NCBI GenBank assembly: GCA_949358305.1
Contig: OX442314.1
Location: 53,453,369 to 53,517,368, forward strand
Length of the DNA: 64,000 nucleotides
Reading direction: 5' to 3'
DNA from: Strigamia acuminata
Taxonomy: Eukaryota > Arthropoda > Chilopoda > Geophilomorpha > Linotaeniidae
Made by a program: the position numbers and the translations under genes. The notes beneath the pieces are model-generated. The model did not search any database. It had not been told where the DNA came from and saw nothing but the letters and a program-made list of their open reading frames with translations. Positions 1 through 64,000 of this stretch are shown piece after piece (position 1 is the stretch's first letter; the number at the start of each line of letters is the position of its first letter).

Positions 1-830
1 GTTGAAACAAAAGGAAAAAACCAGGATAAAGAGAGCTGTTTGCAAACTTGCAGGACAGGATGAGAAGGTTACAGTCAGAAAAATCAAGTAAAATTGTGAT
101 TTATCTGTTTCAGTTAAGACTGTGCAACATGAATTAGCCCAAGAAGGGTTTGTTTACAAGCATATTGTGCAAAAATTACCTTTGACCAACCAGCATAAGA
201 AAAACCGACTGGAATCAGCACTAAAGTGGATTGCTGAAAATCATCCTTTAAACTGTTTTTAGTGATGAGAAGAAGTTTTCATTTGATGAACCTGATAATT
301 TTGGCTCATATTGTGACAAAATATACCAAAAATTCTCGTATTAAACGTCAAATGGGCAGAGGAAGTGTAATGGTCTGGGGACTAGTTTGTTCTGATGGAT
401 TCATTCATCTAGAACGGTTGACAGGAAGAGTGAAGCAGTTGATTACCTACAGTTAGTACAGAACAAAGTGAAGCCTATCCTAGACAATAAGTTTAAGGAT
501 AGCAAATATTATTTCCAACAAGACAATGCCAGTATTCACACTGCTAAAATTGTGAAGCAGTGGTTCCAGACAGAAAATTTTGATGTTATTGACTGGCCTG
601 CTTGCAGCCCTGACTTAAAGTTGACTGAGGATGTTTGGCACATGCTTAGTGATATAGTTTACGATGGTAAACAGTTTAATTGACAAATTCAGCTATGGAA
701 TGAGATTGAAAAGGCAGTGGAAGAGCTTAACAGCCAAAAAAGAAGGAAAATTGCAAATATGTTCAAGAATTAGCTTACAATCATAGACTAGTGGAAGTGA
801 TCAAAGAGAGAGGGGGTCAAACAAATTATT
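1..830 (+). pseudogene. Tc1/mariner (Tc3-like) transposase relic
   Basis: Translated fragments in changing frames match a Tc1/IS630-type DDE transposase. The first catalytic Asp lies in FSDEKKFSFDEPDNFGSY near 256-310. A SVMVWG block follows near 365. The second Asp is in FQQDNASIHTA near 510-545, and the third acidic residue lies in SPDLKLTEDVW near 606-640. Frameshifts and stops separate these blocks, and the N-terminal part runs off the left edge, so the copy is dead. It would have cut and pasted a transposon by TA-target integration. The C-terminal WH(M/L)LSxIVYDGxQFN motif is shared with the relic at 51426-51752, so both belong to one local family. Confidence 0.8.
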
Positions 831-1059
831 AAAGGTTTTCTTTGTAATTTAAATCACCTAACAGATTTAGGTGTTGGTGGCAATGGTCAGTTCCATATGC
901 GACGTCCAGTAGGAGACAGGTTCGATCCGGCATTCATTCGAACAAAAGTAAGATTAGCTGTGTAAATATATTTAACATTAATTTCAAAATTTAATAAAAA
1001 TTAGACTTTGTTTACAGAAACACAGTGGACGCTTTAGCGTGAATGTCTGGTGCTGGATG

Positions 1060-1477
1060 TCACAACGTGGTCTTGGGCAAATTTGTCGTCTGACAGGCCA
1101 CCTGACAGGCCAGTTTGACTTCGTAATCATCGTATCTTGAAGCAAAGTTTACTACCGGAACTTTAATTTCTGACACATATAATCTGGGTAGCCTTCGCGT
1201 CGGTCCCGACGCAGTCCCCGAGTTGATATGTAACCAAACTTGACTGATATTTCCCGTCCTTGGAAAGGTTCGGTCATAATCCATATTGTATCTTTCTTTT
1301 GATCCGGTCAGAGGTTTTCTCACAGCCACTAACTTGTAAGCGTCGGTGTTGAGTAATTCTTTGAGGCTCACGGACGGCATTCTCCAACCACTTTAGGGCT
1401 TCTCTGCACAGAGTAGCGCTATAAATCAATAGAGTCCGCGAGGCCTCTGTGAAATGTAGGGCTGGTACAAATACCAA
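1060..1477 (-). other. Unassigned open stretch, slightly GC-richer
   Basis: Two overlapping minus-strand reading frames (1060-1380 and 1274-1477) are open for 106 and 67 codons in DNA less AT-rich than its surroundings. The longer contains VRKPLTGSKERYNMDYDR and many aromatic and charged residues, so it may be decayed coding sequence. I recognise no family. It lies downstream, on the same strand, of the P-element-like relic and could be a diverged part of that element or of another one. No splice sites or start could be supported. Confidence 0.25.
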
Positions 1478-1668
1478 ATTCTCCCGTAATCCATGTTTTT
1501 TCTTGTAGATTTTTTATCTACTTCCTTCGATTTACCCTGCTGAGTGGTGGAGGACGTTTGAGATTTTTCCAATAATTGGGACGGGCTTGGTAGCTTCTAG
1601 TTTCTTTGGGTCTGGATTGATAGGACATCAGTGTGAATGTAGCCGTGGGTTCCACTGTTCTGGTTTGC

Positions 1669-2151
1669 TTAATGGTCAATGCGAATTGAGTGGTTGCCAT
1701 ATGTACTGTTGGTTTGAGAGTCATTGGGGGGTAGGTCGCTGCTGGCTGTGTTGTTCTTTAAAATCTTGAGTGTTTCAGAAACACAATTTTTTAGATTTGG
1801 GCCATCTGCCCCTTGACATGCGAGGAAAAATGATGTGTTCCACCCATTTTTGAAGAGTCCTCCACTCCTCCTTGATGGCAAATTAAATATTCTGCTTAAT
1901 AAGCAATAGCACTTCGCACCCATGTAATGCAGCGACAAATCCAAAAGTTTGTTTTTATCTGAATGGCGCCTTCCCTTTTTAGCTCTTTGGCCCAGATTGA
2001 TTTGAGCAGCAAAGAAATCGAGTTGTGGCCCACTTAGGTAATGGGATGCTGATTTAATGGCATCAGCTTTGCTTGTTTCCTGTCTGTTGGGTATGTTGAC
2101 ACTTTCGTTTTGTTTCTCCTGCGGCTTTTTTGTAGTGTTGTTTTCACACAT
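1669..2151 (-). pseudogene. P-element/THAP9-like transposase fragment
   Basis: A 160-aa ATG-started ORF contains a block resembling the helix-turn-helix region of P-element transposases and the related THAP9 protein: KKGRRHSDKNKLLDLSLHY followed by CYCLLSRIFNLPSRRSG. In the family this segment (often 'SPKAYxFLxxxFxLPSxxTLxxW') follows the THAP DNA-binding domain. Here no THAP zinc finger precedes it, and the GTP-binding and catalytic regions are absent, so it is at most an internal fragment. Flanking DNA on both sides is AT-rich non-coding sequence. The assignment rests on motif memory only; a profile search with Tnp_P_element models would settle it. Confidence 0.5.
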
Positions 2152-2875
2152 CGTTTAATATTTTCTAATTTTTGTTCCGAATTTAGGTTGGTGCTCACAC
2201 ACAAATGGACTTGGCCGCAATGCACAAATCACTGTCAAAATACATTTCCAGGATGGAAATTTATTTTTTATTTTTTTTTGTTTAATTTTATTTAATTTAA
2301 TTTTAACCAATCTAGAAGAAATAGAATGTTCTCCAAGACCTGACACGATCATTACCAGCATTCGCATTCTGATTTCTGTCACACAATTCTCAATTTGCCA
2401 TGTAAATTATTGCAAACCTCGGTTTGATGTTTTCTTCCTAAAATCTTTAAATTTTAGATCTTATTTTATTTCTGAAACATAAACCCTTAGTTAAACTCAA
2501 GAAATTTCCATTTTCTTTTCTTTTCTTTTCTTTTATGATTTTAAAGTATATCTTTTTTCGGTTTTAATAAATAATAATAAAAAGAAATGGTAATTAATGA
2601 GAAAAAATGATAAAAAACGATAAAAAATGCCAATAAATGGCAATAAATTGAGCGATAAAATGAAAACTCTAACTTTTATTTGGGATTTGTGTAGAATACA
2701 GCAAATTCTAATTAAAAACACAAAAAATTCACAAAAATAGTTGATATCGGTAGTTTGAATACAGAACAAGCAACAAGTAGCTTTTGCTTTAGCTTCATTG
2801 TTTTTCCGCAACCTAAATGCAACGATTGAAAATATTGATTGCACACATTTCTAAATCCCATCCAATTCTACATTG

Positions 2876-4544
2876 CTAGTCTACCTGTTGCTTCAAATCG
2901 GCCACAGTGGCGTACATATCAGAAAGCATTTGAGTTATGAATGCGAGTTCACGATCTGAAACACGAGAAATCGTGTCAATACAATCAAACAACACGCCAC
3001 TAACACCACACTCAAGACTCAACCGTAATTTCTATACGAAATTTCCTCGGATACAATATAAGCATCCATTTTAGTGCCGTTTCCATCTTCATTCCGCGCT
3101 TCGCACACAAATGTTCCCGAGTCCACCACGTCGACCGTCGACTCACGAGACACCACCTCCCATTCCTCGTTCTCAATCTTCTTCTTTATCAAGATGTCGT
3201 TTGGATACGGAAACCCGTTACCTTTGCACGTCAATCGCTTCGTTTTACCGTCTAGAATGTTGAAATCTCTACAGATTGAATTATCGTCAAACGAAACCTC
3301 AGATGTGGAATCTGCAACAAATGACGAAATAAAAGAAATGTGAAGAAATGAGTTGTAAAAGATACAACTTTATAAAGTCTTAGAAATTTACTGCTAAATA
3401 TTAAATTTACATGCAAGTTTACTCTTCATTTATTATCACGATAAATTTGAAATAAATTTGTCGATAAATTTATTACTTCAAAAACATAGTGTAAATTAAT
3501 TGGGTAAATTAATCATAAAGTGTTTGCTTAATTTAAAATTTATTATGGTGTTTACGTGTACTCAGTTTTCCAGAATAGTAATATTCGGACTTTCACTTAT
3601 CTCAATAACCGAGTACATGTAAACATGGTAACTGACGTAATTAAATGTAACTTTAACATAAAATAAAATAAAATAAAATAAATAAAAAAAATAAATAAAT
3701 AAATAAATAAATTAAAATAAATAAATAAATAAATAATATTTAATAAACTTTTTATTATTTCACCATTTGACGATTTATTACTCACAGGGAATGCCAAATA
3801 TCCCGCTTATAATTTCGACTTCGGTTCCGGACTCAATCTGACATATAATTTCACTCTCTTTTTCGCCGTTTATAAAAGTTATTTCAGCAGTCGACTCGGA
3901 TTCCCACAAGTCATCAATCGCTTTACTGGCCGGATGCTCAATCTTGTAGAGTTTTTTATCCACCTTCCACAGAAAAGTCGTCCTCGTATGCGAATTTTTT
4001 AGCAAAAATGAATGACATCTGAAATGGACATTCGTTTGCCCGTCCTTACCGCGACTGATCAAATTTTCCGAATTCGCGTTCCACAATTTGTCATCATAAT
4101 ACAGCTCGGATGGTATTCCTAAAAACAAAAAAAAATAGGTTAGGACTGTTGCATATTGTGCACACAAAACCAACCTTTGACGGAGAGATAAAACACCTCG
4201 TATTCTAAATCAGTGATGCAGTGATATTCACCCGAATCAAACACTTTGAGATTATTCATTTCTACAACGCAAGTTTTCGTATCTCGAATTTTAAAGCGCC
4301 GAATGATTAAAACCTTACTGATTTTGTACTTGAACAATTCGCAACTATTCCTGGCATTTGTGCTGCAAACAAACTGTATCGAATCGTTTCTTTCGGCTTG
4401 CAGAACGTGTTTTTCGGCAGTACAACCTCGAGGAAGAAATAAAAAAAATAAAAAAAATAATAAAAATCAATAAAAAGTAAATAAATTCGAGATACCTTTG
4501 GTTGCAGTCAATGCAACGACCACGACAATCTTGAGAACATTCAT
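2876..4544 (-). CDS. Secreted three-Ig-domain protein, 5 exons
   Basis: Minus-strand exons are 4544-4496, 4426-4175, 4118-3786, 3311-3024 and 2955-2876. All four introns are GT-AG and phase 1, typical of Ig-domain genes, and the lengths sum to 1002 nt (333 aa). Exon 1 is a signal peptide (MNVLKIVVVVALTATK). Exon 2 is an Ig domain with IQFVCST and DSGEYHC. Exon 3 is a diverged Ig domain (HFRCH, EIICQIE). Exon 4 is an I-set domain (RLTCKGNGFPYP, DSGTFVCEARNEDGNGT). Exon 5 adds a short helical tail (ELAFITQMLSDM). If the last 68-nt intron is retained, translation stops at 3019 after 308 aa. No transmembrane segment is seen, so the product is probably secreted; a binding or recognition role is inferred from the fold only. 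The tail also ends at a good donor (CAG|GTAGAC), so further exons are possible. Confidence 0.75.
3658..3737. repeat. AAAT/AAATA microsatellite in Ig-gene intron
   Basis: About 80 bp of AAATA and AAAT units lie inside the 474-bp third intron of the Ig-domain gene. The rest of the intron (3312-3785) is AT-rich and holds nothing else I can identify. Confidence 0.8.
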
Positions 4545-4787
4545 TTCCAGAGTAAAGTTTGTCGTCGTGTGTGGCTGAAGGTGCGTGTGCTAATAACCTT
4601 TCGTTTGTTTGTGAAAGCCGAGAAACACTCGGCTTGATTTTCAAATAAAATAAACTCGGTATTCATTTCTTATGTCAAAAGGTGAAAACTTGGAGCTCAA
4701 TGCCACAAATCAACGCACTTCCCAATAAAATGGAAGTTTTCTTTTATTTTGTTCTATTTTATTAATTTATTTGTATTTTCTTCTCAC

Positions 4788-5312
4788 AGAGCGTCAAGGA
4801 TTTCATTGCGGCCGTCGCATCGTTTTGGATATTTCCGTATACATCGTTGGACGTGTTCGAGGACAGCAATTTGGAAGTTACCAATTTGTAGCGTGGATCC
4901 GACGCGTCGATGGCTTCGTGCAAACAGTCCTCGTCGAATCCGTCGATGCCAAACATGTCGGATGAATCCAGAGCGGACACGCAAGCCCACTTGACCGCGT
5001 GATTTAATCGAAGTCGCAGCTTCCGCGCAAGTTTTTGTTCCTTTTCCACGCGTTTTGTATCCCAATCGACGTAACTCGAACACTGACCACTGTTTTCGGT
5101 AATGTTCTTCCGAATTGGCTCCATTTGGTGGTACAATGATACGTTTTGCACGATTACAAACTGGCGCTGCAGAAATAAAATAGATAAATATCCAGGTTGA
5201 TATGCGACGCGTCTTATGATTGGTTCGTTTTCGACACCTATCGCCACCTATTATAAACACCGTGTTTTACCCGCAACAATTTCAGGAGAACTTACGATTT
5301 TCTGTGGAAATT
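4788..5312 (-). CDS. Two exons of an unrecognised gene (partial)
   Basis: A 379-nt open exon (5166-4788) starts after a good acceptor (TTTCTGCAG) and ends at a GTGAGA donor. It encodes RQFVIVQNVSLYHQ ... SGQCSSYVDWDTKRVEKEQ ... SSDMFGIDGFDEDCLHEA, a charged, probably globular protein. A 17-nt micro-exon (5312-5296, bounded by TTTCAG and GTAAGT) splices to it in frame and adds FPQKI. The large exon begins in phase 0 and ends in phase 1. No start or stop is assigned. It could belong to an independent gene, or feed into the phase-1 Ig exon at 4426 as an alternative 5' end of the Ig gene. I do not recognise the family. Confidence 0.45.
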
Positions 5313-5456
5313 CTGAAATAAAACAAAATTTATTTATTTATTTATTTTTGAAACCAAATAAAATTTTTAATTTGACATTGAAAACATAAACATTGGAATT
5401 TTATTCCAATAGCAATTCAAATAGTGATTTGATTGAAATTTGGTCTGTATCACATA

Positions 5457-6216
5457 TACAGGGTATTTCGTTTAAGATGCCCAGTCAATTTCCAGAATAA
5501 GTATATGCTTTTTTAAAAAGCCAAGCAGACTAGCCTATAGCAAAGTAAGGATGACGAATCCAATGGTGTAATCAAATTTTATGCCAGGCATGCAACAATG
5601 CACTTTTCATTTGCTAACTCGTTAGCTGGTCGAGATAGAGCAAAATTTCCAATTACAAAGTTGTAGAGCACTATCAAATTAGTACTATCCAACTTATCTT
5701 AGTCACCTTAAGTTAACTGTTTTTTCTTTTTAAAAAAAAAGGAAAACAAATCAGCAAATTGAAATTTTTTATTCTTAGAAAATAAAATAATTAGGCAATA
5801 AAAAAATACAGTTGTTTTTCTTGTTTACTTGCATAATAATGCAAATTTGAATACATTTATTGAAGAAATTTAGTACTTTTGCAGTAAAAATTTAATTTTT
5901 GCCACAATGGCTGGCTTTATTTCAGCTGATTTGTTTTGATTTTAAAATGAAAAATTTAACTTAAGGTGACTAAGATAAGTTGGATAGTACTAATTTGATG
6001 GTGCTCTACAACTTTGTAATTGGAAATTTTGCTCTATCTCGACCAGCTAACGAAGTTAGCAAATGAAAAGTGCATTGTTGCATGCCTGGCATAAAATTTG
6101 ATTACACCATTGGATTCGTCATCCTTACTTTGCTATAGGCTTGTCTGCTTGGTTTTTTAAAAAAGCATATACTTATTCTGGAAATTGACTGGCCATCTTA
6201 AACGAAACACCCTGTA
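5457..6216. mobile_element. Foldback (palindromic) MITE, 261-bp arms
   Basis: Positions 5457-5717 and 5957-6216 are near-perfect inverted copies of each other, separated by a 239-bp AT-rich loop. Outer ends read TACAGGGTATTTCGTTT and AAACGAAACACCCTGTA, within a local TATA context consistent with TA target duplication, as expected for Tc1/mariner-type foldback elements. There is no coding capacity, so it depends on a transposase from elsewhere. It interrupts the region between the Lys-rich ORF (6243-6469) and the micro-exon at 5296-5312. A related single arm lies at 57958-58260. Confidence 0.85.
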
Positions 6217-6242
6217 TATCGTTCTTTTATTGTTGATTTAAC

Positions 6243-6469
6243 CTTTTGAAGTGGTTTCCTCTTATTTTCCACAATAATTTGACCTTTCCTACCACTTTTC
6301 TTTACTTGTTCGGAAAATTTCACTTTCTTTGCTGGTAAATTTCTTACTAATTCTTCCAATTTTTTTTTCTTCCTTTCTTTGGATGGTTTAGTCCTTTTCT
6401 TCCCAATATTGTTAGGCGGATAAGGTACATCGCGAACCGGCGGTTGTCTTAAACTCGCATTTTTATATC
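6243..6469 (-). CDS. Lys-rich open exon candidate
   Basis: The minus strand is open for about 75 codons with a strongly biased composition (VRDVPYPPNNIGKKRTKPSK, then KKLEELVRNLPAKKVKF). It is basic and nuclear or nucleolar in character. A possible acceptor (GTTTAAG) lies at its 5' side and a possible donor (AAG|GTTAAA) at 6243. It lies upstream of the exons at 5312-4788 on the same strand and could be an earlier exon of that gene. However, its phase-0 end does not fit the phase-1 start needed by the micro-exon, so the link is unproven. Simple lysine codons in AT-rich DNA could also give a chance ORF. Confidence 0.3.
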
Positions 6470-6542
6470 ATTAGTACCGTTAAAGCTCACCAGATGGCGT
6501 TCGCCACAGGGAGGTAATCGACTGAGCTAATAAGACTCAAAA

Positions 6543-6960
6543 GAGGCATAAAATTTGAATTTTTGGCATGAAATTGGAATTTTTGGCATAAAATTGGAAT
6601 TTTTGGCATGAAATTAGAATTTTTGACATAAAATTGGAATTTTTGACATAAAATTGGAATTTTTGACATAAAATTGGAATTTTTGACATAAAATTGGAAT
6701 TTTTGGCATAAAATTGGAATTTTTGACATAAAATTGGAATTTTTGGCACAAAATTGGAATTTTTGGCACAAAATTGGAATTTTTGGCACAAAATTGGAAT
6801 TTTTGGCAAAACATTGGCTTCGCATTGGAATTTTTGGCAAAAAATTTAGATTTTTTGTGCCTAAATTGAGATTTTTTGAGCCTAAATTGAGATTCTTCAG
6901 GCCTAAAACTGGATCTTTTCGGTCCAACAATCTATTTTTTTTACCATAAAACTTGAAATT
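6543..6960. repeat. 20-bp minisatellite
   Basis: About 15 tandem copies of a 20-bp unit (AAATTGGAATTTTTGACATA and GGCATA/GGCACA variants) run from 6543 to about 6815. They decay into longer degenerate units up to 6960. Because 20 is not a multiple of 3 and the unit lacks stops on the minus strand, three overlapping minus-strand ORFs of 66-167 codons arise as artefacts with a period of 60 nt. I do not call them genes. Confidence 0.9.
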
Positions 6961-7442
6961 TTGGCACACCGAATTTTTTTCCTCTACCAATCAATTTTTT
7001 CCACTTCTTTCGAAACCCGAACCACGCAGCAAAGTTCAGGGGCAGCTACATCCATTGACCAAATCCAACACCACTTATTAGATAACACCCGAAATAACCC
7101 ATGACTATTCAAAAAAAAAAAAAAAAAAAAAAAAACTCCCATTTCCTAATCTCACCTATCTCGACGTGACACGACCCCAACGACAAACCGAATCAAAAAA
7201 CCAAACACCTGTTACATTTCAATGTCTAATTCTAATGCAAAAATATAAATATCCTGTCTGCGCCTAAAAATAAAAAAACAAAACAAAAAAAAACCAAAAA
7301 AAAAAAAAACACCCAAACAAAACGAAACGAAACACAGATAAGACGTTAGGTAATCACCAAAAAAAATCTTTCCACATCCACACACACAACATATAAACCA
7401 AAAATCCTCCTCAACACGTGACAAACGTATTTCATATTTCAG

Positions 7443-7525
7443 GGGCCGGCGACCGGCGCGTTTTGATGCGGGCGCATAATTTGCATGCCTCATGCGAACC
7501 TTCCCGGGTCACAGATAAGAATCAG
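7443..7525 (+). other. Possible non-coding or first exon, GC-rich island
   Basis: An 83-nt GC-rich stretch is bounded by an acceptor-like TATTTCAG and a strong donor (CAG|GTGAGC) and is open in one frame. It contains the octamer ATTTGCAT, a POU-factor site, and sits in CpG-containing DNA unlike the surrounding AT-rich spacer. It could be an upstream exon of the P450 gene 3 kb downstream, an enhancer, or chance. No transcript evidence is available. Confidence 0.25.
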
Positions 7526-7954
7526 GTGAGCTAACCCCAGCACATCACTCCACCAAGTTACGTAACCGACCCCAAGGCCTCCTGTCTCCGATGTTTCGCT
7601 TGATTCATGTGTATGCTAATCGACAATCGCACTTGTTGACATTCAAATACACTCCAAGAAACGCTGCGATTCACCAATTATCGTTTTTGCGAGCAAATCT
7701 AGGTGCAATAAAGGTTTTTAATCTGTGGGGCGGATCTGGTTACGGTATATAGTGCCCTAAATCGGTTTTTGAATCAAATTAACATCGTTTATCTGGATTC
7801 TGGACTGTTGTCAAGGGATATATGTATAGAAGGTTGGGACCGTAAGGTTATGTAATGGCTATAACTGGTTAATATCTTTGTCATCTGCCATCTTTTTCTA
7901 TATTTATACGGATTATCTAACTTTTTGTTGAGGCCAGACGAAGTGAGACAAGAA

Positions 7955-8390
7955 AAAGTGTCAAAAGTTGCAAAAATATTCAATTTTCAATAAAAAAAAA
8001 AATATAAAAATAAAATTTGGTCTTTTTAAATCCAATATGGTGGGATTTCAATTTTTTTTTTTGTATAAAATAAATTATTTTTGGTTAAAAATGTGTCAAA
8101 AGTTGCAAAAATATTCAATTTTCAATGAAAAATAAAATAAAACTAAAAGTTTAGTGTCAAAAGTTGCAAAAATATTCAATTTTCAATGAAAAATAAAATA
8201 AAAATAAAATTTTAGTGTCAAAAGTTGCAAAAATATTCAATTTTCAATGAAAAATAAAATAAAAATAAAATTTTAGTGTCAAAAGTTGCAAAAATATTCA
8301 ATTTTCAATGAATAAATAAAATAAAAATAAAAATTTGGTCTTTTTAAAAATCCAATATGGTGGATTTCAATTTTTGGTTATAAAAATTTA
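7955..8390. repeat. 62-bp tandem repeat array
   Basis: Five copies of a roughly 62-bp unit (core GTGTCAAAAGTTGCAAAAAT plus ATTCAATTTTCAATGAAAAA) are arranged head to tail. The first and last copies also share a longer tail (TTTGGTCTTTTTAAATCCAA), so an original unit of about 130 bp was partly amplified. No coding potential. Confidence 0.85.
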
Positions 8391-9228
8391 AATTTATACT
8401 TTCAAATCTTTGACCATGCTTTCATTGTTTTGACCTTGTTTTGTTAGACCTAGACCCACAGTCTGATACCATCAAAAAAGATGACATCACATTTTCATGT
8501 CACCCAAAAAAAATTTTTTTTTACAGAAGGCATAATAAATATTTAGGCCTAACTTTTTTTTTTTTAAATAAAAAAAAATATTGTAATTGAGTATCACTTT
8601 GTATGGAATTTTATTGTGATGCAATTAATTTGATTATTTTCTGGAACAGGTGTGCTTGACTCGTTACATAAACACAAAATTATACATTTAGGCTTAACTT
8701 TACCCCAAGAAACTTTTTTTATATAATAAATTTTTCTTGGGAAAAGCCATTGGACGTTGGGATTTTCCAATGTCAAGTTCTAGAAAGTTAATTTACAATT
8801 ATTCCGAGAAATTTAAACACAAACACCTGCAATTGGTATACGGACTACGGAGCAAGAAAGGACAAATTAAGGGCAGTTAACACCTGCTTTATTTGCGGAA
8901 ATAGAGGCTTGTTTGATGGATGTTATCAAGTTCGGCTAGAATTTTCATTTATTTCTGTAAAAGATTGTATCATTTGACAGTATGTAAATCTGTCCAAAAT
9001 TCTAAACTGATTTATTTTTGGCTTTTCATTTTTTGCATTCAGATGTGCTTGTCTGGCTAATTTGTGGAATTATTAATGGGAATTGTCGTATAATTTAATG
9101 GATTTGGACTTGAAAACGATTTATTCCCATGTTAAATCTATGGGAATTAGGGTTAAGGTTGAAATTGAAAATGCGCATGACTATATAAACTTTTATTTTA
9201 TTGTACATATAAAAAACACATGTTTTTA

Positions 9229-9233
<5 letters not shown>

Positions 9234-9261
<28 letters not shown>
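9234..9261. repeat. (AT)14 microsatellite
   Basis: An uninterrupted 28-bp AT dinucleotide run lies in spacer DNA. Confidence 0.95.
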
Positions 9262-10475
9262 CTTAATTAACAATAAATTGTGTTATGGTAATCTTCTAAT
9301 CTAAAATTAGGGTTAAGGTTGAAATTAAATTTAAATTTCACCAAAAATTAAAACATTTTATATTTCATTCCATTTTCCTAAAAAAAAAAATAATAATAAT
9401 AAAGATATGAATAAAATAGAAATAAAAACATATGTAAACAAACAAGATGACGTCAACACTTGTTTACAAAAAGATAATTCTAGCTTTTTAGGCATATTAA
9501 GCAACATAAAATCAAAATAAATAAACGCAAATCTAACAACAAAAATCTCATACTGTAAACAAAATATGTGAAATTGAAAACAAAATAAATTTCAATTGAA
9601 TTTTAGACCTTCAAAAATAAAAATCACCATAAATTCGTCATAAATTCATCAAAAAAATCTTTTCTCTTCTCCAGTTTTTATTTAATTCTATAAATTTTGT
9701 AAAACCAAAGCAAGTAGCACAACCAGGTGCGCCAAAATGCAAAGACACTCAAAGACAACATCCCTCATATCACACTTATACCACATAGTATGTTGATCCC
9801 AACTGGAAACTGGGCTAACCCACCAAATTATTTACGACTTTGATCATATCTAAACAACGTCCATTTTCCCAACATTTTGAAGGACGTACGTAAACACCAA
9901 AAAAATAAAAAAATACAAAAAATAATTCAAATAAATTCAAATTTTCATCATTCCTTACTGGGACAAACACAAAAACCTTCACAAGGACTCCGAAATCCCA
10001 TAATCGGATTTCTACATGCAAAAGGGCCCCACGGGGGGGCACCAGAAGCCCAAAATTCCAAAAAAAAAATTTCCTAAAAAAAAATATTTTTTAAAAAAAA
10101 AAAAAAAAAATTTAAATTTGCCCCCCCCAAAAAGTCCCCTCAAAGGCCCCCCCGCCTCCCCAGCCCATAACTCCATCTCCGAATTAGATAATTCTTAGAT
10201 CTAATCCATTGGGTAAATATTTAGCAACCAAGAGAAAAAGAGTGGGCACATGGACCCTATTTTTAGTCGCACCAGGTGTACACGAACCCCCCGGGGGCGA
10301 TTTTGCGACACAAACACGGCGATTGGTCGAAACACGAGCAGCCAATCGGCGCGCGGTCGCAACACGACTTAGGTTTAACGCGCGGCAAGTCGAGTTTGCA
10401 CATCTTGAGTGACTCGCCTTTGGTCGAGCGAAGTCCAATCTTCCACTTATTTACCAATTTGCAACATTTTCCGTC

Positions 10476-13400
10476 ATGTCCGTCGCCCTGTCGATATCGC
10501 TGGTCGGAATCGCGCTCGTGCTCTACGCCGTCGTCGCGATCTTCGTGCGAAAATCGCGCAAGTCGGCCAAGTCGACGAACAAGGTGCTGCCCGGTCCGAC
10601 GGAGTGGCCGCTCATCGGCTCGGCGCTCACGATGGCCAAGTATCCGAAGCCGTGGGAAGGATTTGCGGCGCTGCGGAAGATCTACGGCGACATATACGGT
10701 AATTTTGATAATTAATTGTCAATAAATTTTGTTTTATTTTATTTTATTTTTTTTTTAAGGGATGCGAATTGGGAGTCAATACTGCGTGATTGTGTCGTCG
10801 GTTGAGGCGATTAAAGAGGTTTTGGTCTACAAAGCTGCGGATTTTGCGAATCGGCCGAATTTCGCGCGGTTTGCGGCCATTTTTAGAGGACGGAGAGATC
10901 TTTGTAGGTTTTTTGGTGTTTTTGGGAGGTTTTTGGGGGATGGGAAAGTGGATCAGGTGACCAACATGTGTCGTTCTAGATATGAGAAGGTCAAGGACAG
11001 GTGGTAGTGTTTCGTTGTCATTGTTAGGGTTAAACCCCCTGGTCCGAGCGGCGCTCTTTTGCTGGGTTGAAAGTGGTGGAGGGAATTGTGGGAAGAAATG
11101 TTTGTTGGGAAAAAGGTTTTTTGGATGTTTTAGATGGGGGGTTAAGGGAGATGAGGAGTGGGAAGGGGAATTTTGCGATGTTTGCAGCGGGATTTTGCTG
11201 GATTTGCGGAATTTGGCGAGAATTGGTGTGGTTTTGCCTTTTTTGCGAGGATGGGGATGATTTTGAGAGGATTTGTGAGAATTTTGGAAGAAGTTGTATG
11301 AATTTCGCGTGAATTTGTATGAATTTTGCGTGAATTTGTTCGAATGTGAGAAATTTTGCGAGAATTTGAAAAATTTTGCAACAATTTGCGAGATTTTGAA
11401 AAGTTTTGCAAAAATTAGCGAGAATTTGAATTGCAAAAATTTGCGAGAATTTGAAAGATTTTGCAAATATTTGCGAGAATTTGAAAAATTGTGCAAAGAT
11501 TTGCGAGAATTTGAACAATTTTGCAAATATTTGCGAGAACTTTTGAGAAAGTTTGAGATTTTGTAACAATTTGTGAATATTTTGCGAGAATTTGTGAGAG
11601 TTCACGAGATTTTTTAAACATTTCACTAGATTTTTTAAAGATTTCACGAGATTTTTGCGAGATTTTACAAGATTTTTGCGAAATGTCACGAGATTTTTTA
11701 AAGATTTTACAAAATTTTTTCGAGATTTCACACGACTTTTTCGAGATTTTATAAGACTTGCGAGATTTCCCAAGACTTTTGCGAAATTTCACAAAACTTT
11801 TGCGAGATTTCACAAAACTTTTGCGAGATTTTACAAAATTTTTGCGAGTTTTTCACAAGATTTTTGCGAGATTTCACAAGACTTTTGCGAGATTTCACAA
11901 GACTTGCGAGATTTCACAAGACTTTTGCGAGATTTCACAAAACTTATGCGAGATTTCACAAAACTTTTGCGAGATTTCACAAGACTTATGCGAGATTTCA
12001 CAAAACTTTTGCGAGATTTCACAAGATTTTTGCGAGATTTCACAAGACTTGCTCGATTTCACAAAATTTTTCCTCAATTTCACAAGATTTCTGCAAAATT
12101 TTACAAAATTCCTTCAAGATTCCACAAGATTTCTGCAAAATTCTACAAAATTCCTTCAAGATTCCACAAGATTTCGCCTAATCTTCACCAGACTTACCAA
12201 AAAAACCAAACCCCAAAAACTTCCCCAACAAAATCTAACCTCATCCTTTCTTTCTCCACCAACAGCCGTTGCCCTTTGCGACTGGTCCGACAAACAACGA
12301 AAACGCCGCGACATCACCTTCCCCTTCACCCACCCACGCACCAACTCCTTCGGCCTCGACCAACTCGAATCCTGCATCGAAACAACCCTCGCCGACATCA
12401 CCGACCAAATCCGCGCCCTCGACGGCAGCCCCGACGGCACCCACGACGCCCTCCTCTTCACCTCGGCCAACCTCTTCTACCACTTCCTCTGCACCCGTCG
12501 CTTCTCCTACCAGGACCCCCGCTTCGTCCAAACCATCCGCAACTACCACTCCATCTTCTGCGACCTCTTTCGCGGCTACTCGCTCGACTTCTTCCCCTGG
12601 ATCCGCTTCTTCAACGACCACATCCTCGTCCAGCTCAACAAACTCTCCGAGCAAGTCAGTTCCTTCACGCACCCGATTTTCGACGAGCATTTGGCGGATT
12701 TCGACGAAGACAAACCGCGGGACTTGGTGGACGTTTTGCTGGCGACGAGGCCGAGTCTGAGCGTCAACGATTCGCTGGTTATTATCGAGGATTTGGTCGG
12801 GGGACACTCGGCGCTGCACAACATGTGGATGTGGTTGGTGGCGTTGGTCGGAGTCAATCCGCAGGTGGCCGGGAGGATCAGGGAGGAGGCGGACCGGGCG
12901 GATGCGGATGCGGGCGGACTCAAGTTGAAGCATCGCTCGCAGTTGGTGTACACCGAGGCCACTATCAACGAAGCGCTCAGAGTTGTGGCGTCGCCGATCA
13001 TTCCCCACCGATCCACCAAAGACACCTGCATTCAAGGTATGTTTCGAGTGTTTTTGGAAGGTCGTCAATGTTGTCAATATCTGAAAATTGTATGGCGGAA
13101 TGTTTAATCACAACGGGCGGCATTTGAGCGCTCGAATGCGGCCTAAGTGTTGCGATTTTCCCTTGTGGGTACAAATGTGTGATTGTTGTTTGGTAAATGT
13201 TAAATTGTTGTTAGTAAATGAAAAATAACGTGCTTTAATCACATTATGTGGAAATTAAGATGGCTGAAAATGATGAAAATCAAGATAAGCGGGTCTGCAT
13301 GTGGATTTTCAGAAATTTGATTTTGTGATATCCGATTTTGATTTTATGACGTAAAAATCGTCGCTTACGGTCTCACGTAATCAAGAAAATCAAAGAAATT

Positions 13401-14568
13401 TATTTGAGATTGAATGCACCGAATGTTTTTCGCTAGGCCTGTGCGATGTGTCACAATGCGATATTTCAATGTGCGATATATTTGGATTTGCGATTTAATT
13501 AAAATCAGAAAGACTTTGAAAAAATCGATCAAAATCCTAAAAGATTTGAATGAAAATCGATTGAAATCATTAAAACGTTGGAAAAAAAATCGATTAAAAT
13601 TGTAATAAAATTTTGGAAAAAAAATCAATTAAAATCATTAAAGTTTTAATCATAAAAATTCTCGATTGTAATTATAAAGATCTTCTACAAAATCAATCGA
13701 AATCATAAAAATCTTTTACAAAATCTATTAAAATCAATTCAATTTTGGGAAAAAATCGATTTAAATCACAAAATTTTGGGAAAAAATCGATTTAAATGAC
13801 CAAATTTTGGAAAAAATCGATTTAAATCATAAAATTTTCGAAAAAAACGATTTAAATCACAAAATTTTGGAAAAAATCGATTTAAATCACAAAATTTTGG
13901 AAAAAAAATAGATTTAAATCACAAAATTAAGAAAAAAATCGAATTAAATCACAACATTTTGGAAAAAAATCGATTGAAAATCATAAAAGAGAAAGTCACA
14001 ACACAAGGTCAATCCCAAGCATTTAAACTCCCCTTCTCTTTTCCACGACCCCTTTTCTTTTCAACCCCTTAATTGCCCCACTTTACCCCCACTTTCCAAC
14101 AAACATCTTAATCCTTTTTTTCCAATCACTTTCCCAGGTTATGATATTCCTGAAGACAGTTTAATATTATTCAACACATGTGATTTAAATATGGACGAAA
14201 CACTTTGGTCAGAACCAACTCAATTCAAACCCGAAAGGTAAATACAATTGGGCATCATGCTGCGCCTAGACAAAATCAAAATGACGCACACATTTCTCAA
14301 CCTCGCTAGATTTTTACGCGACGACGACACTCGTGTTTCCAAACCCGACTACTTCATACCTTTTGGAACGGGAAAACGATCTTGCCTCGGCGACGGAATC
14401 GTCCGCGCCACCTTGTTGCTCGGACTGGCGACACTCGTTCAACAATTCGACATCGACGTGCCGACCGGATCGCACCTTCTAGACCTGAAACAACTTCCTG
14501 GCACCGTTTTGTGGCCGGAAAACGACATTAAAGTGCGATTTATTGCCCGCAATTCGTCGGCATCGTGA
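10476..14568 (+). CDS. CYP307: Cytochrome P450 CYP307 (Spook-type), 5 exons
   Basis: Exons 10476-10698, 10760-10903, 12266-13036, 14138-14237 and 14310-14568 splice by GT-AG to 1497 nt, 498 aa, a normal P450 length. Residues 4-25 form an N-terminal membrane anchor, so it is microsomal. The proline-rich hinge is LPGPTEWPLIGS. The I-helix reads GGHSALHN, lacking the usual acid-Thr pair, a known trait of CYP307. Then come ExxR (NEALRVV), PERF (FKPERF) and the heme loop PFGTGKRSCLG with the Cys ligand. VALCDWS and the ASPIIPHR segment also fit Spook and Spookier. CYP307 enzymes act in the 'black box' step from 7-dehydrocholesterol towards ecdysteroids; the exact reaction is unsettled. Poly(A) signals follow at 14625. 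No frameshift is seen. Another CYP2-clan P450 is possible but less likely. Confidence 0.88.
11200..12185. repeat. Minisatellite filling P450 intron 2
   Basis: Intron 2 (10904-12265) is largely two related arrays. The first (about 11200-11600) has 16-30-bp units built on TTTGCGAGAATTTGAA. The second (about 11600-12185) has about 20-bp units built on GCGAGATTTCACAAGACTTT. The arrays lack stops in several frames and create spurious ORFs on both strands. One of these (11655-13127) even reads into exon 3. The intron ends with a good pyrimidine tract and AACAG acceptor. Confidence 0.85.
13735..13985. repeat. 28-bp tandem repeat in P450 intron 3
   Basis: About nine imperfect copies of AAAAATCGATTTAAATCACA plus AAATTTTGG lie in the 1101-bp third intron (13037-14137). 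The rest of this intron is AT-rich with no other element recognised. Confidence 0.85.
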
Positions 14569-14624
14569 TTTTATTCTTTTATTATTTTTCTTTTGGCCTA
14601 AAATCGAATTTAAAAAATAAAAAA

Positions 14625-14634
14625 AATAAATAAA
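14625..14634 (+). terminator. Poly(A) signals of the P450 gene
   Basis: Overlapping AATAAA hexamers lie 57 nt after the CYP307 stop codon, followed by a T-rich stretch. Confidence 0.6.
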
Positions 14635-14639
14635 GAAAA

Positions 14640-14785
14640 TTAATTATTTTTTTTTATTGTTTGTGGCAAGAAGAGAATAATGGACAAAATTTGTTTACAA
14701 CTTTTATAATAGTTATATATTATTTTATTGTCATCTGTATAAGGTACAAATAAATTAAGGTGAAGGGAAAAATTTTGTAAAAACT

Positions 14786-14816
<31 letters not shown>

Positions 14817-17800
14817 TTTTGCAAATAAACTTTGTTTTACTGTAGGTTTAAGTTTGCCTGCAACATTTCATTTCAAAGACTGAAAAGAACTGGAATTACT
14901 TGAAATTTGTTGGGCTTTTAAATCGTAACCTTCGTCGACCCTCACGTTTACTTTGTGAAGCATTTTCCCATTGAAGTTTGAAAAGGGAAAGCGTAATTAA
15001 ACGACAGCTGGCTTTTATTTACAATGCGCACCTACAGGTGGAATAGTCTTAAAACATCGATACATGGTTCCTGTGGTGGTTTAGAGATTTAAGGATTAAA
15101 TGTGTGAAATGTCTGAAAATCTCGTTTATATTGTCACCAAGCACCCTCTTGCGGCAAGAACGTGAAATGTTGCTGGACATAAATTTGTTGTTTATTGACA
15201 CCACGTAAAGACTTATGAAAATTAATGATAAACAGTGGTGACGATGGCGGACTAGCGCTAACAAATCACTGTTGCGAGATAAGATTTTAGCTAAACAGTG
15301 AACTTGTGTGCAAGAGATAAAATAAAGTTTTCACAATTCAGTTAACATTTATTTAAGTAAATATAATTAAACGGATATAAATATCTAGACCGACAAATGG
15401 CCAAATTAATACAATACATTAAACTATACAATTTAGTGGGCTGAGCCGTAAAATAATATCATTTCGTATTGCTTTTCTATCGGTCCAGATAAGAGGAAAA
15501 CTTCCCTTTTATCTGGAAATAAAGATGTCGGCTTATATCGGTCTGATTTAACTTCTCGTTTGGTTCCATGGTTCTACAAGGGTGTAATTTGTTGTAATTA
15601 TTATCCGAAAACCACAACTGCCGATGGAATTTATAAGTGGGAGTTGGTTGGTATCTTGGGATTGCTGTACATGAGTAAATTGCGACTCCAGACACAATCT
15701 CCTCATGGTTACATGGACGTCATCGGGCATCCGGAGGAATTATAACACCCAGCTCCACGTCAAGTGTATGCCGTATGTAGTTTCTCATAGGCCCGCAGAA
15801 TTAGGGGCGCCGTTTCTACAAAATGTTGCACAAACAGCCGAAGTAGAAGAATGGTCATCAGAATCCCTCCAATCCTTGAAAACAGGAACTGGATATGCAG
15901 GACCTAGCTCTCTTTTAGGAGAGAACAGAAACTGGATACCCAAGGCACATTCAGGATTAAGTCCTGTGACTTAATCTGAACTCTCGGTTTAATCCTTTCG
16001 GCAAGTTTTACTAATTTCCTTGGAAATTAGTTATTCTTGGTTATTTACATATGAAAATTAATTTATATGGTAAATATATTCTTTTATTTAAAACTACATA
16101 AAACATTTGTATTTATGTATTTGATCAACTAGATTAAATTTGCCGCTATTTCAATAACAGCGCCATCTAGGGACAAAATTAATTATTTATTTGACTGAGG
16201 TTCATGACTGTCACAGTGGTGAAAGATTCTGTGAATTTTGTAATATATTTTAATGATGTAATATGGAAATGACATAATCCCAAAAAAAATTATGGAATGT
16301 TGTTGAATTGTGGATAACTTGGAAGATAAACTTACTACATACTAGGAAGTGGGGTCAATGACAAGCGCATCTATTGTATGTGGAAATACGATATTTTTGG
16401 TTGAATTTTTTTTTTAGAATTTAAAATTTGACTATTTATATTACAAGGACTGTAGTTAAAAATACAAATGGAAACTGTGCAATGAGTCCAAACATATATT
16501 CATCTAACCAGCTTACACGACATTTACACGAATTAATTCGTGTAAATGCGGACATTATCCAACTGTAACGTTCCAGCAAGTGGCTCCATTATGGGTCGGG
16601 CGAGAGAGCGGATATGTGGACTGCTCATTGCTACACTGGGGACGTTGGCTTGGAACTCTCACTTGCAATGAGACTATCTTCTAAAATTTGATCCGGGTAT
16701 GCAGCAAAGTGTGGGCACACATGGGAAACCACTGGCATAAAGATGCGGGTGTGGCTCATATGCACTGAGTTGCCCTGCTGAAGCTCAATGTTCTTGGATT
16801 CACACCGTTTCAACCCCTACTATTACTGGTCAGAAGCAACCGCAAGTTGCCGCACACAACCCAAGGGTTGCCGAGATTGGGACTCAAACAGCAGGGAGAG
16901 CTGGCAAAGGTACGGGAATACTGATGGTGCAGTGCGCAAATGGTACAGAGAGCTCATTAGCTCAACTGGTGGGACCCAGGGTGACTAGGGACAACAGGTG
17001 CATTTCCTTCTACTTTAAGAATAAAACACTAAAGTGGTATGGGTGTAAAGTAGAAGTTTTAAAATTAAAAAAAAAAAATTATCTTATACTGTCAAATTCT
17101 CCACGCTTTTGTGACCTGGAAATGTCAACTTTTAATGTTTTTCTAATATATACGATAAGTTTATTCAACTTTTCTGCAGTTTTGTATGTATTTGATATGT
17201 ATAGCAGTAGCAGCCTATTCGGCACATTAATGTATTTTATTTTTCACTTTATCTCTATACTCCAAACCGCTCTAAAGTTGTCCCAACTACTATTGGTTGA
17301 GCCATTTCACCGGTTAGAGGCACACAAAATTGGCCCATAACACCAGAATTTTAATCTAACTAGGCAAAACAACCAACCTTTGTTTACCTTCCAAAATAAA
17401 CCAACAAACTGTGCTAACATTGTTCGATTGATTCAAAGGGGAAAAAGCTTATTTTAGCAAATAAAATAAATATTATATTACCAAATAAATAAAATCCATA
17501 ATTCTAATCACTGTTTACAGTAGCTGCATTCAAAAATTAAAATAGCAATTTTAGTTTAAGTGTATTTTAAGTTTTACCATGGGTTTAAACAGGAAATGAT
17601 GTCATTTTTGGTTTAAAATTGAAGTAAAACACAAAATATATTAGTTTTTGAATGCAGCTACTGAAATTCATTGAAAATAAACACAACTACTATTCCACGT
17701 AGAAGAGTTAGGACCACGTTGTCTCAAAATAATAGATAATTTTTTTGTTTTAGTTAAGTGTTTTTATTATAAATTTGTTATTCTTATTTGTTATTTCTAA

Positions 17801-19090
17801 ATTGATTTTACATTAATTATTTGGAAGATTTATTAATTAATTTAAAATTAATGTGCTAAACTATTAATTTTTTTTAACATACATTAATTACAATTTTTTA
17901 ATTAATGAAATTTCAATATTGAATTGTAAGTTTTTTTGTTATTGTTAATTTTATGTAAATTTGTGTTATTCTAATTAAATCTAATTATTACAATTGATTT
18001 CTCAATTATTTTTCAATTTTGCAATATTTACATCTTTAGAAATTTATTGCAAATCTAGATTAATACAATCAAGAAATATCTATAAAGAAATTTATAAAAG
18101 TTGAATTTACAAAGATGTAAATACATTCAAAAATGAGTGAATAATGAATTACCAACTCTGGAAATACAATTGTGAAATTTTAGAATTACACAATCGAAAA
18201 TGTTTGTAAACTTATCGTAAAATGGTGTCATGGGAATTCTCTCTTTCCTAGATTGTACGTTGAGAAAAAACTAATTTCCAAAAAATCAATCTATATTTAT
18301 ATTTACAATGTTTTACAAGTTACATGTACGTAAATCTACTTTTTTCTAGTGAATAATCATAATCACTGCATTATTGAGGACCCATGCCAATTCCAAGTGA
18401 TTACGTGCCATGCCACGCAACTTTTATTCAAAAATAATTTTCCAAAATAAATTTAAAAATAAATTTATACATGAATTTTGGAAAAAAAATTCTAAATAAA
18501 TTTCTAAAATAAATTTAGAATTACTTCTCAAACTGTAGAAAATTATAAGTCGTTCATAAAAGACTTTAGGGCATGCATTAAGCATTATAAGCTCATTTTC
18601 AGCCGATGATACAAGTCAGTATATCCTCCTGCTCTCCTCTATTTACGTGTAGTGTATCCAGTGTATAAATTGCAATTTAGCCAGGGTGACCACAATGGTT
18701 GCAAAAACAACTTGAGAGGCACTCGATGCACATATTCTAAAATCATTTGGTCATTTATCTCTTCCAAAATGAACAAATATTTAATTTCAACTTTATTACG
18801 TGTGTTTAATCGACTTTTCCAGGTTTCATCAAAATCAAACCAAAAGAAAAAAATTAATTTTCCTTAAGAAAAATTTAATTCTTCAAATTTAAACCTTATT
18901 TTCTACCATCCACACACATCACGCAACAAACTTCACGTTTCCAGTTGCAGAAATGTAGCAAAAAGATGCAAATGCAATCAACTATTTGAAGTAAACTGTA
19001 AAACAAACAGACTATATCGAAATAAACATTCAAATCTCGTCGGCTGTACAACTACAATCACGTTCCATTCAAACAAAATAATAAACATCG
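14640..19090. other. Spacer with possible old LTR at about 15470-16216
   Basis: No gene could be supported in this 4.4-kb stretch. Segments 15470-15990 and 16540-16990 are less AT-rich. The first ends near 16216 with AACAGCGCCATCTA followed by CATGACTGTCACA, the same end layout as the long LTR at 59104-60853 (AACAGCGCCATCTA, then AATCATCACA), so it may be an old LTR of a related element. Segment 17700-18550 is very AT-rich. Small ORFs here (up to 138 codons at 16924-17340) have no recognisable content. Confidence 0.35.
17518..17663. mobile_element. 146-bp MITE
   Basis: Perfect 19-bp terminal inverted repeats, CAGTAGCTGCATTCAAAAA at the left and its reverse complement at the right, bound an AT-rich non-coding core. 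No target-site duplication was identified, so the superfamily is open. Confidence 0.85.
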
Positions 19091-19092
19091 AT

Positions 19093-19673
19093 CTAATACG
19101 GTCGCATTCTTCGTCCCATTGGCGCCCCTCTGCTCGGAGGCGACACGGCTATATCTAAATAATCCCCGACTTGAAATCGACACGATCCCAACGACTTCAA
19201 GTCGTCGGCACCCTTCTGACCCGAACACGTCGTCCCGATGTCCCGCATACGGTAGCCGGGACCTCGCACGTCGGGAAACACTAACGCAAAGTCGAAGTAC
19301 GTTCCTTTACGTCTCGTGTCTGGATTTACTTCTTTCACGAGACTCGTTAATTCTTTCAGAGTCGCGTCCATCCTAAAATACACAAATAAATCGTAAATTA
19401 TTTAATATTATTTACTATTTAATAATACTACCATGTATAGATTTGTAATTCGTTTGCAGGTACGTTTCCGCGTGAATATTCGCTCAGGTTGTGATGTCGG
19501 CCGGTGTTGCAGAAAACGCGTAATAATAGCGGACACGTCTAGAATGAATTTGAAAACGAATGAGATATTTTTTGGAAAAGGTTGCGCGTTTATTTCACTT
19601 TTTCTCTGTCAACCGGCGTTTCTGGTTCGTGTTTTTCTTCGACTATCTTCGATTCAACAGCGGCCGAGGTCAT
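19093..19673 (-). CDS. SAP18: Histone deacetylase complex subunit SAP18, 3 exons
   Basis: Exons 19673-19599, 19538-19432 and 19372-19093 splice to 462 nt, 153 aa, matching the animal family length. Conserved SAP18 blocks are PVDREK|TCPLLLRVF, RHHNLSEYSRGNVPANELQI, YTWMDATLKELTSLVKEV, DFALVFPDVRGPGYRMRDIG, the QVGDYLDIAVSPPSR block and the C-terminal GRRMRPY. SAP18 has a ubiquitin-like fold. It joins the Sin3A-HDAC corepressor, and with RNPS1 and Acinus or Pinin the ASAP/PSAP complexes bound to the exon junction complex, so it acts in nuclear repression and splicing control. Introns are 60 nt and 59 nt. The start was chosen because the frame opens there with the usual acidic N-terminus. The copy is complete and looks functional. 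Confidence 0.96.
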
Positions 19674-19747
19674 TTTAACCGAGATCGAAGTAACACTTAC
19701 GTTTTATTGTCGTTCGCACGTGACCAAACAGTTGAAGTGCGTTGAAA

Positions 19748-19775
19748 TGACGTCGTACTAGTCGGAATGACGTCA
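19748..19775. promoter_or_regulatory. Paired CRE-like sites upstream of SAP18
   Basis: TGACGTCG (19748-19755) and the full palindrome TGACGTCA (19768-19775) lie 75-102 bp upstream of the SAP18 start codon, with 12 bp between them. CREB/ATF proteins bind such sites in housekeeping promoters. Function is inferred from position and sequence only. Confidence 0.55.
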
Positions 19776-20102
19776 TTCGCCATTAGTGAAGCGCAGTAAA
19801 CATGCAGGTCACGTGAAGCCAAATCCACCAGTCGTTTTGAAATCCGATCAAATCGTCCTAAACCTCATCTTTTGCCTCGCCTAAAGCCGAGAGCTTGCGA
19901 AAGGTGAAAATAAACCTAATTCTGGAATTGTGGGCTCGGCCGATCGGATTTGTACGAATCAGATGGCTTTGGCGCTTGGAGTGCCGCGGCCAGCATGTTG
20001 AGTGTGCTAAAAGTGCTTTTGGTTTCGGTACTAAATTTTGCCACTGTGTGGCGCTGATCGTCGGAAGCAAGCAATTTTATTTCACTAGATTTGATGTCAA
20101 AC

Positions 20103-20108
20103 AATAAA
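20103..20108 (+). terminator. Poly(A) signal with GT-rich downstream element
   Basis: AATAAA is followed within 8 bp by TGTGTGTGTTGTGTTTTTG, a classic downstream element, so a plus-strand transcript probably ends near 20125. Its coding exon is not identified. The 19890-20100 interval has open frames on both strands but no ATG-started ORF I can defend. Confidence 0.45.
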
Positions 20109-20478
20109 AACTGTGTGTGTTGTGTTTTTGTTTTTTATTTAGCGGATGATACGACAAAATACGCAATATCTCACCAAAATATGCATTATCTCACCAATTA
20201 ATGCTGTATTTCACCAACAATATGCATCGTTTTGTATGATAATGCAATTTTTTCAACTCAAAATAATTTTTTTTCTCATAAAAATGTACTTTTCTGCATG
20301 CAACCGCATTTTTATGTTTGAAAAAGTTGTTGGATTCAGTTTGGTAAAAAATGAACGGACAACGTACATTACGCGAACGTAACGTTTAAAGTGCGTACAG
20401 TATTAGAAAAAGGTGTATATTAGGACGTAACTAGCAGACTTATCTCGATTAACACTAGCAAACAACCAATCATCAACT

Positions 20479-20925
20479 ATGGAAATTCCAGGATTATTGC
20501 CCTATAGCAGTCATGGCATTAGAATCTTCTCTCTAACTAACAAGTTGACTGCCCGGCAAGGCCGAGCAAACGCGGAAATGCGACCCGTCGGACCACCATT
20601 TGGAATCGTTATCAAACACCAATGGATGTACCGCCACTCACCGGCAATCCTGTTTGGACGGTGTCCGATCTTTCCAACGGTTGACAGCTTAGCTCAATTC
20701 CATCTGTTGGTGGCGAACGGTTCAGAGGCTAAGGCCGTCGACGAAGCGATTTTGGAAGACGTGGAACCAACACTAACACCCCCACCAAAACCGACCATCG
20801 AGCCAAAAAACGACAAGAAGCGAAAGCGATGCAGCCCTGCATACATACACCGCCGTCCAGCGCAACCTGAGCCCAACACGTCGCCATTAGCATGTCGCGT
20901 CCTACCTGGTGATAGGTTTAAATAG
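20479..20925 (+). CDS. Hypothetical 148-aa protein
   Basis: An ATG-started ORF lies in DNA less AT-rich than its surroundings and is followed 68 bp after the stop by AATAAA (20993). The N-terminal half is compact (MEIPGLLPYSSHGIRIF, RPVGPPFGIVIKHQWMY). The C-terminal half is Pro-rich with a basic stretch (NDKKRKR) that could be a nuclear localisation signal. No transmembrane segment or known domain is recognised. It may be a lineage-specific gene or a domesticated or remnant retroelement ORF. No intron is needed. Confidence 0.4.
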   Translation: MEIPGLLPYSSHGIRIFSLTNKLTARQGRANAEMRPVGPPFGIVIKHQWMYRHSPAILFGRCPIFPTVDSLAQFHLLVANGSEAKAVDEAILEDVEPTLTPPPKPTIEPKNDKKRKRCSPAYIHRRPAQPEPNTSPLACRVLPGDRFK

Positions 20926-21009
20926 CGCTAACGTGTAATACTTTACCTGTGATCAATTATGCAAATACCCAAATGAATACCAAATGTATGTAAATAAACA
21001 GGTAATTTA

Positions 21010-21945
21010 TTCACCAGGCTTTATGCCTTTAAAATACACTCAGTATACAACTAAAGTCGACTTGGTCAGAGTCGAACAAAGGATTTCTCAAGATGGCGTC
21101 GTTGGTTCCGCGTGGTCGGCGGAACAAAGGCGGCGTCTCGAGTTGTCGTTAATTCGTCACGGATTCGTCTTCACGGACGCGGTGGAATGCTCTTTCGAGT
21201 CTTCTATCCGTGCCTGTTGTCTAGGGTTTGGTTTAGCGTCGCAGAGGCCTCGTCTAGGAACTTTGGGGTTCCCTACAAAGCACTCGGACACTTACTTCGG
21301 CGAATAATCGACTGGGCGATTATTCTGGGTGATTTCACAAGGGCTATTCTCGTGCTTTCGCAGGAATAGCTCGCAAGTGACTTCGTGAGAGTTACAGTTT
21401 GCACTTTACTCAGCGATCCTCGATCAATCCTAACTTGTAGTTGAAGTTGGCCTGACGGTGAGGTAGTTGCTGTGTTCTTGGTGTCGTTTGTGTAAGTTCT
21501 GTCTTTTGGCGGGAAACACAGCCTTTTATGCAGTGGGATGAAGGGCCGGCGATCAACCAATGGGGGCTGACCACCAGCCGCTTCCTCCCCCTCGGGGCAC
21601 ACACCTGCCATGGGGAGGTGGAGCCAACTCGGGAGGGGGGGGAACGACTCTTCAATCATAGTGACTCAGAGGACAAGTATCCGCCCTGGGGGGACACTTA
21701 TCCAACTGGGTCACCACAAGCAACACTGGGCAAGGATTTATAAAAATCCAAGCCTGCCAACTCGTCAACACAATTAATAAGGGTCTTTTAGGATCCCCAA
21801 CGAAGAAATAAGCAGTTTTCAATCTTTTTTCTGCAAAAATACCGTATCTTTAATACAATTTGAAAAAAATTAAAGCATTAATGTTGGATCATTACTGCAA
21901 GATCATGAAAAAGCTGGTGTATATATTTGGAACCTGATTTTAAAC
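21010..21945. other. GC-richer unassigned region
   Basis: About 0.75 kb (21055-21780) has higher GC than its surroundings but no ORF above 130 codons and no conserved motif. Segments such as 21540-21740 (G-rich and C-rich blocks, TTTATAAAAATCC near 21738) resemble promoter or LTR-type sequence. No matching second LTR was found in the window. The rest (21780-21945) is AT-rich. Confidence 0.3.
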
Positions 21946-21947
21946 AC

Positions 21948-22137
21948 CTACAACCCCTGGCAAAAAGTATTCGATCAGCCACCACATGAGCTGATTCGAG
22001 TTAAAAATAAACAAATAAACAAATAAACAAATAAACAAATAATTATCAACAAAGCATTTTATTCAGTATTAAACAAAATAAAAAAAGTTACAGAAATTTT
22101 TGTTATCCCACTTGGGGAAAAAAGTATTCGATTAGGC
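21948..22137. mobile_element. Non-autonomous Tc1-type remnant
   Basis: The end near 22080-22137 (AAAAAGTTACAGAAATTTTT, then GGGGAAAAAAGTATTCGATT) is the inverted counterpart of the tail of the Tc1 copy at 33785-33880. The other end carries a similar motif, GGCAAAAAGTATTCGATCAG. Between them is an AAACAAAT repeat (about 22005-22041). It is a short internally deleted element with no transposase. Confidence 0.6.
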
Positions 22138-22182
22138 AATATAAATGTCAAATTTTAAATAAGAAAATTAATAACAACCCTA

Positions 22183-22800
22183 TTAATACGGCGACGACCA
22201 ATGTCGGGTCCTAGGTCTTCGAGTGGGCCCATAACCCCCTCGAATATTCGCACGAAATCGAGAGCCACGGCCTCTAAACGGGGCTCGGTATTGTCCTCTC
22301 GATGGTCGGTTTGTCGCAGTATAAATGCCCGGTAGGTTGGTGCGTTTCGCGCACACCTTGATCGCTCTGCCCCTGAACAGCGATTCGTCCATGGCCAAAG
22401 CGACCGCCACCGAATCCGAATCGGCGAACTCGATGTACGCAAATCCCTTGGGATGACCCGTCAACTTGTCGGACATTATGGTGACTCTATTGACCGCTCC
22501 GCATCCGACGAAATGTCGTTCCAATTCGTCCGCCGTCGTCCCGTAGTCGACGTTTCCGATATAGATGGATCGCGAATCCGACTCCGCCGCGTCTATTACC
22601 GGTGATTGCGAACCTGAAGATTCGCCACGATTTAGTATTCCAATGTCCACTTGCAGTTGCTTTAATTTGGCCGTTTCCTCTGCAATTTCTCGCGCCCGGG
22701 CTTGGAGTTCTTCCAGCGGCGAATCGGCGTTGTTGCCGTCCTCAACACGTTTTTCTTCGTAGTCCAATGAATCGTTCATTTCTACGTTAGTTTCCGCCAT
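22183..22800 (-). CDS. PABPN1: Nuclear poly(A)-binding protein 2 (PABPN1-like), intronless
   Basis: The 205-aa ORF has the family layout. First comes an acidic N-terminus, then a coiled-coil helix (EELQARAREIAEETAKLKQL, about residues 31-50). One RRM follows with RNP2 (SIYIGNVDYG, about 81-90) and RNP1 (GFAYIEF, about 120-126). The tail is Arg/Gly-rich (YRAPFRGRGSRFRANIRGGY). PABPN1 coats nascent poly(A) tails in the nucleus, boosts poly(A) polymerase and controls tail length. The ATG at 22800 was chosen because it starts the canonical MAETN acidic tract; an upstream ATG-like extension is not conserved in type. The gene has no introns and an unusually sequence-poor N-terminus, so it may be a retrocopy or an embryonic paralogue. 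A TATA box lies upstream. Confidence 0.93.
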   Translation of the reverse strand: MAETNVEMNDSLDYEEKRVEDGNNADSPLEELQARAREIAEETAKLKQLQVDIGILNRGESSGSQSPVIDAAESDSRSIYIGNVDYGTTADELERHFVGCGAVNRVTIMSDKLTGHPKGFAYIEFADSDSVAVALAMDESLFRGRAIKVCAKRTNLPGIYTATNRPSRGQYRAPFRGRGSRFRANIRGGYGPTRRPRTRHWSSPY

Positions 22801-22870
22801 TTGAAAGTAAATGTGGTGTGTGTCGGTTCGGGTTTGCAACGACTCTGTGGAGATTGAAGAGAGAAATTCG

Positions 22871-22880
22871 TCTTTTTATA
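22871..22880 (-). promoter_or_regulatory. TATA box of the PABPN1-like gene
   Basis: TATAAAAAGA on the minus strand lies 71 bp upstream of the start codon, which would place transcription start near 22845. The sequence and spacing fit a core promoter, suggesting the intronless copy is expressed. Confidence 0.5.
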
Positions 22881-23219
22881 CAACAATGCAAATACGTCGT
22901 CTGTGCGTTTGTTGTCCAGTGATTGGATCAATCGCGCAAACGTCGTGTGGACAACTTGTAGGCCCGACAGTGTGGCCATCTCGTGGTTATCGAAAATTTG
23001 CATTTTAGTGTCGATAAATTGGATTTGTGAAAAGAAATAATTCGGATTGTTATAGAAAGTTTGAATAATTGAAATCGAAATGATTGATTTGGGAAAAGTC
23101 AATTTCGGACTAGTTCAGACATTTAATAAAAACGATGAAAACAATGAAAACTTTTTTAATTCCGTAATTAAGACTTTTTATTGGAAACGTGCACTTGAAT
23201 TGGCTCGACTGAATTGAAG

Positions 23220-23525
23220 GCGCCGTGCATTGCCGTGAAGTGTAAGGGGACAGATGAGACAACCAACCGTAGCAATTTCTTCGAATGACGTTCCTGACGG
23301 CGTTCTGGAGTTGTATAAATGTTCAGAGATGTTGGCATGCTGGACATGCAGTTGAAGAGAATACGAACAATACCGAAAGCAATGTTATTTTTAATAATCT
23401 GTTTGTCAAATACAGTAAACACAAAAAGGTGTAAGCAGAAAAGAGATTTTTACATTTAATTTGAAATTCGGGTTTTACAGGTTTCGTTTGTGTTTTAAAA
23501 ATTGAGAAATTAAGCGAGAAAAAAA
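23220..23525. repeat. Segmental-duplicate fragment of zinc-finger gene flank
   Basis: This block (GGCGTTCTGGAGTTGTATAA through TTAAGCGAGAA) recurs with over 85% apparent identity at 58528-58750, beside a zinc-finger gene 3' end. It recurs in part at 48714-48865. It is therefore a detached copy of the 3' flank of the zinc-finger family, without the coding part. The small minus-strand ORF 23168-23422 is inside it and is not a gene. Confidence 0.75.
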
Positions 23526-23621
23526 ATAAAAAGTTATAATTTAATTAATTTTAATTTTTTAACAAATATAAAATAACAAACATTAACATTACTGCTAAAA
23601 ATAAATAAACGAATTTGAACT

Positions 23622-24140
23622 CGCACTTGTATATGCAATGATTTCCCTTGTTGATTTTACATTGGCGGTGATATCGTGCAACAGATAATTAAATGTGTAA
23701 TTAGGTAATTGGATTTGCAGCTTGACTTTCTTTTCTGAGTGCAGAGTTGTTACTATGGTGAGCCAACCTGTTTTTTATTCATTGACTTGTAGACTGCGTG
23801 GAAGAGTGTTTAGTTGGATAAAATCGGTGTTCCAAGGTGGATTAATGAGCCTTGAGAGACAGATGATGGTAGCACTTGTGTTTGCAATGATGCCACTTGG
23901 CGGTTTTGCATTGGCGGTGATGTCGTGCTACGAATCAATAAATGTGTAATTAGGCGCACTGCAAATTGTTTGATCACAGCCGCAGTGTCAAAACATTTTG
24001 GATTTATAGCTTGACTTTCTTTTAAGAGCGCAGAGTTGTTACTACGGTGAGTCAACATGTTTTTTATTGATTAACACGTAGACTACGTGGAAAAGTGTTT
24101 AGTTGGATAATATCGGTGTTCCAAGGTGGATTAATTTTAC
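23622..24140. repeat. Tandem duplication, unit about 250-290 bp
   Basis: Two head-to-tail copies share TTGCAATGATxxC, CATTGGCGGTGATxTCGTGC, GCTTGACTTTCTTTT and GTTGGATAAxATCGGTGTTC. They run about 23622-23870 and 23873-24140, with small indels. No coding content is recognised. Confidence 0.75.
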
Positions 24141-24439
24141 AAGGTTTGTTCTCAATGTGGTCCTAACGAACATTTCAGACTTAGTTTCTGTTTCACTTTA
24201 AAGTAATATTTATCATTAATTGTAGAATATATTTAATTTTGAAAACCCGATTTTTTTCTCTCCAGTGTTTGTGGTTGAGGTGTGAGATTTTGATTGTTCA
24301 ATCACACTAATTAGTGACAACGGTGATGGTGACCGCTTGACCAGCCAAGGGTGACCAGTGTCACTACCGCACACGGCCCAATGATCCCGTAGTGTATTGG
24401 CACCACAAGGAATTGTGCAGGTTTAAGTGTGCTAAAAAA

Positions 24440-24469
24440 GTACATTGTATTGGCAACAATACAATGTAC
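24440..24469. other. Perfect 13-bp hairpin
   Basis: GTACATTGTATTG and its exact reverse complement are separated by the 4-nt loop GCAA. It lies about 275 bp upstream of the DEG/ENaC start. It could be a transcriptional hairpin, a tiny foldback, or the end of a small element. Confidence 0.6.
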
Positions 24470-24744
24470 AAGGCATCATGCAGCTTCCATCTTTTTCCCC
24501 TAGTGGCGGTTGGCCAGGTAACCATGCAATAAAGAAAATCTACTTCTATTAGAGGAGTAGATGGAGGAAGTTTTAGGCCCAAGCTCTTGATTGTTTCCAG
24601 AATGCCACGAGTAAGACCATAGCCATCACAAGATTTGTATTTTTATTACCGTTTGCTGATCCCAGACGAATTAAAATCACACATTTCGTGCCGATATAAC
24701 AAAGATTTTATGTAAAATTTGCAGATACCGTCGTGGAAGTCATT

Positions 24745-27700
24745 ATGATGCTTAATCAGCGCAGATTCCAAAGACTTCGCAGAGTGATAAGACCATTGGT
24801 CGTTGAGTCAATCAACAAAGATAAGGAAATTTCACCAGAGTTTTACACACTTCTGGATCACACACGTTCGCACGCATTTCGTGTTTTTTGGACGTTGCTT
24901 GTCGTCATCTGTTTTTTCGTTTATTGCTACCAAATGCACGATTGCATTTCGTATTTCTCGTCCGAACCAAAGGCTGTTGATGTGTTTCAAAGGGAATTGG
25001 AGCACTTTCAGTTACCACCGGTGTCTGTTTGCATACCGTCATTCAAAAATCACAGTGAGCAAGATTGGTATCCGGGTTGGAAAAATCTTATCAAATAGGC
25101 CATTTTGGAAAACTGACCTCTCATTGTGATTCCTTGGATAATATCTAGAGTCACTACAGCATTATATGTTTATAACAAATTTGAACCTCTATAGTGGCCA
25201 GATCACTCTCTCCTGTTTGTCGTGATTGATCCTGCCCAGATGTACTCATTTTGCTCACTGTACAGTACATATAAACGAATTACATTTAGGTATCGAAAGC
25301 CTCGAAGAATTATCTCATTTTGACCAGACAAAACTTTGGAATTTGGACTACCCTATTGACATAATGAAAAAGATCACATTTGGAAGAAGCAACTATATGG
25401 TATGATACAAATTTCTGTGTTTCCATGTAAATTGTATACATTTTTATTGTATTAGCCAAATGTCCATATGGGGATTGATCAAAAACACAGAATCACACCT
25501 TTTGGCACGTGTTCACAACTAAAGAGTTAAGTATAATTAGATAATCAACGAGAACAATAAAAATTTTGGTTGTCCGTAAACTATATTTTTCAATTGTGTT
25601 AACTATTGTACACTTTTATATCAGTGAACAGATCATTGGAACATTCTGAGCTTGCAATGAGCTTGAAATTATACATGGATATGCCTGCAAAAACTGGACT
25701 TTTTCATGTATAGTATTGCAAATAGTCGAATCTCTTCTGTTGGTAAATCTAATAATTTAAAAATCCTATTTTAGCTCTCATGGGATAAACCATTTGATTT
25801 TCAATTCGTAGTAGGTAGGGCCGGTCAATATGTATTATTTTATGGCTTCTCTGTGACACAAGTAAGAATAATAATAAATCCACATCAAAGGGTTTCCACT
25901 CAAAACTATAAAGGTAGTGGGAAGTACTTTGGTATCCCATAATTATGGGCCCTAAGCTTTAAAGTCAGGGGTTTTTAGTTTTTCAGATGTGATAGTATAG
26001 GTATAACCGTCAATTATCCAATTAAGAACAATTCTCAACTTTCAAGTGACCAACAAAAAATTTTTGAGAGGGGCATAGTAGTTACTATGCCACAACGTAG
26101 AACTACATCCCGGTAGGAGTGGCGCTAGGAGTTGTCGTTGTTGCTTGTTGGTGTATTTGCTATCAGTATTGGTCTGTGCTGAGAGAAGTAAGAAATGTTT
26201 CTGTGCGCATTGGGTTATGTTGTTGATACAATGTTGATTTCCGGGGTTGTTTAAGCGCCATCTCGCGATGGGAAATGTTTCCCATCTTGACATTCTGAGG
26301 TTTGCAAACAATTTGAGTTGGCTTCAGTAGCTATTTCTGTTGCTTGCACTGGTTTAAATTTCTGCCAACAAGACGTAGTTTTACATCAAAATATTGATGG
26401 ATTGAAGTTGAAATTAATATTTTAACAGTATTTGTTTCTGAGCACGAAAGAAGAGCCGTGTGTGCCTAACGAAGAGTTTATATCCTGTGGTTTGCAATGC
26501 ATCCTGAAGAAGCTTGATAAACATACCTGCTGGTAATGTATAAATCATATTTCTGCCTTCCATTAAACTGCTTTGATCCTGCAATAATAATACAAGGGTT
26601 ATCCACAAATAACCCGAGTTCCCTTTTGGAGGCAAGGCCCCTTCTAGTATTTGCTTCTCCCACTAGGTGAGTATTCCAGGAACCTTTCGGCATCAGTATA
26701 TCAGATGGAATTCTTGTTAGATGGTGCGTGAGCTTGTGCTAAAAAGGGCCTGCCCTCCAGCAGAGAACTCTGGTTGTATTTGGGTACCCCCAAAAAGACA
26801 AGGTCTTTCGCTTAAGTGTTCAATACAGTAATACAGTATGTTACATATCGGTCATAAAAATTGTCACCTCCAATTTTTATGACTGCAATTGCACATACAT
26901 TTATACATATGTATTGAATGTAATTATTAGCATTCCATATTCTTTTATAAAACAATGTGACAATCCCTGCAACAATTCTAAAGATATATACGAATTGCTT
27001 GAAAAACACCAAACGAATGTAGCAGGAATAATACCAACTAATGAGTGCAAGTGCACAAGAAGCTGTCAAGATGAAGTTTATAATTTTAAATTAGAATTTG
27101 TACCAAGTTCTAACAACACCCAGACCATTATACGTTTATCAGATCAACACATAACTTTGTTCGAAGAAAGATTGCTCTATGACGTAATCAGTCTACTCTC
27201 TGACTTTGGTGGAAATCTCGGTCTTTGGCTGGGTCTTTCATTACTTTCTCTGATTGATGGCATAATTTGTTGCGCAAAAAGGAATAAGAGACAACAAATC
27301 AAGACGAGCACGATTAAAAAAGTTGAAAAATACCTTGACAAATGTCGCGCAGCATTTAAAGAAACAGTAGACAGAAAAACCAATTGGATTTATGCAGTTT
27401 ATTTCAGTTGCACCCTAGTGGGGTGTTACATTCTGCAAACTCGAATCAGCTTGTACTTATCTGGACCCATTCAGAAAGCAGTCAAGATTGAAGACCCTAA
27501 GAACATCACATATCCAGACATCATTCTTTGTCCAGGGACGCATAGTGGAAAACTCAATTTAAATAAAAAACGCTTTTTCGACAAATATCTCAAGAAGAAC
27601 ACAACCAAGTGTGATGTAGATGCATATGATCTTATACAGTTCAATAGAATCGACGCAGAAACGCTGTGGAATAAGCAGTTTCAAGCTAAACTGCTGGATG

Positions 27701-28839
27701 CTAGCCAATTTTCAGCTATGGTAAGTCATTCATTTTTAAATATAAATAAAAAACACTCGTGTAAATTTTCACTTACCTGATGGCTGACATTTCTTAACTG
27801 AGCCATCAATATTAATATCACTTCAAACCATACAAACCACATTATATCTTACAATATATTTATATTTCTCATGTACAGATGAGTGGATTTGACATATATA
27901 GCTCTAACATGACCTGGCTAAACTATACGGATGGTGTCTGCATGAAACAATCGTTTGGTAATTGCACTTCAAGACGTTAAAATCCACTTATTAATTTACT
28001 TTTACTTTTCTAAGAACCCAGAAAGTTTAAGACGCTCACTATAGCTCTTTTTGTGTTAGTGGAAGTGACCAATATTTGCAAACCAGAAGTTACAAGTGTA
28101 ATTACAATTAACAATTCCGATCATTGTGGTTTCAATATAACCGTCTTCTTTATTTTGTTTTAGGTGTATTGCAATGCACCTGGAGATCCAAATTTCCCGA
28201 ATGCATTTAAAGTAGAAATTTCATCTCTTCATATGAATCCAATTCTGTTTAAAGTATTAAAGGTGCAACATTTGAACACTTTGCGAAACCCATGTACCTC
28301 AAATGTAACTAAACATTACCACTGCAAACAAAACTGTTTGGCAGACAAAATGAAAAAACATCAACCGTGCAGGTCAAGTATAATTTAATCTTTGATCACT
28401 GAAATTAAATTGATAATCGCATCGTAATTTTTATTTCTTTGACAGTATGCCGTTCGCATTCAAGGAGAACACTCGCATGTGCAATTCTTCATCAATGGCG
28501 AAAGATGTGCGCAGTTTGTATTATAAAATTCACTCGTCGACCGATGTTGAAAAAGAATGCGCATGCCCACTACCTTGTCAACAATTGACTTACAAACTTA
28601 GTCCATTCCAATACCCAATGAAACAAGCGACGGCGATAATATTCACCATGTTCACAAATAAGGTGGAGTTTATAAAGGAAGAATTGGTGTATTCGTTTGG
28701 AGCTTTGGTTTCCGACATTGGAAATGCATTGGGACTCACTCTTGGTATATCTCTGCTCCTCGTAATGCACGTTGGGTGTAATCAATGGTTTCCCTTTGTT
28801 CAGAAAAATTATAATTCTCTAGTTAACCTAAAAGACTGA
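24745..28839 (+). CDS. Fused tandem DEG/ENaC channel, two subunits in one ORF, 11 exons
   Basis: Exons: 24745-25075, 25290-25399, 25456-25525, 25625-25707, 25775-25923, 26443-26532, 26931-27720, 27879-27957, 28060-28097, 28164-28372, 28446-28839. They sum to 2343 nt, 780 aa, all GT-AG. Subunit A has TM1 at about 47-63, ITPFGTCSQL, Cys-rich finger exons and TM2 at about 370-392 with the selectivity filter GLS in LGLWLGLSLLSLID. After a cytosolic linker of about 35 residues, the same exon continues into subunit B: TM1 at about 430-450 and ITYPDIILCPG. Then come YTDGVCMKQSF, CACPLPCQQ, and TM2 at about 737-759 with filter GIS (GLTLGISLLLVMH). Family members are trimeric amiloride-type Na+ channels, including arthropod pickpocket proteins. 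The gating His-Gly before TM1 is not evident. The 38-nt exon 9 is the weakest call. Confidence 0.85.
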
Positions 28840-29680
28840 CAATTAATTTGCTGTTGATTACCGTATTTTCCAGACAATCATAAGATGCACCCTAACTCTC
28901 AATAAAACATTATTTTATGTAACTTTGATTAATCTAAAATGCAAAAACCTGTAATCAGTGTGACAATTTGTGACAATTCTACTTTTATGGCATAGAATAA
29001 ACGATTAAACTATCCAAAAAGATAAGATTAACACCTTACACGAGATAAGCTAAAACGTGTGTGCAAGTAAATACAATTGAATAAGACATACAATGATAAT
29101 TACGAGTTTGTACGTTTATTAATTTATAAACTAGGTTTGGAGATCTATCCTGTGTAAAACGGGAGGCATCAACTGGTTGAGTGTCTGGTTGAGTGTCCAA
29201 GCTGGTATATTGACAGCGATAAATAGATATCAGCTGTCGAGCTTAGTGAAAGAATCAGAGAACACAAACAAAAAGCAGAGGTCTGACCAAAACCAGAACT
29301 TATGTAATGTGATTGCTTTGCCACCCAGGGTGACCTGCGTCACTGCCACACTCCGCCTTACGGCCCCAAGGTCATCCCCTCTGTGGGTGGACTAACCTAG
29401 CCTGGGGGAAGAGGGAGCTGAGTGGTGTGGGGAGGAGTCGAAAGAGAAGTCGGACTGTCTTTGTCTGTCATCGGTCGTGCTAGACAGAGATGAGTCTCTC
29501 TCCGACCGTGAAGAACAAGACATGACAAGACATGTCCCGGGCTATCGTGAACTCTGCACTCCTCGCCATTTACCACACCGAAACTCAGTGTTATGGCGGT
29601 CTCCATAATGCATCCTCCATGAGTGGCTGTTTGGGTCGTAGGTGAGTACAACATGAATGTTATGTTGAACCGACTCACGC
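28840..29680. repeat. Transposon-derived spacer with LTR-like fragment
   Basis: After the channel gene, a CCGTATTTTCCAGAC motif (28861) resembles the end of a DNA transposon. Segment 28972-29190 (TTGTGACAATTCTACTTTT ... GGAGGCATCAACTGGTTGAG) matches the outer end of the long LTR at 59104-59345, so it is a diverged LTR fragment. The stretch 29290-29680 is GC-richer (G-rich at 29401-29450) without a recognisable gene. Confidence 0.5.
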
Positions 29681-29682
29681 CG

Positions 29683-29980
29683 AGTGTGATGGGTCGGTTG
29701 CCGGTGCGGTGTGCCTAACTGGCACCACCGCAATGAGTGACGGGATTCCCCATACCCCCTAGACAACACATATTAAAGGCCAACAACCAATAATAGGGAG
29801 TCTTAGTCATTTCACGTGAGTATGCGTCACACACCAGGATAACCAGTCCCCGAGTTACCATGGCGAAGACCATACCAGTCACAATTGAGGGCCCTGTCCG
29901 AGATATTGAACTTGGAAAATTTTTTTTTGTGTCCGCCATTTTTTTTCCTTTGTGTTGCAATTCCTTGTTACACTTTGCTT
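29683..29980. repeat. Direct repeat A (about 300 bp)
   Basis: It matches 31972-32265 at roughly 93-95% by eye (shared GGGTCGGTTGCCGGTGCGGT, CAACAACCAATAATAGGGAG, GTCCGAGATATTGAACTTGG). Same orientation. Together they could be ends of one element, LTRs of an old retroelement, or dispersed copies of a SINE or TRIM. No tRNA-like promoter was recognised. Confidence 0.8.
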
Positions 29981-30108
29981 TACACTTTGGTTGGGCTCAA
30001 CGAGCAATTGGAATTGTCTGGCAAGAATATCCCGAATGGTAAAGAAAAAGATTAAATCTAAGCTAACATAAATACGCGAGCGAAGTCGGCACGCAGTGTT
30101 GGACCAAA

Positions 30109-31021
30109 TACCGTATTTTATCGATTAAGAGCCGCAGCTCTCATTCCAAACTGCCATTTTTGTCAGCAATTACAATTATTGTTTTTCGTTTCTTACATTT
30201 GTTTAATATAACCAGTGTTGTATCGAACTAGAACTAATAGTTCGCGTTCGCGAACTTAGTTCGTAGTTCGCGAACTAAGAACGCGAACTAGTTCACCTTT
30301 TTTGAAGAACTTAAAAAACGAACGAAGTTCGTTTTTTTAACACGAACTAAGTTCTAGTTCGTTAATTAGTTCGTTCCTCCGACGTTATAGGTCACGGCCA
30401 ATCATAGACGATTTTTATAGTATAAAACGAGTGTAATTTCATTGAATAAAACAACTTGTGATTTTCTTCCCTGACTACTTGTTGCGTGCTTTATTGTTTT
30501 GGTGGATTTGGCGGATTTGCAACAATAGTTTTCGTAATTCACTTTCGTAATCGCTTTTTCCGAGATCTGTTATCGTAATATGGAATAAATTTAATAATTT
30601 AATAATTTTTTACAGTAAATAAATGTCTTCTTCCAGTATAAAATGGTGTAAATAAAAATTTGAATTCAGAAAAAAAAAGTTTGTAAAGTGAACTGAACTA
30701 GAACTGAACTAGAACTGAACTAGAACTTAGTTCACTTTGAGATTTTGGGGTGAACGGGAACTAGAACTAGTTCACTGAATTGAAAACGGTGATGAACGCG
30801 AACTAGAACTAGTTCGCGATTTAGTGAACGAGATACAACACTGAATATAACTAACGAAGTCTGAACGTCACAAACGAAGTGTACGTTCATCGTTCGTGAA
30901 GTTAAGTACGGAAACAATACCATACTTTTGCAAAAGTACTACATTCTTGGTGTCTCAGCTGCGGCTACTATTCGAGGGTGGCTCCAATTCGAGAGCGACT
31001 CTTAATCGGTAAAATACGGTA
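30109..31021. mobile_element. DNA transposon with CCGTATTTT inverted ends, hosting a hAT MITE
   Basis: TACCGTATTTTATCGATTAA at 30109 is mirrored by TTAATCGGTAAAATACGGTA ending at 31021, with further inverted similarity (AGAGCCGC..CTCTC). The element has no transposase and is split by the 631-bp MITE at 30213-30843, so it is the older insertion. Confidence 0.65.
30213..30843. mobile_element. hAT-type MITE with 8-bp target duplication
   Basis: Terminal inverted repeats CAGTGTTGTATCG and its near-complement GAGATACAACACTG bound 631 bp rich in palindromic GAACTAGTTC and GTTCGCGAAC subterminal repeats. It is flanked by perfect 8-bp direct repeats AATATAAC at 30205-30212 and 30844-30851. An 8-bp duplication and CAGTG ends are hallmarks of the hAT superfamily. 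No coding sequence. Confidence 0.9.
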
Positions 31022-31170
31022 CTCTCGCACAAAAAAGAGGACATAAACAACAACACGGTGCGGATTGTGTAAAATCGTACTATATTTTGCACTTTGCAGG
31101 AACGAGGCAATACTCTTCCCAGATTGAGAGATTAAATGTATAGAAAGATGAGCTGCTGATCCGTGGTATT

Positions 31171-31674
31171 ATGGGAATTCTCAATAAATGCCTCCAAGAA
31201 AAAGTGCCTAAAGTAAACATTTTTTCAAAATGTGAATATTTGGTCAGTTTTAGTAAGTTTAATCATTTTTAATTTTATTTTTATACATTTTGTAATTTAT
31301 TTAATAATTAAATTTTTTTTAGGCCAAGCTGAATTAGACAAATTGAAAGTAGCCGATTGGAAAAATCAAGGCGCACTTATCCGCTGTCATAAGGAGCTGG
31401 AAAATTTACATGAATTTTTCGAAAAGATGGATATGCGTTTGGTAAATATTAATTTTTTTTTAATTTCTATTGGATTAATTTTTTTTTTTTTTTTTGTTTT
31501 AGCATGTAGCAACTCCCGAAGATGGATATGCGTTTGGTAAATATTAATTTTTTTTTAATTTCTATTGGATTAATTTTTTTTTTTTTTTTGTTTTAGCATG
31601 TAGCAACTCCCGAAATGGTGCATTTCCAGAAGGACACTGATTTGGTCGAAAGGGCTCTTAAAAACTATCCCTAA
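31171..31674 (+). CDS. Small 3-exon gene of unknown family, 92 aa
   Basis: Exons 31171-31252, 31323-31441 and 31597-31674 splice in phase to 279 nt. The protein is mostly helical: MGILNKCLQEKVPK, SQAELDKLKVADWKNQG, KELENLHEFFEKMDMRL, HVATPEMVHFQKDTDLVERA. AATAAA overlaps the stop (31673). Upstream, the same frame reads more coding-like sequence (QYSSQIER, KDELLIRGI) interrupted by a TAG near 31138. The gene may therefore be a 5'-disrupted pseudogene or start at the internal Met. The second intron and its borders are tandemly duplicated (31426-31614). I do not recognise the family. Confidence 0.5.
31426..31614. repeat. 95-bp tandem duplication across an exon-intron-exon border
   Basis: 31426-31520 and 31521-31614 are almost identical. 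Each holds an exon end (GATGGATATGCGTTTG), a GT donor, the whole T-rich intron, a TTTTAG acceptor and the next exon start (CATGTAGCAACTCCCGAA). Using the first donor with the second acceptor keeps the frame; including the middle mini-exon would shift it. Confidence 0.9.
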
Positions 31675-31971
31675 TAAAAAAAATTGATTGATTATAAATA
31701 CTGTATGTATAAAAATAAAGAACTGTAATTGAATATTCCTGGTCCATTACCGCATTAAATTATTCTAGAATTATTGTTACCTGCAAACTTCCTCTATTTA
31801 TTTACCTACTTTCCTTTATTTTCCATCGATTTTTTTGCTGCCCGTTTTCCTTTAGGTTAGGTTACTGAAATGTTACATTTTGTAACGTATCAATGACGAA
31901 AATGGCCATTTTTACCATTACAAATGGCTAAAAGTAAAACTAAAACCATGTCACCCATGGGGCTCACGCCC

Positions 31972-32265
31972 TGTGTGTGACGGGTCGGTTGCCGGTGCGG
32001 TGTGCCTAACTGGCACCCCCGCAATGGGTGACGGGATTCTCCATACCCCTAGATAACACATATTAAAGGCCAACAACCAATAATAGGGAGTCTTAGTCAT
32101 TTCACGTGAGTATGCGTCCCACACCAGGATAACCAGTCCCCGGGTTACCTTGGCGAAGACCATACCAGTCTCAATTGAAGGCCCTGTCCGAGATATTGAA
32201 CTTGGAAATTTTTTTTGTTAGCCATTTTTTTTGGCTTTGTGTTGCAATTCTTTGTTACACTTTGC
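31972..32265. repeat. Direct repeat B (about 300 bp)
   Basis: Second copy of the repeat at 29683-29980, same orientation. The 1.99 kb between the two copies contains the nested MITE pair and the small gene. Confidence 0.8.
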
Positions 32266-32526
32266 TCTCAATTGTATTGTTTTCATTTACTTTTGTTTTT
32301 GGCTTGTGGGTTATGCTTTTTATGACTAAGGAATTTGAAAGGTGTTTTTGCCAGTCACTTTGGGTTTCAGAGGCCTAGTTGTAGGTGGGGGCTGAGTGCT
32401 TTTTCATTTAAAGGTTATTGAATTGTATTTTTCTCTTTGCTGGTGTGGTTGAGGACTCTGGAATTTATTTTCAGACGCACTGCAACCAACCAAACATTTT
32501 GGTGTTTATTTCTCTGGGTTCCCTCG

Positions 32527-33785
32527 TTTGCAGTGGTGCAGGGAGCATAAAAATTGGACTGTTGATGAGTGGAAGAAGGTCATATTCAGTGACGAATCAC
32601 GTATGTGTATTGGGAGTGGAGATGATTGTGGAAAATTTGTGTGGCGCAGAGTTAATGAAAAATTTAAGAATGAGTGTTAGTTAAAAACAGTTAAATTTCC
32701 ACAATCATTAATGGTGTGGGGTTCCATGTCATGGCAAGATGTGCATTGTCAACACAACTGTGAATACTGATGTTTACATGGACATTATTGAATTATTTTT
32801 ACTACACACAATCGAGGATCAATTTGGTTGTGAGTGTTTGGACGGACGCCACGTGGTCGAGGGAGAGCCACGGGATGCTGGACACAACACGCACGATAGG
32901 ATTCACTCTGAAATACACAAGAGACACAAGTTTAGTTTAAGGTAAGCTTTATTGATGTCTAGGGGTATGATGTGGTGTCTCCCAGTGCATTTCCCAATGC
33001 GATGGCGACGGATAGCCATCCCTAACTAGACCGCGTGGCACGTCGGCCATTGGCCGAATGACACACGTGGTCGGAATACTATTTGGCCGCTTCGTCGCTG
33101 CATTCACGGAGAACGCAGGTCGGGCACGGTGAACACGGACTATCAAGTCCCGACGTGCGACAGAGTCGCCACGCCAATCGCTGGATTCATCATCGCCACC
33201 AGTCTGGAAGAGCGGTCGTGGAAGCGACCGTTTGCCATGCTGGTTGCTAGAGAACTCTCTGGCTTCTGCGGAGCCCCACCACTTCTGGAAGGGCACTTCC
33301 GGGGCCCAATTGGTCGAAGCCAACGGCCCGAAGCTCTACCTGGTTGCGGGGGACCGCAACAGGTTGCGCACAAGAAACACGTGGTGCGCCAGAGCTGTGG
33401 AGTGCTGTGTGTTGCAGGTAAGTGACACAGCCTGCGTGGGCAGCTGGTCACATGGTGACTCTGATGACTTCATCTTCCAGGATGATAACGCCTCTTGCCA
33501 TAGAAGTAAAAAGGTGAAGAATTTGCTCTAAATTAAAGGAATTACCACTATGAAGTGGCCAGCACAAAGTCCAGATTTGAATCCGATAGAAAATGCCTGG
33601 TGGAAATTGAAACTTTTGGTTCATGAGAAAAAGCCAACCAATAAAACCGAACTTGCTGCAGCTCTAACTGCAAGCTGGAAAGAAATTCTCCACCAGTATT
33701 GTCAAGTACGTACTTGTTAGTTCAATGCCTCAACCCGTAAAGGCTGTCATTCGAGCAAGAGGAGGATCCACAAAGTACTAATAAC
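32527..33785 (+). pseudogene. Tc1-type transposase relic, split by an insertion
   Basis: Left part (32527-32830) translates to WCREHKNWTVDEWKKVIFSD (first catalytic Asp) and SLMVWGSMSW; right part (33465-33785) to DDFIFQDDNASCHRSKKVK (second Asp) and WPAQSPDLNPIENAWWKLK (third acidic residue). Stops and a frameshift occur in both, and 634 bp of unrelated DNA separates them. The DDE spacing after removing the insert fits a DD34E transposase. The 3' tail (33785-33880) is shared with the MITE at 21948-22137. Confidence 0.85.
32831..33464. mobile_element. GC-rich insertion inside the Tc1 relic (solo-LTR-like)
   Basis: The insert begins TGTGAGTGTTTGGACGG and ends near CACATGGTGACTCTGA, exactly between the EDQFG and DDFIF codons of the transposase. 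It is much GC-richer than its host. ORFs of about 100 codons on both strands have no recognised motif. Size and composition suit a solo LTR or a small non-autonomous retroelement; a target duplication is not certain. Confidence 0.6.
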
Positions 33786-34139
33786 AGATTTTTTTTGCCT
33801 GATTAAATACTTTTTTCCTCAGGTGTGATAACAAATTTCTGTAACTTTTTTTATTTTGTTTAATTTTGTTTAATAGTTCTTCTGTGGCAACTAAAATTAC
33901 TAATGACCCAACACAACAGGTCGTGCCTCATTTTGAGAATGAAACTGACCAATCAGTGGCAAAGTTGGATCAATACGTAATGTCCAGTTATGAGGACATA
34001 TTTCGCATGGGAGTGGACACTTATACGGTAAAATGTAAGAGATATGATATATCCAAGCATTATTACACTTATTAATTACAAGATTTAACTACAAAATTAA
34101 ATTAGAGATCCAATATTTTACGTACGGGCCACCCAACGG
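33786..34139. other. Tc1 3' end and unassigned open stretch
   Basis: 33786-33880 is the Tc1 non-coding tail. 33866-34075 is open in the plus frame (SSVATKITNDPTQQVVPHFE) without a recognised family; it may be retroelement sequence upstream of the Gypsy RT fragment at 34140. Confidence 0.3.
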
Positions 34140-34376
34140 ACATTCACTTGTGTCAAGATGCAGTTCCAGTAGTTTTACCGTCCTCGCCCAGTCCTACATC
34201 CTAAACGAGCAACGGTTAATTTCGAAATTGACCGACTCGTTGACCAGTACAACATTCTTTGTGGGCCACTCCGTTGGTCGCCGTTGTCAAGACCAACGGG
34301 ACATTACGTTTATGTGGCGACTATCGTGCCACTATAAACAAGGTCATTGTGCGTGACCCATATCCGCTGAAGTGAT
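34140..34376 (+). pseudogene. Gypsy reverse transcriptase fragment
   Basis: Two frames carry the start of a Gypsy-type RT: FYRPRPVLHPKRATVNFEID and DRLVDQYNIL in one frame, then WATPLVAVVKTNGTLRLCGD and YRATINKVIVRDPYPLK in the next. A stop in the first frame and the frameshift show decay. The sequence ends before the catalytic YxDD motif. It is not the same lineage as the intact Gypsy element at 38202, whose equivalent reads CCGDFKITVNPCLD. Confidence 0.85.
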
Positions 34377-34750
34377 TTGAACTCTTCCAAATTTAAATAC
34401 TCCGTAACATTTAATATTTTATTTTTTTTTTAGCTGGGGTTGTGATAACAAAAATATTGCATTATAGAAGTACAAAGAACAGAGTAATGCACAACACAAC
34501 AACGTTAAAACATCAGTAAGCGGTATGTTTCTAAGTTGCGTGTTTCCCTTTCTTGGTGCTTCTCCAGACAGTCTTGTTTTGTTTCCTGTGACTGTTGTGG
34601 TGAAGGCGTCTGTGAAGTATGGAAGCTAATAATTTTACTATTATTTCATTTTGTTTTAGATTATATGGTTTATGCAGCCATGCTGTAGCAGTTTAATTTG
34701 TATTGGTAAGCTTAGCGATGCAAGGAATAAAGCAGAAACAGAGTCCTCTA
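34377..34750. other. AT-rich spacer, nothing recognised
   Basis: No ORF, repeat or conserved motif could be supported in this 0.37-kb gap. Confidence 0.5.
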
Positions 34751-35296
34751 TAGGGTTTCTGTTTTCCCGCCCTTTTCCGGTTCCCGGTTCCCAGTACCAA
34801 AATGCCCGGTACTCCCGGTACTAAAAAAAAGTCAGACATTTTTTGTCAAAAATGGCCTTTTTTAGCCATTTTTCTTGGTAAAAATGACCGTTTTTCGTCA
34901 AAATGGCCAATTTTAGCCATTTTTCAATGTTATAAATAGCCATTTACCGTCAAAATGGCCATTTTTTAGCCATTTTTTTTATGTATGAACTCTTTAGAGT
35001 AGCCCACTACTTAGATAAACTTGTCATGTTTGAAGAAGCTCATGCTTATTGGTATCACTCAGACATCCGGTAAGTTATTATTTATATGTATATATTTAGT
35101 ATTTTCCCATTTCATTTTTAGTAAAAATGGCCATTTTTGTTATCAAAAATTGACATTTTCATTATTGAAACGTTACAAAAGTGTAATGTTTTCAAAATTT
35201 TCAAAATTTTCAAAATTTTCCGATTCCCGGTACCGTGATTTCTCGTCCGGTTTCCAGGAAAATCAGTACCCCGGTTACCCGGTACCGAAACCCTAG
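34751..35296. mobile_element. Non-autonomous DNA transposon with TAGGGTTTC ends
   Basis: The left end TAGGGTTTCTGTTTTCCCGC and the right end GGTTACCCGGTACCGAAACCCTA are inverted. Inside are repeated CCCGGTACC/GGTTCCCGG motifs near the ends and many palindromic AAATGGCCATTTT units. There is no transposase. No clear target duplication was found. Confidence 0.65.
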
Positions 35297-35328
35297 CTGT
35301 TTATAGTAATCAGCAGCAACGAGTTAGA

Positions 35329-35496
35329 ATGGATGTCAAGAAGCGCAATCCAATTAGATTAGGAGTAACCGTAAAGTGTCTTTCTTGCAATGAAGTAATT
35401 TCAGCAAGAAGAAGACTTAATTATTATAGGTCATTCCAGACTCGAGTTGTGGTGAAGTGTCCCACACAAAGTTGTCCATCGCATATTAGCTTAGCA
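35329..35496 (+). CDS. Zinc-ribbon-like exon (partial gene)
   Basis: An ATG-started open exon of 56 codons ends at a strong GTAAGT donor in phase 0. It encodes VKCLSCNEVISARRRLNYY and VVVKCPTQSCPSHISLA, two CxxC-type pairs suggesting a zinc ribbon. It starts 33 bp after a DNA transposon end. It may belong with the YqaJ-like fragment downstream (35752-35958), since invertebrate elements and genes sometimes combine a Cys-rich N-terminus with that nuclease, but the join is not shown. The family is unknown. Confidence 0.35.
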
Positions 35497-35751
35497 GTAA
35501 GTATAATTAAATTTTCCAATGACCTTGAAGGAATATCCCGAGGTCAAATTTTGGGTCACCAAAAAATTTGGAGAAAAATGACAAAATTTGGCATCTGCTG
35601 TTGCTCGAGGTCGCAATCAAGAACAGAATGCAGTGGATGCGTATTTGGAAGTAAGGGCTGACCAAAGTAGAATCAAATTTTCCTGGAGATTGGAAGCAAC
35701 GAGGAAATCTCTCTGAGAAGATCATCAAAGCATTTTTACCAAATCCAGGAA

Positions 35752-35958
35752 GAATGCGCAATCTTTGGTGTGATAAATTGCGAATTTTGTGTTTTCACTC
35801 AAGCCAAACCCGATAATTTATTTACTGAAACAATTCCCTTTGATAAATTTTTCTGGGAAATGGAAATGTTGCCCAAATTAATAGAATTTTGTCAAAACTT
35901 TATTGTGCCGATACTTCTATTACATGAAAAATATTCTGTATTAGTGGTGCCATCGTGA
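35752..35958 (+). pseudogene. YqaJ-type (lambda exonuclease-like) recombinase C-terminal fragment
   Basis: The translation AIFGVINCEFCVFTQ, then ETIPFDKFFWEMEMLPKLIE and FCQNFIVPIL, follows the pattern seen at the end of YqaJ viral-recombinase domains in invertebrate genomes (a 'CDFVVWT..' strand, then 'FWxxMLPKLxxFxxxxxLPEL'). The nuclease Asp/Glu/Lys core that should lie upstream is not readable, and 35500-35750 shows no consistent frame. Likely a fragment of a transposon-borne or domesticated gene. The assignment is from motif memory. Confidence 0.4.
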
Positions 35959-36549
35959 TCCTCAAAGTCCCTTCCAAAATATGAAAATGTTTAATCCTTC
36001 CCATTGTTTTTTCAATACGTATTCGTATTTCAGCAATTCTTCTTCCTTCCACATTTTCAGATACATCAAACTGGTGTTTATGTCACAGCACATATCACAC
36101 CACCAGGAAATATTGTGTTAATGGCAAATATACGGTTGAAACTTTTGTAAATGCTACATTCATGCAGGAATGCAGGCTTACAATACAAATACAAGTAAAT
36201 GCCACATTAATTTGAGAAAGCAGGCTTGCAATACAAACGCAATTCCGGAATTTAGCAATTTTACCAGAGCTCTCTTCTGGTTTCACTGTCAGACTAGTTG
36301 AGCCATTAGTTTATCCAGGGGTGACCACGTGGAGGTAGAGAGTTGGATTTTACACCCCCGAAGAAAACACCAAAACTTGCTTGTTCATCATCATTAAATC
36401 GAAATGTGCCACATCAATTGAAACAATTAAAAATACACAACTTTAGATAATAAAAAAAATGAAAATATTTCCGAAAATATTTTATATGCTGAGCTTATTG
36501 GACTTGAAAATTATTTGATAAAAGTAATTACAATCTTTCGGACGAATTT

Positions 36550-36960
36550 CAATTCGGTAGAACACAATCTACCAGAATTTGCAAACTTTTCTCGTGTTTA
36601 ACCACAACGTAATCCCGAGATAGCATGAATTTCGGTAATAAAAATGCTGGGATTGAAATTGAGGAGAAATGAAACAAATTAAAGCCAATTAAAGAAGAAA
36701 AAAGCATCGAGAATTCAACCAAATTGAATATGTCCGCCGTCTCTGCCTCCATCAGGCAACGACACAATTTACCGCGACTTGGACATTTCTCCAGTTTGTG
36801 ACCAAAACGTAGCTTTGAGCATCGGTAACACAAATATTCGCACTGAAATTGAAGATAAATGAAACAAATTACTGCAGATGAGACCATAGGAAATACCCAT
36901 CTGATCAAACAAGCCAGCGTGCCTCCATTGTGAATTCTGTCTACGGGGTTTACATTTGAA
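36550..36960 (-). pseudogene. Zinc-knuckle (CCHC) fragment, internally duplicated
   Basis: After an acceptor-like TCTTCAATTTCAG (about 36850), the minus strand reads CEYLCYRCSKLRFGHKLEKC followed by PSRGKLCRC, a CxxC-FGH-C knuckle as in Gag-type or RNA-binding proteins. About 180 bp further on, the same upstream motif (AATTTGTTTCATTT plus CAATTTCA) recurs with a diverged copy of the exon start. No complete ORF. Function unknown; probably a retroelement relic. Confidence 0.4.
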
Positions 36961-36969
36961 AAACACGAT

Positions 36970-38050
36970 ATTTATGTAAAGATAGAACCAATCTTCAATA
37001 GTAATTAATTTTTTAGATTTAGTCCTTTCGAGTTTCGACGTTTATAAATCCGTTCGAATCGATCAAAATTTGTTTTTAAACTTTTATTTCAATTTTTGTG
37101 CACATTATCAATAGTAAAAATCCATACATTCCATTATGAAATAAAATAAAATAAAATTTAAAAATAAATTACCGTATTACACGAAGTGGACAAATAAATT
37201 CAATGTTAAATTAAAATATTAAAAAGAATTAAATAAGTGTTCTTAATATTTCAACCATTTTTGCAGCAATCCTCAGTGTTTGGGTTTTTAGGCCCAAATA
37301 CACAAACACTAGTCAAAGTGACATCATGAAATATAAACACAAACACCTGATCACATGCAAAACAACATTTTGAGTGCAGATTAATTGAAGTGTTTTAAAT
37401 TTGTGTTTAATCCTATCTTAATCCAGTTCCTTGGTTATGCGTGGATATAATTCTTAATAAATAGGATCGAAAAACAATGATGATTCTGAAAATTAACGAA
37501 CACATAAAAATGCATGAATTCGAGAAAAAACATCAAAAGAAAATGGCGTGCGAAATGACATTTTCGACGATGAAGAAATGTTAACTCGAATCAAACCATC
37601 GACCCGCAATCCAGCCTTAATCTAGTACCTCGGTTATTCATTGATTACATACTGCACAAATACGACGGGAAAACCACGGGAAATAGCAACAAATACCGAA
37701 CCGAAAATGCTTCGATGCGAGCAGAAACAACGGCTGGAAACGACGCCCGAAATAGAGGAAGAAACACGTGATTGTTCCTATTGGTTGGAATCAATCTGAG
37801 GGAATTGCATCATTCTCCTTGTTCCCTCCAGAGCGGCGCTGCAACTCGGTGAGAAGGAATTTTGAATTTTGATACTCATAATCAAAAATGACAAATTGGA
37901 ATGTGAAAGCCATGAATATTGAATGAATAAACAAACATCGGTTGCCACAGCAACATATTAACGCCACAGTCCAGTCACAATACGAGGGTTTTAAAAATTT
38001 ACAAGCAGATACGGTTCATTTGCAAAAACTATTATTGCAAAGAAGAAAAT
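36970..38050. other. AT-rich spacer
   Basis: No gene or element could be supported. The segment 37560-37900 is less AT-rich but has no ORF above 60 codons. Confidence 0.5.
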
Positions 38051-38059
38051 TATAGTGCG

Positions 38060-38201
38060 CCAAAAAATATCAAATCTAGGATACAGAATGGAGAAAAATA
38101 ATTTTCAGTGATGAAAAAAGTTCAAACTTAATGGCCCAGATGGAAATAAATACTATTGGCATGATTTACGTAAAGCGGAAGTGTATTTTTCAAAGGTGGA
38201 G
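38060..38201 (+). pseudogene. Tc1-type transposase relic, target of the Gypsy insertion
   Basis: Readable blocks are RIQNGEK, IIFSDEKSS (first Asp), then frames encoding the 'NLxGPDGxxYYWHDLRKxxVYFSK' segment. The sequence KGGGSVM is cut after GGTGGAG (38195-38201) by the Gypsy element and resumes at 42796-42814. There it ends against zinc-finger flank sequence that the BEL element later split. Dead copy. Confidence 0.7.
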
Positions 38202-38392
38202 TGTTGAGTATTTAATAAATGGTAATCACACATGTTGTGCACAATGTTCACTATCACTTTATTGCTGTGGTCAGCCTGAAGGTTAACACTTAAGTGAGTG
38301 ATGGCTCATCACTAACATGACACGTGGTTTCTACATTCCTCAGTGATTGCCACTAGAGGGCGATACATAAAACCTTACTTCAATACATAACA
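38202..38392 (-). repeat. Gypsy 3' LTR
   Basis: 191 bp with TG...CA ends, apparently identical to the 5' LTR. The stop of the Gag-Pol ORF (38446) lies 54 bp before it on the element strand. Confidence 0.95.
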
Positions 38393-38445
38393 ATATTCCC
38401 CCCTTATAATGAATAAAAATGTCACAATATATAAGTTTCAATGTT

Positions 38446-41400
38446 TCATAAATTCAGTCTATCTGGTCCTTTTAATAACTCCCTCGGGCGCAAACCCTCG
38501 CGCCTCGGTGCACCAACATTTGGGTTGTTTTGGATGTTATCATTTACTCGGTGTTCCGTCACATCCCCAACCGGTTCCGGCACTTGATCCTCTTCGATCT
38601 CGACAATCTCCACATCCGATGTCCCCTGCTCCAAATCTATATCGTGATCCTCAATGTCGGTCCGGCCATCCCCACAAGTCCGCGTTGCTCCGTCGCTGGA
38701 TATCTCGCGATCCAGACGCATCTGATCGACGTGAACCGTTCTGGAAACCGCACCGACGTCTACAATATACGTCCTTGAACTCTGCACAGAACTAACGATT
38801 CCGCGCACCCATTCTGGGCCGCGTGTGTGATGTCTTTTTATCCATACCGCCTGGCCGACCTCAAAGGTACGGGCACAACGTCCGGTCTGCGCATTATGGA
38901 TCTTGTCCAACCGTTCGTGGACGTGACGTCTCATATTCGGCCTCACCAACGAAAACCGTGTTCGCATGTTCCTACAAATAAACAATTCCGCAGGAGTCTT
39001 ACCCGTTATTGCATGCGGAGTGTTTCGGTATCGCAATAAGAATCTCGTAATTTTGTGACTCGTAGTCGTATTGTCCTTCTCATCGGTCATCATACGCTCA
39101 AGCGACTCCTTAAACGTTCGCACAGCCCTCTCGGCAGCACCGTTAGAGGCGGGATGGTATGCCGGCACCAACGTCTGCTTAATTCCATTAAGCGCCAAAA
39201 ACGTCGCAAATTCTACAGAAGAAAACTGAGGACCATTGTCCGACACCAACTCGACCGGCACTCCAAAATCCGCGAACTTCCACCGTAACACCTCTATAGT
39301 CCGCTCAGATGTAGTTGTGGTCATCGGAATAACGTCAATCCACTTCGAAAAGCTATCATAAATAATCAAATAATGTATTTTCCGCAATTCGGCAAAGTCA
39401 ATATGTATGCGCTCATATGGGCCAGATGGCCACGACCATGATCTGAAGGGCGCCTCCGGAGGATCAGCTTGGCACTGCTGGCATGCATGACATTTCCTCG
39501 CAACGCTCTCTATCTCCGCGTCCAAACCCGGCCACCACACGTACGCGCGCGCAATCGACTTCATTTTCACCATCCCCGAATGCGTATCGTGCAATAAATC
39601 CAAAATGTGCGGACGATATTTAGTCGGAATCACCACACGCATTCCCCATACAATACATCCGTCATCGATAGATAATTCCTCTCGCCGACGTGAAAACGGC
39701 ATAATGTCCGGATCCTTCACATCACTCGGCCAACCATCCCCAAGATAACGCAAAACCGATCCCAACACCCTATCGTTCCTCGTAGCGGCACCAATATTCT
39801 TCGCCACGATCGGCATCTCATCGATGAACGACAACTTAAATATGTGCGATTCCACACCAACGACGCCATCCAGTATCGGCATGCGGGATAAAACGTCCGC
39901 ATTCACATTTTCACACCCGCGCTTGTATTCGATTTTATACCTAAATGTAGACAATAATAATGCCCATCGGCGAATACGCTCAGCAGCCAACGTCGGGATT
40001 CCCCGCTTGTCACCAAATATTGCCACCAAAGGAAGATGGTCGGTTACCAAAGTAAATTCTCTCCCGACGAGGTACTGATAAAACTTTTGCACGCCGCAGA
40101 CAATTGCCAAGGCCTCTCTTTCGCCTTGTGGATAGCCCCGCTGGGCCGGCGTCAAAGTCTGGGATGAATAACCAATAGGGCGCTCCTCGCCATTTGCCAT
40201 GATATGCGACAAAATGGCACCAACCCCGACCGGTGATGCGTCGCACGTCAAACGAAGCGGTTTGCGAACGTCGTAATGCACTAAAACCGCCTCAGATGTT
40301 AAAGCGCTCTTGCATTGCTGAAATGTTCGCTCACATTCCTCGGTCCATTTCCATTCCACTTTATCCTGCAAAAGACTGTATAAAGGGGTTAATTTAGTTG
40401 ACAAATCCTTTAAAAATTTACAATAATAGTTCAAAAGTCCCAAGAAAGAACGCAGTTCAGACACATTGTTCGGTGATGGCACTTTGTTTATCGCATCGAC
40501 TTTATCAGTCGTAGGATGAATTCCTTCCTTATCTATAATATGTCCCAAATATTTAATTTTCTTCTGCAAAAACTTGCATTTCTTTCGGTTCAGACAAACA
40601 TTATATTTTCTAAATCGCTCAAATAACGTTCTCAAAACCGCCAAATGTTCACTTCTTGACGGCGCAGTAGTCATGGTATCGTCCTGAAATGCCACAACCC
40701 GCTTAACACCTTGAATAATTTGATCGATTGCCCGCTGGAAGATAGCCGATGCCCCAGCAAATCCGTATACCAAACGTTTGGGGCGCATCAAACCCATATG
40801 CGTGTTTAAAGTCAAAATTTCCTGTGCCTGTTTATCAAGCTCGATCTGCTCATAAGCGTCCGAGCAATCAACGGAAGAAAATTCCTCCCCTCCGCATAAT
40901 GTCGCAAAAATGTCCTGTTGGGTAGGCAAAGGATATTGATTAATGTCCAAGCACGGGTTTACCGTGATCTTAAAATCGCCGCAACATCGCACCGATCCAT
41001 TTGGTTTTACGACGTTTACCAATGGTGTGGCCCACTCGGAATGCTCCACACGCTCCCAAATCCCTGCATCTAAATGTCGTTGAATCTGGGCCTCCACTGC
41101 CTGTTTTAACGCATATGGCACTGGCCGATGCTTGCAAAATACAGGCTTTGCGTCTTTACGTAACTTGATGGTCGCCTTAAAATCCTTTATTGGATCCTTT
41201 TTTGGCTCAAATAAACTGGAATAATCTCTTAATAAGTTCTCAACAGTATCCGGCTGATCAGATTTAATCTCGGTCACCGCAAAAATACTTTTCCAGTCCA
41301 AACTCACTTTTTCAATCCAATTTCGACCGAATAATCCCGGGCGATCCCCTTTTACCACCACCAACGGCAAAACATATGTCCTTTCCTTATATTTGATTGT

Positions 41401-42453
41401 GACATCGGTCTGTCCCTCGATCTCCACAATGCCACCGCTATATGAAAGTAACGTTATCCTGCATGGATTTAATGTCATTAATGGAAAATTCGCTTTAAAC
41501 CACTTTTCGCCCACAACAGCTACATCCGCCGCGGTATCCAATTCCATCTCCATCCGTACACCGGCAATTTCAACAGGAACCATATATTTCTTACAATTTC
41601 CGACCTTACCGATCGAGTATACTGGATACAATTCGAACGTTGGCTGTTCATCATCGCTTTCCGGTCCCCGGGCCTCGATCTTCTTCGCGAATTTTTGTTC
41701 GGGTCGAAACGTCTGCCTTTTCTGGCTTACACCTTTGGTTGTCCTCAATTTACATACTGGGGAAATGTGTCCAATTTTCCCACATGAATGACACGTCGCA
41801 CCGACGTATTTGCACCTGTCCGCGGAATGTTCGTATCCACAACGATAGCACGCCTCCCTGTCTCTATTTTTATCAAATCTTTGCCTTACCGGATGTCTCT
41901 CGTCCAATTTACTCACGGTAACGACTGGTGGCACTTTTATTTGCGTTGAATCTCGATCCACCATCTCCATGGCGGCCGCCGTGTCAACTGCATCAGTCAA
42001 TTTTAAATCCTTTTTTGACAGTAAACGTTTCTGGATCGTCTCATTCGCCAAACCGCATACGAATTTATCACGCAATGCGTCGTTCAAAAATGATCCATAG
42101 TCACATGTCGACGCCAATCGTCTCAGCTCGACGACGTACTCTGCAATCGATTCAACAGTATTTTGATCTCTTTTTAAAAACCTGAACCGCTCCGCGATGA
42201 TTATTGGAGCTGGTTTGTAATGGTCGGACAACTTCTTAACAATGTCATCCCACGTCCAATCTTTTGGCTCTGTCGGTTGCATGAGGTTTCTCAGCAACTT
42301 ATATGCGGTTCGACCCATTACCGCCATTAATGTGGATGACTGTTTATCCGCCTTTATCCCGTTAGCCAAGAAAAAATGTTGGAGACGCTCCAAATATAAG
42401 CAGAATTCTTCTTTCGTTTCATCGAACTCGCCAATTTCACCAATAATCGACAT
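38446..42453 (-). CDS. Gypsy Gag-Pol polyprotein, intact 1335-aa ORF
   Basis: One uninterrupted ATG-started frame. A Gag capsid-like region spans about 1-180 and two zinc knuckles about 201-235 (CYRCGYEHSADRC, CHSCGKIGHISPVC). The aspartic protease is at about 305 (MELDTAADVAVVG) and RT at about 480-660 with VVAFQDDTM, FQDD replacing the usual YxDD. RNase H is at about 735 (LTCDASPVGVGAILSH). The integrase H2C2 finger lies at about 960-1000 and the DDE core at about 1020-1120 (HIDFAE, SDNGPQFSS, GAAERAVRTF). No chromodomain or env is seen. Gag and Pol are fused without a frameshift, so their ratio must be set in another way. Plus-strand ORFs over this span are shadows. Confidence 0.95.
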   Translation of the reverse strand: MSIIGEIGEFDETKEEFCLYLERLQHFFLANGIKADKQSSTLMAVMGRTAYKLLRNLMQPTEPKDWTWDDIVKKLSDHYKPAPIIIAERFRFLKRDQNTVESIAEYVVELRRLASTCDYGSFLNDALRDKFVCGLANETIQKRLLSKKDLKLTDAVDTAAAMEMVDRDSTQIKVPPVVTVSKLDERHPVRQRFDKNRDREACYRCGYEHSADRCKYVGATCHSCGKIGHISPVCKLRTTKGVSQKRQTFRPEQKFAKKIEARGPESDDEQPTFELYPVYSIGKVGNCKKYMVPVEIAGVRMEMELDTAADVAVVGEKWFKANFPLMTLNPCRITLLSYSGGIVEIEGQTDVTIKYKERTYVLPLVVVKGDRPGLFGRNWIEKVSLDWKSIFAVTEIKSDQPDTVENLLRDYSSLFEPKKDPIKDFKATIKLRKDAKPVFCKHRPVPYALKQAVEAQIQRHLDAGIWERVEHSEWATPLVNVVKPNGSVRCCGDFKITVNPCLDINQYPLPTQQDIFATLCGGEEFSSVDCSDAYEQIELDKQAQEILTLNTHMGLMRPKRLVYGFAGASAIFQRAIDQIIQGVKRVVAFQDDTMTTAPSRSEHLAVLRTLFERFRKYNVCLNRKKCKFLQKKIKYLGHIIDKEGIHPTTDKVDAINKVPSPNNVSELRSFLGLLNYYCKFLKDLSTKLTPLYSLLQDKVEWKWTEECERTFQQCKSALTSEAVLVHYDVRKPLRLTCDASPVGVGAILSHIMANGEERPIGYSSQTLTPAQRGYPQGEREALAIVCGVQKFYQYLVGREFTLVTDHLPLVAIFGDKRGIPTLAAERIRRWALLLSTFRYKIEYKRGCENVNADVLSRMPILDGVVGVESHIFKLSFIDEMPIVAKNIGAATRNDRVLGSVLRYLGDGWPSDVKDPDIMPFSRRREELSIDDGCIVWGMRVVIPTKYRPHILDLLHDTHSGMVKMKSIARAYVWWPGLDAEIESVARKCHACQQCQADPPEAPFRSWSWPSGPYERIHIDFAELRKIHYLIIYDSFSKWIDVIPMTTTTSERTIEVLRWKFADFGVPVELVSDNGPQFSSVEFATFLALNGIKQTLVPAYHPASNGAAERAVRTFKESLERMMTDEKDNTTTSHKITRFLLRYRNTPHAITGKTPAELFICRNMRTRFSLVRPNMRRHVHERLDKIHNAQTGRCARTFEVGQAVWIKRHHTRGPEWVRGIVSSVQSSRTYIVDVGAVSRTVHVDQMRLDREISSDGATRTCGDGRTDIEDHDIDLEQGTSDVEIVEIEEDQVPEPVGDVTEHRVNDNIQNNPNVGAPRREGLRPRELLKGPDRLNL

Positions 42454-42604
42454 TTCTACTCACGTGAATCACCAACGTCCTTGCGAAGGTCGCGACAAAC
42501 ACAAATGGCGCACTCACGCAAAGTTGTTCACTCAATTTATTGTGTACACGAGAGAGCACAAAAGCTCATACACCACACAAAATTTATCCTATTCTCGTCG
42601 CCAT

Positions 42605-42795
42605 TGTTGAGTATTTAATAAATGGTAATCACACATGTTGTGCACAATGTTCACTATCACTTTATTGCTGTGGTCAGCCTGAAGGTTAACACTTAAGTGA
42701 GTGATGGCTCATCACTAACATGACACGTGGTTTCTACATTCCTCAGTGATTGCCACTAGAGGGCGATACATAAAACCTTACTTCAATACATAACA
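42605..42795 (-). repeat. Gypsy 5' LTR
   Basis: 191 bp, apparently identical to the 3' LTR. It should contain the promoter, but no clear TATA box was picked out. Confidence 0.95.
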
Positions 42796-42822
42796 GGTGG
42801 AGGATCTGTGATGAACAATATC

Positions 42823-43119
42823 TGAGACGTTGCACGAGCAACTTGTATAAATGAAACACTCTTTAAACTTATTAAAACTACGGATGGAGTCGGATTCGGA
42901 TCGAAGGTTGTTGTAACTCAAAGAACGATGTAGACAAGGTTACATTTGAAAAGACAGTGATAATTTTATTCAATTTTGAGTATATAAAGCAAAGGGATTA
43001 AGATAATCCCCAATTCCAAGAATACATTTAATCCGGGTCACAAGTAAGTTTTCACTTGTGCCACGGTGGTCAAAACACTCAACTAAATTATTTCACTTTG
43101 GAAACCGCCAGTTTCCACA
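42823..43119 (-). repeat. BEL 3' LTR
   Basis: 297 bp. The polyprotein stop codon (43083-43085) lies inside this LTR, so the last 11 residues are LTR-encoded. Confidence 0.95.
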
Positions 43120-46100
43120 GTCCCCCCGTCCCGGCGGACTGGAACTTCGGTTTCTACTTCGAGGTTGCACAGTCTCTGGATGGGTCTTCGAAGCAGAGTT
43201 CCATTCGACATCCGAATTTCGCAGGAGCGAATCAAACCGTCTCGTCCTTCCTTCACGGAGGTGATGCGGCCCAGCTTCCACGTCATTCTCGGTTTGTTCT
43301 GGTCTTCGATGATGACAACGTCGCCAACATCAAATTTCGTTTGACTTGTATTTCCACGATGTTGTCGAAGCTCAATGAGGTATTCTTTGGTCCAACGATC
43401 CCAAAACCGACTCAGCAACGTCTGACGATATTTCCACGCTCTCAAAACAATTTCCTTCAATCCCGTGCCGGTTGAATACTTCTGTAGTGTTGGCAGGAAT
43501 GATATTCGTCTTCCTATTAAAAAATGAGAAGGGGAAAGGGGTAATTGCTCACTAGGATTATCATACACATAGGTTAAAGGCCTCGAATTTACAACGGCCT
43601 CAACCTCTGCCAAAATCGTAACAAGTCCTTCGTAGTCAAGCGAGTTTTTCCCGATCGTTTTCTTCAATGAAAGTTTTACGGAACGCACCATGCGCTCCCA
43701 GAAACCGCCCCACCAAGGTGCGGTCTCAACTATGTACTTCCATTTAATTTGTTTCTCCGTAACGAATCCCTGAAACTGGTCTTCTGGCAAACTTTTTAAA
43801 AATAAATTCAACTCCTTATCTGCTCGTATGAATGTCTTCGCATTATCGGAATATATCGTTTTCGGGATTCCTCGCCGACAAATAAAACGCTTCATTGCAT
43901 CTATGAAACGTTCGGTGGACAAACTCGAAACTAACTCAAGGTGGACTGCTCTCGTTACTGCACATGTGAACAGCGCAATATACGTTTTTGCCCCTAACTT
44001 GGTGTAGAGAGGTCCGGCAAAGTCAATACCACAAATTGCAAAAGGTTCACAAGGTTTAATTCGATCCACAGGCAGTAAACCCCACTTTTCTTTAGCCAGC
44101 CGCCCCTGTACTTTCCTGCACTGCACGCATTTGTTGATCACACTCTTGATGGTTTTTCGCGCTCGTAATACCCAAAACTGCTCTCGAAAACTGGCTAGTG
44201 TGTCGGCCAGTCCACCGTGGAGTAATCTCTCGTGTTCACCACGTATGATTAGTTTGGTAATCGGGTGCGAATGAGGAAGAATACAGGGCTCTCAAACGTC
44301 TCGAGGCACGTCTGCCAGTTGCCATCTGTGGGTTGCTCGAATTATTTCGTTGTCATCTAGAATAGGCGCAAGTTTAAATATTAGCGAGGTTTTTTGCAAC
44401 AGTTTTTTGTTTTTTAATTGTTTAAGTTCATCTCCGAAGTTGGTTTGCTGCAAGTATTTCACCCAATATTGTTCACTTAGTTTCAGTTCGTTGTTTGTTA
44501 ACGGTTCACCATTTCGAGTTTTCGTTTTCAGATTTGTTATGAATCGAAACGTCCAAGCGGTGGCTCTCTTTAATTTCTTCCAAGTGCTAAATCGAGTGTA
44601 ATCGATGTCTGGTTCTGCAATTGTTATTAATGTCACTTTTACTTCTTCTTCGTCGTCCTCGATGATTGGATTCACGTTCACGTCTTCATTTGGCCATCTC
44701 GATTCGTTGTCTGCAAGCCACGCCGGTCCTTTCAACCAAAATGGTTCTTCGGTGAGCTGTTTTACGTTCACTCCCCTCGTAACCAGGTCGGCTGGATTAT
44801 CCTTTCCAGGGCAGTGGCGCCAATCGTCTCTCGATGTATTCTCGACAATTTCTCGTACACGATTGTACACGAATGTCGCTGGTCGGTTCTTGGTGTCGCG
44901 GATCCAGTGCAAAACTATCTTGGAATCGGTCCAAATTGTGAAATCCTCACACCCAAGAGTCGCTTTCAATGTTGGAATCAGTCTTGTTGCCAGTAGCGCG
45001 CCCATCAGCTCTAGCTTTGGTAATGTTAGTTCCTTTACAGGCGCCACTCTACACTTGGAAATGATAAAATCAATATTAACAGCATTTGTTTCGTCCAGAA
45101 CTCGAGTGTAGGCTACTACGCCATACGCTCTCGGACTGGCATCACAGAAGATGTGAATCCTTTTCCTACAATTTCCTCCCCAATTTAACAATTTGCGCTC
45201 TAAATTTAAATTTTTGAGGTAGGGTATCTGAACATACCAATTTTCCCATTTTATCTTCACATATTCTGGAATGACGTCATCCCACCCAACATTTAATTTC
45301 CAAAGTTCCTGAAAAATAATTTTAGCAGTTATCACAAAGGGGTTTGCCATTCCCAACGGGTCAAAAATCATGGCGGTAATTCTTACAATAAATCTCTTGG
45401 TGTATTTGGTCAAGTTAATCTCGTTAATCAATGCACTAATGTCTAATCCCAATTTATCCAACTCAATATCCCAAACTACCCCCAAAACTTTAGTTTTCTT
45501 TTGAAAAACTGTCACGTCACAATCTGGGTCATCTCGTATAATTTTCTCTTTGAATTTCACATCATTCGACTTCCATTTGGTTAATTTCATGTTCGCGGCT
45601 TGCAAAATCTCACGACTCTCATCATAAATTTGAATTAACTTGTTCGAATTGTCAATACTTGTTACAAAATCGTCTACATACAAGTCTTCTTTCAGCTTGT
45701 CGCATGTGTCCGGGTATTGGTCTTCAAACTTGTCGACGTGTTCTTTTACTGTTGCATTTAGTAAAAATGGACTGGGTCCTGTCCCAAATGGAACTCGAGT
45801 TTGGCGCAATTCAATTAGTTTTACCGACTCTTCACCGTTCCACCCGTCCTCAATCCAATAAAGTCGTGTGACGTCTCGTTCGTCCGTCTTGAGATGTATT
45901 CGATGGAAGGCTTTCTCGATGTTGCCGATTGCGCCGTATTTGCCGGTTCGGAACTTCAAAACAATGTTTATTAGATGAGGTAACATATTCGGACCCTTAC
46001 TCAGACAGTCGTTTAGCGATAAACATCCCTTTGCGTGTGACGACGCGTCATACACAATTCTTAGTTTTGTTGTGGCTCGAGTTTCGTCAATTACTGGTCG

Positions 46101-48362
46101 ATGAGGGATATAATACGGGTTGTCTGGTTTCGAGTTCTTCGGAACTTTTTCCAAGATTCCGGAGGCGAGTTGTTCGTCGATCACTTTTTTATAGTCTAAA
46201 TATAACTTGGGATTTTTCCGAAAACGGTTAATTAAACTCCACAAACGCTTTTTTGCAACATCTCGATTGTCGTTCAATTCCTTGCGGTCAATCTTCCACG
46301 GGAATCCCACTTCGTAATGGTCATCTACCCACTCGATCTGCTCTTTGAATCGTTTCAACGTGTCCACTTCATCGATTCCCGGTTCCATAGTCTCGTGGCG
46401 AATCCCAATCGATTCCAAGTTCCAGAATTTTTCTAAAAGTTCATCTGTATTATCGGCAACTAAAATCTTGTTTACCCGTACTAAAGACGACACGGTTGTT
46501 TCAGTCTCTCCGGTTGAGCCGTGCAACGTCCATCCAAATATGGTTTCGATTGCCATGAGATTTTCGTCGATGCGTTGCTGCTTTCCCGTTGTAACTCTCC
46601 AAAAGTTGTCGACGCCAATTAAGATGGAAACGCCGTCGTCCCTGTGAACGCTGTTGTCGTAAGCCAGTTTGATGTTGTATTTCTTCAGTTTTTCCAATAC
46701 TCGTTCGTCAGGTTTTCCTCGTAATGTCGGAGTTATCCAGGGCGACTCAAGCGCTTTGATTTCTAAATTGCAATTTCTATTTTCACAGTTATTCAAACTT
46801 AACTTCACCTGTTTCCGTTTGGCAATTGTTGGTTCAGTAGATCCGAAAGTCAAGAGGGCGATTGACTGCTCACCAATCTTCTCTAGTTGCAGTTCTCTCG
46901 ACAGTTTTTCAGTTATAAAGCTTCTTTGGGATCCCCCATCCAAGAAGCATTGGACTCTTCTCTTCTCGTTGTTTCCGTTGGCTTCCAACATGACGACCTG
47001 CAGGAACATCACGGTTTCCGTATTTGTTGATTCTTGAACGGCCGAAGTCAAAGTTGTTTCCGTCTTCTTGTTGTCTTCCTTATCGCACAAGTACGTGTGA
47101 TGTTTCTGCTCGCATTTCCTACATTTAAATCGGGTATTACATTGACGAGCTTGGTGATTTTCTTTTAGACATCTGTAGCAGCGACGTGCTTTGAAACACG
47201 CTTCTTTCCGCTTCTCGACCGTCAATGGACAGTCCGGACTCTTGTGGTCTTCCTTTTCGCAAAATGTGCATTTGTAAACGATGTTGGAAAGGGCTGAAGC
47301 GGAACTGTGATTATTAGATTTGTAATTGGTTTTCTTCACCTCTTCTTTTTTGGTATTCGGGACTTCCGTCGATTCTTGCTGTGGTTTACTGGTTTTATCG
47401 GCGGCTTCCGTACGTTCGCGCATCGCTACTTCGAATCTAAAAAAGTCCAAAAATTCTTTAACAACCCAAGGTGCATCTCCTCGTGGACGTGCAAAATCAT
47501 GTTGTATGCTGGTTGGCACAGCACGCGCGAGTATTGGGCATAACAATGGGCCAAAGGTTTCCGTCGGTACTCCGAGGTTTTCGAGGCTTTTAACATGCAG
47601 GTCGCAGAAATCATAGAGTCTCCGTAGGGCCGCCACATCTTCTACTCGTTTCACGGATGGCATTTCGAGCAGTTTGGCCATGTGTGCACCGACAATTTGT
47701 TCCTTCTGCCCAAATCGATTTGTAAGGAGAGAAATGGCAGTGTCGTAATTTAACTCGGTTACAGTCAGTCCGCTGATTGCATTCGCTGCAAGACCTTCAA
47801 CTAACGAGCGTAGGTACACAAATTTGGCTGTTTTGGGCAAAGAAGCGTTATTATGGACACTCAATTCAAAATCTGACCAGAACCCCGTCCAGGTTTCTGG
47901 TGTGCCTTTAAACTTGGCGACCTCGAGCTTCGGCAGTTTCATCACTGCGCATTGTGGTTGGACTGGATTTGGGTTTTGCACAGGTGGAACGAAAAGAGGG
48001 TTAACTGGTGGTATATTTACGAGTGGTACTTGCGGTGGTTGTTGTGGTGGTGTTTGTTTCATTTGCGCGAGTTCTTTCAAGGCGACTTCGAGTGTGATTC
48101 CGGCGGCGGTCATCTCGTCTTGTAGTTCTTCCGCTTCGAATTCGTCTTGGTCCACCTCGTTCACGTCGGTGATCCCGTCGGCGATTATTGTGTCCAGTTT
48201 ATCGATTTTCAAACGTTTTGTGATTAGTTGGGCTTGTATGCATAATAATCGTACCTCGTTGAGGGGATCCTCGGCCATTTCTTTCTTCAATTTCTCAAAA
48301 AGCGCACGCACGCTTCTTCTTTGTGTTTCCCTTTGTGCACGACTTCTTGCCAAATCGTCCAT
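43083..48362 (-). pseudogene. BEL Gag-Pol polyprotein with one in-frame TGA
   Basis: A single frame runs from ATG 48362 to 43083, broken only by TGA at 44292-44294. Before it: a Gag-like DUF1759 region (about residues 150-250) and three Cys/His knuckles (CTFCEKEDHKSPDC, CYRCLKENHQARQC, CRKCEQKHHTYLC). Next come a DUF1758-type protease (QCFLDGGSQRSFI), RT with LYVDDFVTS, and a BEL-type RNase H (IHIFCDASPRAYG). After the TGA follow the integrase finger (HERLLHGG ... CVQC), the DDE core (IDFAGPLY, SDNAKTF, GGFWERM) and a DUF5641 tail. A single nonsense change between RNase H and integrase fits a recent inactivating mutation; readthrough cannot be excluded. An upstream non-ATG extension to 48386 is open but not needed. 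Confidence 0.93.
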
Positions 48363-48393
48363 TTTCGCGTTCTGGTTCGTTTTCAAAAATGTT

Positions 48394-48411
48394 TCCCGGG
48401 TTTCGGCACCA
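48394..48411 (-). other. BEL primer-binding site (tRNA-Phe)
   Basis: Immediately next to the 5' LTR, the plus strand reads TCCCGGGTTTCGGCACCA, the exact form of the tRNA-Phe T-arm and acceptor 3' end including CCA. The tRNA would anneal here to prime minus-strand cDNA. Confidence 0.85.
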
Positions 48412-48708
48412 TGAGACGTTGCACGAGCAACTTGTATAAATGAAACACTCTTTAAACTTATTAAAACTACGGATGGAGTCGGATTCGGATCGAAGGTTGT
48501 TGTAACTCAAAGAACGATGTAGACAAGGTTACATTTGAAAAGACAGTGATAATTTTATTCAATTTTGAGTATATAAAGCAAAGGGATTAAGATAATCCCC
48601 AATTCCAAGAATACATTTAATCCGGGTCACAAGTAAGTTTTCACTTGTGCCACGGTGGTCAAAACACTCAACTAAATTATTTCACTTTGGAAACCGCCAG
48701 TTTCCACA
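48412..48708 (-). repeat. BEL 5' LTR
   Basis: 297 bp, apparently identical to the 3' LTR. It contains GAGTATATAAAGC on the plus strand, but no minus-strand TATA could be assigned with confidence. Confidence 0.95.
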
Positions 48709-48713
48709 ATATC

Positions 48714-49035
48714 GAAAGCAATGTTATTTTTAATAATCTGTTTGTCAAATACAGCAGTAAAATACAGTAAACACAAAAAGGTATAATCAGAAAACAGATT
48801 TTAACATTTAATTTGAAATTCGGGTTTTGCAGGTTTAGTTTGTATTTTTAAAATTGAGAATTTAAACTCAAAAAAAAAATTCAATTCAACCCATTTAAGT
48901 GTTCTAAAGTTTTCAGTTAAAAAAAGTAATAATCTTATTTTAAAAATCCAAAATGAAATACACAAATTAAATGAGAAATTAATTAACCGTGGTGAATTTA
49001 AGAGTTATGAACGTAATAAACAAATGCAAATTTTT
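48714..49035. repeat. Zinc-finger gene 3' flank, copy 2
   Basis: Continues the duplicated 3' flank (GAAAGCAATGTTATTTTTAA, GTTTGTCAAATACAG, TTTGAAATTCGGGTTTTGCA) seen at 23360-23525 and 58605-58860. It is cut on its left by the BEL insertion. Confidence 0.7.
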
Positions 49036-49788
49036 TTAATTTGTATGTTTACTTAAATGTTTTTTCAAGCCATGTCTTTTTAGTTGCACACTTGTAATAC
49101 AGGTATAAGCACACGTATCACACTTGAATGGTTTTTCCCCAGTATGGGTTGCAATGTGGCCTCTTAGATTTCCACTTTGAGTACAGGAAAAAGCACAAAA
49201 ATGGCACTTGAATGGTTTTTCTCCAGTATGTATTAACAAATGAGTTTTTAAATCCCATCTTCTAGCACAAGAATAAGCACACAAATGACACTTGAATGGT
49301 TTTTCTCCAGTATGTATTAACAAATGAGTTTTTAAATTCCCACTTCTAACACAAGAATAAGCACAGAAATGGCACTTGAATGGTTTTTCTCCAGTATGTA
49401 TTAACTAATGAGTTTTTAAATTCCCACTTTGAACACAAGAATAAGCACACCAATTACACTTGAATGGTTTTTCCCCAGTATGTATTAACAAATGTGATTT
49501 TAAAGCCCCACTATGAACACAAGAATAATCACACAGATGGCACTTGAATGGTTTTACCCCAGTATGTATTAACAAATGAGTTTTTAAATCCCCATTTCTA
49601 ACACAAGAATACGCACACAAATGACACTTGAATGGTTTATCCCCAGTGTGTATTAACATATGTGTTGTTAAATGCCCACTTTGAGCAGAAGAATAAGCAC
49701 ACAAATGACACTTGAATGGTTTTTCGCCAGTATGTTTAAGCATGTGTTGTTTCAATTGAGAATAATATGAACCCGAATAGTCACACAT
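49036..49788 (-). pseudogene. C2H2 zinc-finger gene, 9 fingers, stop-disrupted
   Basis: One frame holds nine C2H2 fingers with TGEKPFKC linkers, ending at LSKHTN. The fifth finger has a TAG (49405-49407) where its siblings have Leu (KTHLLIH). The reading frame continues unchanged after it, so a single nonsense mutation splits the protein into five and four fingers. Upstream, the poly-A tract next to the ATG near 49822 is out of frame with the first finger, unlike the clean MKIKRQDF start of the paralogue at 56122. Translation would therefore have to start at the internal Met 49788. Such proteins are DNA-binding transcription factors. This copy is probably defective. Confidence 0.85.
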
Positions 49789-49859
49789 GTTGCAACAGAA
49801 ATCCTGACGTTTTTTTTTCCATTTCTGATTTTTATGAAGTAATACAATATCAACTTGAG

Positions 49860-50400
49860 TGGAGGATTGGCAGATGCATCCTAAAATTAAAACAAGAAAA
49901 ATAATTAAGTAACCTCATAAAAAATCATGCCTTGTACACTGAGGATGGAATTAAATAGCTCACAGTGCAAAGATGTTGAATCAACAAACTAAAACCTTTC
50001 TGAAATTTCTGGATAATTATGCGAAGAGTCTGGTAGAGATGACAGAGGAGATCGACACGATCGCGAAGATAGGCTTAATCATTTGGCGAAATAGCGTGCC
50101 CAATCTGTCTTGTTTGCGCTGAAACTTCTAAAAAAATTCATTTCTATTTACAAAAACAAATTAACAAGCATTGCGCTAAATTATATTTACGGAAATGCGA
50201 GTATTCTGCGCGGTATTTTCCGTTTCCCAGTGCCCGTTTTAGCTGCACAGAAGACGTTGATGTGTCGTCGTTCCGTGAGGGTGAGGTGTCATGGCGGGCA
50301 TTCCAATCCCAGTTGAGTTTTACATTGTTGTACTGAAAGTATTGAACTAGAAAATCGCTTCAGGATGTACATATAGTTTTAAAAAGATATTTTTCGAGAA
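49860..50400. repeat. Duplicated 5' region of zinc-finger gene, copy 1
   Basis: Matches 56150-56760 closely (GTACACTGAGGATGGAATTA, GGAAATGCGAGTATTCTGCG, TTGTTGTACTGAAAGTATTG). It lies upstream of a zinc-finger ORF in both places, so it is probably the shared promoter, 5' UTR and first intron. An acceptor TTTTAATTTTAG at about 49881 (minus strand) precedes the coding exon. Confidence 0.75.
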
Positions 50401-51200
50401 AAGATTCCCAAACGAGTGTCGGTGGTCCATTCGAATGGTGGTCTTAAGAAATATCCCTTTGTCAGAACTGGAACCCATCTTGAGGACGAGGGAAATCGTC
50501 ATTCCCAGTTTCCCACCATTCGGTTTTCGCCAAACAGCCGCCATTTGCTCACCAGTCGTCAGCGTAGCAAGCAGCGGCGTTGTATGTTCCACCGGCCGCA
50601 TCCACTGCTGTTAAAACTGGCGCGCAATCGGGTTCGAGTACGGCACTTTGACCTGCAAATCCGATTCAAAATCGCGTGCATCAACCACCGCGCTTTCACC
50701 ACTTCCACCTCAACATCTTTCGTTTCTTCTACACTCTTCGCGTCCAAATCCAACCGCGGAATCGCCCGATCGGACTCCTTAAACACACGCGACAGAATTC
50801 GTTTTGTATTTGTCCGTTTGTCTAATAATAGAAAGATGTTGCCGAGGATTTTACCTTGGCAACGGTACAATAATATAGATGCGGAAAAGCACAAGAGTGA
50901 TTGCTTATTACAATACACTACACGGTATCCCAATATGGCGGATACATGACAGTTCCCCAGTCCATTGTGAGAGGCCGTCTTAAGTCCGAACGTGTCTTCT
51001 GAGACCGTCCAGAAAAGATCTCAGGGATCAATTAATGGGGTTGTACTATCTACACATAGGTTTAATGAATAATTTATTATTTAATCAAAGTAAATCGTAG
51101 AAAATGATACCGATTTGCAAGCGAAAATCATTCATTCAAAAAACAAACAAATACCGTAATCATTCTTGAAATTCAATTTACACAACAAACTCTTCAAACA
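50401..51200. other. Unassigned less AT-rich region with overlapping ORFs
   Basis: Between 50401 and 50950 both strands are open: plus 50416-50949 (177 codons, no ATG at the start) and minus 50559-50933 (124 codons, no ATG at the start). The minus strand also reads NEFCRVCLRSP in another frame near 50790, similar to the start of a ZAD zinc-finger-associated domain, but a frame change follows. Since zinc-finger genes surround it, a decayed N-terminal exon is possible. 50951-51200 shows nothing recognisable. Confidence 0.25.
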
Positions 51201-51224
51201 GTCATATGGAATCACCAAAGTCCA

Positions 51225-51320
51225 ACATGTATTCAGGGTAAGCAGAATTCCATTCAACCTTATTTTTTTTACCAGGAATATTTTCTGCCCGGTTGAAAGG
51301 AATTCTGAAATAAAATATTT
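51225..51320. repeat. Duplicated spacer unit of the zinc-finger cluster, copy 1
   Basis: The unit GGTAAGCAGAATTCCATTCA through GGTTGAAAGGAATTCTG recurs at about 52312-52420 and 55218-55325. All three lie between zinc-finger copies, marking the boundaries of duplicated blocks. Confidence 0.7.
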
Positions 51321-51425
51321 TTGGCGTGGGGGATGATGCTGCCAAATGGACGTGTGAATTCACTTCGATACATTCAACTACTTGCTGCATCATTTCTACC
51401 TTTTCTCCTGACTCTATTTTGAAGG

Positions 51426-51752
51426 AAACTATTTTCGTTTCAGCTGAACAATTGTCCGATTCACACCGCAGAAGCAACAATGAAATGGTTCGGACAGTAG
51501 AAAGTTCCTGTTTTAAAGTGGCCCGCCTGCAGTCCGGATCTGAATCCAATGGAAAATGTGTGGCATTTGCTCAGCAGCATTGTTTACGATGGACAGCAGT
51601 TCAATAACACTGATGACTTATGGAATTCCATCCTTGATGCCAGTGAAAAGCTGCAGAATGAGAAAACTGATGTTCTGCTTAATTTGTACAGCACTTTCGC
51701 ACACACACTCACTGAAGTGCTTGTGAACAAAGGCGGTAAGACCAAACACTAG
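51426..51752 (+). pseudogene. Tc3-like transposase C-terminal relic
   Basis: One frame reads FQLNNCPIHTAEATMKWFG, then a TAG, then VPVLKWPACSPDLNPMENVW (catalytic acidic residue in ENVW) and HLLSSIVYDGQQFN, ending at a natural-looking stop after KGGKTKH. The second catalytic Asp is Asn here (QLNN instead of QQDN). Same family as the relic at 1-830. Inactive. Confidence 0.85.
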
Positions 51753-52311
51753 TGGGCATCATCATAACCAGTTTGTATGCAAAAAGATTGCCATTATTCT
51801 GGGTTGGTCAAAAAGATTTGAAAAAACATCAAAATTTCCTTCTCATTGTTAATATCGACTCATTATTATTTCTTTTTTTTATATTATTTCGGGTTATTTT
51901 ACATGTAGATTTCAAATAAAAAATTAATTTTCCCATCAGTCTGGATCTTCTATAAAATATTAGAGGGTACAAAAAATTTGAACTGGAGTCTAGCAGGTTT
52001 TGATTTGTCGATGAAAGAAATTGAAGCAAAATTTGGAGTTAAAAACAAAAACAAAATGTCATTTGAAATCAAATTGAAAGAAAAAAAACAGCTTTTAATT
52101 TTATTTTTTACAAGTTTTGGGAAGAAATAACAAATTGGAAATGAAATGAGAAAAACGTACACAAACGGCAGATTTTGTTTCGCAGATGAAACAAAATAAA
52201 ACAAGTTTCAGTTTTCTTAAATTTGAGTTGAAAACAAAATGCAATTGCAAATACAGAACTTTCAATATATAAATAAATAAATAAATAAATGCAGAAATAA
52301 TAATACGTATT

Positions 52312-52830
52312 TATGGTAAGATTCCATTCAACCTTATTTTTTTTACCAAAAAGATTTTCTACTGGAAAAATTTGCGACCCGGTTGAAAGGAATTCTGGTA
52401 AAAAATATTTATATAAAAGTTATTTTTAAAAATTAAATTGAAACGCATTAATGCACCAATAAAACAGAAATAAAGAATACAGGAATATGCACAGAAATGG
52501 CACTCGAATTGTTTTCTCTCGTGTGGGTTTATAAATGTTTATTGAAATCCTCACTATGAGTCGAGGATAAGACATATAAATGGCAATTAGACAATTTTTA
52601 TTCAGTATGAATTTTTAAATGACTTTTTAATTTCCCATTTCAATTGCAAGATAAAGCACAAGTTTTTCGTGTGGCACTCAGGATAAAAAATTGGAAATGA
52701 AAAGAGAGAAATATACAAACACAGCAAATAGAAATTTAAAAAACATCTCGAGTTAAAAACAAAAACAAAATGTCATTTGAATTTAAATTAGAATTATTAC
52801 AAAATTATGAACTTAATCAACAATGTGATT
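52312..52830. pseudogene. Spacer unit copy 2 and decayed zinc fingers
   Basis: After the duplicated spacer unit (52312-52420), the minus strand at about 52480-52670 retains finger remnants: C-x2-C/H spacing and THTRE/IHTE linkers, interrupted by stops. It is a dead 3' part of a zinc-finger gene, parallel to 55376-55600. Confidence 0.6.
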
Positions 52831-52831
52831 A

Positions 52832-53350
52832 TTACTTTGTATGCTTTATTAAATGTTTTTTTAAAGTATCATTTCGACTACTAGAATAAGCACACAAATG
52901 GCACTTGAAAGGTTTTTCTCCTGTATGGGTTAATAAATGTCTCTTTAAATGTCCGATTTGACTGCAGGAATAATCACACAAATGGCAGTTGAATGGTTTT
53001 TCTCCAGTATGTGTTAATAGATGACTTCCTAAATGCCCACTTTGATTGCAAGAATAAGCACACAAATGGCACCTGAATGGTTTTTCTCCAGTATGAGTTA
53101 ATAAATGTTTTTTTAGAGGTCCACTTTGACTGCAGGAATATTCACACAAATGGCACTTGAATGGTTTTTCTCCAGCATGAATTCTCATGTGGACAATCAT
53201 GCATTGTTTAACCCGAAAGGAAAGTGAACATGTTTGACATTGGAAAGGCTTTTCACCAGTGTGTTTGAGCATGTGGTGTTTCAAAAGATAATAAGATGAA
53301 CCCGAATAGTCGCACAAATTGCAACTGTAATCCTTGTGGTTTCTCTCCAT
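52832..53350 (-). CDS. C2H2 zinc-finger protein, 6 fingers, intact
   Basis: 172-aa ORF. MERNHKDYSCNLCDYSG starts at ATG 53350, chosen because siblings begin the first finger just after their Met; a non-ATG frame extension to 53392 is ignored. Six fingers follow with HTGEKPF linkers. Finger 2 (CQTCSLSFRVKQCMIVH) differs in type from the CHLCAYSC/CDYSC fingers, suggesting a separate origin. It ends LIKHTK. Tandem fingers with conserved linkers bind DNA sequence-specifically, so a nuclear transcription factor role is likely. No KRAB, BTB or ZAD domain is visible in this exon. Part of a locally duplicated cluster, all on the minus strand. Confidence 0.85.
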   Translation of the reverse strand: MERNHKDYSCNLCDYSGSSYYLLKHHMLKHTGEKPFQCQTCSLSFRVKQCMIVHMRIHAGEKPFKCHLCEYSCSQSGPLKKHLLTHTGEKPFRCHLCAYSCNQSGHLGSHLLTHTGEKPFNCHLCDYSCSQIGHLKRHLLTHTGEKPFKCHLCAYSSSRNDTLKKHLIKHTK

Positions 53351-53399
53351 TTTAAATAAAAAAATAACGGGATTTGCAGTTAGGTCGGTCAATGTTTGT

Positions 53400-54300
53400 T
53401 TCGCCGACTGGCGCTCAATTTCTGCTGGCTAAAGTCGCTGATCACACGCAAAGTGGATGCACTCTCAGCCTATAAGAAATTCAATGTTCCGTATACATTT
53501 GGACAGTCTTCAAGAACTAACATATTGTAAAACAGTGTAAAGTAAATCTCGACGTCCTAATTTCTTTAGTGGCATGTCTTACTTACTTCAATTCGTAGAA
53601 TTCAAATAAGCCTAACGATTCTCCGATTGTCTCAACTTTAAGAGCGCGCGCAACATGAGCGGATCAGGGAATTGTGGGTAGTCAAGAATGACTAAACAGA
53701 TAGAGCCATCTCTTGAGCATTAATTGTGACTACCTTGTCAAGAGGACGATACTGTGGGATAATCAACACTACACGCTCATTAGTTGCGATAATATTGGGT
53801 ACAAATCTGACTAAACGGACACAATCCCGTTTGAATACGGCCCCAATTTGAATATATTTTTTAGCAAAATTGGTTTGGATTTAAAATAAATAGTAAATAT
53901 CTATTTAAAAATAAAACAAATTCGAATTTCTTAAAAATACTAGTCTCTTCTTCAAACAAATTAATAAATACACAGTAGTGTCTGCAAATGTAAAATAATT
54001 AGCAAGAATTGCATTTACGAATTTTTAAATATAAAATATGCACTTTAAATCTAAACTAAGCATTTTTCGTGTTAAATAAGCATTGCTCTTGTAAAATATG
54101 CATTTTTCATGGAAAAATATGCATGTTTTGATGGAAAAACTGCACTTCAATTGTAAAAACATAAAAACTAGTTTTAAGAACGAAAATTAAATCCAATCAA
54201 TCGACAAAAACCTCTTTAAACGTCTTTACAATTGGATAACAACTATTAAATTCTTCTTTCCATAAGTTCATTCGATTTGCACGTCTACACTAACCACTCA
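53400..54300. other. Upstream region of zinc-finger gene and AT-rich spacer
   Basis: 53400-53840 is less AT-rich and probably contains the promoter of the 6-finger gene, but no TATA box or exon was identified. 53840-54230 is AT-rich with repeated AAATATGCATTTTT-like words (54040-54125). Confidence 0.4.
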
Positions 54301-54310
54301 ACCCTCACAG

Positions 54311-54426
54311 GAGACGACTGGAGCGACGCCCCAACAAGTTTCATCTCCAATTCCGAGCAAGTTTGTCTTCGATCCCTCAGCACCTCCGTACACCGCGTGT
54401 ACAAAACTCAAGTCATCACTCAATAG
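54311..54426 (+). CDS. Candidate terminal exon of a plus-strand gene
   Basis: After a good acceptor (ACCCTCACAG) a phase-1 frame reads DDWSDAPTSFISNSEQVCLR ... VYKTQVITQ and stops at 54424. AATAAA follows at 54467. A second frame is also open across it, so the reading is uncertain. No upstream exons were found between it and the zinc-finger gene. I do not recognise the family. It may be a captured or duplicated last exon. Confidence 0.3.
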
Positions 54427-54689
54427 CGCTATCATCTACACACAATTCAAACACTAATCTCGGATTAATAAAGTTAATTACTACAATTTTAAACATCGTT
54501 TATTAATTTTTAAGGTTTTTACAGTTCATTTACAACACATGGGGTTGACAAATTTTTCTAGAGGTTTTAAAAGTGTTTTAAAATTGAAAATCAAGTGAGA
54601 GATTTATCATTTCCGAACTTTACAAATAATACAAAAATCAAAAATCGAGCATTTTGAATTTAAGAATTACGAACAAGGTGGATTTTTTC

Positions 54690-55600
54690 ATTTTTGTAAA
54701 GCAGGTAAAATGTTTTTTAAATGTATCATTTTGATAACAGGAATAATCACTCAAAAAGCACTTGGGTGAGTTATCTTCCCAGTATGGGTTGAAAGATGTC
54801 TCCTTAAATATTCACTTTGAACAGAAGAATAAGCACACAAATGGCAATTCGACGGTTTTTCTACCGTATGTATTTTTAAATGCATTTTCAAATTCACATT
54901 GTATTCCCTTAATTCCCTTAAATTTCCTTAAACAAGTTGAAGCAAAGTTTTGAGTCAAAAAGAAAAACAATAAGTCATTTAAAATCAAATTAGAAGAAGA
55001 AAAAAAACAGCTTTTAATTTGATTACAAGTTTTGGAAAGAAATAATAAATTGTAAATGAAATGAGAAAAATGTACAGAAACGGCAGATTTCATTTCGTGG
55101 ATGAAACAAATTAAAACAATTTTCAGTTTTCTTAAATTTGAGTTGAACACAAAATGCAATTTCAAAGACAGAACTTTCAATGCCTAAATAAATAAATGCA
55201 GAAATAATAATACGTATTCATGGTAAGCAGGATTACATTAAACCTTATTTTTTTTACCAGGAACATTTTCTACCAAGAAAATTTTCGATCCGGTTGAAAG
55301 GAATTCTGGTAAAAAATATTTATATAATAGTTATTTTTAAAAAATTAATTGAAACGCATTAATGCGCCAATAAAACTAGAAATTAAACCATTTAGGGTAT
55401 AAGAATACAGGAATATGAACAAATGAATTGTTTTCTCTCGTGTGGGTTAAAAAATGTTTATTTAAATCCTCACTTCGAGTCAAGGATAGGGCACACAAAT
55501 GGCAATTAGACGGATTTTCACCTGCAGGAATTTTTAAATAAATTTTCAAATTCCCAATTTGGATTGCAAGACAAAGCACAAGTTTTTCGTGTGTTGCTCA
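54690..55600 (-). pseudogene. Decayed zinc-finger gene segments and spacer unit copy 3
   Basis: 54700-54905 (minus strand) carries finger remnants (CHLCAYSSVQSEYLRRH-type spacing, IHTVEKPSNCHL) ending in AT-rich DNA. 55218-55325 is the duplicated spacer unit. 55376-55579 is open and reads GENPSNCHLCALSLTRSEDL, then NKHFLTHTREN, a degenerate finger pair with lost His and Cys partners. These are the dead remains of at least one duplicate. Confidence 0.6.
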
Positions 55601-55771
55601 TCATAAAAAATTGGAAATGAAACGAGAAAAATATACATATACAGCTAGTAGCGGATTATGATTTGTGGATTAAATAAATTGAGGCAAAATTTAGAGTTAA
55701 AACAAAAACAAAATGTCATTTGAAATAAAATTACAATTACAGAATTATGAACTGAATGAACGATGTGATTT

Positions 55772-56122
55772 TTACTTTGTATGCTTTTTCAAATGTTCTT
55801 TTAAAGTATCATTTCGACTACTAGAATAAGCACACAAATGACACTTGAAAGGTTTTTTTCCCGTATGGGTTAATAGATGAGTTCCTAAATTTCCACTTTG
55901 ATTGCTAGAATTAGCACACAGATGGCACTTGAATGGTTTTTCACCTGTATGCATTAACAAATGAGTTTTTAAATTCCCACTTTGAGCACAAGAATAAACA
56001 AACAAATTACACTTGAATGGTTTTTCGCGAGTATGTTTAAGCATGTGTTGTTTCAAATGCGAATAATATGAACACGAATAATCACACAGTTTGCAACAGA
56101 AATCCTGACGTTTTATCTTCAT
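55772..56122 (-). CDS. C2H2 zinc-finger protein, 4 fingers
   Basis: 116-aa ATG-started ORF: MKIKRQDFCCKLCDYSCSYY, then fingers 2-4 with HT(G/R)(E/K)KPFKC linkers, ending LKEHLKKHTK. Finger 2 has CNLFVYSC, where the second zinc Cys is Phe, so that finger should not fold around zinc in the normal way. Finger 3 has CANSSNQ. The protein could bind DNA through fingers 1, 3 and 4, or be a decaying copy with an intact frame. The first-finger sequence matches the 9-finger copy; the last finger (SSRNDTLKxHLxKHTK) matches the 6-finger copy, so the gene looks like a recombinant of the two. Confidence 0.7.
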   Translation of the reverse strand: MKIKRQDFCCKLCDYSCSYYSHLKQHMLKHTREKPFKCNLFVYSCAQSGNLKTHLLMHTGEKPFKCHLCANSSNQSGNLGTHLLTHTGKKPFKCHLCAYSSSRNDTLKEHLKKHTK

Positions 56123-56149
56123 TCTTGATTTTTATGAAGTAATACAATA

Positions 56150-56760
56150 TCAACTTGAGTGGAGGATTGGCAGCGACTATTTATCACGAGATGAATTTTT
56201 GTCCTAAAATTAAATCAAGAAAAATAATTAACTAACTCATAAAAAATCATGCTGTGTACACTGAGGATGGAATTAAATGGCTCACAGTGCAAAGATGTTG
56301 AATCAACGAATCAACCTGCTGAAATTTCTGGATAATTATGCGAAGAGTCTCGTGGAGAACACAGAGGAGATCGAAACAATCGCGACGATAAGCTTAATCA
56401 CGACAGGCTTAATCATTCGGTGAAATAGCGCGCCCAATCTGTTTTGTTTGCGCTGAAACTTCTAAAAAAAATTGATTTCTATTCACAAAAACAAATCCAC
56501 TAGCATTGCGCTAAATTATATTTACGGAAATGCGAGTATTCTGCGCGGTATTTTCCGTTTCCCAGTGCCCGTTTTGGCTGCACACAACACGTTGATTTGT
56601 CGTCGTTCCGTGAGGACGAGGTGTCATGGCGGGCATTCCAATTCCAGTTGAGTTTCACATTGTTGTACTGAAAGTATTGGACTAGAAAATCGCATCAGGA
56701 TGTACGTATAGTTTCAAAAGGGTATTTTTGAAGAGATTCCCAAATATGAACGAATGTATT
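56150..56760. repeat. Duplicated 5' region of zinc-finger gene, copy 2
   Basis: Counterpart of 49860-50400 upstream of the 4-finger ORF, with small indels. It includes the same CGGAAATGCGAGTATTCTGC and GTACTGAAAGTATTG words. Confidence 0.75.
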
Positions 56761-56949
56761 TATAAAAAAAAAAATGACTTCCTCGGATCATTCTTCGTTT
56801 CGGTATCGAAATCGGATTGTGTTTGCAAATTAAAATTTAAAAATTAAAGGGTTATGAAGTGGGAGAAATATAAATGTGCATAGCGGACAGGATATGAGAT
56901 TTAAAGCAGAGGAAATCTGTATCTTCTGCTGCTATAAATATTCAGCCAT

Positions 56950-57950
56950 AACCACTTTCTCCGCAATAAATTTCTCCAGTTATTTTCTCCGCTATAAATA
57001 GATAATCAACAAGCACAATACAGATTTTGGTTGTCCGCAAACTAAATTTTTCAATTGTGTTAACTATTACACACTTTTATATCAGTGAACAGATCATTAA
57101 AACATTCTGAACTTGCAATGAGCTTGAAATTATACTTGGATAAGCCTGGAAAAATTGGAATTTTTCATGTATAGTATTGCAAATAGTCGAATCTCTTAGT
57201 GAATCTAATATTTTTAAAACCCTATTTTAGCTCTCGTGGAATAAACCATTTGATTTTTAATTCGTAGTAGGTAGGGACAGTCAATACCGGTATGTATTAT
57301 TTTATGACTTCTCTGTGACACAAGCAAGAATAATAATTAATCCAGATCAAAGAGTTTCCCCTCGTAACCATAAAGGTTGTGTTCAGTAATTTGCTAGACC
57401 ATGACTACGGGCCCTGTGCTTTAAAGTCAGGGGGTTTAGTTTTTCAGATGTGATAGTATAGGTATAGACGCCGTCAATTAGCCAATTAGGAACAATTCTC
57501 AACCTTCAAATCACCAACAAAAATTTTATAGAGGAGTATAGTATGCCACAACGTAGAACTATACTTGTACATCCTGGTAGAAGTGGCGCAAGGAGTTGTC
57601 GTTGTGGTTTGTCGGTATATTTGCTATGAGTATTGGTCTGTGGTGAGAGAAGTAAAAAATGTTTCTGTTCCATTGGGTTATGTTGTTGATGCAATGCAGA
57701 TTCCTGGGGTTGTTAAAGTTGTTAACAGTATTTGTTTCTGTGCACGAAAGAAGAGCCGTGTGTTTTTGGGTACCCCCCAAAACACAAGATTTTCGCTTAA
57801 GTGATCAATAATACAGTATGTTCAAATTCAGTCATAAAAATTTTTTATGACTGCAATTGCACATAAATTTATATATTTGTATTGAATGTAACTATTAGCA
57901 TTCCATATTTATTTATAAAACAATGTGACAATCTCTGCAACAATTCTACA
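56950..57950 (+). pseudogene. Decayed partial copy of the DEG/ENaC gene
   Basis: Aligns with 25540-26990 of the channel gene: intron 3, exon 4 (57086-57170), exon 5, introns and the start of exon 7 (TGTGACAATCTCTGCAACAA). Exon 5 has a TAA where the parent has a Gln codon (PFDFQ), and most of exon 6 is deleted (parent 26462-26772 missing). Non-functional. It shows that the channel and zinc-finger blocks have been duplicated together or moved near each other. Confidence 0.8.
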
Positions 57951-57957
57951 ATATAGA

Positions 57958-58260
57958 TATACAGGGTGGTCAGAAAGTCTGGTTCTCAGTAAATTATTCC
58001 CAAACTGTTCTAGATGTTGATTCAGCAAAATTATTGTAAGGGTGGTATGTCGGGGGAAATCCAATTATAACATCGAATTTGACCTCTGAGATCATCTTCA
58101 AGGTCATCCATATTGTAACTCGAGAACCGTGACAGGTAGAGCAAAAAAGTGAATTAGAAAGTTGTAGAGCATCATCCAATTAGTCTAGAACCGTTCTTAA
58201 AAAAATTATTTCTTACTGAAAAGTTTTGAGAAAAAAGGTCTGAAACATTAGTCTAATGTC
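57958..58260. mobile_element. Single-arm relative of the foldback element
   Basis: Starts TATACAGGGTGGTCAGAAAG and contains AGGTAGAGCAAAAAAGTGAA and AAGTTGTAGAGCATCATCCAA, matching the arm words GAGATAGAGCAAAATTTCC and AAAGTTGTAGAGCACTATC at 5620-5690. No opposite arm follows, so it is half an element or a truncated relative. It cuts the DEG/ENaC duplicate. A GTCTAATGTCTAA microsatellite follows (58250-58290). Confidence 0.65.
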
Positions 58261-58281
58261 TAATGTCTAATTGTCTAATGT

Positions 58282-58500
58282 CTAAATGTCGTAGTTTGGT
58301 AAACGCACACTGCCAAATTGACAACGAGGATTGTGAAAAATTAATACCGTAACAACTTCGTTTTTAAGTTTTGAAATGTTTTTCAGCAATTTGACGAATG
58401 TCAGTATATCCGACTGTTCTGTCATCACAGTGCCAATAATGTGTTGCAATTCACTTCTCCTTAGTTGTTGAATTCCGCCAACTGGTTGAAACACAGCCAT
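58282..58500 (-). CDS. Orphan 72-codon ORF
   Basis: ATG-started. The first 52 codons look protein-like (MAVFQPVGGIQQLRRSELQH, TEQSDILTFVKLLKNISKLK); a possible donor follows (ACG|GTATTA). No family is recognised. It could be the first exon of a small gene or transposon-derived. Confidence 0.3.
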   Translation of the reverse strand: MAVFQPVGGIQQLRRSELQHIIGTVMTEQSDILTFVKLLKNISKLKNEVVTVLIFHNPRCQFGSVRLPNYDI

Positions 58501-58527
58501 ATTTTTATCAGCTGTTTTTTCCTTAGG

Positions 58528-58903
58528 TGGCGTTCTGGAGTTGTCTAAATGTACAGAGATGTTGGCATGCTGGACATGCAGTTGAAGAAAATACGAACGA
58601 TACCGAAAACAATGTTATTTTTAATATTCCGTTTGTCAAATACAGTAAACACAAAACGGTGTAAGCAGAAAAGAGATTTTTGCATTTAATTTGGAATTCG
58701 GGTTTTACAGATTTTGTTTGTGTTTTAAAAATTGAGGTATTAAGCGAGAAACTTTTCAGTCAAAAAAATTAATAATGTTATTTTAAAAATCCAAAATGAA
58801 ATACACAAATAAAAATAAAAGTTAATTAAACGCGATGAATTTAAGAGTTATGAATGTAATAAACAAATGCAAATTTTTTTACTTTGTATGCTTACAAGTT
58901 AGT
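58528..58903. repeat. Zinc-finger gene 3' flank, copy 3
   Basis: Same sequence as 23280-23525 and 48714-49030, directly downstream of the zinc-finger end at 58904. Confidence 0.75.
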
Positions 58904-59103
58904 TTAATGTTTTTTCATGCCATGCCTTTTTAGTTGCCCACTTGTAAGACAGGAATAAGCACACGCATCACACTTGAATGGTTTTTCCCCAGTATGGGTT
59001 GTAATGTGACTTTTTAGATTTCCACTTTGAGTGCAGGAAAAAGGACACAAATGGCACTTGAAAGGTTTTTCCCCAGTGTGTATCAATAAATGTTTTTTTA
59101 AAT
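58904..59103 (-). pseudogene. C2H2 zinc-finger gene truncated by LTR element
   Basis: The last two fingers (CHLCPFSCTQSGNLKSH, CDACAYSCLTSGQLKRHGMKKH) match the end of the 9-finger copy at 49036. The frame runs upstream to KKHLLIHTGEKPFKC and is then cut at 59103/59104 by the start of the long LTR. The 5' part, if it exists, lies beyond the element to the right of this window. Confidence 0.85.
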
Positions 59104-59559
59104 TGTGACGATTCTACTTTTGGGCTAATTTATTAGTCCTTTTGAGATAGATAATTCGGTTTATACAAGACGTTGCTAAGTTTAGCAACAACCTAACCGA
59201 GATAAGCTACGGAAGCCTTCACAAACATGAATACGTGATCGAATAGAAATAACTTACAGTTTTAGTGTGACATGACATATTTATTACTAAATACTAACAA
59301 CAAAATATGGGTTCTTGACGCGTGTAAACGGGCGGCATCAACTGGTTGAGGATCCGGGCGAAGCCAGAGGGATACGGCTGACTTGCGGCATCGTCACAAA
59401 TATCGCTACGGAGACGTATTTGGTCTGCAGCATCGATTATCTAAATATGCGAAGAGTCCTTCGCATAAACAGGAATATTCGGCAGAATATTCCATTATTT
59501 CAAATGAACAAAAGTAAAGTGATTAAATGAATATAACAAATGAATTGTTATATAAATAT

Positions 59560-60055
59560 TAATTGGGCGGGGACCGTCACGACAATTGAGAGAACGTCGC
59601 GGGAGTTGTTGAGACTCCATCCGCCAGCATGCCTTACGACGACAAGATCTCGTGATCAGGCGCCGAGTATTTAATTGTGTGCTTTAACTCGCTATCGGTG
59701 GTACCAACCACCAGGTAAACATTTCTATGGACTTACCGGGTTTAAAAGATATTGCCAATACAGGATTACCAATGCCCGAGTAATTTGTTTAACACGATAT
59801 ATTTATATATCGTTCACGGGTTACTAACCCGGAGGGTACGATGGGGCGGGGACCGTCACGACGGTCGAGAGAACCATCGCGGGAGGATTTGACTCCTCCA
59901 TCCGCCAGCATGCCTTACGATGACGGGATCAGCGGATCGAGCACCGGGTAAAATATTATTTGGCCACTGCCATTGGATTACCATTATCCAGGTAGTTGTT
60001 TTATCGCAACATCTTTAGATATTACTCACGGGCTACCAACCCGGCGTGTCACCTG
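59560..60055. repeat. Duplicated hairpin-rich module inside the long LTR
   Basis: Two copies (about 59563-59842 and 59843-60055) share GGGCGGGGACCGTCACGAC, CATCCGCCAGCATGCCTTAC and a closing hairpin (CGGGTTACTAACCCGG / CGGGCTACCAACCCGG). The second copy has a perfect GACCGTC-AC-GACGGTC stem. GC-rich and structured, with loop changes between copies, it looks like an RNA element in R-U5. Confidence 0.75.
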
Positions 60056-60490
60056 TATATTAAGCCTTTACCGACTTTTAACGAGCGGAAGGACCAATCG
60101 TAGAAAGACGGGAACCTGCGTGGGCTGTTTACAACAACCATCCTGCAGCGGACTGTGGCCAGTTAGCTGAGGGACCTACTTTCATTTAGCAAGGTCGTAC
60201 TGTATACGACCGCTATATTAAGCCACCGTACGAAGTCCTACTGTCCCGTAGAACAGCTGGCTAACGTTACGGGGCCATTTCATGCGAATGCATGTCTATT
60301 ACCGGAGTTAGCCTTCCCGAAAAGGCCCTACAACAGCAATAACAAAATAGTAATGAATACTAACTGTGGAGAGCTGAGGTGGCCTGATGTGTCGATAGAG
60401 AATAATGAAATCAAACGATAACAATTCAACTACAGACAATATACAAGTTCAGTTATCAAAAATCAAGCCCGGGGGAAGTGAAAAACTGAT

Positions 60491-60535
60491 GCTTATATAG
60501 TTCTGTAGAACTACTAGATTGGCGACAGCCAATCA
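60491..60535 (-). promoter_or_regulatory. Core promoter of the long LTR
   Basis: On the minus strand, CTATATAAGC (60500-60491) lies about 30 bp downstream of an inverted CCAAT box (GATTGG, about 60530). Transcription would start near 60465, marking the U3/R border. Confidence 0.6.
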
Positions 60536-60853
60536 GCGTACGAATCGGCGGATTCGTGGGTCACTAGTCCGGACCTAATATATGACTATGTCCAGATGGG
60601 CCCAGTTGGGGTCCGGAAGGGTCCGATTGGTTCCCTTCGACAGGTAAGTAAAGTGGACATTGATTCGATAGAATCAACATCATCAAGTAATTAATACTTA
60701 ATTTATATCGAATAAAATAGTTATATTTTATTCACCGTGTCTAAATAATTATTTATCACACTTTTTAGTTTTAACCGAGTTTGAAATACGCGCGTTGATT
60801 AAACAGCGCCATCTATGGTGAACATTGACAACTATTGATTTGTAATCATCACA

Positions 60854-61600
60854 CATCCCCCGGTGACAAACATAGAGTTTACTAACTCTCGATTGTCATT
60901 CTTAATGGATAAGAATGTTCACCTAATTCTATCGAATTAATCCACTTGGTAAGTATTTTATTAATTTAATCACGTTATTTCTTTCAGAAACTTCGTCACC
61001 CGATTAGACTAATCGGCTTCTCTGTACAGCGCAACTCCCGGTTGCTAAGCGACGGAAATGAACTCGTCCGAACATGGATACATGTTCGAGAAAATACAAA
61101 TTTCGATAGAAATTTTATTTCTCCGTCAAATAAACTTATTTATAGCTTATTAATCAACAAGATAATCAATAAAAATAAATTTATGCAAAACTTTATTTAT
61201 CGAAAATCTAAACTACTAATTTTTATTACGACTGTCATAAAAATTATCGAATTTCAACTTGAAATTCTTTAATACTTCGATCAAAGCAAAATAAACACAA
61301 AATTTCCACAAGTAATTATGAAATTGCAAATAAATCAAACAAACATATATTAATATGATTAGTTCAAAATAACAACCAAATTGAATTCGGAAAACCAAAA
61401 CAAATTAAATTGAATCCAATTTTAAATCAAACTATATTCTTATGAATATTTAAATAATTAGTTCAAGATCTTGAAACCAAACAAACACAACACTCATGAG
61501 AATATTTCTTAATTGCAAAAACACAACAAAACACTTGGAGTATTTTTAGTCATAAAAATCTCCACTCGGAAAAAATAAACGAATGTTAACTTTGTCCCTT
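60854..61600. other. Element interior between ORF and 3' LTR
   Basis: 750 bp of AT-rich DNA with no ORF above 80 codons. The 13 bp next to the LTR form a purine-rich tract on the minus strand (candidate polypurine tract). It would be the 3' untranslated region of the Cys-rich ORF. Confidence 0.45.
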
Positions 61601-63121
61601 TTACTCCTTCTTTTCGACGTCAGTCGAATCTTTTTCTTCCTTTTTCTCGACTTCAGCTGAAGTCAGAAAATCCGATTCTTCAGTCGCCTCTGTCGAGACG
61701 GCAGAAAATACAGCTTCTTCCGGCGCTTCGATTTCATCCGGACTCGGAGGCGGAAACGGCATGTCGTCGAGAAGCTCAGCCACGAAATCAACGACTGAAA
61801 GCAGCTCCTCGGCGTCCTCGAACTGCGCGTCGTCCGAAGTCTCAGACTTAGACGCTGGAGGGGCGCTAGACACGTCGGTTACGGCCGCTGGAGGATCCTC
61901 CACGGGTTTAGACGACGTTTCAACAGCCTGTTGAAGCTTACGAGCTCGCCCTCGTGCCAAGATGTTGGTTCGTTGAACCTTGGCAATTTCTCTCGCTCGG
62001 TCGAGCGTCAGACAGCCTCGCCCTCGCGACATCGCTCTTGGTCGAACGAATTCCTCTTGCACCTCGCTTCCGGCGCTCTCGATGGCCTGGACAGTTTCAG
62101 TTGAAACTTCGGAGTCCTCGGACGGCGGCGGTGACTGTCGAAGGAGTTCGACTCTTACGCCGGCGTTGGCTTCAGCACGGGTCCAGGTGAGGAAGCGCGG
62201 GTCGATGTAAACCGCTTCGCCGCGACTATTCAAGAAAAGTCGACACTTTGGGCAGTGAGCCCAACATCGCTTTTCGTTCGGCTTAATGCCTTTCACCACG
62301 TGGGGCTGAACCTCCTTGCGCCACGGCTCCGAACGCGGTCGCGTTTTCCTTCCACGGCAGTTTGGACAACGCATAAGCGAAGAACCTGCGGATGCACCGC
62401 AGCACCACCCACAGCCGACGCAAAATGGGCATATCGTCTCCGTGGCTTGGTCCGTCACGATGTTATCGTGAGGTATTCCGGCTGCCATGTCTCGTTCGCA
62501 CTGCTCCTTGCGCAGGCGGGCCTTCTCATCCTTCTTTTTCGCCTTATTGGCCGCTCGGTACTCGCGGTTGCGAGAAACAGGCTCCGAATAACGCAGAGCG
62601 CCCGGTGGCGGCTCGTTCCATCCATACTCTGATGCCGAGGATTCAGCACCGGCAGGGAGGTGCACAGCAGACGTTGATTGTCCCGCCACAGTCGGTGCGG
62701 TCGCATTCGATGTATTGGCAACGGTAGGTGCCACGCTTGCAGTTGGCGGCCGAAATTCTGGCGAATGCGGGGCCAACGGGACGTTGATAACGTTCGCAGG
62801 CGGAAATGCTACCTGGGCCAACGGGGCCAATTGCGCCGACTCATAAATAGTTGGCTGTGCAGATGTGGATGGGGCCTGCATCATCGCATTTAAGTCGAGC
62901 GGAAGTCCGTCCGGATGGACGCTCAGCCAATTAAGCGTTGCGAGTTGCAACGGCGTCAGGGCGTACATCGAGGCGGGCGCCGTCGGTATCGGTTGGGCCC
63001 TCATGTAAGCACGTTCCGCTGAACGGCGTTGCTCGTCACTAGACGAGGTGGACGAGCTGGACGAGCTTTCATGACGGTGTCGTCGATGACTCCGTTTTGA
63101 GCGGTGTTTACCACTTCCCAT
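61601..63121 (-). CDS. Cys-rich, Ser/Arg-rich 506-aa protein of unknown family
   Basis: ATG 63121 directly follows a splice-acceptor-like TTGCGTCTGCAG, so the ORF may be expressed from a spliced mRNA. The N-terminus is basic and Ser-rich (SKRSHRRHRHESSSSSS). The middle is low complexity (Pro/Ala/Thr). Then comes a basic helix (RAANKAKKKDEKARLRKEQC). Two Cys clusters follow: CPFCVGCGWCCGASAGSS..CPNC (about residues 235-262) and CWAHCPKC (about 290-297). The C-terminus is acidic and Pro/Glu/Ser-rich, ending in KKEEKDSTDVEKKE. The Cys pattern is not a retroviral CCHC knuckle. Position and orientation suggest the 3'-most ORF of the long-LTR element. A host gene captured between repeats is the alternative. 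GC content is well above that of the surroundings. Confidence 0.6.
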   Translation of the reverse strand: MGSGKHRSKRSHRRHRHESSSSSSTSSSDEQRRSAERAYMRAQPIPTAPASMYALTPLQLATLNWLSVHPDGLPLDLNAMMQAPSTSAQPTIYESAQLAPLAQVAFPPANVINVPLAPHSPEFRPPTASVAPTVANTSNATAPTVAGQSTSAVHLPAGAESSASEYGWNEPPPGALRYSEPVSRNREYRAANKAKKKDEKARLRKEQCERDMAAGIPHDNIVTDQATETICPFCVGCGWCCGASAGSSLMRCPNCRGRKTRPRSEPWRKEVQPHVVKGIKPNEKRCWAHCPKCRLFLNSRGEAVYIDPRFLTWTRAEANAGVRVELLRQSPPPSEDSEVSTETVQAIESAGSEVQEEFVRPRAMSRGRGCLTLDRAREIAKVQRTNILARGRARKLQQAVETSSKPVEDPPAAVTDVSSAPPASKSETSDDAQFEDAEELLSVVDFVAELLDDMPFPPPSPDEIEAPEEAVFSAVSTEATEESDFLTSAEVEKKEEKDSTDVEKKE

Positions 63122-64000
63122 CTGCAGACGCAAATAAATTATTTTATTAAAAATAATTCCACTCTAAATAATCATTCCTTGAGTCCAAAGAATTAAAACG
63201 TATTGTTCGCAACGAAAAATACACAACTCGAGTTATTTATAACCCCTTACACGTGACACTAATGAGTCACATTCCCCTTGTGTTTATGACACGAGAATGG
63301 ACTCGCCTGACAGCGATTTTCATCGAAAATCGCAACTTGTTGATTTTTCAAGAGAAAAAATCCTTTTAGTTTCTTTAAACTATTTAACCCAAATTCCGAG
63401 TATCAAAATATCTATCGTATTAATTAATTAACACTTAGTCTAATAAATATCTCAAATCGAAAATTCACCGCTAAATAATTTATGCAAGCCTCGACCGCGA
63501 CTTGATTTAAATAATTAGTGCCCACGTACTTAAACCTAATAAATAATTATTAAATTTAACCCAACTATTCGACTGAATAGCTAAACTTCCAGAGTGATTT
63601 AATGCCGATTCACGCTTATAATACACGTGAATTTTTTAATTTTTTATCGGGACGCCGATATTTTCAATTGTTGCGAACAATTTTTTGTTTCAATTCTTTG
63701 GTCAAAGAATATATTTGAAAACTACTTACTGTTGAAGCTTGTTTTCCTTGCTGAAGTTGCTAATTGAATTAGCGTTGAAATCTCGAGTCGAAAAGTGAAG
63801 AGGGACGAAGGGACGAAGTCACTTATATCCACGTGTTTAACGAAGTGTTTGTGTGCAATGAACCCTGGGAATTTTATTCCCTATTAATTGTCGGGTTCGA
63901 GGTTTAATCACACCTCGTAAGTCTCGTACCTTCGTGATTACGCGAGATTATCACTTTTCAAAGTAATTCTCTGTATTTTGGTTAAAATACAAGTAAATAC
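63122..64000. other. Upstream region of the Cys-rich ORF
   Basis: Mostly AT-rich with a less AT-rich part at 63730-63960. No ORF. It would hold the intron and 5' leader of the 506-aa ORF, or element interior reaching beyond the window. No second copy of the LTR begins before 64000. Confidence 0.4.

Follow-up and report, generated by a model that had tools for sequence, protein, structure and literature searches.

A predicted tandem of two DEG/ENaC subunits in one polypeptide recurs across a large gene family in the centipede Strigamia acuminata

Results

A gene with two domains in one frame

The window, a 64,000-nucleotide stretch of Strigamia acuminata DNA (C1:53453369-53517368), carries a gene on the + strand at 24745-28839, whose 11 exons, joined at GT-AG sites, give 757 residues in one frame (Table 1). 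The sequence-only reading from which we started had described a seventh exon forming one open frame, with the second transmembrane helix (TM2) and GLS filter of a first DEG/ENaC domain, about 35 linker residues, and then the first helix (TM1) of a second domain followed by ITYPDIILCP. We recovered all of these elements in exon 7, whose 790 nt run from an AG acceptor to a GT donor without a stop. According to the same reading, both domains are completed in phase by the remaining exons, which stands, the introns being of GT-AG type, and the product has 780 residues, which has to be corrected to 757 residues from 11 exons; the two models agree in placing the fusion in exon 7. A draft of nine exons and 706 residues was superseded, because it lacked the domain-1 exons at 25456-25525 and 25625-25707, both conserved in a close copy of the gene at C1:55.77 Mb. 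The FGTCSQL stretch of exon 3 stands where the DEG/ENaC family has its G-x-C-x-x-F element. An Rfam scan of the window gave no match at gathering scores.

Table 1. Exons and predicted elements of the two-domain gene; positions are those of the window, and the copy is the one at C1:55.77 Mb
Feature	Position	Strand	Content	Observations
Exon 1	24745..25054	+	Start codon, cytosolic N-terminus, TM1 of domain 1 (24874-24930), post-TM1 motif LPPVSVC	92% nt identity with the copy; hydropathy 2.01
Exon 2	25290..25399	+	Domain 1, extracellular part	
Exon 3	25456..25525	+	Domain 1, FGTCSQL	Copy 97% identical, splice sites kept
Exon 4	25625..25707	+	Domain 1	Copy 94% identical, splice sites kept
Exon 5	25775..25861	+	Domain 1	Splice sites kept in the copy
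Exon 6	26429..26532	+	Domain 1, Cys-rich	Exon 6/7 intron exactly absent in relatives L033, L034, L035, L042
Exon 7, fusion exon	26931..27720	+	Domain 1 end and domain 2 start, one frame	
TM2 of domain 1, GLS filter	27217..27273	+		Hydropathy 1.99; Pfam
Linker	27280..27384	+	35 residues, 12 K/R and 4 D/E, predicted cytosolic	Pooled dN/dS 0.278, 12 pairs of relatives
TM1 of domain 2, then TYPDIILCP	27385..27441	+		Hydropathy 1.25, weakest of four; PF00858 positions 21-101, 18.6 bits, below cut-off
Exon 8	27879..27957	+	Domain 2, GVCMKQSF	
Exon 9	28060..28097	+	Domain 2, 38 nt	62-77% aa identity in relatives where found
Exon 10	28164..28372	+	Domain 2	Close copy has a GT-AG intron of ~70 nt here; window gene exactly without it
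Exon 11	28446..28839	+	Domain 2 end, TM2 (28717-28773), GIS filter, stop	Hydropathy 1.82

Both halves belong to the DEG/ENaC superfamily by profile and motifs. Each half was searched alone against the Pfam profile PF00858, a check that had been proposed for the locus, and both exceed the Pfam cut-off of 23.6 bits, the first with 74.4 and the second with 57.8. Hydropathy places three helices at residues 44-62, 351-369 and 718-736 (2.01, 1.99 and 1.82), and the TM1 of domain 2 (residues 407-425) is moderately hydrophobic at 1.25, against 1.8-2.0 for the other three. When the TM1 side of domain 2 was isolated from nine family members, PF00858 was the best family for all nine, at the N-terminal end of the profile (positions 13-110), with two passing the curated Pfam cut-off and seven falling below it. 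The DEG/ENaC motif P-x-[IV]-x-[IVL]-C follows TM1 in both domains (PPVSVC and YPDIILC), and both TM2 helices carry the G-x-S filter tract that is a feature of these channels, with the difference between the two that had been pointed out before: GLS in domain 1, GIS in domain 2. A GAS tract is also named in the channel paper on the centipede protein PDPNaC1 (PMC12714832). The extracellular parts of both domains align with PDPNaC1. The His-Gly gating motif before TM1, which comes from ENaC and ASIC, is common and not curated as defining. It is absent before either TM1 in the 757-residue model, and we do not take it as defining for this branch, because it is likewise missing from the aligned stretch of the characterised PDPNaC1. 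An AlphaFold prediction of the fusion exon from 16 sequences was uninformative (pLDDT 42). The encoded protein is probably a cation channel of the DEG/ENaC kind.

The linker between the domains is short and basic. Among 39 family members it has 32-47 residues in 36, and 76, 76 and 73 in the three where our rule misplaced the helix. Its net charge is positive in all 39 (lowest +4, median +9), as expected of a cytosolic loop. Departing from the canonical arrangement of one two-TM domain per polypeptide, this gene and the examined copies have two domains in a single frame.

Copies of the fusion exon and the order of their neighbours

Openness of a frame is in itself weak evidence for a fusion, because a stop-free run of 263 codons occurs at 2.3% of randomly chosen places in the window, coding regions included, and one of 35 codons at 23%. 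We therefore turn to the copies. The 263-residue translation of exon 7 gave at least 145 matches in the same genome (237.5 Mb in 157 contigs), with identities of 26-100%, most of them running across both TM helices without a stop, and three further queries from divergent subfamilies gave at least 148, 144 and 144. Merging all rows of the first search with the rows of the second, 37 of 144 from the third and 74 of 144 from the fourth, picked as likely to bring in new places, yielded at least 294 distinct places with the fusion exon, a lower bound both because of this choice of rows and because each search scored 141-147 candidates. In at least 269 of these places one match by itself reaches 570 nt; nine of the long matches contain a stop, and at least 260 are stop-free. 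The copies lie largely in arrays, for example at 3.7-4.3 Mb of contig C6 and 4.2-8.0 Mb of contig C1; the start of contig C1 also holds TTAGG arrays, which are telomeres. Most simply, the family expanded, largely in arrays, until it had about 260 or more members.

The exon order of the gene is conserved among the copies. For two sets of copies we ran separate searches with the first and the last exon, counting as a neighbour the next match within 9 kb. In the first set (the first 82 of 145 fusion matches, 86 of 150 first-exon and 87 of 150 last-exon matches, comprising the stronger rows and weaker ones near arrays), a TM1 exon is next upstream of 73 of the 82 fusion exons, a TM2 exon is next downstream of 75, and 69 have both. 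The second set (the first 88 of 148 fusion matches, 89 of 150 first-exon and 92 of 150 last-exon matches) has a TM1 exon upstream in 71 of 88, a TM2 exon downstream in 62 and both in 54; with 40 kb allowed, both neighbours are found for 74 of the 88, leaving 14 without one. Across both sets the order TM1, fusion exon, TM2 thus occurs within 9 kb in 123 of 170 cases, and 47 do not have both neighbours. No second fusion exon appears as an adjoining match within 9 kb of any of these 170 exons, and the first set has two pairs of neighbouring fusion matches at larger distances (~10 and ~60 kb), in which the matches are incomplete or contain a stop. A scan of 19.5 kb of one array found the order TM1, TM2-TM1, TM2 twice complete, with gene parts at the edges and one lone fragment of the TM1 of domain 2 (TM1b). 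At 42 loci (L031-L072), most of them chosen for that exon, TM1b follows the TM2 of domain 1 (TM2a) in the same open frame for 43 of 43 TM2a matches. Genes with three or more domains were found neither in the array stretch nor in the two sets of copies.

Selection and intron loss

Over 615 codons from 7 of the 11 exons, the window gene and the stop-free copy at C1:55.77 Mb, which share 94% nt identity in exon 7, differ by a dN of 0.054 and a dS of 0.137 (ratio 0.39). Conservation and this ratio led us to reject the possibility that the gene is a pseudogene. The linker was analysed in 12 pooled pairs of close relatives, which exclude the near-identical L037/L038 and include L047/L052, L057/L059 and L058/L060. 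Its dN of 0.049 and dS of 0.177 give a ratio of 0.278 (Fisher p ~1e-8, with sites treated as independent), and its constraint is no weaker than that of its flanks, where the same pooling gives 0.43 and 0.39. Such conservation of codons is not expected of a spacer between two genes. Some single pairs have ratios above 1, namely L033/L042 (2.0) and L049/L050 (1.6) on the TM2a side and L049/L050 on the TM1b side (1.2) and over the whole exon (1.07); all four values rest on few synonymous changes.

Introns have been lost precisely in this family. In the copy at C1:55.77 Mb, the counterpart of exon 10 is interrupted by a GT-AG intron of ~70 nt that is exactly missing from the window gene, and the intron between exons 6 and 7 is exactly missing in four relatives. 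Such exact losses suggest recombination with spliced mRNA, and hence transcription in the germ line.

Relation of the two halves

The halves of the protein are only distantly alike. In the 706-residue draft model they share 31% identity over their best 150 residues, and they occupy different parts of a tree of TM2 regions. The tree was built from 57 of 83 collected stretches, the 26 left out being near-copies of domain 1 except for one (L010_h1) with a short overlapping frame. The 18 domain-1 rows of the sampled subfamilies fall on one side of a branch with support 96/86 (found in 96% of bootstrap trees). Ten domain-2 rows lie elsewhere, on a branch of weak support (73/75) that they share with four end exons of unassigned class; two of these end exons, L010 and L025, sit with the domain-2 exon of L064. 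The residues before the filter differ as well, being GGN in domain 1 of all 39 sequences used and GN, GS or AN in all ten domain-2 rows; the filter of the latter is G-x-S in eight and G-x-C in L065 and L067. Tree and identity bear out the earlier claim that the halves are not a recent copy of each other, and they exclude a recent internal duplication of one domain. Together with the residues before the filter, the tree suggests that the halves were already different before the subfamilies split. The simplest history would thus be one fusion of two already different subunits, followed by expansion.

Discussion

Our results suggest that this gene encodes a four-TM polypeptide made of two DEG/ENaC subunits and a basic cytosolic linker of ~35-45 residues, and that it belongs to a family that would descend from one ancient fusion and subsequent expansion; we put the probability of this reading at about 0.8. 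The claim of two complete domains in one polypeptide is supported at the level of DNA by the family of fusion exons, by their exon order and by selection on the linker. The evidence for fusion is strong in that at least 260 of at least 269 long relatives of the exon are stop-free, the order of exons is conserved and the linker is under selection. One might still think of a tight tandem of two genes, in which an internal poly(A) site, an internal start or cleavage in the linker yields two separate proteins, and an open linker of 35 codons would by chance be expected at nearly a quarter of the places in the window. This is very unlikely, for a stop interrupts only 9 of the at least 269 long matches, the linker keeps its codons with a dN/dS of 0.28, and a 3' end and a promoter would hardly fit into ~35 intronless codons between two TM helices. 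A fused protein may nevertheless be cleaved. The purifying selection on the linker and the exact intron losses also make it improbable that each half has a transcript of its own. The objection that the assembly joins two genes is ruled out by the many copies. More generally, fragments and disrupted copies do occur, one of them within the window at 57231-57977, and two of the 260 stop-free places, on the small contigs C32 and C50, may represent alternative haplotypes, given that their scores resemble those of C1 and C4 places. Yet, hundreds of divergent copies without a stop, the kept splice sites of exons 3-8 and the ratio of 0.39 against the close copy make an assembly artefact or a pseudogene extremely improbable.

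The best sequence matches of both halves among solved structures are single-domain channels of another centipede. First comes PDPNaC1 (PDB 9jf7), with an E value of 1.4e-13 for the 706-residue draft, whose best stretch belongs to domain 1, and one of 2.1e-10 when domain 2 is searched alone. It is a proton-dissociation-permeated sodium channel of Scolopendra subspinipes mutilans, described as a homotrimer (PMC12714832). The halves of the fused protein share its cysteine-rich layout and TM2 region, but its chain of 421 residues has one domain instead of two. The second best match is BRTNaC1 (PDB 8ymr), the broad-range thermal receptor 1 of the same centipede, which is called trimeric (PMC12804983). 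Its chain of 431 residues also differs from the fused protein in having one domain. The structures of FaNaC1, ASIC and pickpocket 26 belong to the same superfamily by their TM2 region and are much weaker matches (E ~1e-7 for FaNaC1, 0.01 or worse for the others). They too have one domain per chain.

Joined subunits are familiar from other channels. Concatemers of ENaC, ASIC and P2X place subunits of one pore in one chain, and are artificial. K2P channels, two-pore channels and the four-domain sodium and calcium channels are natural cases, but a four-fold pore can be made up evenly from their two or four domains, whereas two DEG/ENaC domains do not divide into a three-fold one. To our knowledge, no natural covalent tandem of a three-fold DEG/ENaC channel is known. 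No description of one came up among the best-ranking open-access papers that our searches listed; and in the Strigamia maritima genome paper the terms ENaC, pickpocket, degenerin, sodium channel and amiloride do not occur in the main text. What appears to be new here is that two normally separate subunits are joined in one chain, and that this design recurs in hundreds of copies in one arthropod genome. If expressed as one chain, the protein would be a concatemer made by nature, and its hundreds of sequence variants would provide a natural experiment on stoichiometry, showing which contacts between subunits are fixed and which are variable. It would also mean that an arthropod has expanded its DEG/ENaC channels to the size of a receptor family, and the sensory question would become testable.

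How such chains might assemble follows from their symmetry. Because two-domain chains cannot evenly fill a three-fold pore, they would have to assemble in a 2+1 arrangement, form two linked pores, or leave one half outside the pore. In the 2+1 arrangement, the two fused domains would sit at two of the three positions of a single pore, with the third filled by a single-domain subunit common to many members or by a second chain. Linkage would then fix which two domains adjoin. We give this step about even chances, and favour it because single-domain subunits appear to be present in the genome and because the pairing of many variable chains with one common partner is familiar from receptors. A candidate single-domain DEG/ENaC gene has its exons at C5:5189920-5193253, the last of them ending after TM2. 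The size of the family, its arrays and its divergence lead us to lean towards a sensory repertoire of many divergent copies in which the fused chain would set specificity. A fuller version of this proposal is rather doubtful: covalent pseudo-dimers with a symmetry mismatch would form a chemoreceptor-like repertoire of several hundred genes, each chain giving two fixed neighbouring positions of the pore and an invariant single-domain subunit the third. Such a pair would correspond, among DEG/ENaC channels, to a variable receptor and its common co-receptor.

Other assemblies would leave the fusion itself unchanged. Three fused chains bring six domains, which may form two linked trimeric pores, one of domains 1 and one of domains 2, as a double-barrelled channel. 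Such a channel has a real, if less than even, chance of being right: it makes a partner subunit unnecessary, the TM2 types differ as consistently (GGN against GN, GS or AN) as if they lined separate pores, and both halves are under constraint. On the other hand, candidate single-domain genes such as the one on contig C5 could act as partners, as the 2+1 arrangement supposes. An assembly of neither of these two kinds is quite unlikely. It is also fairly unlikely that domain 2 (or domain 1) has lost its place in the pore lining and now acts within an otherwise ordinary channel as an integral module for regulation or trafficking. The missing GG before the filter in all ten rows classified as domain 2 and the weakly hydrophobic TM1 of this domain in the window gene would fit such a loss of function in the pore, but domain 2 retains G-x-S or G-x-C in its filter, its cysteine pattern and the marks of purifying selection. 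A module of this kind would be compatible with either assembly.

Intron loss in the fused DEG/ENaC family

Precise intron losses recur in the family of fused double DEG/ENaC genes. An intron of about 70 nt is present in the close copy of the window gene at 55.77 Mb on the same contig and absent from exon 10 of the window gene itself (28164-28372), exactly missing there in the comparison with L032/L061. The intron between exons 6 and 7 is likewise exactly absent from four loci of the family (L033, L034, L035 and L042). Since these exact losses recur within one family, they may result from mRNA-mediated intron loss.

The window also holds a disrupted relative of its fused gene, which shows 57% and 40% identity to the gene at 24745 (see table). 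Among the 14 control genomes, PF00858 scored above the cut-off in one, that of Thermotoga maritima, a bacterium, in which a DEG/ENaC-like match is unexpected.

Other features of the window and genome

Several further frames and repeat arrays lie in the window, and the kinds of frame marked in the table were judged by eye. The long minus-strand frames resemble the polyproteins of LTR retroelements.

Additional features of the window
Position	Strand	Feature	Basis
11755-13107		Frame containing a P450-like stretch; adjoins extended low-complexity tandem repeats	By eye
22183-22875	minus	230-aa frame similar to a single-RNA-recognition-domain poly(A)-binding protein of the nuclear type	By eye
32453-32684		Small frame similar to a piece of a Tc1-type transposase	By eye
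38446-42459, 43083-48506	minus	Long open frames (1337, 402 and 1404 aa)	By eye
49105-49739, 52839-53180, 55799-56026, 58950-59104		84-bp unit repeated in arrays	
52832-53428		Frame resembling C2H2 zinc fingers, overlapping the second 84-bp array	By eye
57231-57977		Disrupted piece of the domain-1 region of the fused double DEG/ENaC family, with in-frame stops	

Across the source genome, a 30-base TTAGG run gave 7317 forward and 11387 reverse matches (overlaps counted), against 4 and 6 for the backward sequence used as control. The matching sites include the start of the contig that carries the window and an internal site on it, at position 115054.
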